DNA from: Antitrichia curtipendula
Lineage: Eukaryota > Streptophyta > Bryopsida > Hypnales > Leucodontaceae
DNA length: 64,000 nucleotides
Assembly (NCBI GenBank): GCA_951230915.1
Contig: OX579636.1
Location: 21,821,567-21,885,566 of the forward strand
Direction: 5' to 3'
The position numbers and the translations under genes are program-made. The stretch's first letter is position 1. Every line of letters starts with the position of its first letter. This document shows positions 1-64,000 of the stretch, one piece after another. The notes beneath the pieces were generated by a model. That model was given only the letters and a program-made list of their open reading frames with translations, did not search any database and was not told the origin of the DNA.

Positions 1-1500
1 GTGAACTTGACAACAATCGTCCCAGCCTACTATATTCGAAAAAAAATCACCAAATGTGTGATTTTAGCTCGCTCCTTATCGTCTTACCACTTCCAGAACC
101 TGCATGACAAAACTGCGTCAAAACAACAGAACCAAAAAAAACAAAGAGAGGGCCTACACAAAGCTCATGGAAAAGCATGACAGCCAGAGCGATTAGAAAA
201 TAGAAGAAACCTAGCTCGTGAAGTAATTCAAGGCAACGAAGTGAGCTTCACCAGAACAAAAAAAGGGCCAAACCTGGCCTCCTCATTGCACATTGTCTCA
301 CCTTCAAGAAACCCTAAACTCACTCTCCAAGGCCAAGACACTCCATCACCGACCAAAAACCTCAAACAAAAAAGCCAAAGGTGGAACCCGAAGTGGATCT
401 TAATGCCCCAAAATATTTCGAAAATACTTTGAAGGACTGTGAAAGTTTAACAGAATTTTCCCAAATCAGTTAAGACCGATGGACAAGCAGACGGGAATGG
501 CGGAGAGGAAGGCGAGAGCTTCGTGGGACGAAGGGACCCTCGGCGCGAAGTAGCGAGCGGGGAACGTGAGAGCGGGCGGGAGGGTCGGGAGCGCGGGAGC
601 TTTAGACGTTCAAGCTTGAGAAAGTCCCGTTTCACACTTGTACATGGTGACACGGCGCGTCAGTATTGCGAGACTTCACCACGTGTCGTGGATGAAATGA
701 CGACACACGGTCTGTTGTCAGGCATAAAGTCGTTGGATGAATAGTCTTCGTGAGTAGGCTTCCATGGCCGGCCACTCAACAAACTCAGCAAATAAATTAA
801 GGTAATATGCTCTTAAAGCGACCAAGGGCTGGTCCGCCTTTTTCACAGGCTTCCGTGGACGAAAATATTTTTTGATCATTTTTCAGAGAAAGAAAAATAG
901 ATGTGGAACCTAACACAAGTGGTTTTGAATTTTTTCAAGTATTTTTGAATCACCTATAAATTTTCAAAGATTCAGGGCATAGGCACCTATTTGTGAACAT
1001 GGGTCTTCCAAAATCCATCCACTTGCAACTTGTAAAGAGATGTGTGGAAATCAAAGACAATGATTGGCTCTTGCAATAGAAATATAATTTTGCCTCGATG
1101 CACTTAATTGCTAAGCTAGTCCATTTAAGGATCACCCCATTTCCATTCTCCATCTAAAAATAGAGGTGGTTTGAAGAAGATGGACGCTTTTAGAGCACAC
1201 TACTTTATTAGAGTTAATCATAAAGTCTATACAATGTAGGATCATAAGCTACAGTTTGGGAAAAATATCCTAGAGCACCAAAACTGAGGTTTGATGGAAT
1301 TTGGGGCCGTGTTTCTTTTGTACTATTCCTCCCCATCTTCCTCTGACATCCATGTTTCAAATTGAGGGTTCTTTTACAATTAACTCCGTTGTAAGCCCCC
1401 AAAAGCTTCACCAATATTGCCACTAAGGTAAGGGAGGTACCCCCTAAACTGCCACTTTTGGCTGTAATACCTAGTTATTATTATTCGATTGATTAAATTT
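1..1500. other. Intergenic, no supported gene
   Basis: AT-rich DNA with no convincing coding region. The one unusual part is a GC-rich patch at about 525-605, built from degenerate GAGCGGG-like units. It resembles the minisatellite-like ends of the Mutator-like element further right (8923-8990 and 23254-23322). It could be a relic end of a related element, but no partner end or target duplication was found. Confidence 0.5.
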
Positions 1501-1514
1501 TTATATTTAACCCC

Positions 1515-1784
1515 TAAATGCCCAAGGCCTTTTTTGAACTTCTAGGAATTTGCTCTAAATTGAACAAAAAAAAAACTTTTTGATAAGTTGTATCATTTTA
1601 TTTTAATTGAAACCATACAAATTCAAACTAGACATGTTAGAGATCACATAGGAAAAGAAAACACAACAATACCACTTATGGACTGAAAGATTATTACGTT
1701 TAATCATGAGGGTGTTAAAATTGCAAAAGTGACTTGAAGTCTTTCAATTCTCTTTTGACATGTCAAATCTAAAAAGTTGGTAAG
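1515..1784 (+). repeat. Direct repeat copy A (possible relic LTR)
   Basis: This stretch recurs in the same orientation at 3436-3704. Shared landmarks in the same order are a run ending TTTTTTGA before CTTCTAGGAATTT, AAGAAAACACAA, a segment with GATTATTACGTTTAAT, and ACATGTCAAATCTAAAA. The copies are clearly diverged. Direct repeats of about 270 bp, 1.9 kb apart, could be LTRs of an old non-autonomous retrotransposon or two insertions of one family. No coding, primer-binding site or polypurine tract was recognised between them. Confidence 0.5.
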
Positions 1785-3435
1785 GTTTTATTTAACTTCA
1801 AAGTTTTTGCGACACCACATTTGGGTGCCTCGGGCATTTAGTCTAAAGAAGTTCCAACATAACAAAAAATGTGACATTTGAATACAATATGCAAAAGTTA
1901 TGACGGAACAAAGTTTGGTTCTAAATTTGTTTCTTCCACATAGGTACATAGTTGATTTTGGAGATGTACACCAAAGAAAGATGGCAATGTAGAGTCAATG
2001 GCGCAATTGAGGGGGCCCACTTTAATAGCATCTAATTACCTAATTCCAACATGTTTGCAAAATAGTCCCATCTAAAATCCCACCCAAAAGGTATATAATA
2101 GTTTAGGGTTGATTTAAAATATGCCTATTTTTTTTTGTCTTTGAAAACTCAAAATTATATTCATATAAAGTCTAAAAATTGTATTATAATGAAATCTAAA
2201 ACCTCCTTTCAACTACCAACAAGACCCAACAAAAAATTTACTAATCAATTATAGGAATCATTCTCAAAAAATTGTAGAGACACATTTAGGAGTTGATACC
2301 TTACATCACATTGTAGCTATTAAGGTATTATACCAAAAATCATCTAAAATAAGACTAGTTGAATATTGTAGTGAGTTAAAAAAAAAATTTAGGCATTCCA
2401 AAATGTATTTGATAAACACCATATATATGAATAAAGTGTGAATTTTAAGGTACTAATTAAAGAATGTCTTCAAAATTGATTCTTTAGGTATCCAACTCAC
2501 ATATTGTAGGCATATATCTTCAACATTAAAAATTCTTATGATTTGATTTGGTGCATAATTTTTTTTTTTAAATGCATTGATCTATCTAATTTTAGTCTAT
2601 GACACAACTTCATTCCATAATTGTATATATTTTCTAACATGAAAAAACTAGCCTTTGAGAAAAAATAAAATAAATATTCAAGTCGTTACATAATTATACT
2701 TATTAAATAGATTCTTATCAATTTAATGCAAAATTCAAAAATCTAGGTAAATTAGCCTTGAGAGACCTATTTTAAACAAAAAACTTATATATTGGTCTTT
2801 TTAAAAAAATTCTTTTTGAATTATTATTATATATAAGAATATTACATGTTATTGTATAAAAAACATGTCTACAAATTATCATCTTTGGGAGGTCACTTCC
2901 TTATAATTTACAAACCACTTGTATATTATTAACATATTCATGAAATATTATAGCATATCTATAGTACATTTGAATAAATTCTAAGAATTTTTATGAATAT
3001 TCTCATAATAAAATTTCAATATTCTATTTTTTTCTATTTTTTTCTATAAAATTTAATTCTCTAGTAAATTAACATCAATTCATCTTTTTAGTCACGTAAT
3101 TTTTTTAAATAATTGTGAATTGAATGAACACCCCTAAATTGTCATTTCAAAAGCATAGAGTTTCTGTTAAACTAAAAAAGAGTTATATTACTTGAAATTG
3201 CATTACAAGAAATTAAAAGTATAGGATATTAAAAAAGTTGTTTTCATAGGATTGACTTTAGATTTTCATAAATATAAACCAAATACAAAAGACAAGAAAT
3301 CTAATAGAGTTGATTTTCAGAAATAAGTTGCTATTAGATGAACCACCATATTATATGTTGATTGTGCACATGATGTAATCTTCAAATTAATGCAAGTTGT
3401 TGTTATTACTATAGAATATACTAGTAGACCAAAAT

Positions 3436-3704
3436 CCTTAATGCCTACGACTTTTTTTGAGCTTCTTAGAATTTATTTTAAATTGAAAAAATAGCAAAGA
3501 TTTTATTAAGTTCATCAGAAAAATTGAATTGTAATTGTATCATCTTAAATTAGATAGGTTAGGGGTCACTTAAGAAAAGAAAGCACAATAATATCTCATA
3601 TAGATTCAAAGATTATAATGTTTAATTATAATAGGGATAAAAATTTGATGGTGATTTCGAATTTTTCAATCTTTTATTTACATGTCAAATCTAAAATTAT
3701 GGTC
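3436..3704 (+). repeat. Direct repeat copy B (possible relic LTR)
   Basis: Partner of the repeat at 1515-1784, in the same orientation, with many substitutions and small indels. The 1.65 kb between the copies is very AT-rich and has no recognisable gene. Confidence 0.5.
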
Positions 3705-3949
3705 ACATTTGTCAAGCAGGGACCAAGAACAACTTTGGGTCATATTCTTCTATGGTAAGGTTAAAGAGTTTATCTTTGATCCATGAGTGTACAAATGGAG
3801 TGACTACACCAGCATTCTAGCATACTTCTTGAAATATAGTTGATCAATTCTATAAGGTAGTGACATACTTCTATCAACCTAGCTATCAAAAAATGGAACT
3901 TCATTCTTCCTCAGACTTTAAATTTAACTAGAAGGAAGTTTGATAGTCT

Positions 3950-5180
3950 CACTATAAGAAAACTATATTTTTGATAATGTTTTTCCACTAACGTGTGATG
4001 TCCGATAAAACATGCGATATTAGAAGAAATATGGCCCACAAGGTATATTTTTGTGGATGTTGCGAAAAACATTAGCACATTACTGTAAATCCAAGTTGAT
4101 GTTATCATTGACGTTGACATTTTATTTGACATGACTAAAGACGTACTGATGTTTTTTGGAACGTCCAAAAAAACATAGATTGCTACATCAACAAAAGACC
4201 AATTTTGACTATGGATAAGTTAGTAAAAATTACTACGGTCTTTGATAAAATGTTGATCATATGTGAAAAATTTAGGGGAAAGGCAACCACATGGAATGCT
4301 TTACAAAAAAAGGGAAATGGATAGATGTATGCCATGAATGAAAAGAGATGGTCTTTATACAAGTGAGGTGGTAGGAAGTGAGACAATCCATATGGGATAT
4401 GTAAAGCAAGAATTGTGTTAAGTATAAAATGTCTGAAACAACAATTAAGATGTATGAAACAACGTTGAAACTTACAATAGTGAAGTTCCCATATTCTAAT
4501 TATCCCATATCTTTTGTCTCACTATGGACGGACAATGGATATAAATAGGACCTCTGAACCCTTAATCCCTCTAACTTTTAACAAAGAAATTCCTTCATTT
4601 GGCCATCAAAAATTCTCTTGATGGTAGATAGTAATTGTTTTTTAAATTTTTGTTGAATTCAACAATTGTTCCTGTTTATTTTATTTTTAAATTAATATTT
4701 TCTACTGAACTTAACTAATGGTTATGGTATGCAACACTCAATGTCTCCAAAAAAAGTCTATTTTAATGTCTAAATTGACGTTTCAAAAATTAAAATTAAA
4801 ATTCTTAAATGGCATGAAAGTGTGCTAACAAGGCATGCCACGTTAGATTTGGGTGGATCCACGTCGTTTTTTTCTGCGTCCGCGCCACCAATAAATCGAA
4901 TGAAATTTTTTCCTACATGGCACTATCCACCAACGTGGCGCTTACGTGGCACTAAGCTATCCACCAAATGGCGCATCATAGGAACCTTGGAAGACCATAT
5001 TTTTCAGGATGTCATTAAAAATGAGGTCAATAAGAGCATGTTATCTAAAAATTTGGCACGTTTTTTGCTAGTCCAATATGACAGATTTTAGGTGACATCT
5101 ACGTTGATTCCCTTTGCGTCAAAACAAAAGCCAGGCCACATTTTTTCTTACATCACAAAAAAACTCAATTTCTTATAGTA
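3950..5180. mobile_element. Possible degenerate non-autonomous CACTA element
   Basis: The left end reads CACTATAAGAAAA, the typical start of CACTA-superfamily inverted ends. The right end reads TTTCTTATAGTA, its reverse complement with one mismatch at the outermost C. No matching 3-bp target duplication is seen (TCT left, TTG right), so the ends may be coincidental or one may be lost. The interior has no recognisable transposase. Confidence 0.35.
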
Positions 5181-5765
5181 TTGGACTATTTTGTGTCTCA
5201 TTGGAATGTTTCAAATTTTAGTGCATGTTTATAAAAGAAATTTGATTCTTTTTTGGCGTTGTAGAATATGGCCTCGTCAATGAGGTGTCAATCTCGGGCT
5301 GTTTTGTGTCTCATTTCAATGGTAGAAGTCTATAGTGCACGTTTTCAAATATTTTTTTGGATACTTACTTGGGCTGTAAAACACCACCTTGTTAACAAAG
5401 TATCAATTTGGGATTTTCTAGGGTCTCACTCAAACGGCACAATTTTAAGGCACATGTTTCCAATTCTTTTTTCAATTGCTAGCTTCGGTTGTACAACATG
5501 GCCTCGTTAACGAGGTGTCAATTTTTGAATTGTTTAGGGTCTCAATTGTGTGATACAAATTAAGAATGCACATTTCTAATTTTATTTTGGATTGATGATT
5601 TGGACTGAATTTCATGGCCTCGTTAACAAGGTGTCATTTTTAGACTATTTAAGATTTCATTTGGGCGATACAAGTTAAAGATGCGCGTTTCTAATTTTCA
5701 TTTGGAATTGTTGGTTTGGATTGAATTTCATGGCCTGTTGATGAGGTGTCAATTTTGGGGCTATT
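5178..5765 (+). repeat. 115-116 bp tandem repeat, about five copies
   Basis: The motif ATGGCCTCGTnAAnGAGGTG recurs at 5268, about 5383 (diverged), 5498, 5614 and 5730, a spacing of 115-116 bp. Units also share TTTnGGGTCTCAnTT and a TGGATTGnnGnTTTGG block. The array starts right at the possible CACTA right end and stops just before the ParB/methyltransferase-like fragment. Short reading frames inside it are by-products of the repeat. Confidence 0.85.
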
Positions 5766-6044
5766 TTGGAAGAAAAATGTAATAAGTGCATCTTATCGAT
5801 TTTTGAAAAAAAGCTTCATGGACGTTGATGGAGGGCTTATACAAGTGGAGTGGTTGGAACTCGTCATCAACAATGATTTCAAGCCTATGATTAGCATTCA
5901 CGAGGTTAGATACACATCTAATTATCTTTGCATGGATGTTGCATCGATCGTTCTTGTATCATAGTTTTGATTCAATTTGCTTTAGTTTTCAATGATTTTT
6001 TTACTATTAACTATAATTTGTTTTCAATATCCTATTCATTGTAG

Positions 6045-6650
6045 GCTCTTACCATCGTTGACAGTCAAAGTATTGATCCTACTTTTGAGGGACAAATGAT
6101 AGAAGAGGTGGAGCAAGATGTGCAAATTGGCCAAAAATTCAACTTCAATGCCATCATTAAGAGTATGCTATTCAACGGTGGTGGTCCAAGATCTCGATTT
6201 GATATACATTTGTGCAAGATGATTGGGCTTCTATTGGTGCATCCCTAGGTGCATCCTCTCTTTTAGACTCAAGTGAAACGATTGGAGGCAAATTTTGCTC
6301 ATGGATATTGACCAAGTAATCGTGTATTTTATCTGTCGACAATGAATGACAAGAGGCTTTGCAAGTTAGTCACATCTGAGATTGTGGAGACATGGGATGA
6401 ATGTTGGATACAAGAAAATGACCAATTTGAGTGTTGGTTGAAGTCTCAACCATCCATCTCATATTTGACAAACCATATGTTATTTGTATGGGATGGCAAT
6501 CATAGGTTGGTGGCTTGGTATGATTACATTCACAAAATGCATCGTCATGAGCGCTCGTGGCATATGCCCGTTGATTGTAGGTTTTGGGTATCAAAAGGTT
6601 GTACATGCATTCTATTGGAGGCTATTGTAGATAGATTTAGATCCTAATTA
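6045..6650 (+). pseudogene. Fragment of ParB/methyltransferase-like family gene (copy 1)
   Basis: The translated fragment aligns with exon 3 of the larger family copy at 10139-17025. A candidate splice acceptor lies at about 6044 (CATTGTAG before GCTCTTACC). Matching blocks are GPRSRFDIHLCKMI (large copy: SRMKIPLCRMV), NRVFYLSTMND (RVFYVFTSDEQ), a CWLKSQ block (VFLKSQ), and FVWDGNHRLVAWYDYIHKMH (YVCDGNHRQIAWMKHIQRLH). The DGNHR core is like the ParB/sulfiredoxin-type signature. Three in-frame stops lie in the first half (after VHP, PLF and AHGY), so it is a broken piece covering about one exon. No methyltransferase part is present here. An upstream stretch (about 5820-5910, ending at a possible GT donor) may be the preceding exon, but I could not match it. 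Confidence 0.7.
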
Positions 6651-8912
6651 GATTATCTAAACCAATAGTAAAGTTCATTCCTAGGGAGGTCAATTGAATA
6701 GGTTTGCTTCTACAACGACATAAGAATAACCAAATAGGATATTAAAACACAAAAGAAGGAAATGCTTCCAACTAATATTAATATAATTCCTTACAATTTT
6801 TCAATTAATTATTAATTTTATTAGTCACTCCATTCTTAAATTCCCTCAAGGTAAGGAAAATCTCCCAATTGTTAATCCTTGATCTTTTACACTTCATCTT
6901 TTGTCTTTAATCCCTCGCCAGCTTCATCTTTTCCAATTGGAATCACTGCAGCCTTCACCCACGACAAGCCTCCGTTTCCAATTTGTCTTGTCACTGCTTC
7001 TTGTCTCCTTGTTTGTTTACACCAGAATCTTGCTTTGCCGATTTGATCTTCTAAATTTGCTTAACCTCACGAATGGGCTTAACTAAATTTCTATTACTAC
7101 ACCTTAACACTTCTTACAGGCCGAATTGGAATTAGCCTTTATACTCTCAAAACTCTCCACTCTTGCTTCAACTTTCTTCTCCAACTTGAAATTTATCTTT
7201 TGACAATAATTCACAGGCTTTCCAAATTGTACGCAAAGCATTCACAAAATAAACATAACACTCGAGACTTAAAATTAAATCACATTCAGCTTCATTAACC
7301 CAACTTGGCATTTACGCACAACATCTTCCAGCATACATTCACAATTCCATTTACAAATTCAAACACACAAAATTAACGACTAATCCATTTGAACTTGCAA
7401 ACCAATTTGTAATTAATCAACCACACTACAACGACACACCAAACTCAAACTTAAATCATAATCATCCAAAGACCGGGCCAAGCACATGTTAATCACTCTT
7501 ATAAATTTCTTCATATCTTTCAAAATAACTGGGATCCATCCATTTTTCCATACTCTTGCACAAATAATCAATTCAGAACACAAAACATCAGCTTCATCTT
7601 CAACCTCTAGCACTTGGCAGACAAACTTGGATCTCCACGACAGAATGACAAACCCATATGATAACTCCCAATTTGGTTTACAAACTCATTCCAACTTATT
7701 CCACTCATAAATCAATTACTTACATACACTTGCGCTAAATTTTACTCCACTTCAAACAGGTGTTAAGCAACCGTACACACACAGACAATATTCTGATTAG
7801 ATTTTCAAGGACATTCACACACCAGACCAGCATCACCACCAACTCGATTTAAACCATCATTATATTAACTGAGTTGGTGATTAAATCACCGTTTACAATT
7901 TTTATTTTATTTTTAACTTCCTAATATCATCATCGATATAAATTTCCTATTCACTACAAGAGAAAGGGGTGTTTTAAGTGTGTTTTTAAGTATAGTCCTA
8001 GAGATAAGATATTAAATAATGACCTTTATGGAGATATTTAGTAAAATTTTACTAGATACACATGTATTTCTAGTAAATTTTTACTGAAAATCTCCATAAA
8101 GGTCATTACTTAATATCTTATCTCTAGGACTATACTTAAAAACACACTTAAAACACCCCTTTCTCTTGTAGTGATTTGATCTCTTCATCTTTCATAGTCC
8201 ATTTTACTCACTGAATTCCCATCTTCCTTCATCACACATCTTCTCCCTCACACAATTTCCTTTCCTACTGGTCTACATTTCCAACTTGACACTGGTTTGG
8301 TACACCATTGTGTAACTGCAAACTTAGCTCAAAATAACTTCATCCCGACTAGGACTCAAACACAAACTTCCACACACTCCTGGATCACCCTCGTAATACT
8401 GCAGGACTAAACTTTAACACACACATAAAATCAAACGACTTGGAAAACAAAAACATACACCAAACACAGCCAAAAGCTAGGACACGCACTGCATATACAA
8501 AATCAGCAGGTCCCTCCTTCAAAATTGCAGGAAGCCTAAATAAGATTTCCACTTACGGTTACCAATTTGGAAAATCAACTAACCGCATTCTAACTTCCGA
8601 CTTGAACTTCTTCATCCCAACAGCTTAGTTAAGAAAATCACAACTTAAACTACTTGGATAACATTCATCCTCATCCAATCCTATCATTCTTTTAGACTTA
8701 ACACCTTCCAACTTAAACATTCTCCAACTTGAACACTAACTGACTTAGACCTACCCAATTTGGAATTTACTTGTCATCAACTGGATTAAACAAAATGGAA
8801 TCTACAATTGATTCTAATACGGCAAAACGACTAATTTGGATGCAACCCAGAGCACATAAACTGCCATATTAAACAAAATACGCCAAAAAGTCACTCAAAA
8901 TTACAAAAATTA
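6651..8912. other. G-poor intergenic tract
   Basis: About 2.2 kb in which the plus strand is rich in C, A and T but strikingly poor in G, with scattered CAACTTG, CCAATTTGG and CTTCATC words. No gene is supported. The tract is interrupted by the CACTA MITE at 7952-8173 and ends at the target-site repeat of the Mutator-like element. Confidence 0.6.
7952..8173. mobile_element. CACTA-type MITE, 222 bp
   Basis: Almost the whole element is two long inverted arms of about 85-90 bp. They start CACTACAAGAGAAAGGGGTG on the left and end in its exact reverse complement on the right, and they differ at very few positions. The terminal CACTACAAGA is the hallmark of the CACTA (En/Spm) superfamily. The element is flanked by a 3-bp direct duplication, ATT at 7949-7951 and ATT at 8174-8176, the expected target-site size. 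There is no coding capacity, so it would need a transposase in trans. The near identity of the arms suggests recent activity, or hairpin-mediated homogenisation. Confidence 0.9.
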
Positions 8913-8922
8913 AAATCCTAAT
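8913..8922 (+). repeat. Left 10-bp target-site duplication (AAATCCTAAT)
   Basis: AAATCCTAAT occurs here directly outside the left GC-rich inverted end, and again at 23323-23332 directly outside the right inverted end, in the same orientation. Mutator-like elements usually make 8-11 bp duplications. Confidence 0.7.
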
Positions 8923-8990
8923 GGGGAATGCTGGTATGTGAGCGTGGAGCGGCGAGCAGCGAGCGGGAAGCGGGAATTGGTGAGCGGGGA
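8923..8990 (+). repeat. Left terminal inverted repeat of the Mutator-like element
   Basis: It starts GGGGAATGCTGGTATGTGAG and continues as irregular GAGCGGG/GAGCGGC units ending GGTGAGCGGGGAG. The right end (23254-23322, read on the minus strand) starts GAGCGTTGCTAGCGCGTGAG and ends in the same GGTGAGCGGGGAG block. Confidence 0.7.
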
Positions 8991-9084
8991 GCCACAATAT
9001 TAGGACTATAATATAATTTTTGGAAAGTGAGAAATTTGAAAATAGATTAAAGTTTAGGAAAAAGTTGAGGGAGGACTTGATGCT

Positions 9085-9186
9085 ATTGGATGAAAAGTGG
9101 ATGAAAAGTGGATGAAAAGTAGATGAAGAAGGTGGATGAAAAATTAGATGAAAAAGTGGATGAAAAAGTGGATAAAAAATTGGATG
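9085..9186 (+). repeat. GGATGAAAAAGT minisatellite, left copy
   Basis: About eight imperfect 11-13 bp units of the type GTGGATGAAAA. The same minisatellite lies in inverted orientation at about 22965-23110, just inside the right end. It is probably part of the subterminal region of the Mutator-like element. Confidence 0.8.
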
Positions 9187-10138
9187 CAAACTAATGAAGA
9201 ACTCGTATCCTAGTTCATTTAGAATGTGACAATAGCCGGCGAAGGCAATTTTGTAGCATGTGCGGTTTTAGGAAAACGAAGCCTCTACACGTTGTGATTA
9301 GTCGAGTACATAGTGTAGTACTTCAAAGTGGTTAGTAGACAATTACACGACATGGCTGAAAGAAGTGCACGACGACTGACACGGAGAGGGTGTTCGTATT
9401 TCGCAGTGTAAAAAGCTCCGCGAGATAATCTGGACAAAATAATCCTCTAACATTAATGCTTGGATAACAATGCAATTTCAAATCCTAAACTAATGTGTAC
9501 AACCGAAGACAAAAAAGAGTGGCAGATTACGCAAAGGAAGACAAATGCAGAACGGACAGTCCAACCCAGGGCAGGTGCATGGGCAAGAGGTCTTCAAGGT
9601 CCATGTCTTGGGCCCAAGAAGACTTCGGGAGTGTTGGCTTCTTCGAACAGGTATGACAATTTTTTTGGAAATATAGTTCACAATGATAAGTATTTTATGA
9701 AATCAAACACGTGGTTTCATGAACGAATAAAATTAATATAGTCTCGTCTCGACACCAAGAGATGCGTTTAGGGTTTAGGGCTCATGCAACACGGGACTAT
9801 CAAGTTCAAAGGTACCAAAACACAAATACCAAGTTCAATACGCGGTCAACGAAATTATATATATAATTCGTATATAAGTAAGTTCTGGACACAGTAATAA
9901 AAATGGAAACATTACGGTCCTCGAAGGGCACATCAAGAGAATGATATGTAATACTAAGGACAAGGGATGATACGACAAGCACAATATCGCAGGAAGATGG
10001 CAAAAAGTAGACAATGCATTCAGTAGAAATAAATAAAGGACCGGCAACAATGTAGAGAAAATAATTCCCGATTTAGGGACATAAGCATATACGGAAGATA
10101 TAAAAGTAGGGTTTGGAAGTTTATGATATAGAGAGATC
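9187..10138. other. Left interior of the element, no supported gene
   Basis: Mixed-composition DNA between the left subterminal minisatellite and the 3' end of the minus-strand gene. An interstitial plant telomere-type motif, TTTAGGGTTTAGGG (two units), lies at 9767-9780. Short open frames at 9460-9741 and 9490-9681 overlap on opposite strands and lack support. Confidence 0.5.
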
Positions 10139-11402
10139 TCATATTGTACTACCCTCGCTGTTTGACATTTTTGACTGTGATTCAACAGCACAGTCATCCA
10201 CGAAGTTTAGAACACGAGGATCTACCCACCGAGCTCGAGAGCTTGGCTTTAGCTCAAGGGCAATAAACTCTCCAACGTTGGACTCAGCATACACAGATAG
10301 CCTAAATGGTTTAGGGGGGCTTGGAAAGAACTTAGGCCTTCCAAAGAACGGCACATGTGTCAGAGACCTCACTTTCTTGGCCTGCCTGGATAATAGAATG
10401 AAGAGATAATTAGATTGAATGCTTAGTGGAATGAGAATAGACAATGTAAAGAATAGATTTTTGAGTTAAACTTACTTACTGAATCGAGATGTCTTCACAA
10501 CATGCTCAGGCTCCACGTCCTCTTCATCCACATCCTGAATTTCTGGAATATTCTGTGCCGGTGCCGGTCGAGAAAACCCATCCATGCGTAGAACCGATGC
10601 AATCAGAGCGTCAAAAATCTCTTTATCCTCCTCAAATGCCAAGACGTGCCGGCGCGATGCACGGCATGCTTGAATGCTTGATCCTGAAAACATCCATGCG
10701 ATTAAAAAAAATTACTTCTGAAAATCCCTTTCAGTTTGGTCTTGGTTAAAAAAATCAATGAATTAGAGAAGTTTTGTTACCTGTCGCTGCTGTGCAGTCT
10801 ACCACGACGTCCCCTGGTTCCGATAACGCCTCGACAAGCATTTGCATGAATTGTGGCGCCTTCTCTCGAGGACCTCTCCACGGAATGGAACCATTCATGG
10901 TGACATCTTCTTTGTTGCAGAAATTTTGGAGTATATCGTCCCTAGCCACATCCACATCCACCTCTTGATGGGATGGAACAAACTGGAATGGAAACTTCGA
11001 TTCGGTTTTGGGTCCCGACTCCTTCACTAAAAGAGAGATTGAGAATCGCATGGTCTGCAAACAATGGAGAGGTTAACATACAATAGATCAAAGAATCACA
11101 AGATTTGACAAAATATAAAAATAAAGAAATGTAATTACCGTTTTGGTTTGATCAACTGGCGATGTGAGATGTAGGTGGTTCATGCCGAACCACGTAAGAA
11201 GAATTCTAAAATTGTACGTCTTGCAACATCCAAGAAGGTGACTCTTATGTCGAGTGGAGGGCGCTGGATACATGACCAATAAGGCGCCCTTGTCGTGGAG
11301 GTACTCCTTCGCAAAGTCAAAAACGGGAACTAGGAACCCTTTCTTGAACTCATTCCAGTCGGGAATCGAGGCAAGCGGAGCAGACACAGTCGACACATGT
11401 AG

Positions 11403-11432
11403 ACCTTCAAGAACATCCACAAAGATGAGATC
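11403..11432 (-). other. Motif IV position of the methyltransferase-like domain, catalytic tetrad absent
   Basis: The sequence reads DLIFVDVLEG. In beta-class amino-methyltransferases this place holds D/N/S-P-P-Y/F/W. The third family copy (35404-35433) reads DLVAANILDG at the same position. Both lack Pro-Pro but share the pattern V/I-L-E/D-G, so the loss probably predates pseudogenisation. Confidence 0.6.
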
Positions 11433-14400
11433 CACTGCCTCTTGAGTACTCAATACACCATCGAAGTACCTGTCCTTATCAGTACAGTGCTGCAGAGTAC
11501 AAAGAGGTGTCAGTTAATTCACCTGGACATGGATTTGGAGCATCACACCATGGCCAGAACGAACATGTTCTAAAGACCTTCAATTGACATGTATTCTATC
11601 CATGTTCCAATAATGCACGAACAAATAAATGTTAACATGACTAACCATGTCTAGAAAGGCGAGGACGTCATCGAAGGCCTTTTCATCTGTAGGTAAGGAA
11701 CCCACTGACAAGTTCAGTATGCATTCATCAATGTCTGGAACGGCAGAAAGAGTTTGAACCGTTGGTGTCAGTCCATGTACAAGTCTCTCTTGAGTAAGGG
11801 AGAAGCCAGATGACCCTTCCCTAACGTCAGCTGCACTTGTGGTAGGTTGGGGATCCGGAGTGTAGGCTTTCCTCTTTGTCCCTCTCTTCTTCGACTTCTC
11901 CTAGTCCTTCTCAGCCTGAGCGGCCAGTCTCTTCATCTTGCTGTCCTCGGCCTTCTTCTTAGCCTCCTCCAGCTTCTCCAGTTTCTTCTTGTCTGATATA
12001 TCCCGTCGTTTTATGGCCTTCGCTCGAGCATCGGGATCCAGACCAGCGAACTCATCGAACTTTGGGTCCACAATCCCAGTGTCATTCAAAGTGTCAAAGA
12101 GTGCTTCCTCTTCGGGTGGAGTAGTGCCGAAGTTGCACTCGAGGTACCACAGGCAGGCTTGCAGGTGAGCACTGGTCCAATTCTTCAACTGCATAGGAGA
12201 AAACATGCAGTCTGGAGAAGAGCGATCCAACCATGTTGTAAGGAACGGCGGTAGATCTTCTTTGGAGATGGCCTTCTTGATGTACAACTCAAACTTGAAG
12301 TACCTACATCACCCCGAAAATACATAGTATCAGGAAGGGAAAAGTGGAGGGTGCAATGACGCCTCCTAGCCCGTCTTCCATTGGGCCCGAGGTCCACTTT
12401 GAATTCAAGGCTATTGACAGAACTTATAAAGTGAATCAATTAAAGTATATTGTCCGATACACAATGACCTGACCAACAAGGAAAGGGCAAAAACACTGTA
12501 CCGGTATATAACTCGCTTGACAGCCAGAATAGACCCTCTGTAATCTTTGAACGACTCAGACTTCTTGTATGCATCAGCACCCTTGAACACCCCCGTGTAC
12601 GCATGTTCCTAGAGCTTCATGCGCCAACTCTCGATATATTCTAACAGGGTCTTCGGCTCCATAGCGACACTGAGATCGATATAAATGTTATCAGATCGAA
12701 TGATTGCATCAAACATTTCAGAAGCAGAGTCCTCGATCTGGACACAGGATAATATGACAAAATATTAAGGGTCTCATGCACCATCAAAATATCCTACACA
12801 TTGAAGAAATACAATAGATGGATTATTCAAAAAGCACCAAACAAGACAATTCCAATGCTTACCCCAGCATACCAACATGCCTTTGCAAGAAACTGTAATA
12901 ACCTCTCCTCATTGATCGGTCTGGCCGGAAATCTACGTGCCTCTCGTGAGGGGCCGGAGGAATTCATCCATTTCAGCCACCTCACTTTGAATGATGGACT
13001 TGTATTGCATGTTGCAATCATTTGTAACTTCTCCAATGTTAATTCGGGGACAGAATATAAGCTCCAATGCCTCTCAATCTGCAGACAATCAATGAAAAGA
13101 GAGTGAGATGAATTGAACTGGAAACATCTGACTTCACAGAATTGAATAAAGGAAGACAAAATACCTCCTTCAACCACTCAGAACCAAGCGCGGGATTCGC
13201 AACCGCAACAATCTTTGACAGTTTCTTGTAGAGCTTCTTCGTAGAATCTTTAATCGAAACTCGCATGGCCATTGCCACTCCCTCCTTCGTAGCTTCACTA
13301 GGTGGAGTATCTTTGTTATACTTCCTGACTGCAGCATCAGCAGCCGACGCAATGTCTTGCTGAAGAAAAAGAAAACCGAATTCGGACCTCAACACGGTAG
13401 CACCAATTTAGAGTACAACGAAGTGATCCTTCACTCGTACGGAGCATGCAATATCATCAAATAGACAGAACTTCATACCTTGAATATGAACGACGTAAAG
13501 ATCTCAAGCAGCATACTGTACCAAGTCTTGCGAGAATTTTGGCTATAAGTGTGCGCTTCTTCTGGACTAAGGAGCTCATGGAATTTCTCAAGTCCCATGA
13601 CCCCATACTTCTGGACCCGATATAGGGTATGTACGAGGTTCGTTTTAATATGAGAATTCTTCGTCTGCCTGAACCAGAGAAGGACAAGAACATCAAATAT
13701 CACTAGAAACATGAATGAATTTAATCAGTACCAGAATTAGAGAACTCCAACACATGGATGAACCTAGCATGACCTCGCTTACTTGTTTATGTCGTGCATT
13801 GCCTGCATAGCAACTCCAATTCGATTCCTAGTGTCAAGGACAATAGCATCAACACTGACATGCCAAGCCGCCTTGGTGCTGTGAAGCCTCTGGATGTGCT
13901 TCATCCAAGCAATTTGTCTGTGATTACCATCACAGACATAAAACTTGTAATCCAGCAAATGCTTCAACGGTGTCTGCGACTTCAAGAATACGTTGAACTT
14001 GTCGTTTGCCGCATTCCAATGTGGTCCCCATTCAGTTTTCTCAGCATCTGAAAATACAGCTGATTGTCCCTGCTCATCAGATGTAAAGACGTAGAATACT
14101 CTTGCGCCTCGTCGTATCCTCGGCTAAATTGATTCTCTAACAATGTAAGATCACATTCCAGGGTTGGTCGTACCATTGGCATTGGAACCATCCTACATAG
14201 AGGTATCTTCATACGAGACTGATCAAAGAAAGTGAGCCTCAGACTGGAAATGATAGAAACTGTGTCCATCGTCTGGGATCGCCAAATGTCATCTTCCATG
14301 TAGTGGGGTTCAATTCCCCGAATTCTATCATCCTCCAGCTCGTCAACCTCGATGACCTCATCGGTGGAGCAGTCGTATGGTTCCTTCCACTATTAGCCAC

Positions 14401-14944
14401 ACACATGAAACACAAAATTAATAAATACAGATATTACTCCAATCAATGAATGGTAGACTTATGGGTGTGTGAGCCAATGATAAACCTTGTTTATATCCTC
14501 AAGAGAATGAACTTACTGGATTGAATAATCCAGGAGATTCAACCGCGGCCCCCCAATAAAACAAACTAAATGCCACATATGCATTTCTCTGCTAAGGATC
14601 TGTATTTTCCACAGCACAAAATATAAATGTCCTTGTCTCCATCTAATGCAAAGGTAACCTCATCATCTTGATGATTACATGTACAGAAGTCATGAACCTC
14701 AACATCATTGGATCCCAGTGAAGTACAAGTAGACTCAGGAGGGGGCATACGACCATCCCTATACATATCATCCAGTGCTTGATCTAGGTCACGTAATAGA
14801 TTGTCAAGGTTTACCACTGCCATGGGAACCTCCTCAGGCAGCTCAGGGACACCAACTTCTGCGCCGGCTGAATGGACCACTGTAACACCAGCCGTTCCAA
14901 TATCCTCTTACATTAAATCCTCAGAAGCCCGCACCTGCTAGCAA

Positions 14945-16800
14945 TATAGAGAATAGAGAAGACCACACAATTAGTACATGGATAAAAAAAAAGACAAAAC
15001 TGTGTAGAACAAGCAGGTATGTTGGACATAAGAATAAAAGGATACTATATTTGACCCATGAGCACATGCATCCAGAGTCCCTCTCGGGGCCAAGATAAAG
15101 CTCCCGGTGATCAAGCCAAGCAACATAGAGAGACCGAATATAAGAGGTCGTGACTATAACAAATGGACCAAATGAAAAACAAAAAAGCGAACATGCTTGG
15201 CAGGCATGGCCGGCTCCCTGGTGCGGTGACCACCAGAACACAAAGGATCGGGTGAGAACTCCCAATCAAGGCTTAGCTCCGTCAGTTGGACGCATACCAG
15301 TCAAGGAAATATGTTCATGACCCCGTGACCCTTCTTTTTCTCTCGGGGCCGAGATGAGGTCCCCCATGACAAATCCATGCAGCAGTAATACAAAACTGAA
15401 GAGAACGTGACATGAAACCGATAGGAGAAACAAAAAAAAAATATATCCAAAGGGATTGGCAGGCATGGCTCTCACTCTGGTGCGGCGACCAGATGGTCAC
15501 AGGGCGCGGGTGGTATTCCCGAACGGGACTGAGCTCCGTCACCAGAACAAGAACGATCGAACGAAGTTATGCATGACCCCATGACCCTTTGACTTCTCTC
15601 GGGGCCGAGACAAGGTCCCCCATGACCAAGCCATGCAACACTAACACAAAACTGAGAAGAGCGTGACATGAAGCCAATAGGAGAAATCAAAAACAAATAT
15701 ATCCAAAGGGATTGGCAGGCATGGCTCTCTCTCTGGTCCGGTGACCAGATGGTCACAGGGAGCGGATGGTATTCCCGAACGGGACTGAGCTCCGTCACCA
15801 GGACCAGAACGATCAAAAGAAGTTATACATGACCCCGTGACCCATTGACTTCTCTCGAGGCCGAGACGAGGTCCCCCATGACAAATCCATGCAGCAGTAA
15901 TACAAAACTGAAGAGAACGTGACATGAAACCGATAGGAGAAACAAAAAAAAAATATATCCAAAGGGATTGGCAGGCATGGCTCTCACTCTGGTGCGGCAA
16001 CCAGATGGTCACAGGGCGCGGGTGGTATTCCCGAACGGGACTGAGCTCCGTCACCAGAACAAGAACGATCGAACGAAGTTATGCATGACCCCGTGACCCT
16101 TTGATTTCTCTCGGGGCCGAGACAAGGTCCCCCATGACCAAGCCATGCAGCACTAACACAAAACTGAGAAGAGCGTGACCTGAAGCCAATAGGAGAAATC
16201 AAAAACAAATATATCCAAAGGGATTGGCAGGCATGGCTCTCTCTCTGGTCCGGTGACCAGATGGTCACAGGGAGTGGGTGGTATTCCCGAACGGGACTGA
16301 GCTCCGTCACCAGAACCAGAACGATCGAACAAAATTATGCATGACCCCGTGACTCATTGACTTCTTTCGGGGCCGAGACGAGGTCCCCCATGACCAAGCC
16401 ATGCAGCAGAATACAAAACTGAAGAGAACGTGACATAAAACCGATACGAGAAACAACCAAAAAATATATCCAAAGGGGAATTGCTGGCTTGTCCGGCCTC
16501 TGGTGCGGTGACCAGATGGTCACAACGGAGCGGGTGGTTTTCTCGAGAGGGACTGAGCTCCGTCACGAAACACTCTCGATCAAAAGAAGTTATGCATGAC
16601 CCCGTGACCCTTTGACTTCTCTCGGGGCCGAGACGAGGTCCCCTGTGACAAATCCATGCAGCAGTAATACAAAATTGAAGAGAACGTGACCCTAGCACGT
16701 AGACGAAACCAAAAAAAAAAAAATGAACACACTTGGCAGGTTTGGCCCCCGCTCGCTGAGGTGACCAGCTGCCTTGAACGGAGCGGATTGGGCTTGCCTT
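14945..16800. repeat. 256-bp tandem repeat (seven copies) in intron 1, with ABAB higher-order structure
   Basis: The landmark TCTCGGGGCCGAGA (with variants) recurs at about 15082, 15341, 15597, 15853, 16108, 16375 and 16620, a spacing near 256 bp. Units also share GGCAGGCATGGCTC, GACCAGATGGTCAC (a palindrome) and GGGACTGAGCTCCGTCACCA. Copies two apart are more alike than neighbours: 15341 and 15853 share ATAGGAGAAACAAAAAAAAA and CTCACTCTGGTGCGG, while 15597 and 16108 share AGGAGAAATCAAAAACAAAT and CTCTCTCTGGTCCGG. The array therefore spread as a 512-bp dimer. It fills most of the inferred intron 1 of the minus-strand gene. Long reading frames in it are repeat artefacts. Confidence 0.9.
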
Positions 16801-16908
16801 AAACCCTAATAAGACCTGTCTCTGGATTCAGCCATTCACCCCGTGGGCGACGCGTACTGAGTCTTGCATGCGAGACAGAATGAGAAGTTGAGAGTTCAAA
16901 ACCCTTAC

Positions 16909-17025
16909 CTGGTTCCGAGGAGAGGCTTCTTCCGGACGCACTATTGCCTGTCCCGAGTTTGCCGAAGGTCCTGGGATTGCGTTCGACCTCCCCACCCTTG
17001 GCCGTAAGTTGTGAACCCCATCCAT
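16909..17025 (-). other. Inferred exon 1 of the ParB/methyltransferase-like gene
   Basis: A 39-codon open exon starting MDGVHNLRPRVGRSN and ending at a good donor (CAG then GTAAGG). It joins in phase 0 to the exon starting at 14934 (acceptor TAGCAG). No homologous copy in the window confirms it, so it rests on frame and splice signals only. An upstream in-frame ATG at 17061 would add 12 residues. Confidence 0.45.
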
Positions 17026-18653
17026 CTTTGCTTCGCTCGCCCTAAACTTCAAATAGTCCACGCTCCAACGACGTCAGAAATCAAAAATGCAAGGAGAACA
17101 ATTTTGTCGAAAGGAATGCACCGCTGCGCCAGTCCGGGCTACCTCGCTGCCCTTCTCTTCCCCGCCGTTCTTTACCGCTCGTGTCGTCCCGACGCGCCAG
17201 CTGGATCCCCGCTGTCACACACTTCCCGGTCGCCCCATCCTTTCTCGCCGACCTTGACTTCCTGGGAGAACTGGTGCGTCATTAGTCCTTTGGATGGACT
17301 TTACCTTGGATTTCTCTGACGGTGTTTCAGTATTTCTTAGTCCTGAAATTTCCCATCCGTTGTTTCCTAAGGTAATGGATAATCCATATATCTTGTGCCT
17401 TCTGTCTATGGGGATTAATTTTGTCGATAGTGTGTCAGTGATTCGATTAGTATAATTTATAAAACGATTATAACGTTGTGAGTTTACAAGTTCATTAATG
17501 TTATTAACCTTAATAACATGTTGATAGAGTCACTTAATAGTATTTTCTGTATTCTCAAATTTTAATATGAAGTTCTACGTAATGGTCTCTTACAGCAGTG
17601 ATGAAATCCGTATCAGCCCTGATGGACACGCATAGACAGTGTCGAACATACTCGACACAATTAAACTCATGGATACTGGCATTTATGCTGTTACGTTTGT
17701 TTCTGATCCAGATTTCTTTGATGTACAGTAGTAATTGTTCGAAGGGTATGGCCTTTAGGGTCCCCCATGTATAGTCGAATAATGTTGGGGTAGTTCAGGA
17801 TGTTATATAATGATTACTCATACACATTAAATACTCCTGGGTTGTTGTTGATACGAATGATCGAACTGTATTCATCTCAAACGGTAAAGTCACAGTTTTG
17901 TTAGTAGTAGCAAATAAAATAGTATATCACATAATATGCATCTTCATGACGATGGATATTAGTAATTCAAGTTCATTCCGTGCCTGTGTATCTTGACGCA
18001 TAGCCGTCAGGATTCCCCTGTTCATCACTTTAAATACATTTTAAGAAGTAACTGATTGTCAAGTGATTGGCTGGAGAAAGCTGACATTGTATTTAATTAT
18101 TGTCAGACATTTATTGTATTTTATTACTTAATTAACTTCGTACCATCATTGTGGGAACAAAAATTAATGCCTACCGTCCTAATTAGTGGCCGGGATATCC
18201 ATTTTTCAATCGCAGTGCCTCTTCGGAAGGTTGCCTTGTCATAGAATTTGGTCTTTATTACAAATGTTTCGGTTATATTTTATTGCATACAATGTGCTTA
18301 CATGTTAACGTTGGAGGAGTCTATATTCTTAGTTTTGTAGGACGGCCGAAATCCTCTTAACCAACTCAGTTGTTACTTCTAGTGAGGTCATAAATTAATT
18401 ATAAATTTCATTATATATAATGACAGCCGTAACGACAAAATTGTGTAATGAGGCGTTCCTAATATTGGTTTCATTGAATTATAGATAAATTATCATCCTC
18501 CGCATCGTCCGATATGCAGGATTCAGTTTATGTGCTTGCTGTGTTATTTCATGTACCTCCCTGGACTATGAGTTCGTAGTTTACGTGTTAGAGAGCGTCA
18601 CATGGTGATCGTGAGATTGTTTGTGTCCATGCTGTGAATTGGAATATTTAGCA
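17026..18653. promoter_or_regulatory. Shared 5' region between the two divergent element genes
   Basis: About 1.6 kb lies between the inferred starts of the minus-strand ParB/methyltransferase-like gene and the plus-strand transposase. The first 300 bp, near the minus-strand start, are GC-richer; the rest is AT-rich with no supported gene. By position it should hold both promoters, but no specific TATA box or operator is claimed. Confidence 0.4.
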
Positions 18654-21600
18654 ATGTCAGAGTTTCTGGATATGGTGATCGTGAATAACGCCGCTGATGG
18701 GGTTCCTATACTGTTTCCACTGGACCTTGATGGTCTCGCTGCGGTGTCCGCCTTTCGATTGGGTATTAGATTTAACTTATATGCGGACTCTCTGCATATC
18801 GATGAAGAAATATCTGATGTAGAGACGAAAGTCCTAACTCACACTATTGGTCAAGTACCTATTTTGGAAGGCGTGAATAGATTGTGGCACTTGAAAGCTG
18901 GGAAATATAGGGCCTATGGGGTAAGTAATTCTGATCGGTCGGAATCCGCAGACTTAGTGCCTGATCAGCGTTTTTCTTCTTCATCATTTCAGATGCCACC
19001 TATGAAGGTTCCTAAAGTTGAGCCTGGTGTCTTCACAGTAACCCTTCTCAGCGATGACTCTGACACTGAGAACACGGAACCAACTTTGAAAGCATGGGAT
19101 CGGTCGTCAAATATTCCAGTCCCTAGTTCTAATTTGGGAGAGCAGACTGTTATTGTGATTCCCAGTACCAAAACTGCTTCTGTAGCATCGGTAATTGATT
19201 GTTTGAAAGGACTTCGTGGACGGAAGGGATGTAGAAATGCTATGTCTAAAATAGATTACGACACAATTACAACACACAAGGTTACAGTGCTTCCTTCGAA
19301 TTTCAATGGCGACGTTATTTTTGAATTACCAGCTGTTGATTCGTTGGGGGCTCCATCATATGCGAAACAAATGATTGGTATGGATAAGAGGTACGATGGT
19401 CATTTGTGGACAAAAACGATTACTACAAATATAACAAACAGTCATGGCTTGTCGTTTCGTACCTCCGTATGTGTCGGTCATCTCAAATGCGAGAACGGGA
19501 ATTGCGAGTACTTGGGTCAAGTGCAAAGAACAAATCCAGTAAACGAGTTGGAGTGGGAAGGCTTCTCTCCTAGCCCGCTTGATATTGGAGTACCGCATCC
19601 AACTGGCTCTACCCTTGTCTGCAAGATTTGTAAGGAAGCGCCAAGTTGTATATCTCGTTGCGCTGTGAGGGTATATTACGTCTTGGGGAATCCGCTTATA
19701 ACTCGTGCATTTGTTCATCTCGGCCATCATCAGCATCCCGTCAAGGATGGTGAGCTTCGCGACATGAAGGAGAGGACTCGAAGCCTAATAGGAGATCAAA
19801 TGGAGAAGACACCAATTGGCAGAAATTCAGCCATTGTTTTGGAGGCCACAAAAGAACTGTTGGGTGAACTTCTTCTACGCCCTGATGGAGAATTGCAGAA
19901 GACTTTGAATATTAAAGAACTCGTACCTGTCCTGGATAAATGTAAGTATTTCAGTTCACCCAGTATTCGTAACGAGGTCGCTTCTTTCAAGTACCTGAGG
20001 AGGTTTGCAGTTATGGATAGCATAACAAAGTTGCGGGGGGCAAGTACTTGGGCATTTGTTCAAGAGAGCAAATTCCCAGGTCAAGGCTCTGACAAGGACA
20101 AGGTCTTTGTCTTCAAAATGTCGGAAGTAGGTCCAGGCAGTGGAGTAGACTTGGTCAAGCGTATGCAAAGTGGTGGTGACCTCCAGAATGCTTGGATGAT
20201 GTTTGATCATGTGAAACGGGTAAAATGATGGACTACCATGGCATGCCACGTTTATGACAGTGTATACTGTCAAGTAATAACCATTGCCATGTGCGACATG
20301 CAATCAGAAGACTGTATTGCACAAGTCATATTCTGGACAAACCTAAATTCAGTTCTACAGAGACATGGGGTCCCGAAAACTCAGTTCAAAGGGTTCATGG
20401 CAGATAGTGCCCAAGCAAATTGGAATGCGATACAAATTATCTACGGATCAGGTGACACTAGTGTACCCATGGAGAATCGAGAGCGGACTTGCCTTTTTCA
20501 TTGGACCCAATCCATGGAAAAGCATACAAAGGCTGATATACGGGCGGACTTACAAGATCAACACCGACTTCTATGCAAACAGTACAAAAATGCCATTTCA
20601 ACGGAACAATCTGAAGAACGTTACCTTGCGATTAAAGTATGGTGGACCTCATCCGATGCCACAACTGAAGACGGCCTACATCGTTTGGAACTTTGGCTCT
20701 CATTTTGGCACTTTCGTTATCGACAATGGGGGGGGTTCATGCAACTAGTAAGTGTATTTCTTCAGCAATTCTTATTTTTATGTTTTGACAAGTGGCAAGT
20801 GAATTAATGATGTTAGTCGTTTATACTAATTTGACATGCTTCCGATGTCTTCAGGATCTGTTTGACACGGAGAAGGCCGAGATGCCCTTGTGCAACCTCG
20901 CCGAGACTGTACACAATAAGTGGCTTCAACAGTCTGGAAATCGTGGGAACGATTTATACATTGCCACTGTTGATGATTTTGTCAGAGCGTTTATGCAGAT
21001 GGTAAGGCATTACCAATACCTTAAAGGCGGAGATGCGGGGACGGGTCCTGGAAAGGAAGAATTACTACTCCGCGTTGCCCAACGATCAGCTCAACGAAGC
21101 GGGAATCCAAAGGTGCTCACTGAAGCTATTTCAAGCCTTCCATCAGTTCAAAAATTTTTTAGTAGACAGCCTCATTTTGAAGGTGAAGAAGTATTTGGAT
21201 CACAGAAAAGAAAGGCGGACCACCCTTTGGGATGCGAGCATGATTCACATAGACCGGATAAAGTGAACTTCTCACATCCCCGAGTACAGACAAGATCGTG
21301 GAAGGCTTCCACAAGTGCTCCTTCTCTAACCCCAATTGTAGAGGATGTGTGTCCAACTGTGGAAGTAGACGTACCCTTGTTTATTGAAACGCAGCAGGAA
21401 TTCCAGTGCCGTACTCAAGGTCCTTCCTTCCATGTATCATGTATCCAAGAGACCGACTGTGATGTCCTGACCTGGCACATTGCAAGACTTCCCCAAAAAT
21501 CTGCAAAGGCATGTTTTGTCCTTCAAGTGAATACAAAGAAGAAATGCACAACAAGGATTGTCCAAAATAGCGTCAGCACAGCCGCACCAACATATACAGG

Positions 21601-22324
21601 TATGATGGTGAATTACAAGAAAAATAAAAACGAGCGTATGGAGTTCTATTTTTGCAATGATGATATAGAACGTTGTGTGAAGGGGACGAAGCGGAAGTGG
21701 GTGTTGTCTAAACCCCCCGTTCCTGACATTTGGCCTGTTAAAAGGGGCACTGCCTTGTCAAAGCAAGAGATTTTAGCCTTAGAATCAGCTGGCTTCAGAC
21801 TTCCTCAACGTGAAGTAATTTCACCTCGCAGGTTGTTTGGGGGAGAGTGTGGGGTTGACTTGGTCAATGCTTATCCCATTCCATTGGCACCTGACGAACA
21901 TCCTAAATTACGATCAGGAAAAATCATTCGTCGGAACCTGAAGGCACCTACAGGGAAGCATGCAAACAATACCGCTTCAGCTATGATATTGAATGCACAA
22001 ATTCATAGAGTGACTATGGTTCCTCACCCTGGATTTGGATGCATAGTTTGTTTAACTTCTGGAGTAGAACCGCGGACTGAGCAATAGATGCTTACGATTT
22101 CATCGTTTCCAGAGTGCACGTGTCCTTATTTCAAAGAGATGAAGACAAAGGCCTTAGGAAAGCGCGGTCAATGGTCAAACTGTAAGCACCTTTATTTCCT
22201 TCTTACCGTCATTTGTAACCTGCAATCCTCAGTACATGGCTTCATTCATGCTCCCAGTTTTAGTTTCAATGAGGTGAAGCTAATACTTCTTAGTGGGATA
22301 CTTAACCACTTAGACCCTAATTAG
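18654..22324 (+). pseudogene. Mutator-like (MULE) transposase with SWIM zinc finger, two in-frame stops
   Basis: The frame runs from ATG 18654 (or 18621) to 20747, then an intron 20748-20854 (GTAAGT...TTCAG), then 20855 to about 22324. An optional 72-bp intron, 18921-18992, keeps phase. N-terminal part: Cys-rich stretch CKICKEAPSCISRC, then VHLGHHQHPV. The middle is MULE-like: WTTMACHVYDS, FKGFMADSAQANWNAIQ (candidate catalytic Asp), and CLFHWTQSMEKH. The C-terminus has a SWIM finger (22114-22189): C-T-C, 19 residues, then C-K-H, which in MULE transposases binds DNA. The order of MULE domain then SWIM is typical of MuDR-type transposases. Breaks: TGA at 20226-20228, just before WTTMA, and TAG at 22085-22087, just before the SWIM finger. 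Frame is otherwise kept, so decay is recent or the stops are bypassed. It is the likely mobilising gene of the 14.4-kb element. Confidence 0.75.
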
Positions 22325-22960
22325 AGAGAAAGTGCTTATACATTCCCAGAGATCTTCATGTGACCACAAGTGTTATTAATGAAGTAGTAGTGAGACCAGA
22401 AGGGTCCCTACTTGCATTTTCTGAACCTTGTAGGAGTAGGCCATCCTATCAAAATAATGTACTGGTGTTCTCTGTATTGCTTTTTTAGATTCAGACATTA
22501 TGTTTTGTGTTTTGAATTAGCATTGTATGAATTTCCACATTTAATTTCAGTACACCGCATAAAGCAATGGAACCTTCTGAGTTTTGGTGTACAAGTGAAA
22601 TGCTACAATTCTGTATAAATGTTTTATGATTCCGAATTGTACAACAAAGGAATGCATAGTTAACTAGGTTCATTAACCATGCAGCCACTTCAAAACATCA
22701 GTTCTCTATAACACTGATCTATTGTCTTCCACGGTTATAAAGCATTGTTATTACGCGGTCTTAGGTCCTCAGTGCGTTGAACCCTCTTTTGTAAATGTAG
22801 TGTCGTCGTTCTCGTAAAAGGCAGTATTTTTCAGCGAATCCTTGTCATCAGTTAGTCATTTGGATTTTGATGAGTTTGTCATTCGGATAGTTATCCATTT
22901 TCATGAGCGAGTTCCAATTTCTGAAGCTCTGATGTTGTGAAGCTGTCCCATTTATTATCA
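22325..22960. other. 3' flank of the transposase, no gene seen
   Basis: AT-rich DNA between the last transposase stop and the right subterminal minisatellite. Short frames here have no recognisable similarity. Confidence 0.5.
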
Positions 22961-22964
22961 CCCA

Positions 22965-23110
22965 CCTTTCCCATCCAATTTCTTCATCCACTTTCATCTA
23001 CTTTGCTACCCATTTGTCATCCAAATTTTTCATCTACTTTTTGGTCCACTTTTCATCTACTTTTTGGATCCACTTTTCATCTACTTTTTTCATCCAATTT
23101 CATCTATTGT
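22965..23110 (-). repeat. GGATGAAAAAGT minisatellite, right copy (inverted)
   Basis: Repeated CATCTACTTTTTGGTCCACT-like units on the plus strand are the reverse complement of the left minisatellite at 9085-9186. Reading frames here (Phe/His/Ser-rich) are compositional artefacts. Confidence 0.8.
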
Positions 23111-23253
23111 TCGCCCCGTGCTTCGTCCATTTCTATGTACATCCGGATTTTTTTTCATCCATTTCCATCAGTTTACATCATATTTTTTATTCGTGTTCAT
23201 TCAACTTTATTTTCTTATTTTGAAGAATTTCTTTTTAATAATTAAAATCTGCC

Positions 23254-23322
23254 CTCCCCGCTCACCACTTCCTGCTCCCCGCTCTCCGCTCCCCACTCCC
23301 TGCTCACGCGCTAGCAACGCTC
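23254..23322 (-). repeat. Right terminal inverted repeat of the Mutator-like element
   Basis: A GC-rich run of CCCGCTC-like units, inverted relative to 8923-8990. Its outer end abuts the direct repeat AAATCCTAAT. Confidence 0.7.
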
Positions 23323-23332
23323 AAATCCTAAT
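23323..23332 (+). repeat. Right 10-bp target-site duplication (AAATCCTAAT)
   Basis: Exact match to 8913-8922, immediately outside the right inverted end of the Mutator-like element. Confidence 0.7.
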
Positions 23333-23373
23333 TGGTTATCTACAGCTATCATCTCAAATTAGGAAGGGTATTG

Positions 23374-23645
23374 ATTTTTCATTGTTACAATGTGTCATTG
23401 TTTTTGAATTGTTTCAACTACCAAAAACAACATAGAAACAATGTAATTACAATGGCCATTGTTTTTATGCCATTCCAAGGATCATTGTAATTGTGCAAAT
23501 TCAATATCTTATTGTTTCATTATAGTATATAGACCTTTGCAATGCCCTATTGTAATTGTGCAAATTCAATACCCTATTGTTTCATTATAGTATATAGACT
23601 TGTGTAATGCCCAATTGTAATTATGCAATTTCAATGGCTATTGTG
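23374..23645. repeat. Left subterminal repeats of the Plavaka-type element
   Basis: A 64-bp unit with ATTGTAATTGTGCAAATTCA and ATTGTTTCATTATAGTATAT is repeated at 23483-23545 and 23547-23610, with a partial third copy to about 23643. Short ATTGT/ACAAT words fill the rest. Subterminal arrays of this kind are transposase-binding regions in CACTA elements. Confidence 0.7.
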
Positions 23646-23749
23646 ATTACATTTTTGCAATTGTCAATATATCTATTCTACATTTTAATCCAAAGTTAAT
23701 CTTATATCGTCCAACTCTTCCTAGAATTTGAAGTATTGTATCAATTTAA

Positions 23750-24230
23750 TATATTACATATGAAAAATAAGGCAAAACTGAAAACATACAGAGGAATATA
23801 CAAAACACTATCGTAGGAATCTAAGTATTGCTTTACTGAGAATAATTTGTATAACAGGGCATCTTCATTAAATGTTGGCATTATTGCGTCTCTTTTTTGC
23901 CAACCTTCAATCCACAATATCCCCCAACATTGAGTAGGTTTTACCATTTCTTATTTGTACACATGTTCAAAATTCATATAGTACTAAGTGCCACAGATAT
24001 GGAACCTCACTAGTCTAATCAACAGACTTTCACAATAATCCAAACTTGAAATCATTATCAAGGCATATTGTGGTTAAAAATGGCACTGACACAAATAAGT
24101 CACTTAAAATAGGAATAGAAAATAGTAAATCGTACCTGGCCATAACAGAACATCCAACTGTTGTATCCAGCCATGTAATTTTCGACCATAGGCACTCCAG
24201 TCATTCTAAAAAGGTTTACTTTGAAATGCA
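23750..24230 (-). pseudogene. Captured fragment of a kinesin-12 gene (exons and introns)
   Basis: Read on the minus strand, this matches the intact kinesin gene at 51057-64000 in two blocks. The first matches about 52510-52815: exon 3 (GVPMVENYMAGYNSWMFCYG here), the whole of intron 3, and the start of exon 4 with the P-loop region damaged. The second matches about 54706-54840 (intron 13). The roughly 1.9 kb between is missing, and the join falls at a shared TGAA. Because introns are kept, it came from genomic DNA, not from a retroposed mRNA. Splice acceptors are destroyed and the P-loop motif TGSGKT is lost, so it cannot make a motor. It lies between the Plavaka-type transposase and the left end of that element. 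Confidence 0.9.
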
Positions 24231-24425
24231 GGAGGCATGATTCTGGTACAAATTGCAAGCACAAATTTGCAGGAGAATGTCTCAAGTGTGACGAGGGTGA
24301 TTGATCGATTGAATTTAAAATTTAAAAGCATTGACAAAGAACCTATCCAAAGTTGTAAAATTGGGTACTACATGAACTACTTTCAATATGTTTCCTACCT
24401 CTACCACTAAATAGTAGCCTTCACA

Positions 24426-27400
24426 CTACCTAAGCTCAATACAATCTATCAATCTTGATAATCCAGTTGGTGGTAACTCCTCATACATCTTCACCAAGGC
24501 CAATTCTTTTGTTATAGTTATATTGTTTTCATTGCACAAACTTAGTTTGAAAAGAAGTCTAATCTCACCAAAAGATGTGTCAATATTTTGATCACCCCCT
24601 TCTTCCATTTGTATAGCTACATAACTGTACCATGGTGCTCCAAAAAATTGATTTGTAGCACGTCCATACATGGGCCAATCTCCAAACCTTTCCCCAGGTC
24701 CTGCAGGAATAGCCAATGCATTGTACACGTGAAGCAACATCCCACCATCAAATTCTGAATCTGGCAAGCTATGGAAGTTATTTTCACTCATGTATATGTC
24801 AAGTGCTAGATGGAGATTATCCTGCAACTCTAGTTGAGAATCCAATAGAATCCTTGCATTGAGTGGTATGATCACTGCAATTGATGAGAATGATAAATCA
24901 TTTGTATCTACCCATTTCATACGTAAGTTTGCCTTTGCTCTTGATAATACATTTTCGCCAATAGAAACAGCCTGCACATTAATAAACTTTGAGTTACTAA
25001 ATTTTTATTAGTAAATTAGTAAATGATATCTACATTTTGTAAATATAAACTAAAAACTTTTCAAGTTCCATTAGAAGAGGAAAGGGTACAATGAAAGCTT
25101 ACTCTATCCAAAGCTGTTGTTTTTTCTTTCTTGATTCGGTTTTTGAAGCCGTCCATGTGGTGAGTGAGCTTGCGAAGTGATTCAAGGCGTCGATTGTGAT
25201 TTATTATTTGTAATGTTGCGGCTCGCTTGTTACTAGCTCTGTAGGCTGTCTTCATCAACACAATAATACAATATGCATTTGTTCATATTGATTTGTGCTA
25301 TACTCCCAAGGTAATCCAGATCTCTCGATACATCAGAAAAATGAGTCATCATATGAACTTTGATGATGTTGAAGTTAGACTTTTGGAACTCTGATAAAGT
25401 ACTTTTAAAAGAATTCACAATCCTGTTACAAATCCAAACAAAAAAAAAGTTTAGTATATTTACAGTAGAGAAAAGAATAGAGACACAAACATACTCAAAT
25501 GTAACTAATTCTAACATTTAACAATTACACTTGAAGTAAAAATTAGTTTAGATTATTAAATGAAATTTGCACCTTGTTGAGAGTAAGCCCAATTGTTCCA
25601 AACTTGCATTTGTATGCACACTACTGCGTGCACCTGCTTGATACCACTTTAGAAAAAGAACAAAAGTTTGAATCATTGGTTCTGGAAATAGACCTATCAT
25701 ACAAGCAATTATTACCTACACACCATAAACAAACACCGTAAATAACAATAGTAAGTTTAGCTATCAAATTTAAAATGTTTAACATCATTCTATTAATATA
25801 TAATAAACTTGTAAATTTGACAACAATGACACTTCAAATAATAAAAATGCCAAAAGGTAGAATTAAAATAAAAGATATCAAAGAAAAATAACATATACCT
25901 GCATAACCGCCCGATGTTCAAATGCAACAAAGTTGGCGTTTGATGTAAAATACCCTCCCTTGTCGTTCCCAGGAATTCTAAATGCTAAAAACCGAGCTAC
26001 TTTTTTTAGTTCCAACAGACGTCTATCCATTTCAATGAATGCTTTCCGATTCAATGCGAAACCCCCATCTGCCATTTCTTTTAAACAAGAAACTAATGTC
26101 TTGAAAATTCCAATGTCAGATTGATGTAAAATATCAATATGAATTGCTTTGTAAGGGTTCCCAAGCTCAGTATTGCCTCCATTGAACCCCCACAATGCAC
26201 ACTGCAAATCAATTTCATATAAAACATAAAAGAAGTTAATTTAATGAATGCAAATTAAGTATAATTTGCTAATGAAATGATTATTTGTATGACTGACTTG
26301 ATTGTAAGAATTTCTTTATTTGGAGCAAAAAATGGTTAAGTATGAACTATCAAAAATGGTCAAGTAATGTATAGTAAGTATCAACTTACAGGAATTGGAT
26401 GCACAGACCACATTTTTGAGATGTCATCAGCTTCTTTAGCAGTCAACTGATTATGAATGGATACCTTCATGCTGTTGAATACCTCTTTCATTTTTTCTTC
26501 TGTTCGAACTTCATAATTGATGGTTGACAATGATAAATTCTCTTTCTTGCACAAGCATTTGCTACATGGGTATTGACACATGTTTGTGTCATACGTGCAT
26601 GTAACTTTGCAAGATTCAGGATGATCACAAATGAAGGAATATAAAAGTGGATACACCCACCTTGGTGTCCCAAAAGGATCCAACAGATGCAAGCCTCTGT
26701 CAAATTCAAACACAAAGTTAAAATTACTTACAAATTAGTAAGTCCTTAGAGTGCTAAAAAACACATACAAATGCAAGTTTATGGCAAATTTAAATATAGA
26801 ATTACAATCTATAATGAAGTATAGAATTTCTTACGTGTAGCTGATGGGTTTGAGTGGATCAAGAATGATAGCAAGACATTCTTGGAAAACTTGTAGGACA
26901 CGGTCATGTTGAAATTTTGCACTTTTTCCTGCAACATGCAAAGAAATGTGTGGGCTATTGAAATTGTAGTACAAAACCATTTCCAATGAAATAACAAGTT
27001 GAAATTATAAGTTGTACCTGGAAGAAACTTGATTACAAGAAGTATAGCCAATAAAACATGGCCCTCAGCTTCTCCCCGATTTTCACAGGCAATATTAGCC
27101 AATGACATTATTAAAGGCCAACCAGACACTCTTCGATCATTTGATAAGGTGGTTTGATCACTATAAAATATCAAACCAGCTATTACACTTTTTGGTGAGT
27201 TGATATGATCTTGCATGGCTATCCACCACTTCCTGTATTAGGGGTGGTATATGATTCTGTATAATTTGGCCAAAGTTTGAATTTATCTACATTTGAAGGC
27301 GTTGAAAATAGCTCTGATAAAGCATTAAGAGGATTCTTTGAGTAAAGAATTATTTCATCCAAGTCTCCATCCTTTCGTGGTATTACAGTTTTACTCCATG

Positions 27401-28097
27401 CCTGCCACCAAATAAACATATTACATTATAACAATATAAGTTATAACCTTTCACATTTAACATAAATTCAAATGTCAAATAAACATATCATATTATAACA
27501 ATATAAGTTATAACCTTTCACATTTAACATAAATTCAAATGTCAAACAATCATATCATATTATAACAACATAAGATATACCCTTTGACATTTAACATAAA
27601 TTCAAATGTCAAAAGTTGTTTACCTTATCTTCTTCTGTATTTAACTCTTCATATTGTTCAAGCTCCAAAATAGTCTTGAAAGCAATTGTGCTCAACTCAA
27701 ATAAAGGATTAAACAATGTCCTGAGGAAGAGATCAATGTCTGATCTTGACAAACCCATTTGATTCCTGCAGTGTCTAATGAAATGGAGTAGATGCACTGA
27801 TGAATCAAATTGTTGTGTATCAGGATTTCTCTCCAATCTTTCCTGTTCTAATTCAATCTCAGCATCTAGGCTACACGAGCTGGGGCCTCCATTCTCCTCC
27901 ACACATGTGTTTCTTCTAGTTAAAACTTCTATGTTTTCAGCTTCTCTTTGAAGTTCAACATGATTAAAAACCAATCTTGGTCTTTTGAAATTCAAGAACT
28001 TGCATTTGCCATTATTTTGATGACTTTTAAGAGCACCAATATTAGCAAAATTTGTACCCTTGCACTTTTCACAAAATAATTTTGGCTTTGGAGCCAT
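24426..28097 (-). pseudogene. Plavaka-type transposase (CACTA superfamily), decayed
   Basis: About nine exons on the minus strand, separated by AT-rich introns. The first (28097 to about 27623) starts MAPKPKLFCEKCKGTNFAN, a C2H2-like finger (C-x2-C, then H-x5-C), and ends in an acidic helix. Later blocks match the Plavaka pattern: LIFYSDQTTLSNDRRVSGWP, LLDPFGTPRWVYPLLYSF followed by a Cys-rich cluster, a GNPYKAIHIDILHQSDIGIF block (about 26150), NFNIIKVHMMTHFSDV, LMKTAYRASNKR and a C-terminal exon (24971-24426) with GAPWYSYVAIQM. Frame breaks lie near 27240 (after NTGSGG) and near 25262 (before LMKTAYRA), so it is probably inactive. Plavaka elements are best known from fungi; the assignment rests on remembered motif order, not a search. 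It faces away from the plus-strand 371-aa gene. Confidence 0.65.
27424..27615. repeat. 66-67 bp tandem repeat, three copies, intronic
   Basis: ATTATAACAA recurs at 27426, 27492 and 27559. Each unit ends ACATAAATTCAAATGTCAAA. It lies in the first intron of the Plavaka-type transposase. Confidence 0.9.
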
Positions 28098-28109
28098 TGC
28101 ATTACATGT

Positions 28110-30435
28110 AATGCCTCAGCATGCAAGTCCATCTGCAACACAAGTGCAAGATCTAAATTAGATTCTGATTCAGCACAAGACTTAGCACAAGGTTTCTAAT
28201 TACTTCAAGTGGGGCTACTAGATGCAAACAGAAACATAAGAATTTTGGGAGTTAAAATGCATACCTCTAGAGAGCCCGTGCAAGCTCATTCTATGCAGCT
28301 TTAGGTGTCATAGCCTTATTGTAAGCCTGTGAAGCGTCAACACAGTGTGCAATGATCAGCAATATGCTAGAAGACATCGAGTAGTCTGCGGGAGTCTGCA
28401 GAGAGAAACTTGGATGCAGGAAAAAAAACGGAACCAAAAGGGATGTAGAGTAAGAAAAAGATATGCATTGGCTGCACTTGACTGTCCCATTTGTAAGATT
28501 GTGATCTAGACAGAGTTTGGTTTTCTTGCAATAAAACAATAGCATGAACAGTACTGCACAATCTACACAACCTGCACAATCTGCATCACGAACTTGATTA
28601 ACTCGAAGGATGGCACAAAAGCTCATGGAAAGATAAGGATATGCCTGGACATACCAGAGCAGCATTACATGCATCCCAATACCAACTTCAGCGTGAAACT
28701 AGATTACTTGTAAATCATGTCAAGTTGCCTCTCCCAGTAGGTATAATTCAAAAAAAAGGTAAGGATGGATATTCGATTCCAACCGCTTGTCAAAACATTG
28801 CTTACGAATATTGTATCCATATACAAAGAATATTTTCAATGACCTAAACCTGACCTAAAACTTCAATCGGCCAATCCTAAGGAGCTTTCAAGGTCGATTA
28901 CCGAAATTGAAGCAGAATATTTGACATCGCCGGATGTCTCATGAATCCTATTTGATCAGAACTGCACCAATAGGCTGAGTTGTCAAAGGGGGGCGCGAGG
29001 AGCATTCATGAATGGAGACTAGACAAAGCTTCTGCTTGAATAGCTGCTGCTGAAAAACCTCTGACAGATTGAGGGGACTAGATTGTGCAGTTCGTGATGC
29101 AAATTGTATCGAGAAGTATCAAGAAAAAAGGACGGTGCGAAACAAGGAAAAAGGACCACAACTTCTTGTAAAACTTCGCTCCTCCGCCACCACTCATCGC
29201 TTCAATAAAAGTTAAAGTCACAAAGAAGAAGGTAGACGTCACAAGCCAGGGTTTGCTTGCGTTGGATGAAGAAGATAAACAAACATGGATGATATCTTGT
29301 GGATGATACATATCCAAGTCGTGCGTGATTGTGATGTCCTGTGGTGATCGTGATGGCTTGCGATGATCGTGTTTGATTATATGGCCTAGTTGTTTGCAAT
29401 TGATTAGATAGACTAAAAATTCATCTCTCTCTCTCTCCTGTTGGAATCACAAATCGTATGTGCATCTTAGAAGCTCAATCGGTTGGCACTCTTGCTGTGT
29501 GTAGTGCAAGAATATGTGCAGGAGAGCCAAGAGAGAGCCTAATGCGCGGCAAGAGCACACCTACGGTAGCAGCTCAGATTTGGTATTGTCAACTTCTTAG
29601 CTCAAGTTTGGTGGTCAGCCCCTTGCGCTCTTGCAGGGATCGTTCTCATATGGATCTACTTGTACACCACAAAGCGAGAGCTTGAAATTGCTTGCAATGC
29701 AAGAGTGAGAGCTTTAAATTGAAACCGTGTTTCACGATTGTATTTCCAGTGAGCTTATTCAATTTTTTGTAACGTAATGCAGGTGAGTTATGTTGTAACG
29801 TAATGCAGGTGCGCATCTTTTGAAATTGAAATTGCATGCGTATCTTAGAGATTGCAATTGCCATAGCTTCCACTACAAAGCTTGATCGCTTGCCTGCCGT
29901 ATCATTGATGTCCTTGTGAATCAATCAATTCCTTTCTCCAGGTTCTTGGATTCTCACTCTTTCGAATGGTCTGTGATGCATAGGCGGGGCTGGCTATGTC
30001 TCTTAATGTTTAATGTTGCTGGTTATGCCTAATGTTTTTGTTGCTTTGGACTTGCGTGCAGGAATAGTATAAGTTTCAGAGAGTTTTCTAATTCTTAGGG
30101 TCGGGTAAATATGCTTTCTCTTGATATTGTTTTGCGGTGGTAAACTTTTATAATACTTATAACTTCTTGAAAACTTCTTGTCTGAGGCAGTTTGATTTAA
30201 TCCTAGCTACCATTGGTGTTTAAGAGAGAATTGCAAGAACTTAGATCTGTCTCTTTTGAGCTAGCTAGGGTTATAATTGTTTCAATCTCATTTTTCTTTG
30301 AATCTAGAGTTTTATTCTTATACGAGTAACTTTTTTATATTAGAATGAATTGATCAAGGAAGGATAAATTGGCACGCTACTTTTGAAAGTGTGATACTAA
30401 AATCATGTTATTGTTATCTAGTAGCAGCTTCATCA
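28110..30435. other. Region between divergent element genes, no supported gene
   Basis: About 2.3 kb of mixed DNA between the transposase start and the plus-strand 371-aa gene. Several 60-130 codon frames occur on both strands, but none has recognisable motifs, splice continuity or a partner elsewhere in the window. A short direct repeat (GTAACGTAATGCAGGTG, twice) lies at about 29768-29812. The promoters of the two flanking genes should be here. Confidence 0.5.
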
Positions 30436-31799
30436 ATGTCCGACTATGCAGAGGCTTTTTTGAAAGGGTTGAGCAGGAAGAGAGTAGGGCAATTAGTCCC
30501 TTCTACATCGACACAATTCAATGGCATGTCAAATTCCGATGTTCCAGTCCATCTACCACAACGACGTCGAATGCATGCAAACTCTTCAAGTCTTGATGCG
30601 CCTGTCAACATCCAAGATGTCCCTCCCAATGTTCTAGATGCTAACATCGCAGTTGTTGTTCTAGATGTTAATATCCCAGTTGCTGTTGTTGTTCCAGATG
30701 GTAACGAAGTTCTTAACGATGCAACTCTTAAGATCAGGAATACTTACCTCATGAAGTTCACAGCTAAACAGAAAGAACAAATATCAGTTCTTACAAAAAT
30801 TGTTCAAAAATTTCAAGAAGAAGAAGAGAAACCAAGATGCTGTCAAATTCCATATATCAAGGTTAGTTTGACTTTGAGGATGTGGTCACTAAATTTTTCT
30901 ACATTCATTTATGTGTGTTTTTACATTACATTCATTCTTATATTCATTTATGTGTGTTTTTTGCAGAAAATGATGACTAATGTAGCCGGCAAGTTGCTGG
31001 TTGGTCATTATAGCTTCTCTAGCATTTATCCTTCAGAAGACACCATGGTTGAATGTCTATTGGCATCATTTCAAATACCAATCGATGATCATGCCACAAG
31101 ATCAACATTCATGAGAGAATGGACAATTTGTAAAAAAGGAGAAAAAGGCTTGAAAGGAGTCGTTTGTGACAACATCATCTTACGTCGAGGTAACATGACC
31201 CGAGACTTGAAGAATCACTTCTTTTCTCTGTTGGGCCTTTCAAAAACCCCTCCACAAAGTGGTGAAGAAGCACAAGAAGAGTGGAAAAGAAAAGTGGAGG
31301 AAGTTAAATTGGGAGATAAGTGGCGCACTTCAAGTGACACAAGTGTTGTGGATCCATATGGTTCTATTGCAGTGCATGGAGCGATAGCTTGTGTTATGCT
31401 AGGAAGGTGCTATGCAGTTGACGAACCTATTCGAGTAACCCTTGAACAAGCTGGCTTCTTTTTTCATGTGGTATGTTTTCACTTAGTTCTCACTAATTAC
31501 ACAAGTTCTTCCACCAATTCATATTTGTACTCTTTTACTTAATCCTCACTTGTATAAGTTTTCTCACTTGTTCAATTTTACTTAATTCTCGCTAATACAA
31601 GTTTTTTCTACAGATGGAATTGGCATTGAATTTCAAGACCTTATCAGAAGGGCGTTTGACATCACAAATTCGTCTGATGAAGCTAAAAGAAGAGAGTATA
31701 AAACGAAACATACACAATATGAGTAGAATCCATATTGTTGAGAAGAGTGCATGTGACAATGATGATGATGAGGTCATCCTTGAAAGTTTGCCACCATAG
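30436..31799 (+). CDS. Unknown 371-aa protein, intact, inside the Plavaka-type element
   Basis: Three exons, 30436-30861, 30967-31470 and 31614-31799, all joined in phase 0 with GT-AG introns of 105 and 143 bp and no stop or frameshift. The start ATG (MSDYAEAFLKGLSRKRVGQL) was chosen as the first after an AT-rich leader; an upstream in-frame ATG at 30391 is possible. The N-terminal 100 residues are low-complexity and hydrophobic-acidic; residues 115-135 are a charged helix (KQKEQISVLTKIVQKFQEEE). The middle has KGLKGVVCDNIILRRGNMTR, and the tail is acidic (DNDDDEVILE). I do not recognise the family. Position and intactness suggest an accessory protein of the element, as CACTA elements often encode a second DNA-binding protein, but that is inference. 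A host gene caught in the element is the alternative. Confidence 0.6.
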
Positions 31800-32438
31800 C
31801 TTACTGGTTCATTCTAGTAGCTGTTCACCAATGAGGTGCATGTAGGAGGGCTTAAAAACCTAGGAACCAAGATCATATAGGACTAGAAAAGGAGGAATAG
31901 GTCTCTGTTTTAGAGCTTGTAACATAAAAAAAGCAATTGTTCCTATTGGACCATCTCTTCTTGCATTTACTAATATTTCAAGTTGCATTGATGTAGAACT
32001 AATTCTTCAAATGCTTCTTATGCGCATTGGCATACATTTTTTAATGCAGGAATTGGCCATGACATATGATGAGGGTCTAAGCTCGGAGGAGTTTCTGAAG
32101 AGAGTTCTCACTATCAGTGGAGGGTATGTGGTCATTGATATGCTTAATCCACAGAAGCTTATTAATTGTCGTATTATGATTTAAAGTCGTATAATTATAA
32201 TACTAGGATTTGGGTTCCACAGATAAGCACCATCACTCTAAAAAAATTTAATTGGACAACATGGTGTGACATTTGAATGGTGTTTGATAAACACCACATC
32301 TCTATAGAAGTTCTATTTGCCATATTTTGACAATATTTACTAATTAAAATGCATTTTGTCAATTTAAAATTGTAGGAAAATTGATACAAAGTTGCAACAA
32401 TGAATTATTGTTCTTCTATTTTTACAATAAGTACTTGC
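31800..32438. other. 3' flank of the 371-aa gene
   Basis: Contains a coding-like stretch at about 32051-32180 behind a good acceptor (TTTTTTAATGCAG): ELAMTYDEGLSSEEFLKRV then ISGGYVVID. It may be a further exon, a downstream gene fragment or an alternative 3' end; no match is recognised. The rest is AT-rich, with a short hairpin (GGTGTTTGATAAACACC) near 32279. Confidence 0.35.
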
Positions 32439-32777
32439 TTCAATTCAACAACAATTAACAATTGCCTTTTATTTAAGGCAAGAAGGTATTGTTTTTTGCA
32501 TTGTTTCCCGTTGTTTCAATGGTCATTGTCTCAATTCAGCAATAGTGAATGGTTGCTTTCTAATTGATATAAGAAGATATTGATTTAATATTGTTTTTAA
32601 ATTGTTTCAATGGTCATTGTATCAATTCAACAACAATAACAATTGTTTTTTTATTGATACAAGAAGGTGTTGTTTGAGTATTGTTTTTTAATTGTTACAA
32701 TGATCATTGTCTCAATATAGCATTGAAACAAGATTGTACGGCACTAGGTATTGTTTTTCTATTGTTTCAATGTTGTT
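32439..32777. repeat. Right subterminal 90-91 bp tandem repeat of the Plavaka-type element
   Basis: Units start at 32439, 32530, 32621 and 32711 (partial), spacing 91, 91 and 90 bp. Each has TCAATTCARCAAYA near its start and ATTGTTTCAATGGTCATTGT at its end. The last unit runs into the inverted end at 32792-32803. Confidence 0.85.
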
Positions 32778-32799
32778 TCAATTCAATTCTAAATTTGAG

Positions 32800-35700
32800 A
32801 TGATGAATGACATCAATTGGTGAGTTTCAATTTTTGGTAAAAAGAACTCATTTTTTCTTCACTACTTTTTTTGGTATGTTGTTGTATTCCATGCTTTCAG
32901 ATTCATTTATCTTACATTCTATTTCCATTGGTATTTGTAGACCTATGGAGCATTCTCATGTCATGAACAACTTGACTCAACAATTGCACATGATGAGTAC
33001 CTATGACAAATTGAAACTAGAAAACTTCAAGGGTCTTTTAAACGATAAGGATTCCAAGAAATGCAAAAATAGAAAACTACCAAGTGCTTCGTATACATTG
33101 ACATCAAATGTCTTCATACAATTCCTTCATATAGTGAATGTCTTTTGTTTGCAAAAAAAATTCATTTATTTGTGGTAATTTGTAGAATTTGTTTTATATT
33201 CATTTAACATTCCTATTTTTTATGTGCAACAAGAAATTGTTGTTGTTTTAGATGCAGTAGTGCAATTTTATTATGAGAAAACACAACTGCTAAGGAAATT
33301 CATGATGCCATAATCCAAGCTACCACTGCAGCTACCAAAGGGCTAAGAACAAAGTTTGATAAGTAGTTAGCCATTGCAAATCCAAAAAATGACGTTGGAT
33401 TTCTAGAAGAGGTATATAATTCTATCTACTTCCAAATGAATGACTTCCATGATTACTTTTGGTTTGGTTTTGGTTTTAGTTTTGGTTTGATTTTCAATAA
33501 GGTTTTGTCTTTTGAAATTTCAAATTAATTTGCATTAGAGTGCCAACGAAAAGCCTGAGATGTCATTGAAGAAGCTTCAAAAGATATCTACATGTGTAGT
33601 TCAACCAAACCACAAGGTTCATTGACTTTGGTGGTGGAACTCCAACAAGACTACTAGAAAGAACGGCAATTTCGTTAAAATGGCGGTATTCCGTATGCCA
33701 TTTTCAGAGCGGACACTTTGAACTGCGAAAGTGACATCTAAGAGGGGTGTAGATTACAGAAATCTTTGTCTTATATAGATTTCAGAAATCTAGCACTAAT
33801 GTACATTTCAAATCGTGCGCTCTGAACTTTGAAAGAAACATCTATGACTATTGTAGATTTCAGACGTTTAGAAATGATTTAGATTTCAGAAATCTAGGAT
33901 AGTTGAACATTTCAGAGCGGCCGCTTTGAACTGTGAAAACTGCCAAAGTTACGGAATTTCGCCATTTTAACGAAATTGACGATAAAGGGCTTTAGATTTC
34001 TAGCCCTTGGTTTCAACACATTGACCTTAGAGACATGGCTCTCTAAGACTGTTTTTGGGCTAAGGTATGTTATTAACATTTTATTTCATTTACGTATTCT
34101 ATACTTAAATTCTATAAGTTTATAAATATATTTAGATTTTTATCTTATGGTTGTTCCATGATATACTTTGCCTTAACAATATCTTCATACTTATATTTCT
34201 TGAGTTCTTTGTAGTTGGAAGAAACAACCAAAGTAAAATTCACAAGCATCATTAAATATGAGAATATTGAGGTTCACTGGAGTGCCAACAATGAATTAGA
34301 CAAGATTGGAGATTATGTAGAGACATAGCGCATTATATTTTGGAATCATGCTTTTTGGTGGCTCTTCAAGGACTTTTTATATTCAAGGTGTTTTTTTTTC
34401 AAAGACCAAGAGGGTACAGATGTTGCATTAAAGAGGATTCCATATAGGTATATCTTTTACTTCAATTATATTTTTTTTTGTAAATATGACTTTTTTATCA
34501 AATCCATAAAATAATTGCATTTATATCTATGTCATTTCAATAATCACCTCTATTCAATGATTTTAGATATTTCAAGCGGGAGTTGGTTCCAAAAGGTGGA
34601 ATTGAGAGAAAATTCATGCCCTAGCTTTTTAGAAGGTAGCTTGATACATCTTTGAAAGGCTGTATGTTCACTTTGTCTCAACAACAGGGTTTTTTGTTCA
34701 AGAACTCCAAGCTTGTCCTTGATACCTAAAGTAACCAAGGACTTTTCCTCCAGCGTTTGAGGGACCTGAGAAAGAGGCTGCTAAAGACCATCCCAAAACT
34801 ACCACACAAGAGGAGTTTTTAGATGAAGAAGAAGAGTCTAAAGAAGTTGCACCAGTGAAGAACGGGCACAAACCAAAGGAGAAGAAGACTACAAAGAAGA
34901 CGGTGCAAGAGACTATGACAAAGGACAATATCTCTTCTTCATCTATGCTAGCATCTGTTTTTGCACCTCTTCTTTCTTTTATGCCTCCTACTATTTATGA
35001 AATGATTGATATTGCTCGCTCCCATTGCCCTCAAACTGTGATGTTTGTTACAACAGACATTTTTGCTTCATTAGAGTACATTGTTAGATCAACAATTCAA
35101 CCCAATAGGCATGGTATTGAGCCTTAGACTCTAATTCTACCATCATCAATTTTTACAATGCTTAGTGTCAAAGAGAGAATATGGAACAATGCATCATCAT
35201 GGAATGAAATGCTTGATTTTGCTAAAAAGGTAATATCTACGTTATCTAGCCTTGTTCTAATTCTTTCTTTTCATCTTCATATTAAGCTATAAACATGGCA
35301 TTGCAATGCATTCATACATCTAAGAATGTGCATTTTTTAATGTTAAGGTTGGGAGGGTGCGGGTACAAGCTCTTGGAGACAACGTGAATCCTAATCCACG
35401 GTTTGACTTGGTTGCTGCTAATATTCTAGATGGACTAACAATCCCCGACCTCTCAATTCCACCTTTGTATGTTCCTGCTTGGAACGCGTTGATTACGTAG
35501 GAGGTTATTGAACTCATCTTTGAGTTTGTTTTGGAGTATATTCATGATGATGGAGCAATTTTATTGTTCCATACAAAGAACAAAAAAATAAAAGAATTTA
35601 TACTTGAACATGCCGATACTTATGGCTTCCGTCTACTTTACTTTTGGATGCCCGGTGTGAATGAGTTGAAGTTTTTTAGTTAAAAAGAGTCCAAACATTG

Positions 35701-36383
35701 AGTAAGTTCCATTGAAATTGTCTTCATTAATATATTTTGATGTTTGAATCTACTTCTAGCAACATTGTATTTGTCAAATATTAATTGTCATATTTGTTTA
35801 TCCTTGACGGTCACAACACTTTTGTATCTTTTTTTTGTATGAAGAAAATGGGAGGAAACATCAGTGGAGTCTAAGTTCTCAATCTATATGAACTAGTAAT
35901 TTAACAATGCAGACACAAACCTTGAAGAAGTGGACCTACTCCATAACTTCACTTCCTTGCAGACTCAACTTATGAATAGTGCAGTTCTGTGGAGAGGTGC
36001 TTGTGAGAAGGATCCTCTGTTTGTAAGCTATTGATAGAGGCATTTTCAAAACCTGATGATGTGATACTAGATTGTTATGCATCTACAAGTACCCCCCATT
36101 AGTTTTCATTATTTAAACCATGTTCTTACTACATTGTATGTAACATATTTATTGCAACTAATGATGCTGCATTCAATGAACAAGGGCCTCTATTCATGCA
36201 TGCCACAATATTGGATGTCATTTAGTGGTTTTGGAGAGCGATAGCGAGATTTTCAAAGTTGTCCTTCAACCTTTGAACATCCCTCCTATTTCTATTGCCA
36301 CCATCCAAATTAAGCACTCCTTGCTTGTAGTGCTTGATGATTCTGATGACGAGGATGTTGTGAGGCTTTCTACAAGGCCTTGA
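32800..36383 (+). pseudogene. ParB/methyltransferase-like family gene, copy 3 (5'-truncated, disabled)
   Basis: Aligns exon by exon with the copy at 10139-17025 from the end of its exon 3 to near its C-terminus. It starts at MNDIN (copy 2: MHDIN), at the Plavaka-type right end. Then come KLKLENFKGLL (VMGLEKFHELL), an exon ending FLEE (WLKE), ANNELDKIGDYVET then ALKRIPYR (AVKRVIYR), a Lys/Glu-rich segment (34760-34920), and DLVAANILDG (35404-35433) where motif IV sits. Next come LWRGACEKDPLF, DDVILDCYAST (motif I) and ASIHACHN followed by LVVLESDSEIFK (copy 2: VLAFEEDKEIF). Exons kept their splice sites, but there are many in-frame stops and frameshifts, and a MITE splits one exon. The ParB-like part is absent here. 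The alignment confirms the exon model of copy 2. Confidence 0.75.
33667..33978. mobile_element. Foldback MITE, 312 bp, inserted in copy 3
   Basis: The left arm starts CAATTTCGTTAAAATGGCGG and the right arm ends in its reverse complement with about two mismatches over the outer 29 bp. The interior has further inverted matches (TTCAGAGCGGACACTTTGAA on the left; TTCAGAGCGGCCGCTTTGAA on the right in direct orientation) and repeated ATTTCAGAAATCTAG words. It interrupts an exon of the methyltransferase-like copy just after NSNKTTRK. The flanks show only a possible ACG duplication, so the superfamily is not assigned. Confidence 0.75.
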
Positions 36384-39300
36384 AAGAGACATTGTTGTAA
36401 ATAAGTTGGTTGTTGTTTTTAAGCATGTTTAAGAAAAAAATTATTGTATAATATATCAAAATTAATTCAAATTTTATAATTGTGTATTCATTGCATCTTG
36501 TACAGATAATCCTCTCCAACATCTTGTGTTGTGGCCTTCTCCTAGTCCCAAGAGTTTGCCAAGTTATATCGAGACTTTAGTAACAACTATGGCAGAGGCT
36601 CCATCACCCATTTGTATTTAGAAGTTTTTAGACCTTGAAGCTAATGTTGAAATACTAGGGCTTACATGCAGTGATAATAGTGAAATCAGTGATCATTCTT
36701 CTCCCATATGTGGTATTGGGTCGAATTGATCTAATTTGTTCTAGACACTATTGTTGTTACTTGATTTTCTAATGTTGTGTAGTGAGACTAAAAGGGTCAC
36801 TATATTCTTGCACCTTATTATATTCTTGAGTTATTTTGCATTCTTGTGATCCTTGGTATGGTGGTAAAGGTCATTTTCATTTTAGAGGACATCCATTCTA
36901 GAAGGCATCTTCATTTTAGAGGTCAATTATTAGGAATTTTTGTGGATTGAATTTTTTTTTTCAATTAGCAACATGCCGCTTCTTTTAAATTGAAAAATGT
37001 GATTAATTCGGTGGATTTCAATAATGCTTGAAAATAATTATAAATTTTAATTAAAAACAGTATCTTTCTTGAAATGTTTTATAACACCACATAAGCACAT
37101 GTCTTTAGTTTTCAAATAGTCACCCTAAACCTTAGATTTAAGGTACTTGGTAATTGACACTTATTCTAAATAACTGATTTTTTAAAATTGTTCAGCAACC
37201 ATCTAAATTCCTTTTCACTATATGTCATATACAACAAATGTATTTCATCCAACAAAGTTGACTACAAAAAATTCATCCAACCACATTCATCTCCAATAAA
37301 AATTCTTTCAACTACATTCATCTCCACAGTCATGGATCTTCACTCTAAAAAAATTAATGCTCACAAGCTCATGCTTGCATGCTCACAAAATAGCACCTTT
37401 GGGTTGAAGACAACTCCATCACTTTAATTGTGACGCAAAATAGTACCGGTTTTGCTTGCATTCATCCAATTACTAAAGTAGTTTAGTCCTAGTGTAGTTC
37501 TAGTTTATTCTCAATGCAGACCTAGTGTAGTCATATATAATTTAGTCATAGTGCAGTAATCATGCAATTATAGATAGAGAATGCAACTATAGTGTAGCCA
37601 TAAAAATGTAGTCACATAATAAATGTACAAAACAGTTCATTAACAAATGTTTTGAAATCCTCTTACTTCTTGTTTTTCTATTTGCAACTACAAAAGAATT
37701 AATGAATGACTGCAATAGTCATCTATTCAATTACTGCCTAATCAATATACCAATGACTAAACAATGATTGTCATATCATTACCAATAACTATGATATGGC
37801 TAAGTGAAAAGGTTATAGTTTTCTATAAAAGCAACACTATGACAGGTGCTCTTCCTACCAATGATATGCTACCACAAAACACAAAGTGAAATCACTTCAT
37901 TGTCATTGAAAAATGACTTTTACATGAATAAACCACTAGACCACGACGTACTAGAGAAGGCACAATTCAATCATTTACACGGTGTGCAACAATCCAAACA
38001 AGCACTTGGGAAGTCCACATGTTGATGTAGCACAACCCTAAACCCTTCAAGGTCTTAAACTACATTAGCCAAACCTAGTTGATGAATCTTTTTTTCAACG
38101 GATAGATGACCAAAGAACCCTCTGTCCTAAATAGTTGCAATGGTCAAAATAACTCATCCATTCTAACTCCAACCTTGGCATAGTTCTTGAAGTCATTGAA
38201 CAGTTGCAGGTTTTCTGAACAACTAGAATCGAGTCATTCTATCAAGTTATTAACAGGCCTTTTTCTAGTAGTGTCCTCCTTTTTACCACAAAATCATGAA
38301 TTTGACCTTTCAACATCACTTCCTCATTGGTCCCCAAAAAATCATGCAACAATACATGTCACATCATTTCCCAAACTACCACCAATCAATACTAGATTAA
38401 CTTAATCCTTAAACAACACTGAGGCCGAAAACTGTATGAGGCCAAAAATTGTATGAGGCCAAAAATTGTATGATGGATGATTTGATTGTTCACTACAGAA
38501 ACAAAGAATGCACCTATTGGTTCAATAACCCAAGCACTTGGATGACTTCCTTGGTCACGGGAAGCCGCATTCTTAAACCCGACAAGGATAAGCTAGTTTT
38601 CATGGAAATCAATCTATCCTACATAGAAGGATTCTTTGTCATCCATCGGACACTTAGTGTTCACAGCGTCCTTCTAGGGTTAATAGTTAACCCTATAAGG
38701 ATGGTTAACCCTCCCACGCACTGATTAACTTACTGCTTAGTTTCAGTATTTAAACGAGCCCTGCACGTACCGTCAGAGCTCAGTCCTTTCTCTTTCGCAT
38801 TGAATCGTCTTTGAGTGGAAATGAACTTCAACGTCAGACTTCAGATTTCAGGCTTCAGGCTTCAGAATTCAGGTCACTGAAGTCAAGCAAGCAACGCGGT
38901 GATAAAAATTGATGGAAGTGGGTACCAAGCATTAAATTTGTCACAGGGGATGACTATACCGTAATCCGAATCACAACTCCATTTTTTTTTAATGGGGTTC
39001 ACTTGCCTTATAAAATTTGCCTTATTTCAACTATCTGCTCTCTCTTTTTGAAGCTCCTTCTTCTTCTTCTTTCTTTAGCGAAGTTTTTAGCTCCATACAT
39101 TCCTATGTTGCAGCTCCAGTGAGAGAGCTAGCACCCGGCTGTGGCGTCTGAGCTGGTGAGTTTTGGAGCTTCAAGTGTGTGGAAATGGACTTGGTGGAGT
39201 GATGTCTGAGGTTGGTAGACTGAGAGAGAGGTGGGTACACATGGACTGCTAATCAGCTGCTGCTGCTGCTGCTATTCTCCTTCTGTTGTTGATGACGCCA

Positions 39301-40080
39301 TTGCTGTTAGAGTGAAATTTGAAGATTGTATGGATTTGGATGATAAGAAAAGGAAGCTCGAATTGAAAGCCTTCGTGCTCTGGGTTTAGTAGGCTCCCAC
39401 TTTACGAAGCTGTATGTTTGTGGAGCTCAGGTTTCGACTTAGTTAGTAATGCTTTGGTCTTGTAATGCTGGTCTTTTTCTGTCTGACTCACAGCTTTGAT
39501 TCGAACTTGTTTTTGCACTACGGTGTTTATTTTCATGCTATTTAGTCTCACAATGCTGCATTCCTGCTCCACAGCTTTTGGTTTGAACTTGTTTCATTAT
39601 GATTTTCATGACATGATAGTTTGCGTGTCATAATGCTGTTGCGCGCCCTGCTGAAAACCCTTCGTTCTGGTTCCTCATTCAGTTGGAGCATCCTTTGAAA
39701 GAGCTTTTCTGTGTTTCACTCTAGTGTAGTATCGGTAAAACTTACACGATTAGTGGGAAGTTTTGAATCTTTTGCATGCCTAATTAACTGTTAATGCAGA
39801 GTTCAAGGATTCTCTACTTACAGAGATTTATGAGCCAAATGACTTCTTATTACTTTCAGCTTGCCGTGGTGAACAATGTCATAATGCCTTAGCTACCATC
39901 TTTCCAAAATCATTTTTTCTTAACCAAACGAAAGGATATAACCAACAAGCTTCACATTAAAGAGTTTTAATGCTAAATTGAAATGTCCTGCCGGTAGGCA
40001 ATGTCGTCACACCATTTCTTGCAGAGTCTGCTTCCCAATCTCACTTTGCCAATCTCTTTACCAGGGCTTGGAAGAACAGA
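36384..40080. other. Intergenic region upstream of the GDSL gene
   Basis: AT-rich to about 38700 with no supported gene. From about 38750 the composition becomes more balanced, with TTCAGGCTTCAGG micro-repeats (38850-38880), a CTT-rich tract (39058-39075) and GCTGCTGCTGCTGCT (39255-39272). These are typical of a plant 5' region or untranslated leader for the gene at 40081. Confidence 0.5.
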
Positions 40081-42587
40081 ATGGCAAACATGGAATGCAC
40101 AGTGATGTTGCTATTGGGCATGATTGCGTTCATAGCTGGTGCGGAGGCCCAGAGCAAGAAGGCTCCAGCTACTTTTGTACTCGGAGATTCCCTTGTGGAT
40201 GTGGGCAACAACAACTACATCTTGACCATTGCCACGGCGGATCACAAACCCTATGGAGTGGACTGGATTGGGGAAAAAGCCACGGGCCGGTTCTGCAATG
40301 GAAAAATCATACCAGACCTCGTCAGTACGTTTGTATTGAGCTTTAAACTTTCACATCAAATCTCCTTAAAAATTCAAATTCAAATTCAAATTCAAATCTC
40401 CTTGAAAAAAAATGAATGGTTGCAGGGTGTTAAATTTGAACATGCTGTGCAGATGACTATCTTGGGACTCCTTACCCTCTGCCTGTGCTCGCCCCAGAAG
40501 CGACGGGAAACAATCTTCTACATGGGGTCAACTTCGCTTCAGCTGGTTCAGGCATCCTTGAAGAGACCGGCACAATATTTGTACGAACAAACTCTTTGCC
40601 ATAGTCTCACAGTTGATACTCCTGTCCGGAAATAATTCTCTTAACTAGTTTTTTTGCTTTTTCAGTAGTTTTCAGCAGGTGTGGGGGCTTTCTTTTGTTT
40701 TAAGTCTAGTCAATTGTCTTGACAAACACTTGCAATATTCTTCATTGACTCTGGTAACATAAAATTTGGACCCATTTGGAATCTGCTTTTCACTCTAATG
40801 AATCTCGAAATTCGTGTCGAATGTTTGACGAACTCGAATTTTTGGATGAATCTGGTATTAGATTCCGAATGTAATATTCTGTGTCTCTGTAAGATTGAGC
40901 ATGTAATAGTTGTCAAGTATTAGTTAGCATTCAGCATGTATTAGCAAGACGTATGACTATTGTTTCATGAAGACGTAGAATATTCCAGCGTTGATCCTTC
41001 TGCGATGGATGTTTGCTTTATATAAGAGTCAAAATTTGACTCTGTTAATGTTGCTGTTGTTCAGCTTGAGCGTGTGACGATAGCACAGCAATTTAAACAC
41101 TTTCAGAAAACGAAGAAGCAGATTGCGGAGCTCATAGGACAACAAGGGGCCGATGAGCTTATCACCAACGCCATCTACTCTTTCACAGCCGGAGGCAACG
41201 ATTGGGTGAACAATTACTTTGCTTACACCACCACCACCAAATTCAAGTACACAACGAAACAATTTGGAGATCTTCTCATCACTACCTTCCACAGTCAGCT
41301 GAAGGTAAGAATCAAGTTTCCATACCCTTGTCGTTTTTGATCGAGCGTTTGGGTGTAGGATTTCATTAATTAGAAAACAAATTCCAGTGTCATTGTTGGT
41401 CGATCGCCAACACTCGAGTCTCCTTAGATTCCTTATATTTACAACTGCTGTTCGAAAAACTTGTCTGAACACGTTCGATCTGATCGAATCCATCTGCCGT
41501 GGTTTGGTTGCAGACGGCATATAGCTTAGGGATGAGGAAGTTCATTGTTTCCAATATGGGTCCCATAGGGTGTGCCCCTTCCATAGTGAATGCCAGGAGC
41601 GTAGCTGGCGAGTGTGTCCAAGAAGTTAACAACTATGCCCTCAATTTCAACGCCGCTTTGAAGCCCATGCTGGAGACTCTGCAAGAGCAGCTCCCCAACT
41701 CGGTGTTCCTCTACGCCAACGCTTATGATGTGGTCAAGGGGGTCGTTGACAACTCCTTGAAATATGGTAACTTTCATCACAGACACCCATTGAAAGTAAT
41801 TATCCCATTCTTGAATGCAGATCGAACCAATGAAATAAATTTCTTGTGTCGACCCCAAGCCAGGGAAGAGACTAATTAAGCTACCCCAAGAAAATCTTAA
41901 CCTGAGTGTTTATAATGCAATAGTTGTATGTCAGGTTTCTTCATTAATTTCCAGAGAATGAGTTTCTGACTTATCCCTCAATCATCAAAGTGGTGTAGTG
42001 AATTTTCGGAGTGTGGTTTGATTTTGAAGTGGAAGTGGAACCAAGTGGCCAACTGATGTAAAGTTAAAACTGCTGGACCAAGTGGCCAAATGTAATGTAA
42101 AGATAAACATCTTTGAAGCAATATGCAAACAGGCCAAAAACTCATTTCATGAACCCAAGACACAATCATAAAGGAAGTACAGTACAGAAGTGTCAATCAG
42201 TTGATGACACAAGAGCTAGTTGCCCTTGTTTTTTCAATTTTACACTCTAAGCTTAGTTTGAAAGTTTATACGACACGCTCTTTGTCCACAATTATATATC
42301 ATGTACACTTCCAATCGCTTTGTTTGTATAATCCTGTGTCTGTTTTTCTTTCTGCAGGATTTACTGAACCAGCCACCACAGCTTGTTGCGGCATCGGCAA
42401 ATACAACGGCCTGGACGGTTTCTGCCGCGATATCAGTCACCTCTGTCCAGATCGCACCAAGTCTGTTTTCTGGGACGCTTTCCACCCCACGGAGTCGATG
42501 AACAAAATCTGCATCGAAAGATTCCTCAACGGTGGCTTGGAATCGATCAGTCCCATGAACGTCAAGCAATTGCTGGCCATGCCATGA
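40081..42587 (+). CDS. GDSL esterase/lipase, 364 aa, five exons
   Basis: Exons 40081-40324, 40453-40580, 41065-41304, 41514-41766 and 42358-42587 join in frame (1,095 bp with stop). The N-terminus MECTVMLLLGMIAFIAGAEA looks like a secretion signal, so the enzyme is probably extracellular or cell-wall targeted. All SGNH/GDSL blocks are present: FVLGDSLVDVGNNNY (nucleophile Ser in GDS), VNFASAGSGIL (block II Gly), FTAGGNDWVNNYF (block III Asn) and FWDAFHPTE (catalytic Asp and His). MGPIGCAPS and TACCGIGKYNG are also family-typical. Length (350-390 aa usual) and five-exon structure fit plant GDSL lipases, which hydrolyse ester bonds in lipids, cutin or xylan; the actual substrate cannot be told. 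Intron 1 has an AAATTC hexamer repeat. It appears intact and functional. Confidence 0.93.
40370..40397 (+). repeat. AAATTC hexanucleotide repeat in GDSL intron 1
   Basis: About four and a half copies of the hexamer. Confidence 0.9.
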
Positions 42588-42660
42588 AGTGAGCTAGAAA
42601 TATATTGATAGAATCCTCAGAATGGAATGAACGTCGATATAGATCTAGCTAATTAAGTAG

Positions 42661-42684
42661 AATGAATGAATGAATGAATGAATG
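42661..42684 (+). repeat. AATG microsatellite, six copies
   Basis: It lies in the GDSL 3' region, about 75 bp after the stop codon. Confidence 0.95.
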
Positions 42685-42689
42685 ATGTC

Positions 42690-44329
42690 CACGTAAAATT
42701 ACACGGACCACTAGAATACCAATTGTTTTGTTTTTTAATTGCTTCCTGGAGGGTATGATCAAGTTGTGCTCATCCACGCACTGATTCTAATTCTTGGGTG
42801 GGGTGTGCTTAATTTTTCATCTAACCAATAAATTGCTGAGGTCAGGGTCGGTAGCTAATTAAAATGGCGTACGTATTTCAATCAGGGAACTCTTCGTGAA
42901 ACTGTCGGTGCCTTCAATCGTCCGTGACATTGCCATGTTTATGAATATGAGGTGATTAGTCAGGTTTTCTTTTTTTCCATTTATATTTTGGCAGTGCAGA
43001 AAGCGATCATCACTCGAGACCAGTGATCTCAGAACCGGTTCAGGGTTTTTAGCCAAATGTTCATTTTTGGAAGAATTTTTTTGAATTTACACCAGGGGCA
43101 TGAAGAAATTAAGTAGGAACTGAGCAAAATTTAGCCAGTTTTGGGATCGCTGCTCGAGACAGTGATAAGCTATTTACATTCACAGAAATGAATGAAATCT
43201 GCATTATGTGGATGAAAATTTATTTATTCATCCCAAAAGTGTACATTCATTTAAAATAGAATGATACTCTTTCTCAAGATTTGGTAGCATTTTGCAATTT
43301 CATCCACTGAAAAAGGAAAAATTGATCTCGTCAAATATCCCCTACAACTGGCAACCACATCTAAAAAATATAAACTACACTATGTTGAATTTATCTATAA
43401 TACTATAAACTACCATATTAGTACAAATTCACATATTCACAAAATTCCACAATTAGTGCAAGTTACCCTTATATATCAAAGTGGGTGCTAGTGATTGAAT
43501 TTGTTTATGTAGTGGCTCTAGTTTCTTTTATAAAACTAAACACTAGAAGAAACCTGTGTTTTTATTTATGTCCAAAATTTGCTGTTTACTAGTGAAAATT
43601 GCACCTTCACTAGTAGGACAAATCATTGTAGAGGCAACAAAGGTCCAATAAATTGTGTTTTACGACTCATTATGATTCTAGCTCCTTTTAGCCTGATTTT
43701 TTACTCTCCTGCCTTATAGCCAAGCATGCATTCATTTTTAGCTGCTAGTAATTCCACTGGATAACTCTATACTATTTTAGATGTTGTGTTTTGGTGCACA
43801 AGACCATGCCCTATAGTCCATCATCCAAAGATCCATCCATCACATTGCACCCATGCCCCATGTTGCATGGAATGAATAAAAGCTTCATATGTAAAGAAAA
43901 ATGCAATGTTAGTGAAATAATTTTTTTTTTTATTTTTAATTTCAAGTTTTTGCAAGATTTTTTCCTGCCTGCCAAACTAAAATTTGGACTTCTTTTACCA
44001 TAACTTTTTCCTGCAAGCATTGATTGAAATAAAAATTATATTCCTAGAACACTTATAGGTTTTCTTATTTTCACAAAAAGTTTCAAAAATCCGTGATAAA
44101 TATTGAGAGCGTATGAATCTACCAGATTTTCATCTTGTCTTCAATGGAGATAATGGGACTTTAGGATTAAAATGTGTACAAATTTTTTGTCCATTTGAGA
44201 AACAAAGTTTGTCTATGTCTAAGTTTACTATGATAATTTCTCATATGTTATCTTTTCATGGTTTTGGGTCTATGTTTTAGAATTTGGGCTTAAGGCTATA
44301 GTGTTAGAGTTTATGTCAATACTAGTGAC
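42690..44329. other. Intergenic, no gene seen
   Basis: AT-rich DNA following the GDSL 3' end, with no recognisable coding or repeat structure beyond homopolymer tracts. Confidence 0.5.
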
Positions 44330-44690
44330 AATTTATTTTAGTGCATATACATTGCTTTGAATTTATTGGCAAACACATTGCTTTATTTATTTTGGCAAAC
44401 ATGTTGCCACATTTGGAGGGGCAAACATATTGATATATTTGTTTGGCAAAAGCCTTGACATATTTTTTTAAGTCCAACGTACTATCATATCTTTTTAGTC
44501 TAATGTATTGCCATATTTTTTGGACAAAAGTATTGTCATATGTAGGGGGGAGAAGTATTTCCCTACTTTGGAGGACAAACATACTAGCATATTTTTGTGG
44601 ACAAATGTATTGACATATTGTTTTAGGCAAATGTATTGACATATTTTTTTGAACAAACGTACTGCCATATTTTATGGGATAAATTTCAAA
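44330..44690. repeat. Degenerate tandem repeat of about 30-36 bp, about ten copies
   Basis: Loose units of the form GGCAAATGTATTGACATATTTTTT recur along the stretch. The motif CATATTT appears about every 30-36 bp, preceded by ATTG or ACTG. The 106-codon minus-strand frame over it (QYICPQKYASMF-like repeats) is an artefact of the repeat. Confidence 0.8.
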
Positions 44691-47600
44691 TAATTGTGAC
44701 TACTTGGAAGTATTGGATTTATAAGTTAATTTCAAGAATAGGCTTTTCATATTGCAAAGACAATTGACATTTCATGGCCTTTGTCCGAGAGTCCTATCAA
44801 AGGGAGCATCGCCTCCATTAGAGATTGTTCTTTACTCATTATGTGCTTGACAATTGTTTCTAACTCACTTTCAGTTGGAGCATCTACAAACAAATTAGTG
44901 CACTAAAGAGCATTTTGTATAGTGTTGGTATTGATAGAGACGATTCCAGATAAAGTGATACATGTGAATTTCTTCTAAGAGTTGTTGTAGTTGAGATGCA
45001 CAAGTCAACATTGCTAGCCATGTCTAGTACATAATAATATGATGCAAAAGATACAAACTAGAATTGTGTTGATATAGTCTATTATGGAGAATTGAAGCAT
45101 CAACGGTCATTGCAAAAAACACCGGTCTTATTTTGAATCACAATTAGAGTGATATTTTCTTTTCTACTATAACTTTTGAATCCTAAGTCCTAAGAGCATA
45201 AGTTTTTCATTAAAGATGTCTAACTTGATGTCTAACTTGATGTTAATCAAATCCCTTATTTTCTTGAAATTAAAAAAATATTCACATTTTAAAAGTGAAT
45301 TTTGATAACTTGTCACAATTTGAGGTTTAGGGGTTTTCACCATGTTAGGAGCACCTAAATTTAATGACCTAGAGTTGAATTTTTGTGGTCTATTGCTAGG
45401 TCTATTGTCACATTAGGAGGGTATATGCCTACTAGGGGCATTTAAAAATATATTATTTTATGTCCTCCACGTCCATATAAATAGGGATCCCTTGCGCAAG
45501 CATTTATGAACATTGAAAATGGTTTCAAGATTATTCTTTCTATGAAATCTCATCACCATAAAGTCCTCCCAAATTTCCAAATTTTAGTTTTAAAAATAAT
45601 TATTTTTCCCATCTTTTACAAATTAGTGTCTAATTTCTTCATAAATGTAGTAACTCTATTTTGTGAATAACTTTTTACCTAGATTTTTTTTAGATCTCAA
45701 ATTTTGATGACACGTTATCTTCAATATTATAATAATTATCTATATTTTATTTATTTTTAAATAAATTTTCTAACAGATCCTAGTACAATGAGTATTGTGA
45801 CAGATGCTACAAAAAACAGTTGGTGATTCTTGCAATGACCTTCAAGAAGAAGAAGATGAATCTCATTCGAGCAAAGAGGTGCACATTGTGTAAACAAGAG
45901 ACATCTTCTCCTCAACTACTAAAGTGTCTCCCATTCAACAACATTTAGCAAAAACAATTCCTTGACATAACTAAATATTTCTTTTGATTCCATAATAGTC
46001 AACGGATTAGATGTGTATAGGTTTTGTGGGCTAACATTGAACCTTCATTTCAATGGCATGAAGCTAAACCTGGAATTGCTCCTTGTACAAATCATCCTAG
46101 GAAATACTAGATTCAACAATGAGTTTGGAATTTGTTGACATAGTAATCACAAGGTGTAGGTATAACATCCTTATTTTTCATGGCAAGCAAGGGAGTAAAA
46201 TGACAATATTAATTTCAACAATAGCTATCACATGTAGCATAATACTTCAATCCGACCCTAAACCAAAAAAAATTCATAAACCCAACTCATGTCTAATATA
46301 ACATGAATTCAAGGTTAGCCTCTACAAACGAAGGCACAACTTCACAAACCAATTTGGTACTCAACATTGCTAAGCATCATGTACATAGTATAGAAAGTGT
46401 CGCTTTTGCAAGACACAAGAACAAAAATTAGAATCCTAAATTAAAACCTTAAATTAGAACCCAAATACAAATCATTTTTGTACAATTTTGTCTAGAGCAA
46501 AAACTATGATGGAATCATCTTTTCAAATGCTTGCGCAATTAGGAGAAATTACTATGTTTCTTCAAACTTTTGTTATTAGTTGATTTAAGAATATTATTCC
46601 TAATTTATTAAAAATAAGATGGATTAATATATTGGTATGCATGTTGTTATATTTTTGTACATCCATCATCTTAGATCAATATTTTAATCTACAAAAAATT
46701 GTAAGGTAGCTCTTAAAAGGATTGTATAACACATGGTTCCATAATATCCCATGATTTATGTTATGCCTTGAGATTCTTTCATCCTCAATTTTTTTAATTC
46801 CAAGACTTAAGATACAATCATGTTGTCTAGAAGCTAGGAGTGGTATGGAAATTTACCTCTATATCATAAACCAAAAGGCGACTAAAGTAATAGGAAACAA
46901 CCAAACATGAAACAACCAACAAAAGGTTTAAGAAAAGCAAGAAAAAATAGAAAATGTACGTCTTAGAATCTTAGATACAAAAAATGTGGAACAACTTACT
47001 TGTGTCTCATACGTTTCTTTAGAAGTTCAAGCCCAACCATTGGTTCAGCTTCACCTTGGGAGCCGAACATCAATGCTCATTGCTTGAATGTTGACACTTT
47101 TTTCCCCCAGTGTTTGCCATAGTATTCATGTATAAGGATCTAATCTAATAAGATAAAATTCCATAATTCTGGTTTATGGAAGCTACAATGGATCAAAATA
47201 ATTGAATGCAATGTTAGTATGGTACAACAACATAATTCCTATTTAAATACAACACAATCTTGACTTGCAACATTCACAAATCTCAACTTGCAACAAATCT
47301 TTAACTATTTGTATAGATCTTGGCTTCTAACACTCACAAATCTCGACTTGCAATAAATGCCAAACTTGCAACTTTATTTTAGGCAAGCATCAATATCAGT
47401 TAATTACATTCATCACATGATTAAAATACTACTACAGTTGCAATGCTCATAGATATGAATTCACTCCAAATGTCAGTCTCTTCTTGCAATGAGGTGTAGA
47501 TAAAAGTTAACATGGTTTATTCAAGAGCTAGCTAGCCACGGATCATTGAAGGTTCTAGAAAGTTTTTTGTAAGTTCCCAATGCCTGATTTTAAGATTCTT

Positions 47601-48230
47601 GCCTTTGAAACATGGACAAGAATTCTTTTGCAGAGATTGAGATTCTTACATTGACTTTGGGGTTCCTAACTTCTTGGCTTCCCACTTCCCAACAAAGTGC
47701 ACAAATCCAACATTTACCAATCCAAGCCCCCAATTCCAATTAAAGTGAATATGATCCAAGTCCTAATAGACCCAACTACCTAGTGACGAACTCCTTGGCG
47801 TCAACGCCTTGATGGCCAAACACACACAGGATGACAATTGCGGCATAACTGAATTTTTTAAAGAAGGTGACAAAGGCAACTTGCCATTCATGATGTGCAT
47901 TAAATCCACTTGCAATATATTTCCATGATTGGAAATCAACGGCAATGGAGAGGGGGTCACTTCCACGTTTCTTCAAAATTCACCTTTTTAAAATCATGCC
48001 ATTTCTATAGCCTAAACTAAGCCCCTATTATTTATTTTTTCTTTTGCAAATTTTTGAGCAAAACAACAACATTAGTGAAGTTTAACCCTTAAATGCTTTG
48101 ACGTCCATTTTCTAGACGATGAACAAACTTGGGGAGGTCACTCTATGCATTTATACAACCCATGTGTGGCGAGGATTTGGGACCCTCTATTTACTTTTTC
48201 AAATTTAAATTAAAAAAAATAAATAAATAA

Positions 48231-48277
<47 letters not shown>

Positions 48278-49900
48278 TAGATTTCTCTACTTCGAAAGTT
48301 TACATTATGAATTATTGATAATTCTATACGTAAATTATAATTAGATACAAATATTTGAAGTAAGAAGATACACTGTAAAGCTGGAAATAACTTTCACACC
48401 TCTATATTAAATAAGAAAAAATTGTTTAAAAACTGCACAAAAAATTCTCAAAAATGAGTCTCTATTGAAAGTTTATATTTCTTGAATATTGATGCAATGG
48501 TTGTCTAAATAAGTTCTCTATAAATATTTGAGTTGAAAATCATGTCATTTTAGTTCATTTTTCAACCTTTTCTAGAAATCATTTCATATATTATTTGGAT
48601 TAAAGATTTTGGCATTAGAATCTTATAGTCTTGATTAAACAATGCTCAAAGTTGTAGGCTAAAATTATAGTTTATTAAAAATTAAATAGGAGGTCAAAAG
48701 ATCATTTAGCCGCACGTGGTATATTATAGATACACTAAGTGACCTCCCCGAGTGAACAAAGGGCTTGCAGGCGTTGTTTCATCCAACCAACTTCTCATTC
48801 ATCCAATTTAATACTTGAATCTTAAAAGGCAACCTCCCTTAATGACCAATTTCATGAAATTTTTTCAAATGATATTTTTGAACAAAGATATAAACAAAAA
48901 TCTCTAAAATTTCAAAAAAGGACTGAGGCATTAAGGGGTTAAAGTAGACCAATTCAATTATGTTCACAACCCAATTCCGTCCCTGGCTTTGGCCCCAATT
49001 TTGCCCCCCAAAACATCTAAATTCATTCATTTTACTAACAAAACCAATGAATTAATGCCTACAAGGGATAACGTGAATCCTCTATTGGTGAGTACCTAAG
49101 GTGGGTATGGGATGTTTATGGGACATTCATCACTCTATTCTATGGGTGGTTTTATATACACCACTTAAAAAATTCATAGAAATTACAATTTTAATTGAAA
49201 AATTATAATTCCACTTTGGTTTGATTTGTGAAACAAGCCTGCACCTCTGGAAAATTTGTGTTCCCTTACAATTGGCCCCAAGATATTCAGATTGCAAATC
49301 TGGGTGGTAATAGGCTTGTCTACCTTAAGTTGGAGCAACACGGACAAATCAATGTAAGCTCATTCTCTACAGTACAGAGAAACTCCATATTATCATGTGC
49401 ATTTATGGCCCCGAGTTTGTCACATTAAAAAGGTGCAGGGTGCAACACGAGTATTCAGCTCCCTTGTATGTGAATCTTTTGTCTCCATCGAAGTCGCCAG
49501 AACGTATATTCGAGAATTGTAGACTACTTTTATATACGCCAACGGCAACGAAGCCCAACGAGCGCTGTCCGATGATTGGCCCCGTTCAAATTTGCCATTC
49601 TCCACGAATTAATGAATTTCCCCCCATTCCCGAAAGTCCATGACTAATCTTGCCTTCAAACGCCAAGTCCTTTTGGATGAATTATATTGTTTCATCCGAA
49701 ATAGTAGGCTCACATTCGTCCAGTTCGTGAGCCTGCTTCCCTTTCCCACCCTCGGCGTTTGAAATTTGACCTTTGTTTGTCTCGAGGTGCTAGTGTTTTG
49801 TGCTTGTTTGCTGCTGAGATCGAGGGTCGCGAAGTGTTTTGTCCGATTGTCAAGTCAAGAAGAAGCACCAGTGCACTATTTTCAATTTCCTGTATCCGGT
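44691..49900. other. Intergenic, mostly featureless AT-rich DNA
   Basis: No supported gene. A short coding-like stretch on the minus strand at about 44905-44755 (VDAPTESELETIVKHI then SLMEAMLPLIGLSDKGHEM) is open with plausible composition but isolated, so it may be a gene or transposon fragment. Other short frames overlap on opposite strands and show no motifs. Confidence 0.5.
48219..48275 (+). repeat. AAAT/AT microsatellite
   Basis: A short AAAT tract runs into an uninterrupted AT dinucleotide repeat of about 20 units. Confidence 0.95.
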
Positions 49901-51056
49901 TGCCGACCGTTGTAATGGCAGTAATCGCTGCCTATTGACTGGCTGATTACGAGTTCATGATTGTTTGAATTCGTTTGTTGAATATGTGAAACGGATGTCG
50001 AGAGCGGGCTTCGTGAGAGAGATCGGTGAGATGGTTTGAGTTAGATGCAGGAGTTCGAATGCAGAGCTCGTCGGAATTTTCTTTCTGACCGGCGATTGCT
50101 CATTGCACGTTGAGGGCATTAGAATTGAGAGGGGGAGAATTTCGAATGTCGCATTGCGGTGGGGGAGACGGATTGATGGATTTGTGCTTTTTCTCTGTTT
50201 ATATATATATATAGTTTGGATTGGAATTTTCATGGTCGCGTAAAGTAGCTCCATTCGATTCCCGACACGGTTTGTTGTGTTCGTTTTTTGAGGTTGTTTG
50301 ATTGAGAGTAATGTGGTTGCGAGGTGGTCCAATTTGATTGTAGAGTTTGTGTAACTGGTCTGATGACGGAATGAATGTGTGTCTGATATGGTAAGGGCTT
50401 TTGAAGGCAGTGGGAACGTTTTCTTGCGAGCTGAGGTGATATATTGAGCATGCTTGTACAGGAGCGAATTCTTTTGCTCAGCGATGAGAGTATCGTTGTA
50501 AGGTCACTTAGGTTTTACGTTGGCGCAATCTTGCGTTGCATTCAGTTTCCGCAGTCGTCGCTGTAGTTTTGCCAATCGCAGAACCACGGAACGGTCCGGT
50601 TTTCAGTGATCTTCCTCTTAATTATACCTGTAGAAAGAGAGAGAGAGAGAGGGTGCGTGCTTGTGTCTCAAGATGCTAGTGAAGCTATGGAGGAGCGCGA
50701 AGAGACATATGCTTGTACGTTTTGTAATAATTATTAGGTCCATGGCGAGGAGAAAGCAGGGGAAAATTGTCGCCGAACGAGGCAATTGTTACCAAACTTA
50801 AGGTTATTTTCTTAGGTCGAAGATTGTTGCGCTGGCGAATTGGTTATATGTCCAAGGAGAAATAGGATTGAGCTACGATTTCTCTTGCGGATTCTTACAC
50901 AGCATTCTGCATTCGAAGTCGCACTGCCGTTCCAAGTGTGTAGAGGATTTTGATTGCCGCGACATGCCGTCTCGTAAGAGGGCCTGTGTAGCTGGGGTAG
51001 AAGCAGGAAGGCACTGTGATCGTAATTAAGGAGAGGAAGAGGAATTCAGAGCAGGT
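49901..51056 (+). promoter_or_regulatory. 5' region and probable leader of the kinesin-12 gene
   Basis: Composition becomes balanced about 1.3 kb before the kinesin start codon. A GA dinucleotide tract at 50635-50653, common in plant promoters and leaders, lies about 400 bp upstream of ATG 51057. No other gene is supported here; the opposing frames at 49955-50451 overlap one another without motifs. The transcription start cannot be placed. Confidence 0.45.
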
Positions 51057-54000
51057 ATGACGTCAAGGGCATCGTCCCCGCGACGCCTCCAATCGCAAAA
51101 TTCGGTTAAGAAACAAGAGAATGGCATGGATTCCCCGTTGCGTCCTGGGAGGCAACCTCTTCGTGCTATTCCAGAGGCGTCCTCATCAAGATCTTCGTCA
51201 GTGTCGGAGCATACAGAAACTAGTTCGCCTTCAAAACCTCCTACTCCGAGAGGCAAGAAACGAGCTGCTGCCGTGTATAGGCAGTCTGAGAACGTTGATG
51301 GCAACATTGGCTCCGCCTCCAACACTCCCGAGAAGCCTCGCGAGAAACGGACTACTCTGACAAGAGTTTCTAAGGCAACAGCACCCTGGTCGTCTAAGCT
51401 TCCTATTACGGCTTCCTTAGCTCGTGCACTTCAGGACAGCCTGCAACAGACAGACGCTGCGAATAAGAGTTGGGACAGTGATTCTGTTGGCGGCACTCCT
51501 ACCACGAGTTATCGAACGCCTTTGATTCCGAGCACTGGAGCAGGCAAGCCAGGCTCAATTGAACAAACGTCCCGTACATTTAAAATTTCAGGGAAGCCGC
51601 CACTCGATTCTGAGCTTTCCAGGACTTGCTTCGGCTCAAGCAACTCATCCTTCCTGCAGTCCACTCCTAGCCGCAGCGTAAATCGATCCCTGAGGTATGG
51701 TGCTACTCCTGGTAGCGCAGCCAGTGTAGGGAGCTCACGGGCGCCTGGGAATGGGGCGAAATCCTCAGGATCATTCCAGTTTAACACTGGTCAGCAGATT
51801 TCAGCGCAGCAATTTGATTTCGAGGAGGACAACACGTTCTGGGAGGATCACAATGTCCAGGTGGCTAACCGAGACCAGACTTGTTACTCTCGTTCCTGTA
51901 ATTGTTTTTTGATTTTGCATCTTTTGGATGTCAGATAGATTTTGAATACAGAGACTTTCACAATTCCTTCTTAATAACCTAAGTTAGTCATAGCGAATTC
52001 AGCGATGGAGAGTATTGTTTTCTCGCGCGATTTTGGAATTTGGATGTTACCTGATACATCAGCAACCCTGATAGTTCCCATTTGTGCCGGTGACTGTTTT
52101 AGGCAAAGGCTAGATGCCTTGTCATTTCAGTTAATTCAAGTTCGCCAGATTTTAGTCCTTGCAAGTCCGTAATGCAATATATGATATGCTTCATGATTAT
52201 TATGGGTAGGGTACGTTGACTATGCTGATGATGAAATGTCACAGGTGATACTTCGGACTCGACCCATCAACGCATCTGAATCGGCTTTGAAGGGCTTCAG
52301 CAGATGTTTACGGCAAGAAAGCTCCCACAGCATCACTTGGATAGGTCAACCTGAAACTAGGTTCACCTTCGATCATGTTGCTGGCGAACACATCACACAG
52401 GTTTGCATTACTGCATTTGCTGAAATTTTGTTGAGGATTGTGGTACGAATTTTTTTCTATGCTTCCTAGCCGTGAGCAGGCAACTGAGAATTTGTTGTTT
52501 CTGAGGTTGTAGGAGAACCTTTTCAGAGTGGCTGGGGTACCCATGGTCGAAAACTGTATGGCTGGATACAATAGCTGTATGTTCTGTTATGGTCAGGTAT
52601 GGTTTATTTTCTAGTCCTTTTTGAAGCGACTTGTTTCTGCCAGCACCATTTTGAACCACCATATGCCTTGATGACAATGATTTCTGGTTTGGATCATCGT
52701 GGTAAAGTCTTTTGATTTTACTAGTGAGGTTCCAGATCTGTGGCACTTATGAATTTTGAGCATGTGCACAGACAGGAAGTGGTAAAACCCACACAATGCT
52801 GGGGGATATCGTGGATCTTGAACAGCGACCCAGCGCTGACCGCGGTATAACACCACGTGTATTTGAGTATCTATTTTCCAAGATACAGAAGGTAAGGGGA
52901 GGAATCTGTGATAACCATCTGTCGTCAGCCCTCCAGGTTATATCTGGGTCTCCTAATCAGAGAAGGAATTCAATGTTTCTAAATGCTTTGTGGTTGCAAT
53001 TGCAGGAAGAGGATTCAAGGACAGATGAGCACCTGAAATATGTCTGTAAGTGCTCCTTTTTGGAGATATTCAATGAGCAGATCACTGATCTTCTGGAGCC
53101 AAGTTCTACGAATTTGCAGGTATTTTAGGTGCTCTGTGAGTGATGACCTTGAATAACTTGATATACAACTTTCTGATTGTCCCAATTCACTCTCACTTTC
53201 TCATTGTGTCTCTATGCCAATGCACTTGGATTGCAGGTTCGAGAAGGCGGCAAAAAGGGAGTGTATGTTGAAAATCTATTTGAGGTTGCGGTTGGAAGCG
53301 TTCAAGATGTGGTTCGTCTCCTCCTTCTGGTAAGGGTCGCAAATGACGAGACTATGGACGAACATATGCTACATCATTATTATCATGCTTGGATTCCAGA
53401 GAACTAATGATGTTGATTGGAACTGTGCAATATGGTTATTCTTGTATTTTTCAGGGGGCTGCCAACAGGAAAGTGGCTGCTACGAATATGAACCGAGAGA
53501 GCAGTCGTTCGCATAGTGTGTTTACCTGTACCATTGAAAGCAAGGTATATCTTGGCGCTGGCTTTTCCGTGAGGATTGGCTTTAAGAATCTCAATTTTCT
53601 TTCGTCACATATGTTTCTTGGTGATACGGAATCGCTTTGTCTTGTGTTATGCAGTGGGAACTCAACTCGGCTACGAATAGTCGATTTGGGCGATTGAATC
53701 TGGTGGATCTTGCAGGATCGGAGAGGTAAACGACATTCTGTCGAGTTCACTTTGAAGCCATGTTTAGGAATTTAAGGAATTCATTGAATGATGTATTCGA
53801 TAATGAAACACTGACGTATCTGCAGACAGAAAACCTCGGGGGCTGAAGGAGAACGCCTGAAGGAGGCAGCCAATATTAACAAGTCGCTCTCCACCCTAGG
53901 GTATGTTATAATTAGCAGTACTTTGAAATGCTTTCTCAAGCTGGCGCAACATGGATTCCATATGGTGGTTTACGATTGATGTGGGTTGTCCAAATAGACT

Positions 54001-57000
54001 CGTCATCATGATACTGGTGGACGTTGCAAACGGAAAGCAACGGCACGTGCCCTACCGCGATTCAAAACTCACATATCTACTACAGGTTTGACAGATAACC
54101 ATTCTCAGACTATCGATGAGCCAATACATTTTTTCAGGGGTACATGTAGTTCGGGATGTGCCACTCAATTTAGATACATGCACGCAATGTTACTGTATCA
54201 AGGAGTGCTTGGTGTGATTACAAAATTCAACTACATTGGGTGCAGGATTCTTTGGGTGGAAATTCGAAGACCACCATGATAGCAAATATAAGTCCTTCTA
54301 GCTGGTATTAAGCTCTTATCCTTCGTGATCCTGAACTAGTAATATGTAATTTTTGTTGCATGCTGTTGGATGCTATAATGCCGTTTTAATAGTTTGATGG
54401 ATATTAGATGCTATTACACATGTAATGCACCTGAAAATCTGAAAAATTTCTGTGTCTGGCAGCTGTGCTTTGGAAACTCTGAGTACATTGAAGTTTGCTC
54501 AACGTGCAAAATTTATCCGAAACAACGTACGACTCTACTAACCAAGTTTCAACTCATGGCTAAAATTCATACTTGACTAATTTAAATTTAAATTCAATGA
54601 CTGTGGGCGCTGATCAGTCCTGTACATTTGTCTTCCTCTAGGCCGTCGTGAATGAAGATGGCTCAGGAGGTATGAATGGACTCCGCCAAGAAATCCAAGA
54701 ACTGAAGGTATGCAGAAAAGAGACGCAGCAATGGCAGCATTTAATGAAGATGCCCTGTTATGCGAATTGTTTTCAAGAAAGCAATACTCGGATCTACACG
54801 AAAGTGTCCTTTATGTTCCTCCGAATGTTTTCAGGTTTGCCTAATTTTTGATATCGAGTATATTAAATTGATACGATACTTCGGATTCTAGGAAGAGTTG
54901 GACCGTGTAAGGAGGCAAGACTTACCGAGGACGCCATCTATGCACTCAGTAGCATCAGTCGCCCAAGATAGCGTGCGCACCGGAGACAATAATCTGGGAA
55001 TGGCAGTGATTGCTGTCGATGAACAGGAGCACTCTCGTTGTGCATTAGATGCATGGGAATTCAGCAAAGCATTTTCTGGACCACGATTCTCAAATAAAAA
55101 GGTATGCCGTCTTCCCGAATTCTAACTCTCGTCTCTTGTGTTCAATTGAAGTCCTGTGAAACTGCTGTGCAGTTACTAGCGCTGCAACCTCTTCAGTCCC
55201 TTGTTAGTTTGTCTCAGAAACTGAGGTATATGGTCACTTCAGCCCCTGTATACGATGCTATGTTTTTGCTCCTTTGAAGTGAGGGTGTGAAACTGTTTTC
55301 TTTTGGTGGGGTGTCTTTCATGGAGAATAGCTTGAAGCAATGGAGGCAGTCCTGGCTGGAGCACTGAGAAGAGAGCAGGAGGCAGAGTTGACTCAAAAGC
55401 GACAATCGGCTGAGATTGACCAGCTGACTCGCCTTGTGAGTTTCAACAGACGTCACCTATATTCTTGTGCATAGAGATGAAGAGATTATCAATGGGAAGC
55501 ATCCAGATATCCTATTCGACTCTGTTCTTTGTATCTGAGTTGGAATTGTATTACACAGGTAAAACAACGGGAGGATGACAGCCAATGTAGCAAGATGCTG
55601 TTACGTTTTCGAGAGGATAAGATACGAAGGCTAGAAGCTCTATCTGCCTGTTCAATGTCAGCGGACGTTTACCTCAGGCAAGAAAATGACTTTCTTATGA
55701 ACGAGTTACGGCTCATACAAGAGAAAGCTGAACGCAACCCCGAGCTCACTCGCTTCGCAATGGAGAATATACGACTACTGGAGCAACTTCGCAGGTTGCT
55801 TTCAATTTGGTTCCACTGAGTATCTTAATTTTCCTTCATAACTTCGTTAACTAAGTTTACAATTTCAATAAAACTTGAAATTTGTTTTGCAAGGCTTTGT
55901 TGTCAAAACGTCACGAAAATTCAAGTCTTCAATCTTAAAACTTGAATCTCCCATTGCAGGTTTCAAGACTTTTACACTGGCGGAGAGAGGGAAGCAATGG
56001 CTGATGAAATCTCTAGCTTGAGGGATCAGGTGCAGAATTTTTTTCATAATAAATGATATTAGTTCGAGATAGCAATGTTAGAGAATTCTCGTGATTTTTT
56101 GAAATTGGAAATCTGAGTAGCTGCAAATATCTTCGCGCTGAGACTCATAGAACTGATTGGCTTGCGTGTGTGAATTTTGCAGCTTTTGGAAGCTCTAGAT
56201 AGTAAACTATCGCTGACAGCTCTCACTTCACCTCAGGTAACTCGCATCCTATTAATGAATTTCACATTTATTTCTCAAGAGTGTATCTTTCTAGCCTATG
56301 GAACTTAGATTTCTCTTGAGAACATAGAGAACAGCTCATATGGCTGAGATGATCACGACAGGGTGCTCATGTCCTCATTGGATTTTGTAACAGAGAGAAG
56401 CACTGGCACCGGAACTTGCTGCTTCCCAGCGCGAAATTGAGCTCCTGCGAATTGAGGTACGCCTCCATTTTCATTAGAAACCGTGTTACCCTCTTGATTA
56501 TTCCAAGAGTAATCGCTAGTTGATGGTTTGTAACTTGATATAACGTCTCAGGCTTCGTAGTCTGGAACTTCTCATTGGATATAATTGCTTGGTTGTCTCC
56601 ATTTCATGTTTAGTATCTTCGGTATGAAGAAACAAGGCCTCAAGTTCACCATCACGAAGCCATCTTTCTCAAAACGAATCGTATACCACGTTCTCTTGCA
56701 TAATTTGTGGCGTGGTTCATAAATACAGACAGACAATTATCGAAGGGAGGTTGAGGATTGCCGGAAGAATCTTAGTTCAATTTTGGAAGCAAACTCAAGA
56801 ATAACAAAGTATGACGGTCTTCTTCTCATATGCTTTTGACAGTCTTTTGCATCACTCTCATATACGTGACGTGTACAATTATTTCAGTCGGATTGCTTGT
56901 TCGGTGTTACCTATGAATGAGCAGGACATGAACAGTAATTACATGATTAGAACGATTTGTATTTACGATCGATAGCTCAGTTGGCAGTCGCTGGTGTTGG

Positions 57001-60000
57001 GCTTGACATGGTTTAGTTACACTTTTTGGGCTAGAGACCTTATTAGACTCTTCTGGCAGGCAACTGGACGAATCAAATGCTGAGTTTCGGGAAGTCAAAT
57101 TGAAGAACCAAGTTCATCAGGTGGAGCTCCAAAAGCTCCGGGTAAACTTCACTATTCTGGAATATAGTATATTAACGTCTGGGTTAAGCTGTGAAGCACC
57201 ACATGATTCCATCTTACTTAACAAAATCTTTTGTCACGTTTTTTGCAGGAGCAGGCACTGGATGCTGAAGCTATTGAATGGGGCCATGCCCAGCATTTGG
57301 AGCTCATATCAAATCTTAAGATCAAATTGCAGCAGGTACATTCCCTGCAGAAATTGGTCACCTGGTGCTATCAGTAAAGGAATTTGAACGGCATTGAATC
57401 AGGACGGCAGTAATTTATTTCATTGGGCGTTGTGTACAGAGCGAGGACAGAGCAGATCGTGAAGCTAAGTTGCGTTTTGATCTCAATGAGCACCTCAACG
57501 CATGTTTAGGGGAAGCAGCGGATCTGCATGCTGATCTCCAGGTACGTATTGTTTTGAAAAGATTGTTTCTTACGTTGATGGAATTCATGTTTCTCGATCT
57601 GCCAATGTCTTTACGAAGATTACCTTACTTGAATAGCAGGTTCGGTCTAAAATGAATTTTTAAAGAAAAGATGAATAGTTGAAAATTGTTTGGTGTTTTG
57701 CTAAAGATCAATAGAAAATCGTGAGGTATATATATTAGTCAAAATTAAGTTATTTATCGGACAGATTTGCATCAGTCCTGTGAAAAATCTTCCTCACAGC
57801 ATATCTTATTGTGCTTCAGGAAACTAGGGGAGTATTGGATGCAGCTGAGATGCTTGTGTGTAGGTTACAATCTGCGGAATCGGACCTGTCAGTTGCTCAG
57901 GTATTGGTTTCGTCTATAGGATTTTCAGTTTTAAACAGATGGTCGCATGCTCGTACTGAATAGTTATACAACTAATTTATAGTAGCAGTAATTTTAAATT
58001 TATGAGTTATCCTGCAGGAGATGGCTATTTTAGCACAGAACGCTGTTAGACAAATACATTTGGAGATTAAGGAAATTACAGAAGATCAGCGTCTGTCATT
58101 GAAGCATACCGAAGATGCGGTGGTTGTAGCCTGCATGAAGGTAATTAACGTATGATCGCCGATGAATCTGTTAATTTCTCAAATCACATATATGCGAAGT
58201 AATATTATAACGTACCATATGTTTGGTAGCATGAAGATGCAGACTAAAGATAAGTGGGGTTCGAACATTTTATATGTTTTTCCGCCATAATGGGATATAA
58301 TGGGATCCAATGGATGTAAATCAGTGAAATATGATATTGGTTGCAGGAACTTGAATTGCGGGAGGAGCTGAAGGAGGCTCAGTCTTTGATACAAAAGTTG
58401 TCTACAATAAAGGACGAACCAATGTGTTCTAGTTGTTCTGTGGCATCAGAGAATGAGCCAGAACGAGATATTGTAATTAGCAAGAGAACTGTCGGCATCT
58501 GTCAGCTGGAGCAAGACCTGAAATCTCTCGACCTTTTACTCGGAAGCGGGTGCACACATTTAAATACCAGATCAAGGGAATCTCCCAAAGAAGAGATAGA
58601 GAATATTGCTAAGCTATGTGATGAGACGTCGACGGCCCAGAGTAAGCAATCATCTTATCAAGAACAGGGTAAGGATTGTATCTTGAAATTAAACTTCACC
58701 CTTGAGGAGAGTCGTACTGTGGAGGATCGAGCTCTGTTAGAGGTAGGGCCGCATGAGACTAGAAAGGATCTTCAGGATGCGGAATCGATAGTATCCGATC
58801 TTAAGGGAGATCGAGACCACAAGGAAAGCAACATAAACCCTGTAGATCAGGAATTGGTGCAAGCTATTCGTTGTTTGGAGGGTGAAATCATGAAACTGAA
58901 GCCACAGGATACATCCGTTCGGCCAAGGGAGACAGCCACGAAGTGGAGTTCAACTGAGCTTGTCAAAGAGCTACAGTATTTGGTTTGGGTCGTTCAAGCT
59001 GTCCTGGAAGAGAGGAAGAACTTGGCTGCACAGAATGAGGCTTTGTTGAAAGAGAATGACATTGCAACCAAGGCACGCGAAGAGAGGAATGCGGCTACCT
59101 CGAAACTCCTGGAACATCTTAATGAGGGTGAACACGCCCTCACTGATGCAGTCCATGAGATGCAAGGGATACTTGATGATTGTTTATCGCAATCGACTGC
59201 CCTTGACAAAGGCAGATTGCAAGAACAAGAGTCTGTCAATGTGCAGCAATTGGATATGACAACCCCTATCACAAGGAAGGACACTGCTAAAATCCGACAG
59301 GCAGGCGGCAACGACCACTCCGACGGCATCATGAGGAATTTTGCCGTTTGCACAATCATGTTGCAATGGTTTTCTGACACTCTGACTGCAGAATCTTCTG
59401 CTAAGAATAGTCTCAGGACTGAGAGAGATCGTGCTGAAGAGGATCTAGGCAATAAAGATTGCTTCATTAAGATGAAGGAAGAGGTTATCACTGTTCTCCA
59501 GCGAGATTGGGCCGAATTGGAAAGTAAGTCTGTGAAGACACAAGAGAAACTGCGTGCGTCGAACTTTTTGATGAAAGAGCTTGTTCGTTCGGAAGAGCAA
59601 TTGAAGCTTCAAACCGTAGCTCTTGTAGCGGAGAATAAGAGACTGACAAGGTGCATGGCTTGTCGGGAGATGGAGTTTTCATCCTTGCAAGGCCAGATTG
59701 AGGGCCTTGAGAAGAGCTTGAAGGAGTCGCATGAAAAGGACCGCATATCCACCATGACACTTGGCAACCTAAAAGAGAGTCACAAAGTTTTGGAAAAGCA
59801 GTGGCATATTGAGAGAGAACAGATGGAAGACAGAATTTTCACAGCTAACCGAGAGCTTCCGGAGAGCCTAGAAATGAACCAAATCTTTTACAATGCGTTG
59901 AAGGAGTTGGAGGGCGAAATAATAGCAACCGAAAAGAAGTGTCACGTGACATTTAGCGAACTTGAAACTCAATGGAGTATTGCAAGAGGAGAAATGTCCA

Positions 60001-63000
60001 GCCATCTCCCTCAAATTTCGCTGGATTTCATAGAAGTGAAAAGCTGCGCAGAAAAGACGTACTTGGATCTTGCAAAGGTTACGTCCTTATTATCTGTTGC
60101 AGACACAGCTATTGAAGAACTTGTCGATAAAAGTTCAGAGTTGAAAGACACCAATAATCAGTTACTTGTAAAGCAGGAAGCCCTTCAGTCGGAGCTGTCT
60201 TGCTGGGAACAATACTCGGTGAAGCTTCAGAAAAGCAGTTGCTTTGTCCCTAGTCCTTGCAGAGATAGTAATGCAATTGATAATTCAGGGGTCAGGCCCT
60301 TCTATAATTATTTGGAGACACTCAAGACAGAGGTTGAAAAAGTAAGACGTGAGTGCGAAAGACTACGAGCAGAGGTGTTCGAGAAGGATACCAATCTCTT
60401 GGCAGTCCAGCTGGAGCGGAGTGCAAGCAGCAGGGAGGGGGAAATTGAACTGGCATGCCTTGTTGACGAAAGGAATGACCTTAAGCTGCAGCTCTCCAGC
60501 ATTAGCGAAGCACTTGTGAACGCGCAAGATGAGGTGAGATGCAGAGATGTGGGATTGAAAACTTTTGAATGTGAGTTGCACAAGGTCATGGACGTCCTCG
60601 CAAAAACAGAGGAGAAGATGGATGAGTCATCTCTTGAATGGCGTAAGCAGTTTGAAAAATTGAAGGCAGAAATGGAGGATGCAAAACTTTGTGCCAGTGA
60701 GAAGAGCACTGAAGCGATAATGTTGAGGAAGCAATTTGAGGACGGGCAGGCCACTTTGAAGGAGGCAGAAATTCTTGTCAATGCATTAGTTCGAGCCAAT
60801 GAAATTGCTAAGCGCGATGTGCTCAAATGGAAGTCTAGGGGGGAGAAAGTAACTCTCCATAGTTGTGAGGTGCTCAGCATGATTGATGAGGAAGTCTCTA
60901 TGACCATGGATCATGTGGAGAAACATTTGCAGGACTTGAGTTCAGATATTCATGGAATGAAAACGCTGCTCACGGGCATTTGTTCTGAGAGAGCAGCTGG
61001 CTTCGACCATGAATTCAAGGAAATTATGAAGATTCAAATTTCTGAAATCGAAAGTGCTACGGATGGAGCACATATGAAGCTTGCTAAGATGAATGCAGAG
61101 GTGACTGAGTTGGAGCAGAGAGTGCAACAAAGTGTCATGGAGAATGAGGCTCTGCAAGTATCTCTCGACAGAACTCAAGATTTGCTTGTAGGATCGGAAG
61201 CAGCTCTAGAGGATGCAATGCAGAACATGAGGGTGCAACACAAAGGACATGCAACTACTAGAGATGAACTTCAAGGAGCGCTGGCTTCCTTGGCTGGAAA
61301 GACTGCATATATTTCAGAGTTAACTTTTGAATACGATCACCTCTCTACGAGAAATCAAGAGCTGGAGAGGTTGTTTATTGAGACGTCCGAAGAGTTGAGG
61401 ATTATAGTGGCAAATTCAAAAGAACTGGAGTTGGAAAAACTTACATTAGTTGAGGCAACTGAAATGCTGCAGGTGGAAGACAATCATTTACGTGGTCAGG
61501 TTAAGCAGCTTGAGATTTCACTAGCAGATGCGATGGGCATGAAGCACTTGGTGGAGATGGAAGTTATTAGTCTCAGGCAGAAAAAGGACTCTTATGAAGA
61601 TGAGATCCGCAAATTCGAAGTCGACCTCGCTGCTTCTCATGACGCGGTCAACGCAGCAGCTGCGAAGCTTTTGGAAACAGAAGTTACCGTACATGCCGTC
61701 ATATCTGACCTAGAGAACAGCCACAATGAGGTGGTGTTTATTCAGAGGAGTTTGGATGAGGCAGTTACCGAAGTTCATGATCTTCGGTTGCTTACACACG
61801 AACTAGGTGAGAAAGAGGTTCACTTAATGACTCAGGCAGAAACACAGAAAAACTTGCTGGAAAGTACTTCGGAAAAGTTCATGCAATCTGAAGCTGAATT
61901 CCATGAAGCCATGGAGATTCTGGCAACAATGCTAGAAAGCACTTCCAGTGAATTGCATGCAGCAGAGACCTTGAAAGCTGACCTAGAGAAGAACAATATC
62001 AAATTTTCGTCCTTGCTTGCTTCTTTACAAGTGACTGCTTCTGAGCTGGGACAAGAGAAAGGGTTTCTCTCGGTAAGAGTAAGCGCTCTGGAAGAGGATA
62101 AGAAGAATCTCCTAGTAAGGTTGGAGTTTCAGAGTAAGCAGCTTTGTATGCAGTCGCTGGAAGCTAGTGCTGCATCCTCTGCACAAGAATTACAGCTCGA
62201 AATTTTGAAAACCATTATTGAAAGTACCTCAAGGGAAGTGCAGGAGAAAGATCACATGATATTTATTCTTCAAGAGAAGCTGGAGCAAATCAGTGCGCGC
62301 TCTCTGGCTTTGGACGAGAATAAGAATGACCTAATGGAGCGTTTGGAGATTCAGAGCCTGGAGCTTTGTAAGCAGTCTCAGGAAGCCACCGCTGCATCCA
62401 CTGCATATCAGACAGAGCTAGAAATCTTGAAAACCATCAAGGAAAGTGCCTCGTGGGAATTGCAGGAGAAAGACCACATGATATTTGTTCTTCAAGAGAA
62501 GCTGGAGCAAAGCAGTGCCCGTTGTCTGGCTCTGGACGAGACTAAGAAAGACCTTGTGGAGCGTTTGGAGATTCAGAGCCTGGAGCTTTGTAAGCAGTCT
62601 CAGAAAGCCAGCGCTACGTCCACCGCACATCAGGCAGAGCTAGAAATCTTGAAAACCATCATGGAAAGTGCCTCGTGGGAATTGCACGGGAAAGACGAGA
62701 TGTTGATGTCACTTCGAGGGAAGCTGGAGCTAAGCAGTGCGCGCTGTCTGGCTTTGGACGAAAATAAGAAAGACCTAATGGAGCGTTTCGAGATTCAGAG
62801 CCTAGAGCTTCGTAAGCAGTCTCAGGAAGCCACCGCTGCATCCACTTCATATCAGACAGAGCTAGAAATCTTGAAAACCATCAAGGAAATTGAATTGCAG
62901 GAGAAAGACGAGATGATGGTGTCACTTGGAGAGAAGCTGGAGCAAAGCAGTGCGCGCTGTCTGGCTTTGGAGGAGAACAAGAAAGACCTTGTGGAGCGTT

Positions 63001-64000
63001 TGGAGATTCGGAGCCTGGAGCTTTGCAAGCAGTCTCAGGAAGTCAGCGCTACGTCCACTGCACATCAGGCAGAGCTAGAAATCTTGAAAACCATCATGGA
63101 AAGTGCCTCGTGGGAATTGCAGGAGAAAGACGAGATGATGATGTCACTTCGAGAGAAGTTGGAGCAAATCAGTGTGCGTTGTCTGGCTCTGGACGAGAAC
63201 AAGAAAGACCTTGCTGAGAGGTTGGAGATTCAGAGTCTGGAGCTTTGCAAGCAGTCTCAGAAAGCCAGCGCTACGTCCACTGCACATCAGGCAGAGCTAG
63301 AAATCTTGAAAACCATCAAGGAAATTGAATTGCAGGAGAAAGACGAGATGATGATGACACTTGGAGAGAAGTTGGAGCAAATCAGTGTGCGTTGTCTGGC
63401 TTTGGAGGAGAACAAGAAAGACCTTGTGGAGCGTTTGGAGATTCAGAGCCTGGAGCTTCGTAAGCAGTCTCAGGAAGCCAGCGCTGCATTTACTGCACAC
63501 CAGGCAGAGCTAGAAATCTTGAAAACTACCATGGAAATTGAATTGCAGGAGAAAGACGAGATGATGATGTCGCTTGGAGAGAAGCTGGAGCAAATCAGTG
63601 CGCGTTGTCTAGCTCTGGACGAGAATAAGAAAGACCTTGTGGAGCGTTTGGAGATTCAGAGCGTGGAGCTTTGTAAGCGGTCTCAGGAAGCCAATGCTGC
63701 ATCTACGGCTCACCTAATAGAGCTAGAAATTTTGAGAACCATTATTGATAGCGCCTCAAACGAATTGTTAGAGAAGGATCAGATTACATCTTCACTGCAG
63801 GAAAGTAGTGCAGAGACTCTGAAATTGCTCAATTCTTTGGAGATTTCCATGGTTGCTTCAGCTGAGATGGAGCATGAGAGGGATGAAATCCTTGCAACTG
63901 CGAACAACCTGGAAACGGAAAAAAGAGTGTTCAGAGATGAAGTTAACATAAAGTCACGGATTTGCGCTGATTTAGAGATGAAAATATTGAAGCTGCAAAC
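51057..64000 (+). CDS. Kinesin-12 (phragmoplast-orienting, POK-like), at least 2,943 aa, 3' end beyond window
   Basis: A plus-end microtubule motor of the kinesin-12 class, which in plants acts on the phragmoplast and preprophase-band/division site. Twenty-six exons join in frame. Residues 1-268 (51057-51860) are a Ser/Pro-rich disordered head. The motor occupies exons 2-12. Exons 13-25 (54642-54707, 54892-55101, 55331-55435, 55559-55794, 55960-56029, 56183-56236, 56394-56456, 56729-56808, 57060-57141, 57249-57335, 57440-57541, 57820-57900, 58018-58140) and exon 26 (58347 to the edge) are coiled coil. The very long tail matches POK1/POK2-type kinesin-12 (2,000-2,800 aa) better than the shorter PAKRP1 type. 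ATG 51057 was chosen because the exon is open from there and begins MTSRASSPRR. No disabling change was seen. Confidence 0.9.
52245..54526 (+). other. Kinesin motor domain, exons 2-12
   Basis: Exons 52245-52400, 52513-52596, 52772-52891, 53006-53119, 53237-53329, 53455-53544, 53655-53725, 53826-53900, 53998-54085, 54246-54304 and 54463-54526. Signatures in order: VILRTRPIN, FTFDHVAGEHITQENLF, ENCMAGYNSCMFCYGQ then TGSGKTHTMLGDI (P-loop split between exons 3 and 4), FLEIFNEQITDLL, NMNRESSRSHSVF (switch I), LNLVDLAGSER (switch II), NINKSLSTLG, HVPYRDSKLTYLLQ, DSLGGNSKT and LSTLKFAQRAKFIRN (motor end). All nucleotide-binding residues are present, so the motor should be active. Confidence 0.93.
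58347..64000 (+). other. Giant coiled-coil exon 26 of the kinesin (open to window edge)
   Basis: One open frame of at least 5,654 bp (over 1,880 codons) encoding Glu/Lys/Leu-rich heptads. Coding GC is higher than in the flanking introns. It contains the in-phase 71/74-residue repeat array at 62196-63730. No stop codon is reached in the window. Confidence 0.9.
62196..63730 (+). repeat. Seven in-frame 213/222-bp coding repeats in the kinesin tail
   Basis: The word CTAGAAAT (CTCGAAAT in the first) marks unit starts at 62196, 62418, 62640, 62862, 63075, 63297, 63510 and 63723, giving spacings of 222, 222, 222, 213, 222, 213 and 213 bp. Each unit encodes LEILKTI, then QEKD, EKLEQ, ARCLALDENKKDLVERLEIQ and SLELCKQSQ. 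The 213-bp units lack three codons between KTI and ELQEKD. All length changes are multiples of three, so the frame is kept. Confidence 0.95.

Follow-up and report, generated by a model that had tools for sequence, protein, structure and literature searches.

The window, the whole 64-kb stretch of Antitrichia curtipendula DNA that was analysed, contains a DNA transposon that carries two divergent genes. The gene on the minus strand is modelled as 12 exons with GT-AG borders running from 17025 down to 10139 and has about 1,239 conceptual codons, in agreement with the spliced gene of about 1,240 codons proposed in the initial annotation of this DNA. It joins a ParB/sulfiredoxin (ParB/Srx)-fold domain to a methyltransferase-like domain. 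The gene on the plus strand is transposase-like. The features are given below with the evidence for each in parentheses, where sister copies are the ten next best matches to exon 9 in the host genome, fetched with their surroundings, and TIR is the terminal inverted repeat.

6108 to 6632, plus strand: exon 3 (ParB) of an older diverged copy, of which only exon 3 was found here (71% to P0026)
8913 to 8922, plus strand: left copy of a 10-bp target duplication (10-mer match at both element ends)
8923 to 23322, no strand: DNA transposon of 14,400 bp (TIR and starts shared with the sister copies)
8923 to 9201, plus strand: left TIR region with subterminal RTRGATGAAA repeats (repeat and arm analysis)
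10139 to 10385, minus strand: exon 12 with a TGA stop at its end (ORF and exon model)
10476 to 10683, minus strand: exon 11, the segment after motif I with an acidic residue, FEED (domain search, exon matches)
10781 to 11054, minus strand: exon 10, motif X region and motif I, DCTAATG (PF01555)
11139 to 11489, minus strand: exon 9, motif IV strand with the family form D-V/I-P-E/D-G (exon-9 alignment)
11646 to 12303, minus strand: exon 8, Lys/Glu-rich stretch, premature stop in the window copy (splice borders, sister copies)
12502 to 12737, minus strand: exon 7, premature stop in the window copy (splice borders, sister copies)
12863 to 13078, minus strand: exon 6 (splice borders, sister copies)
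13165 to 13359, minus strand: exon 5 (splice borders, sister copies)
13479 to 13668, minus strand: exon 4 (splice borders, sister copies)
13783 to 14389, minus strand: exon 3, ParB/Srx-fold domain with CDGNHR, 1-nt deletion in the window copy (fold search, sister copies)
14517 to 14934, minus strand: exon 2 region, Cys-rich, with a tentative 3' boundary and a premature stop in the window copy (sister copies, subfamily loci)
15316 to 16690, no strand: 256-bp tandem array in intron 1, between both genes (repeat search, sister copies)
16909 to 17025, minus strand: tentative exon 1 (donor GT; same length in eight of ten sister copies, with c04 and c10 unmapped)
18615 to 22087, plus strand: transposase-like gene, divergent from the ParB-methyltransferase gene, in-frame stop in the window copy (ORFs, sister copies; putative identity by motif pattern and place in the element)
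22980 to 23322, minus strand: right TIR region with the same RTRGATGAAA repeats inverted (repeat and arm analysis)
23323 to 23332, plus strand: right copy of the 10-bp target duplication (second occurrence of the left 10-mer)
32954 to 36266, plus strand: exons 4 to 11 of the older copy (exon matches; exon 9 62% to P0009)

The window contains the 10-mer AAATCCTAAT at 8913 and 23323 and nowhere else, and these two sites bracket an inverted repeat in which 57 of the 80 outermost bases are identical without gaps. The arms of about 280-340 bp gave an alignment score of 242.5, whereas the highest score among 300 single-base shuffles was 140; the shuffles are a weak control because the arms are low in complexity. 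RTRGATGAAA is concentrated in these arms, with four of six plus-strand matches in the left arm and six of seven minus-strand matches in the right arm. The 256-bp array differs in length among copies of the element. The left end begins with the same bases in all ten sister copies. We found the right end in seven of them, six of which have a perfect 10-bp duplication, different in each case, while c07 has none; the right end was not found in the stretches of c04 and c10, and the c06 stretch stopped short. According to PMC6446971, Mutator-like elements (MULEs) have long inverted ends and produce target duplications of 8-11 bp. The 10-bp duplications of the window element and of six of the seven two-ended sister copies fall within this range, and the window element has long terminal inverted repeats. 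We assign the element to a large family of DNA transposons whose ends are Mutator-like (MULE-like).

The term MULE-like rests on the ends of the element because no profile library recognised the transposase, for which there was no meaningful match in Pfam or NCBIfam, including the MULE DDE domain. The gene contains a D...A / CxxH pattern that we take to be a transposase motif. It is present in eight of the ten sister stretches, is cut short in c06, and is free of stops in both aligned segments of c02, c07, and c11.

A search of the host genome (400,189,583 bases in 303 contigs) with exon 9 gave 150 scored matches from 1,127 candidates, and the matches are distributed across ten large contigs. 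Among the matches listed, at least 28 are full or near-full length with 86-100% identity, the window's own included. These counts strongly support the later spread of the gene that had been suggested from the window. By contrast, the proposal that this is a plant gene family with one copy in a transposon needed revision. It is true that a copy lies in a transposon, but the focal gene itself sits inside the element, and the ends, the 10-bp duplication, and the divergent transposase are common to the sister copies. We therefore rejected a host gene family with a transposon copy and describe the gene as belonging to a family of transposons that resides in a plant.

The window copy of the ParB-methyltransferase gene is broken. 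The stops in exons 2, 7, and 8 and the 1-nt deletion in exon 3 are absent from all ten sister copies, and, relative to the sister codons, each of the three stops is a C>T or G>A change. Exons 3-12 have equal lengths across the sister copies except for single-base indels, and none of the 11 copies (window plus ten) has an intact gene across these exons; c03 and c09 are both among the broken ones. An additional frameshift and a TAG, both in exon 2, were considered as damage and rejected because exon 2 has the same length in 10 of 10 copies, placing them at the tentative exon 2/3 junction. The Cys-rich segment of exon 2 is of the type CTC ... DDDIxIxCCGxY ... CxCG and recurs with variation in loci L030, L032, and L033 and partly in L029. 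An alternative genetic code in which TAA and TAG encode Gln was also rejected, since such a code would not leave the stop-free ORF of the kinesin gene, with 113 CAA/CAG and zero TAA/TAG among 1,887 counted codons.

Three diverged copies had initially been counted in the window. We read two, because the older pieces at 6108-6632 and 32954-36266 are complementary and lie on one strand. The matches of older-copy exons 4, 5, and 8 are weak (E 0.002, 0.03, and 0.03). The simplest reading is that the two pieces are one older gene that was interrupted in intron 3 by about 26 kb including the focal element. Tandem repeats of about 115 bp lie upstream of its exon 3 (5183-5766), parallel to the 256-bp array of the focal element, and a 397-aa ORF without a family match above cut-off lies between its halves (30349-31542, plus strand).

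Other features were observed in the window. A near-perfect (95%) MITE-like palindrome of 224 bp is at 7951-8174. On the minus strand between 24426 and 28115, the ORFs at 27609-28115 and 24426-25004, which matched no profile library searched, may represent the two ends of a transposase of the Plavaka/KDZ type. An inverted fragment of the kinesin gene that includes non-exon sequence lies at 23701-24216, 30 kb from its counterpart at 52516-54911, and is joined across a 1.9-kb internal deletion (52817-54702) rather than at splice sites. After the kinesin exons, a long coiled-coil-like ORF that runs off the window contains an in-frame coding array of about seven copies of 222-nt and 213-nt units (62121-63742). 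Exons of a GDSL-lipase gene are at 39982-42584 on the plus strand, with PF00657 at 41484-41876. The kinesin and GDSL-lipase exons, together with the intron structure and the CHG-type decay described below, indicate a plant host.

The DGNHR block is in exon 3, in the N-terminal half of the protein as first described. The top 14 rows of a fold search with this domain were all ParB/Srx proteins, and the match to solved members identifies a ParB/sulfiredoxin fold. This upholds the earlier ParB-like call by fold, with PF02195 (ParBc) matched by none of 95 family members at E ≤ 1. Weak Pfam matches among these 95 were to DUF1015 (seven members), DndB (one), and DUF6551 (one), all presumably ParB-like. 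Pfam detected neither an HTH nor any other DNA-binding domain in the segments tested (N-terminal, ParB, and middle). The fold is common to the ParB, Noc, and KorB proteins of bacteria, plasmids, and phages, and we liken DGNHR to what we take to be the GERR motif of ParB; unlike those proteins, this one has no Pfam-detected HTH and is joined to a methyltransferase-like domain. The best match in a viral structure library had an E of 1.6e-3, with ParB-type phage proteins among the top rows and no clear closest relative. A search with the full-length protein returned nothing at E ≤ 1e-3 among 7,994 candidates scored. For the conjectured prokaryotic origin of the fusion, scans of viral contigs and of prokaryote contigs found no relative.

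The methyltransferase-like module lies about 500 residues after the ParB/Srx-fold module, and the beta-class motif order reported for the C-terminus is found across exons 9-11. PF01555 (N6_N4_Mtase), with a curated cut-off of 26.7 bits, scored 26.7-27.9 bits in pieces of the window copy and 28.3 bits in a sister copy, a local match that is confined to the final quarter of the profile and exceeds the cut-off by at most 1.6 bits. All five full domain sequences scanned matched this family, which bears out the call of a beta-class DNA amino-methyltransferase-like domain. The best PDB sequence match was M1.HpyAVI (5hfj/5hek; E 0.003-0.008), and a PDB profile search with exon 9 alone gave one chance-level match. 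The predicted structure of the domain is poor (pLDDT 55.9); with this model, the 50 Foldseek matches listed were N6-adenine methyltransferases, and VIA-align returned methyltransferases mixed with Alba and IF3 folds. The low single-sequence scores, like the lack of a ParBc match, are what could be expected from chance motif resemblance in an unrelated protein. However, the uniform ParB/Srx rows of the fold search, the match of every full domain to PF01555, and the same domain pair reported for a transposon of Ectocarpus (PMC12477816, in the part available to us) mean that chance resemblance is nearly excluded by present evidence.

Like the beta-class enzymes M1.HpyAVI, CcrM, and MboIIA, the protein has the order motif IV ... 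X, I and a match to PF01555, but it has D-V/I-P-E/D for DPPY, and its motif I, DCTAATG, departs from DPFxGSG. We compared motif IV with the canonical pattern, (D/N/S)-(P/I/L)-P-(Y/F/W), and none of the 13 aligned exon-9 sequences has it, all reading D-(V/I/M)-(P/L)-(E/D). Three exon-9 matches left out of this alignment read DVPE, DIPD, and DVPK. The canonical pattern occurs in four exon-10 relatives, in none at the place of motif IV: three have N-(I/L)-P-W immediately ahead of motif X, and the fourth has D-L-P-F in read-through sequence. These details bear on whether the protein is a functional DNA methyltransferase, acting on N6 of adenine or N4 of cytosine and directed by the ParB module, that marks its own element. 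The PF01555 match above cut-off, the Asp kept in motif IV (13/13 exon-9 sequences) and in motif I (10/10 exon-10 sequences), and the prediction made by the Ectocarpus authors for their own protein (PMC12477816, in the part available to us) would fit such an enzyme. Against it, all 13 aligned sequences have Glu or Asp where DPPY has its aromatic residue, P0012 has Lys there, Asn replaces Asp in the older copy of the window, and the GxG of motif I is usually AxG. We consider a conventional enzyme possible but unlikely.

We compared exons 3-12 of sister copy c05 with five subfamily loci that are 57-74% identical in exon 9. Across these comparisons pN was 0.193-0.252 and pS 0.740-0.803, with L031 giving 0.252 and 0.803. 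The dN/dS is approximate because pS is saturated in four of the five comparisons; the fifth (L033) gives 0.093. By region, the pN values were 0.196-0.331 (ParB exon), 0.178-0.234 (middle exons), 0.176-0.285 (methyltransferase exons), and 0.268-0.344 (exon 12); the transposase gave 0.208-0.369 at the three loci where this gene was found. Among the 11 near copies there are 309 singletons, and their N/S ratio is 0.97 of the neutral expectation. Most of these (247 of 309) are C>T or G>A changes, at rates of 0.27 per CG, 0.29 per CHG, and 0.09 per CHH site. Decay in a CG and CHG methylation pattern is typical of silenced plant transposons. Thus, the gene is under purifying selection between subfamilies, during propagation of the element, and once inserted the copies decay freely, with the changes that CG and CHG methylation would be expected to leave. 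At L031, exons 10-12 of a second ParB-methyltransferase copy were seen upstream of the first on the same strand (9065-9973), which suggests a nested or tandem insertion.

MULEs tend to acquire fragments of host genes, according to the part of PMC6446971 available to us, and the gene could accordingly be a passenger picked up from the host, as in Pack-MULEs, with no role for the element. This is very improbable given that the exon lengths and the divergent position are the same across copies, that the divergent pair recurs in three of five subfamily stretches (the transposase was not found within the fetched stretches of L030 and L031), that exon-9 matches are so widely spread over the large contigs, and that selection acts between subfamilies with neutral decay after insertion. 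A co-factor of transposition that acts in end binding, synapsis, or copy-number control, with a methyltransferase fold that only binds DNA or SAM, would suit the divergent pairing with a transposase-like gene under similar constraint as well as the inverted subterminal repeats. It would leave the keeping of both the motif I and motif IV Asp residues unexplained, however, and to our knowledge transposases usually need no such partner; we regard a co-factor role as quite unlikely.

ParB-methyltransferase proteins of eukaryotic transposons are a kind already in print, since PMC12477816, in the part available to us, reports one from Ectocarpus and cites others from algae. The Ectocarpus protein, of 1,104 aa with ParB-like and DNA methyltransferase domains, is encoded by the 21.5-kb giant DNA transposon Sola1-1_Ec32 from the strand opposite the transposase, and its authors predict that it writes a mark on its own element. 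The moss element likewise has both domains in one protein, encoded inside a DNA transposon on the strand opposite the transposase. The two elements are likened by description, the Ectocarpus one being from a brown alga and assigned to Sola1 and the present one having 10-bp duplications and long inverted ends. Similar proteins, again by description, are attributed to green and red algal transposons (Iyer, Abhiman and Aravind 2011; Petroll et al. 2025, both as cited in PMC12477816), and the giant red algal elements are called EnSpm there. No bryophyte report of such a gene was found in the literature searched, mostly outside subscription journals. As far as these searches tell, the additions here are a high-copy plant element whose ends are MULE-like, an altered motif IV, and direct evidence that selection acted on a background of methylation-type decay.

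We propose that the gene is a transposon accessory gene whose protein acts on its own element, and we give an even chance to this proposal with self-marking or anti-silencing as the most likely role. The ParB module, as a nucleotide-dependent binder, would occupy the end repeats or the 256-bp array that lies between the genes. The methyltransferase-like module may mark or shield the bound element DNA. Host cytosine methylation would thereby be kept from shutting the element down. Binding to its own repeats and resistance to silencing are suggested by analogy with the VANC proteins of Arabidopsis VANDAL elements, described as anti-silencing proteins in the available part of PMC10398659. There too, an element-encoded protein and noncoding tandem repeats occur with host silencing as the opponent, and the likeness in role is our inference. 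A more specific form of this proposal has a ParB-type nucleotide-switch clamp on the element repeats and a methyltransferase fold that, with D-V/I-P-E for DPPY, would lack canonical amino-methylation and act as a SAM-dependent reader or shield, or as the writer of a different modification, keeping host CG and CHG methylation off the element; so detailed a scheme is decidedly unlikely to be correct as it stands.

The accessory-gene proposal extends a barely studied class of accessory proteins, reported from brown, green, and red algae, to a plant, in an element that has MULE-like ends and a high copy number. It adds evidence that such a protein is under selection in a moving element while the copies mutate in a pattern of cytosine methylation. 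Together, these two observations make it testable whether transposons use a bacterial-type binder-plus-methylase against host silencing.
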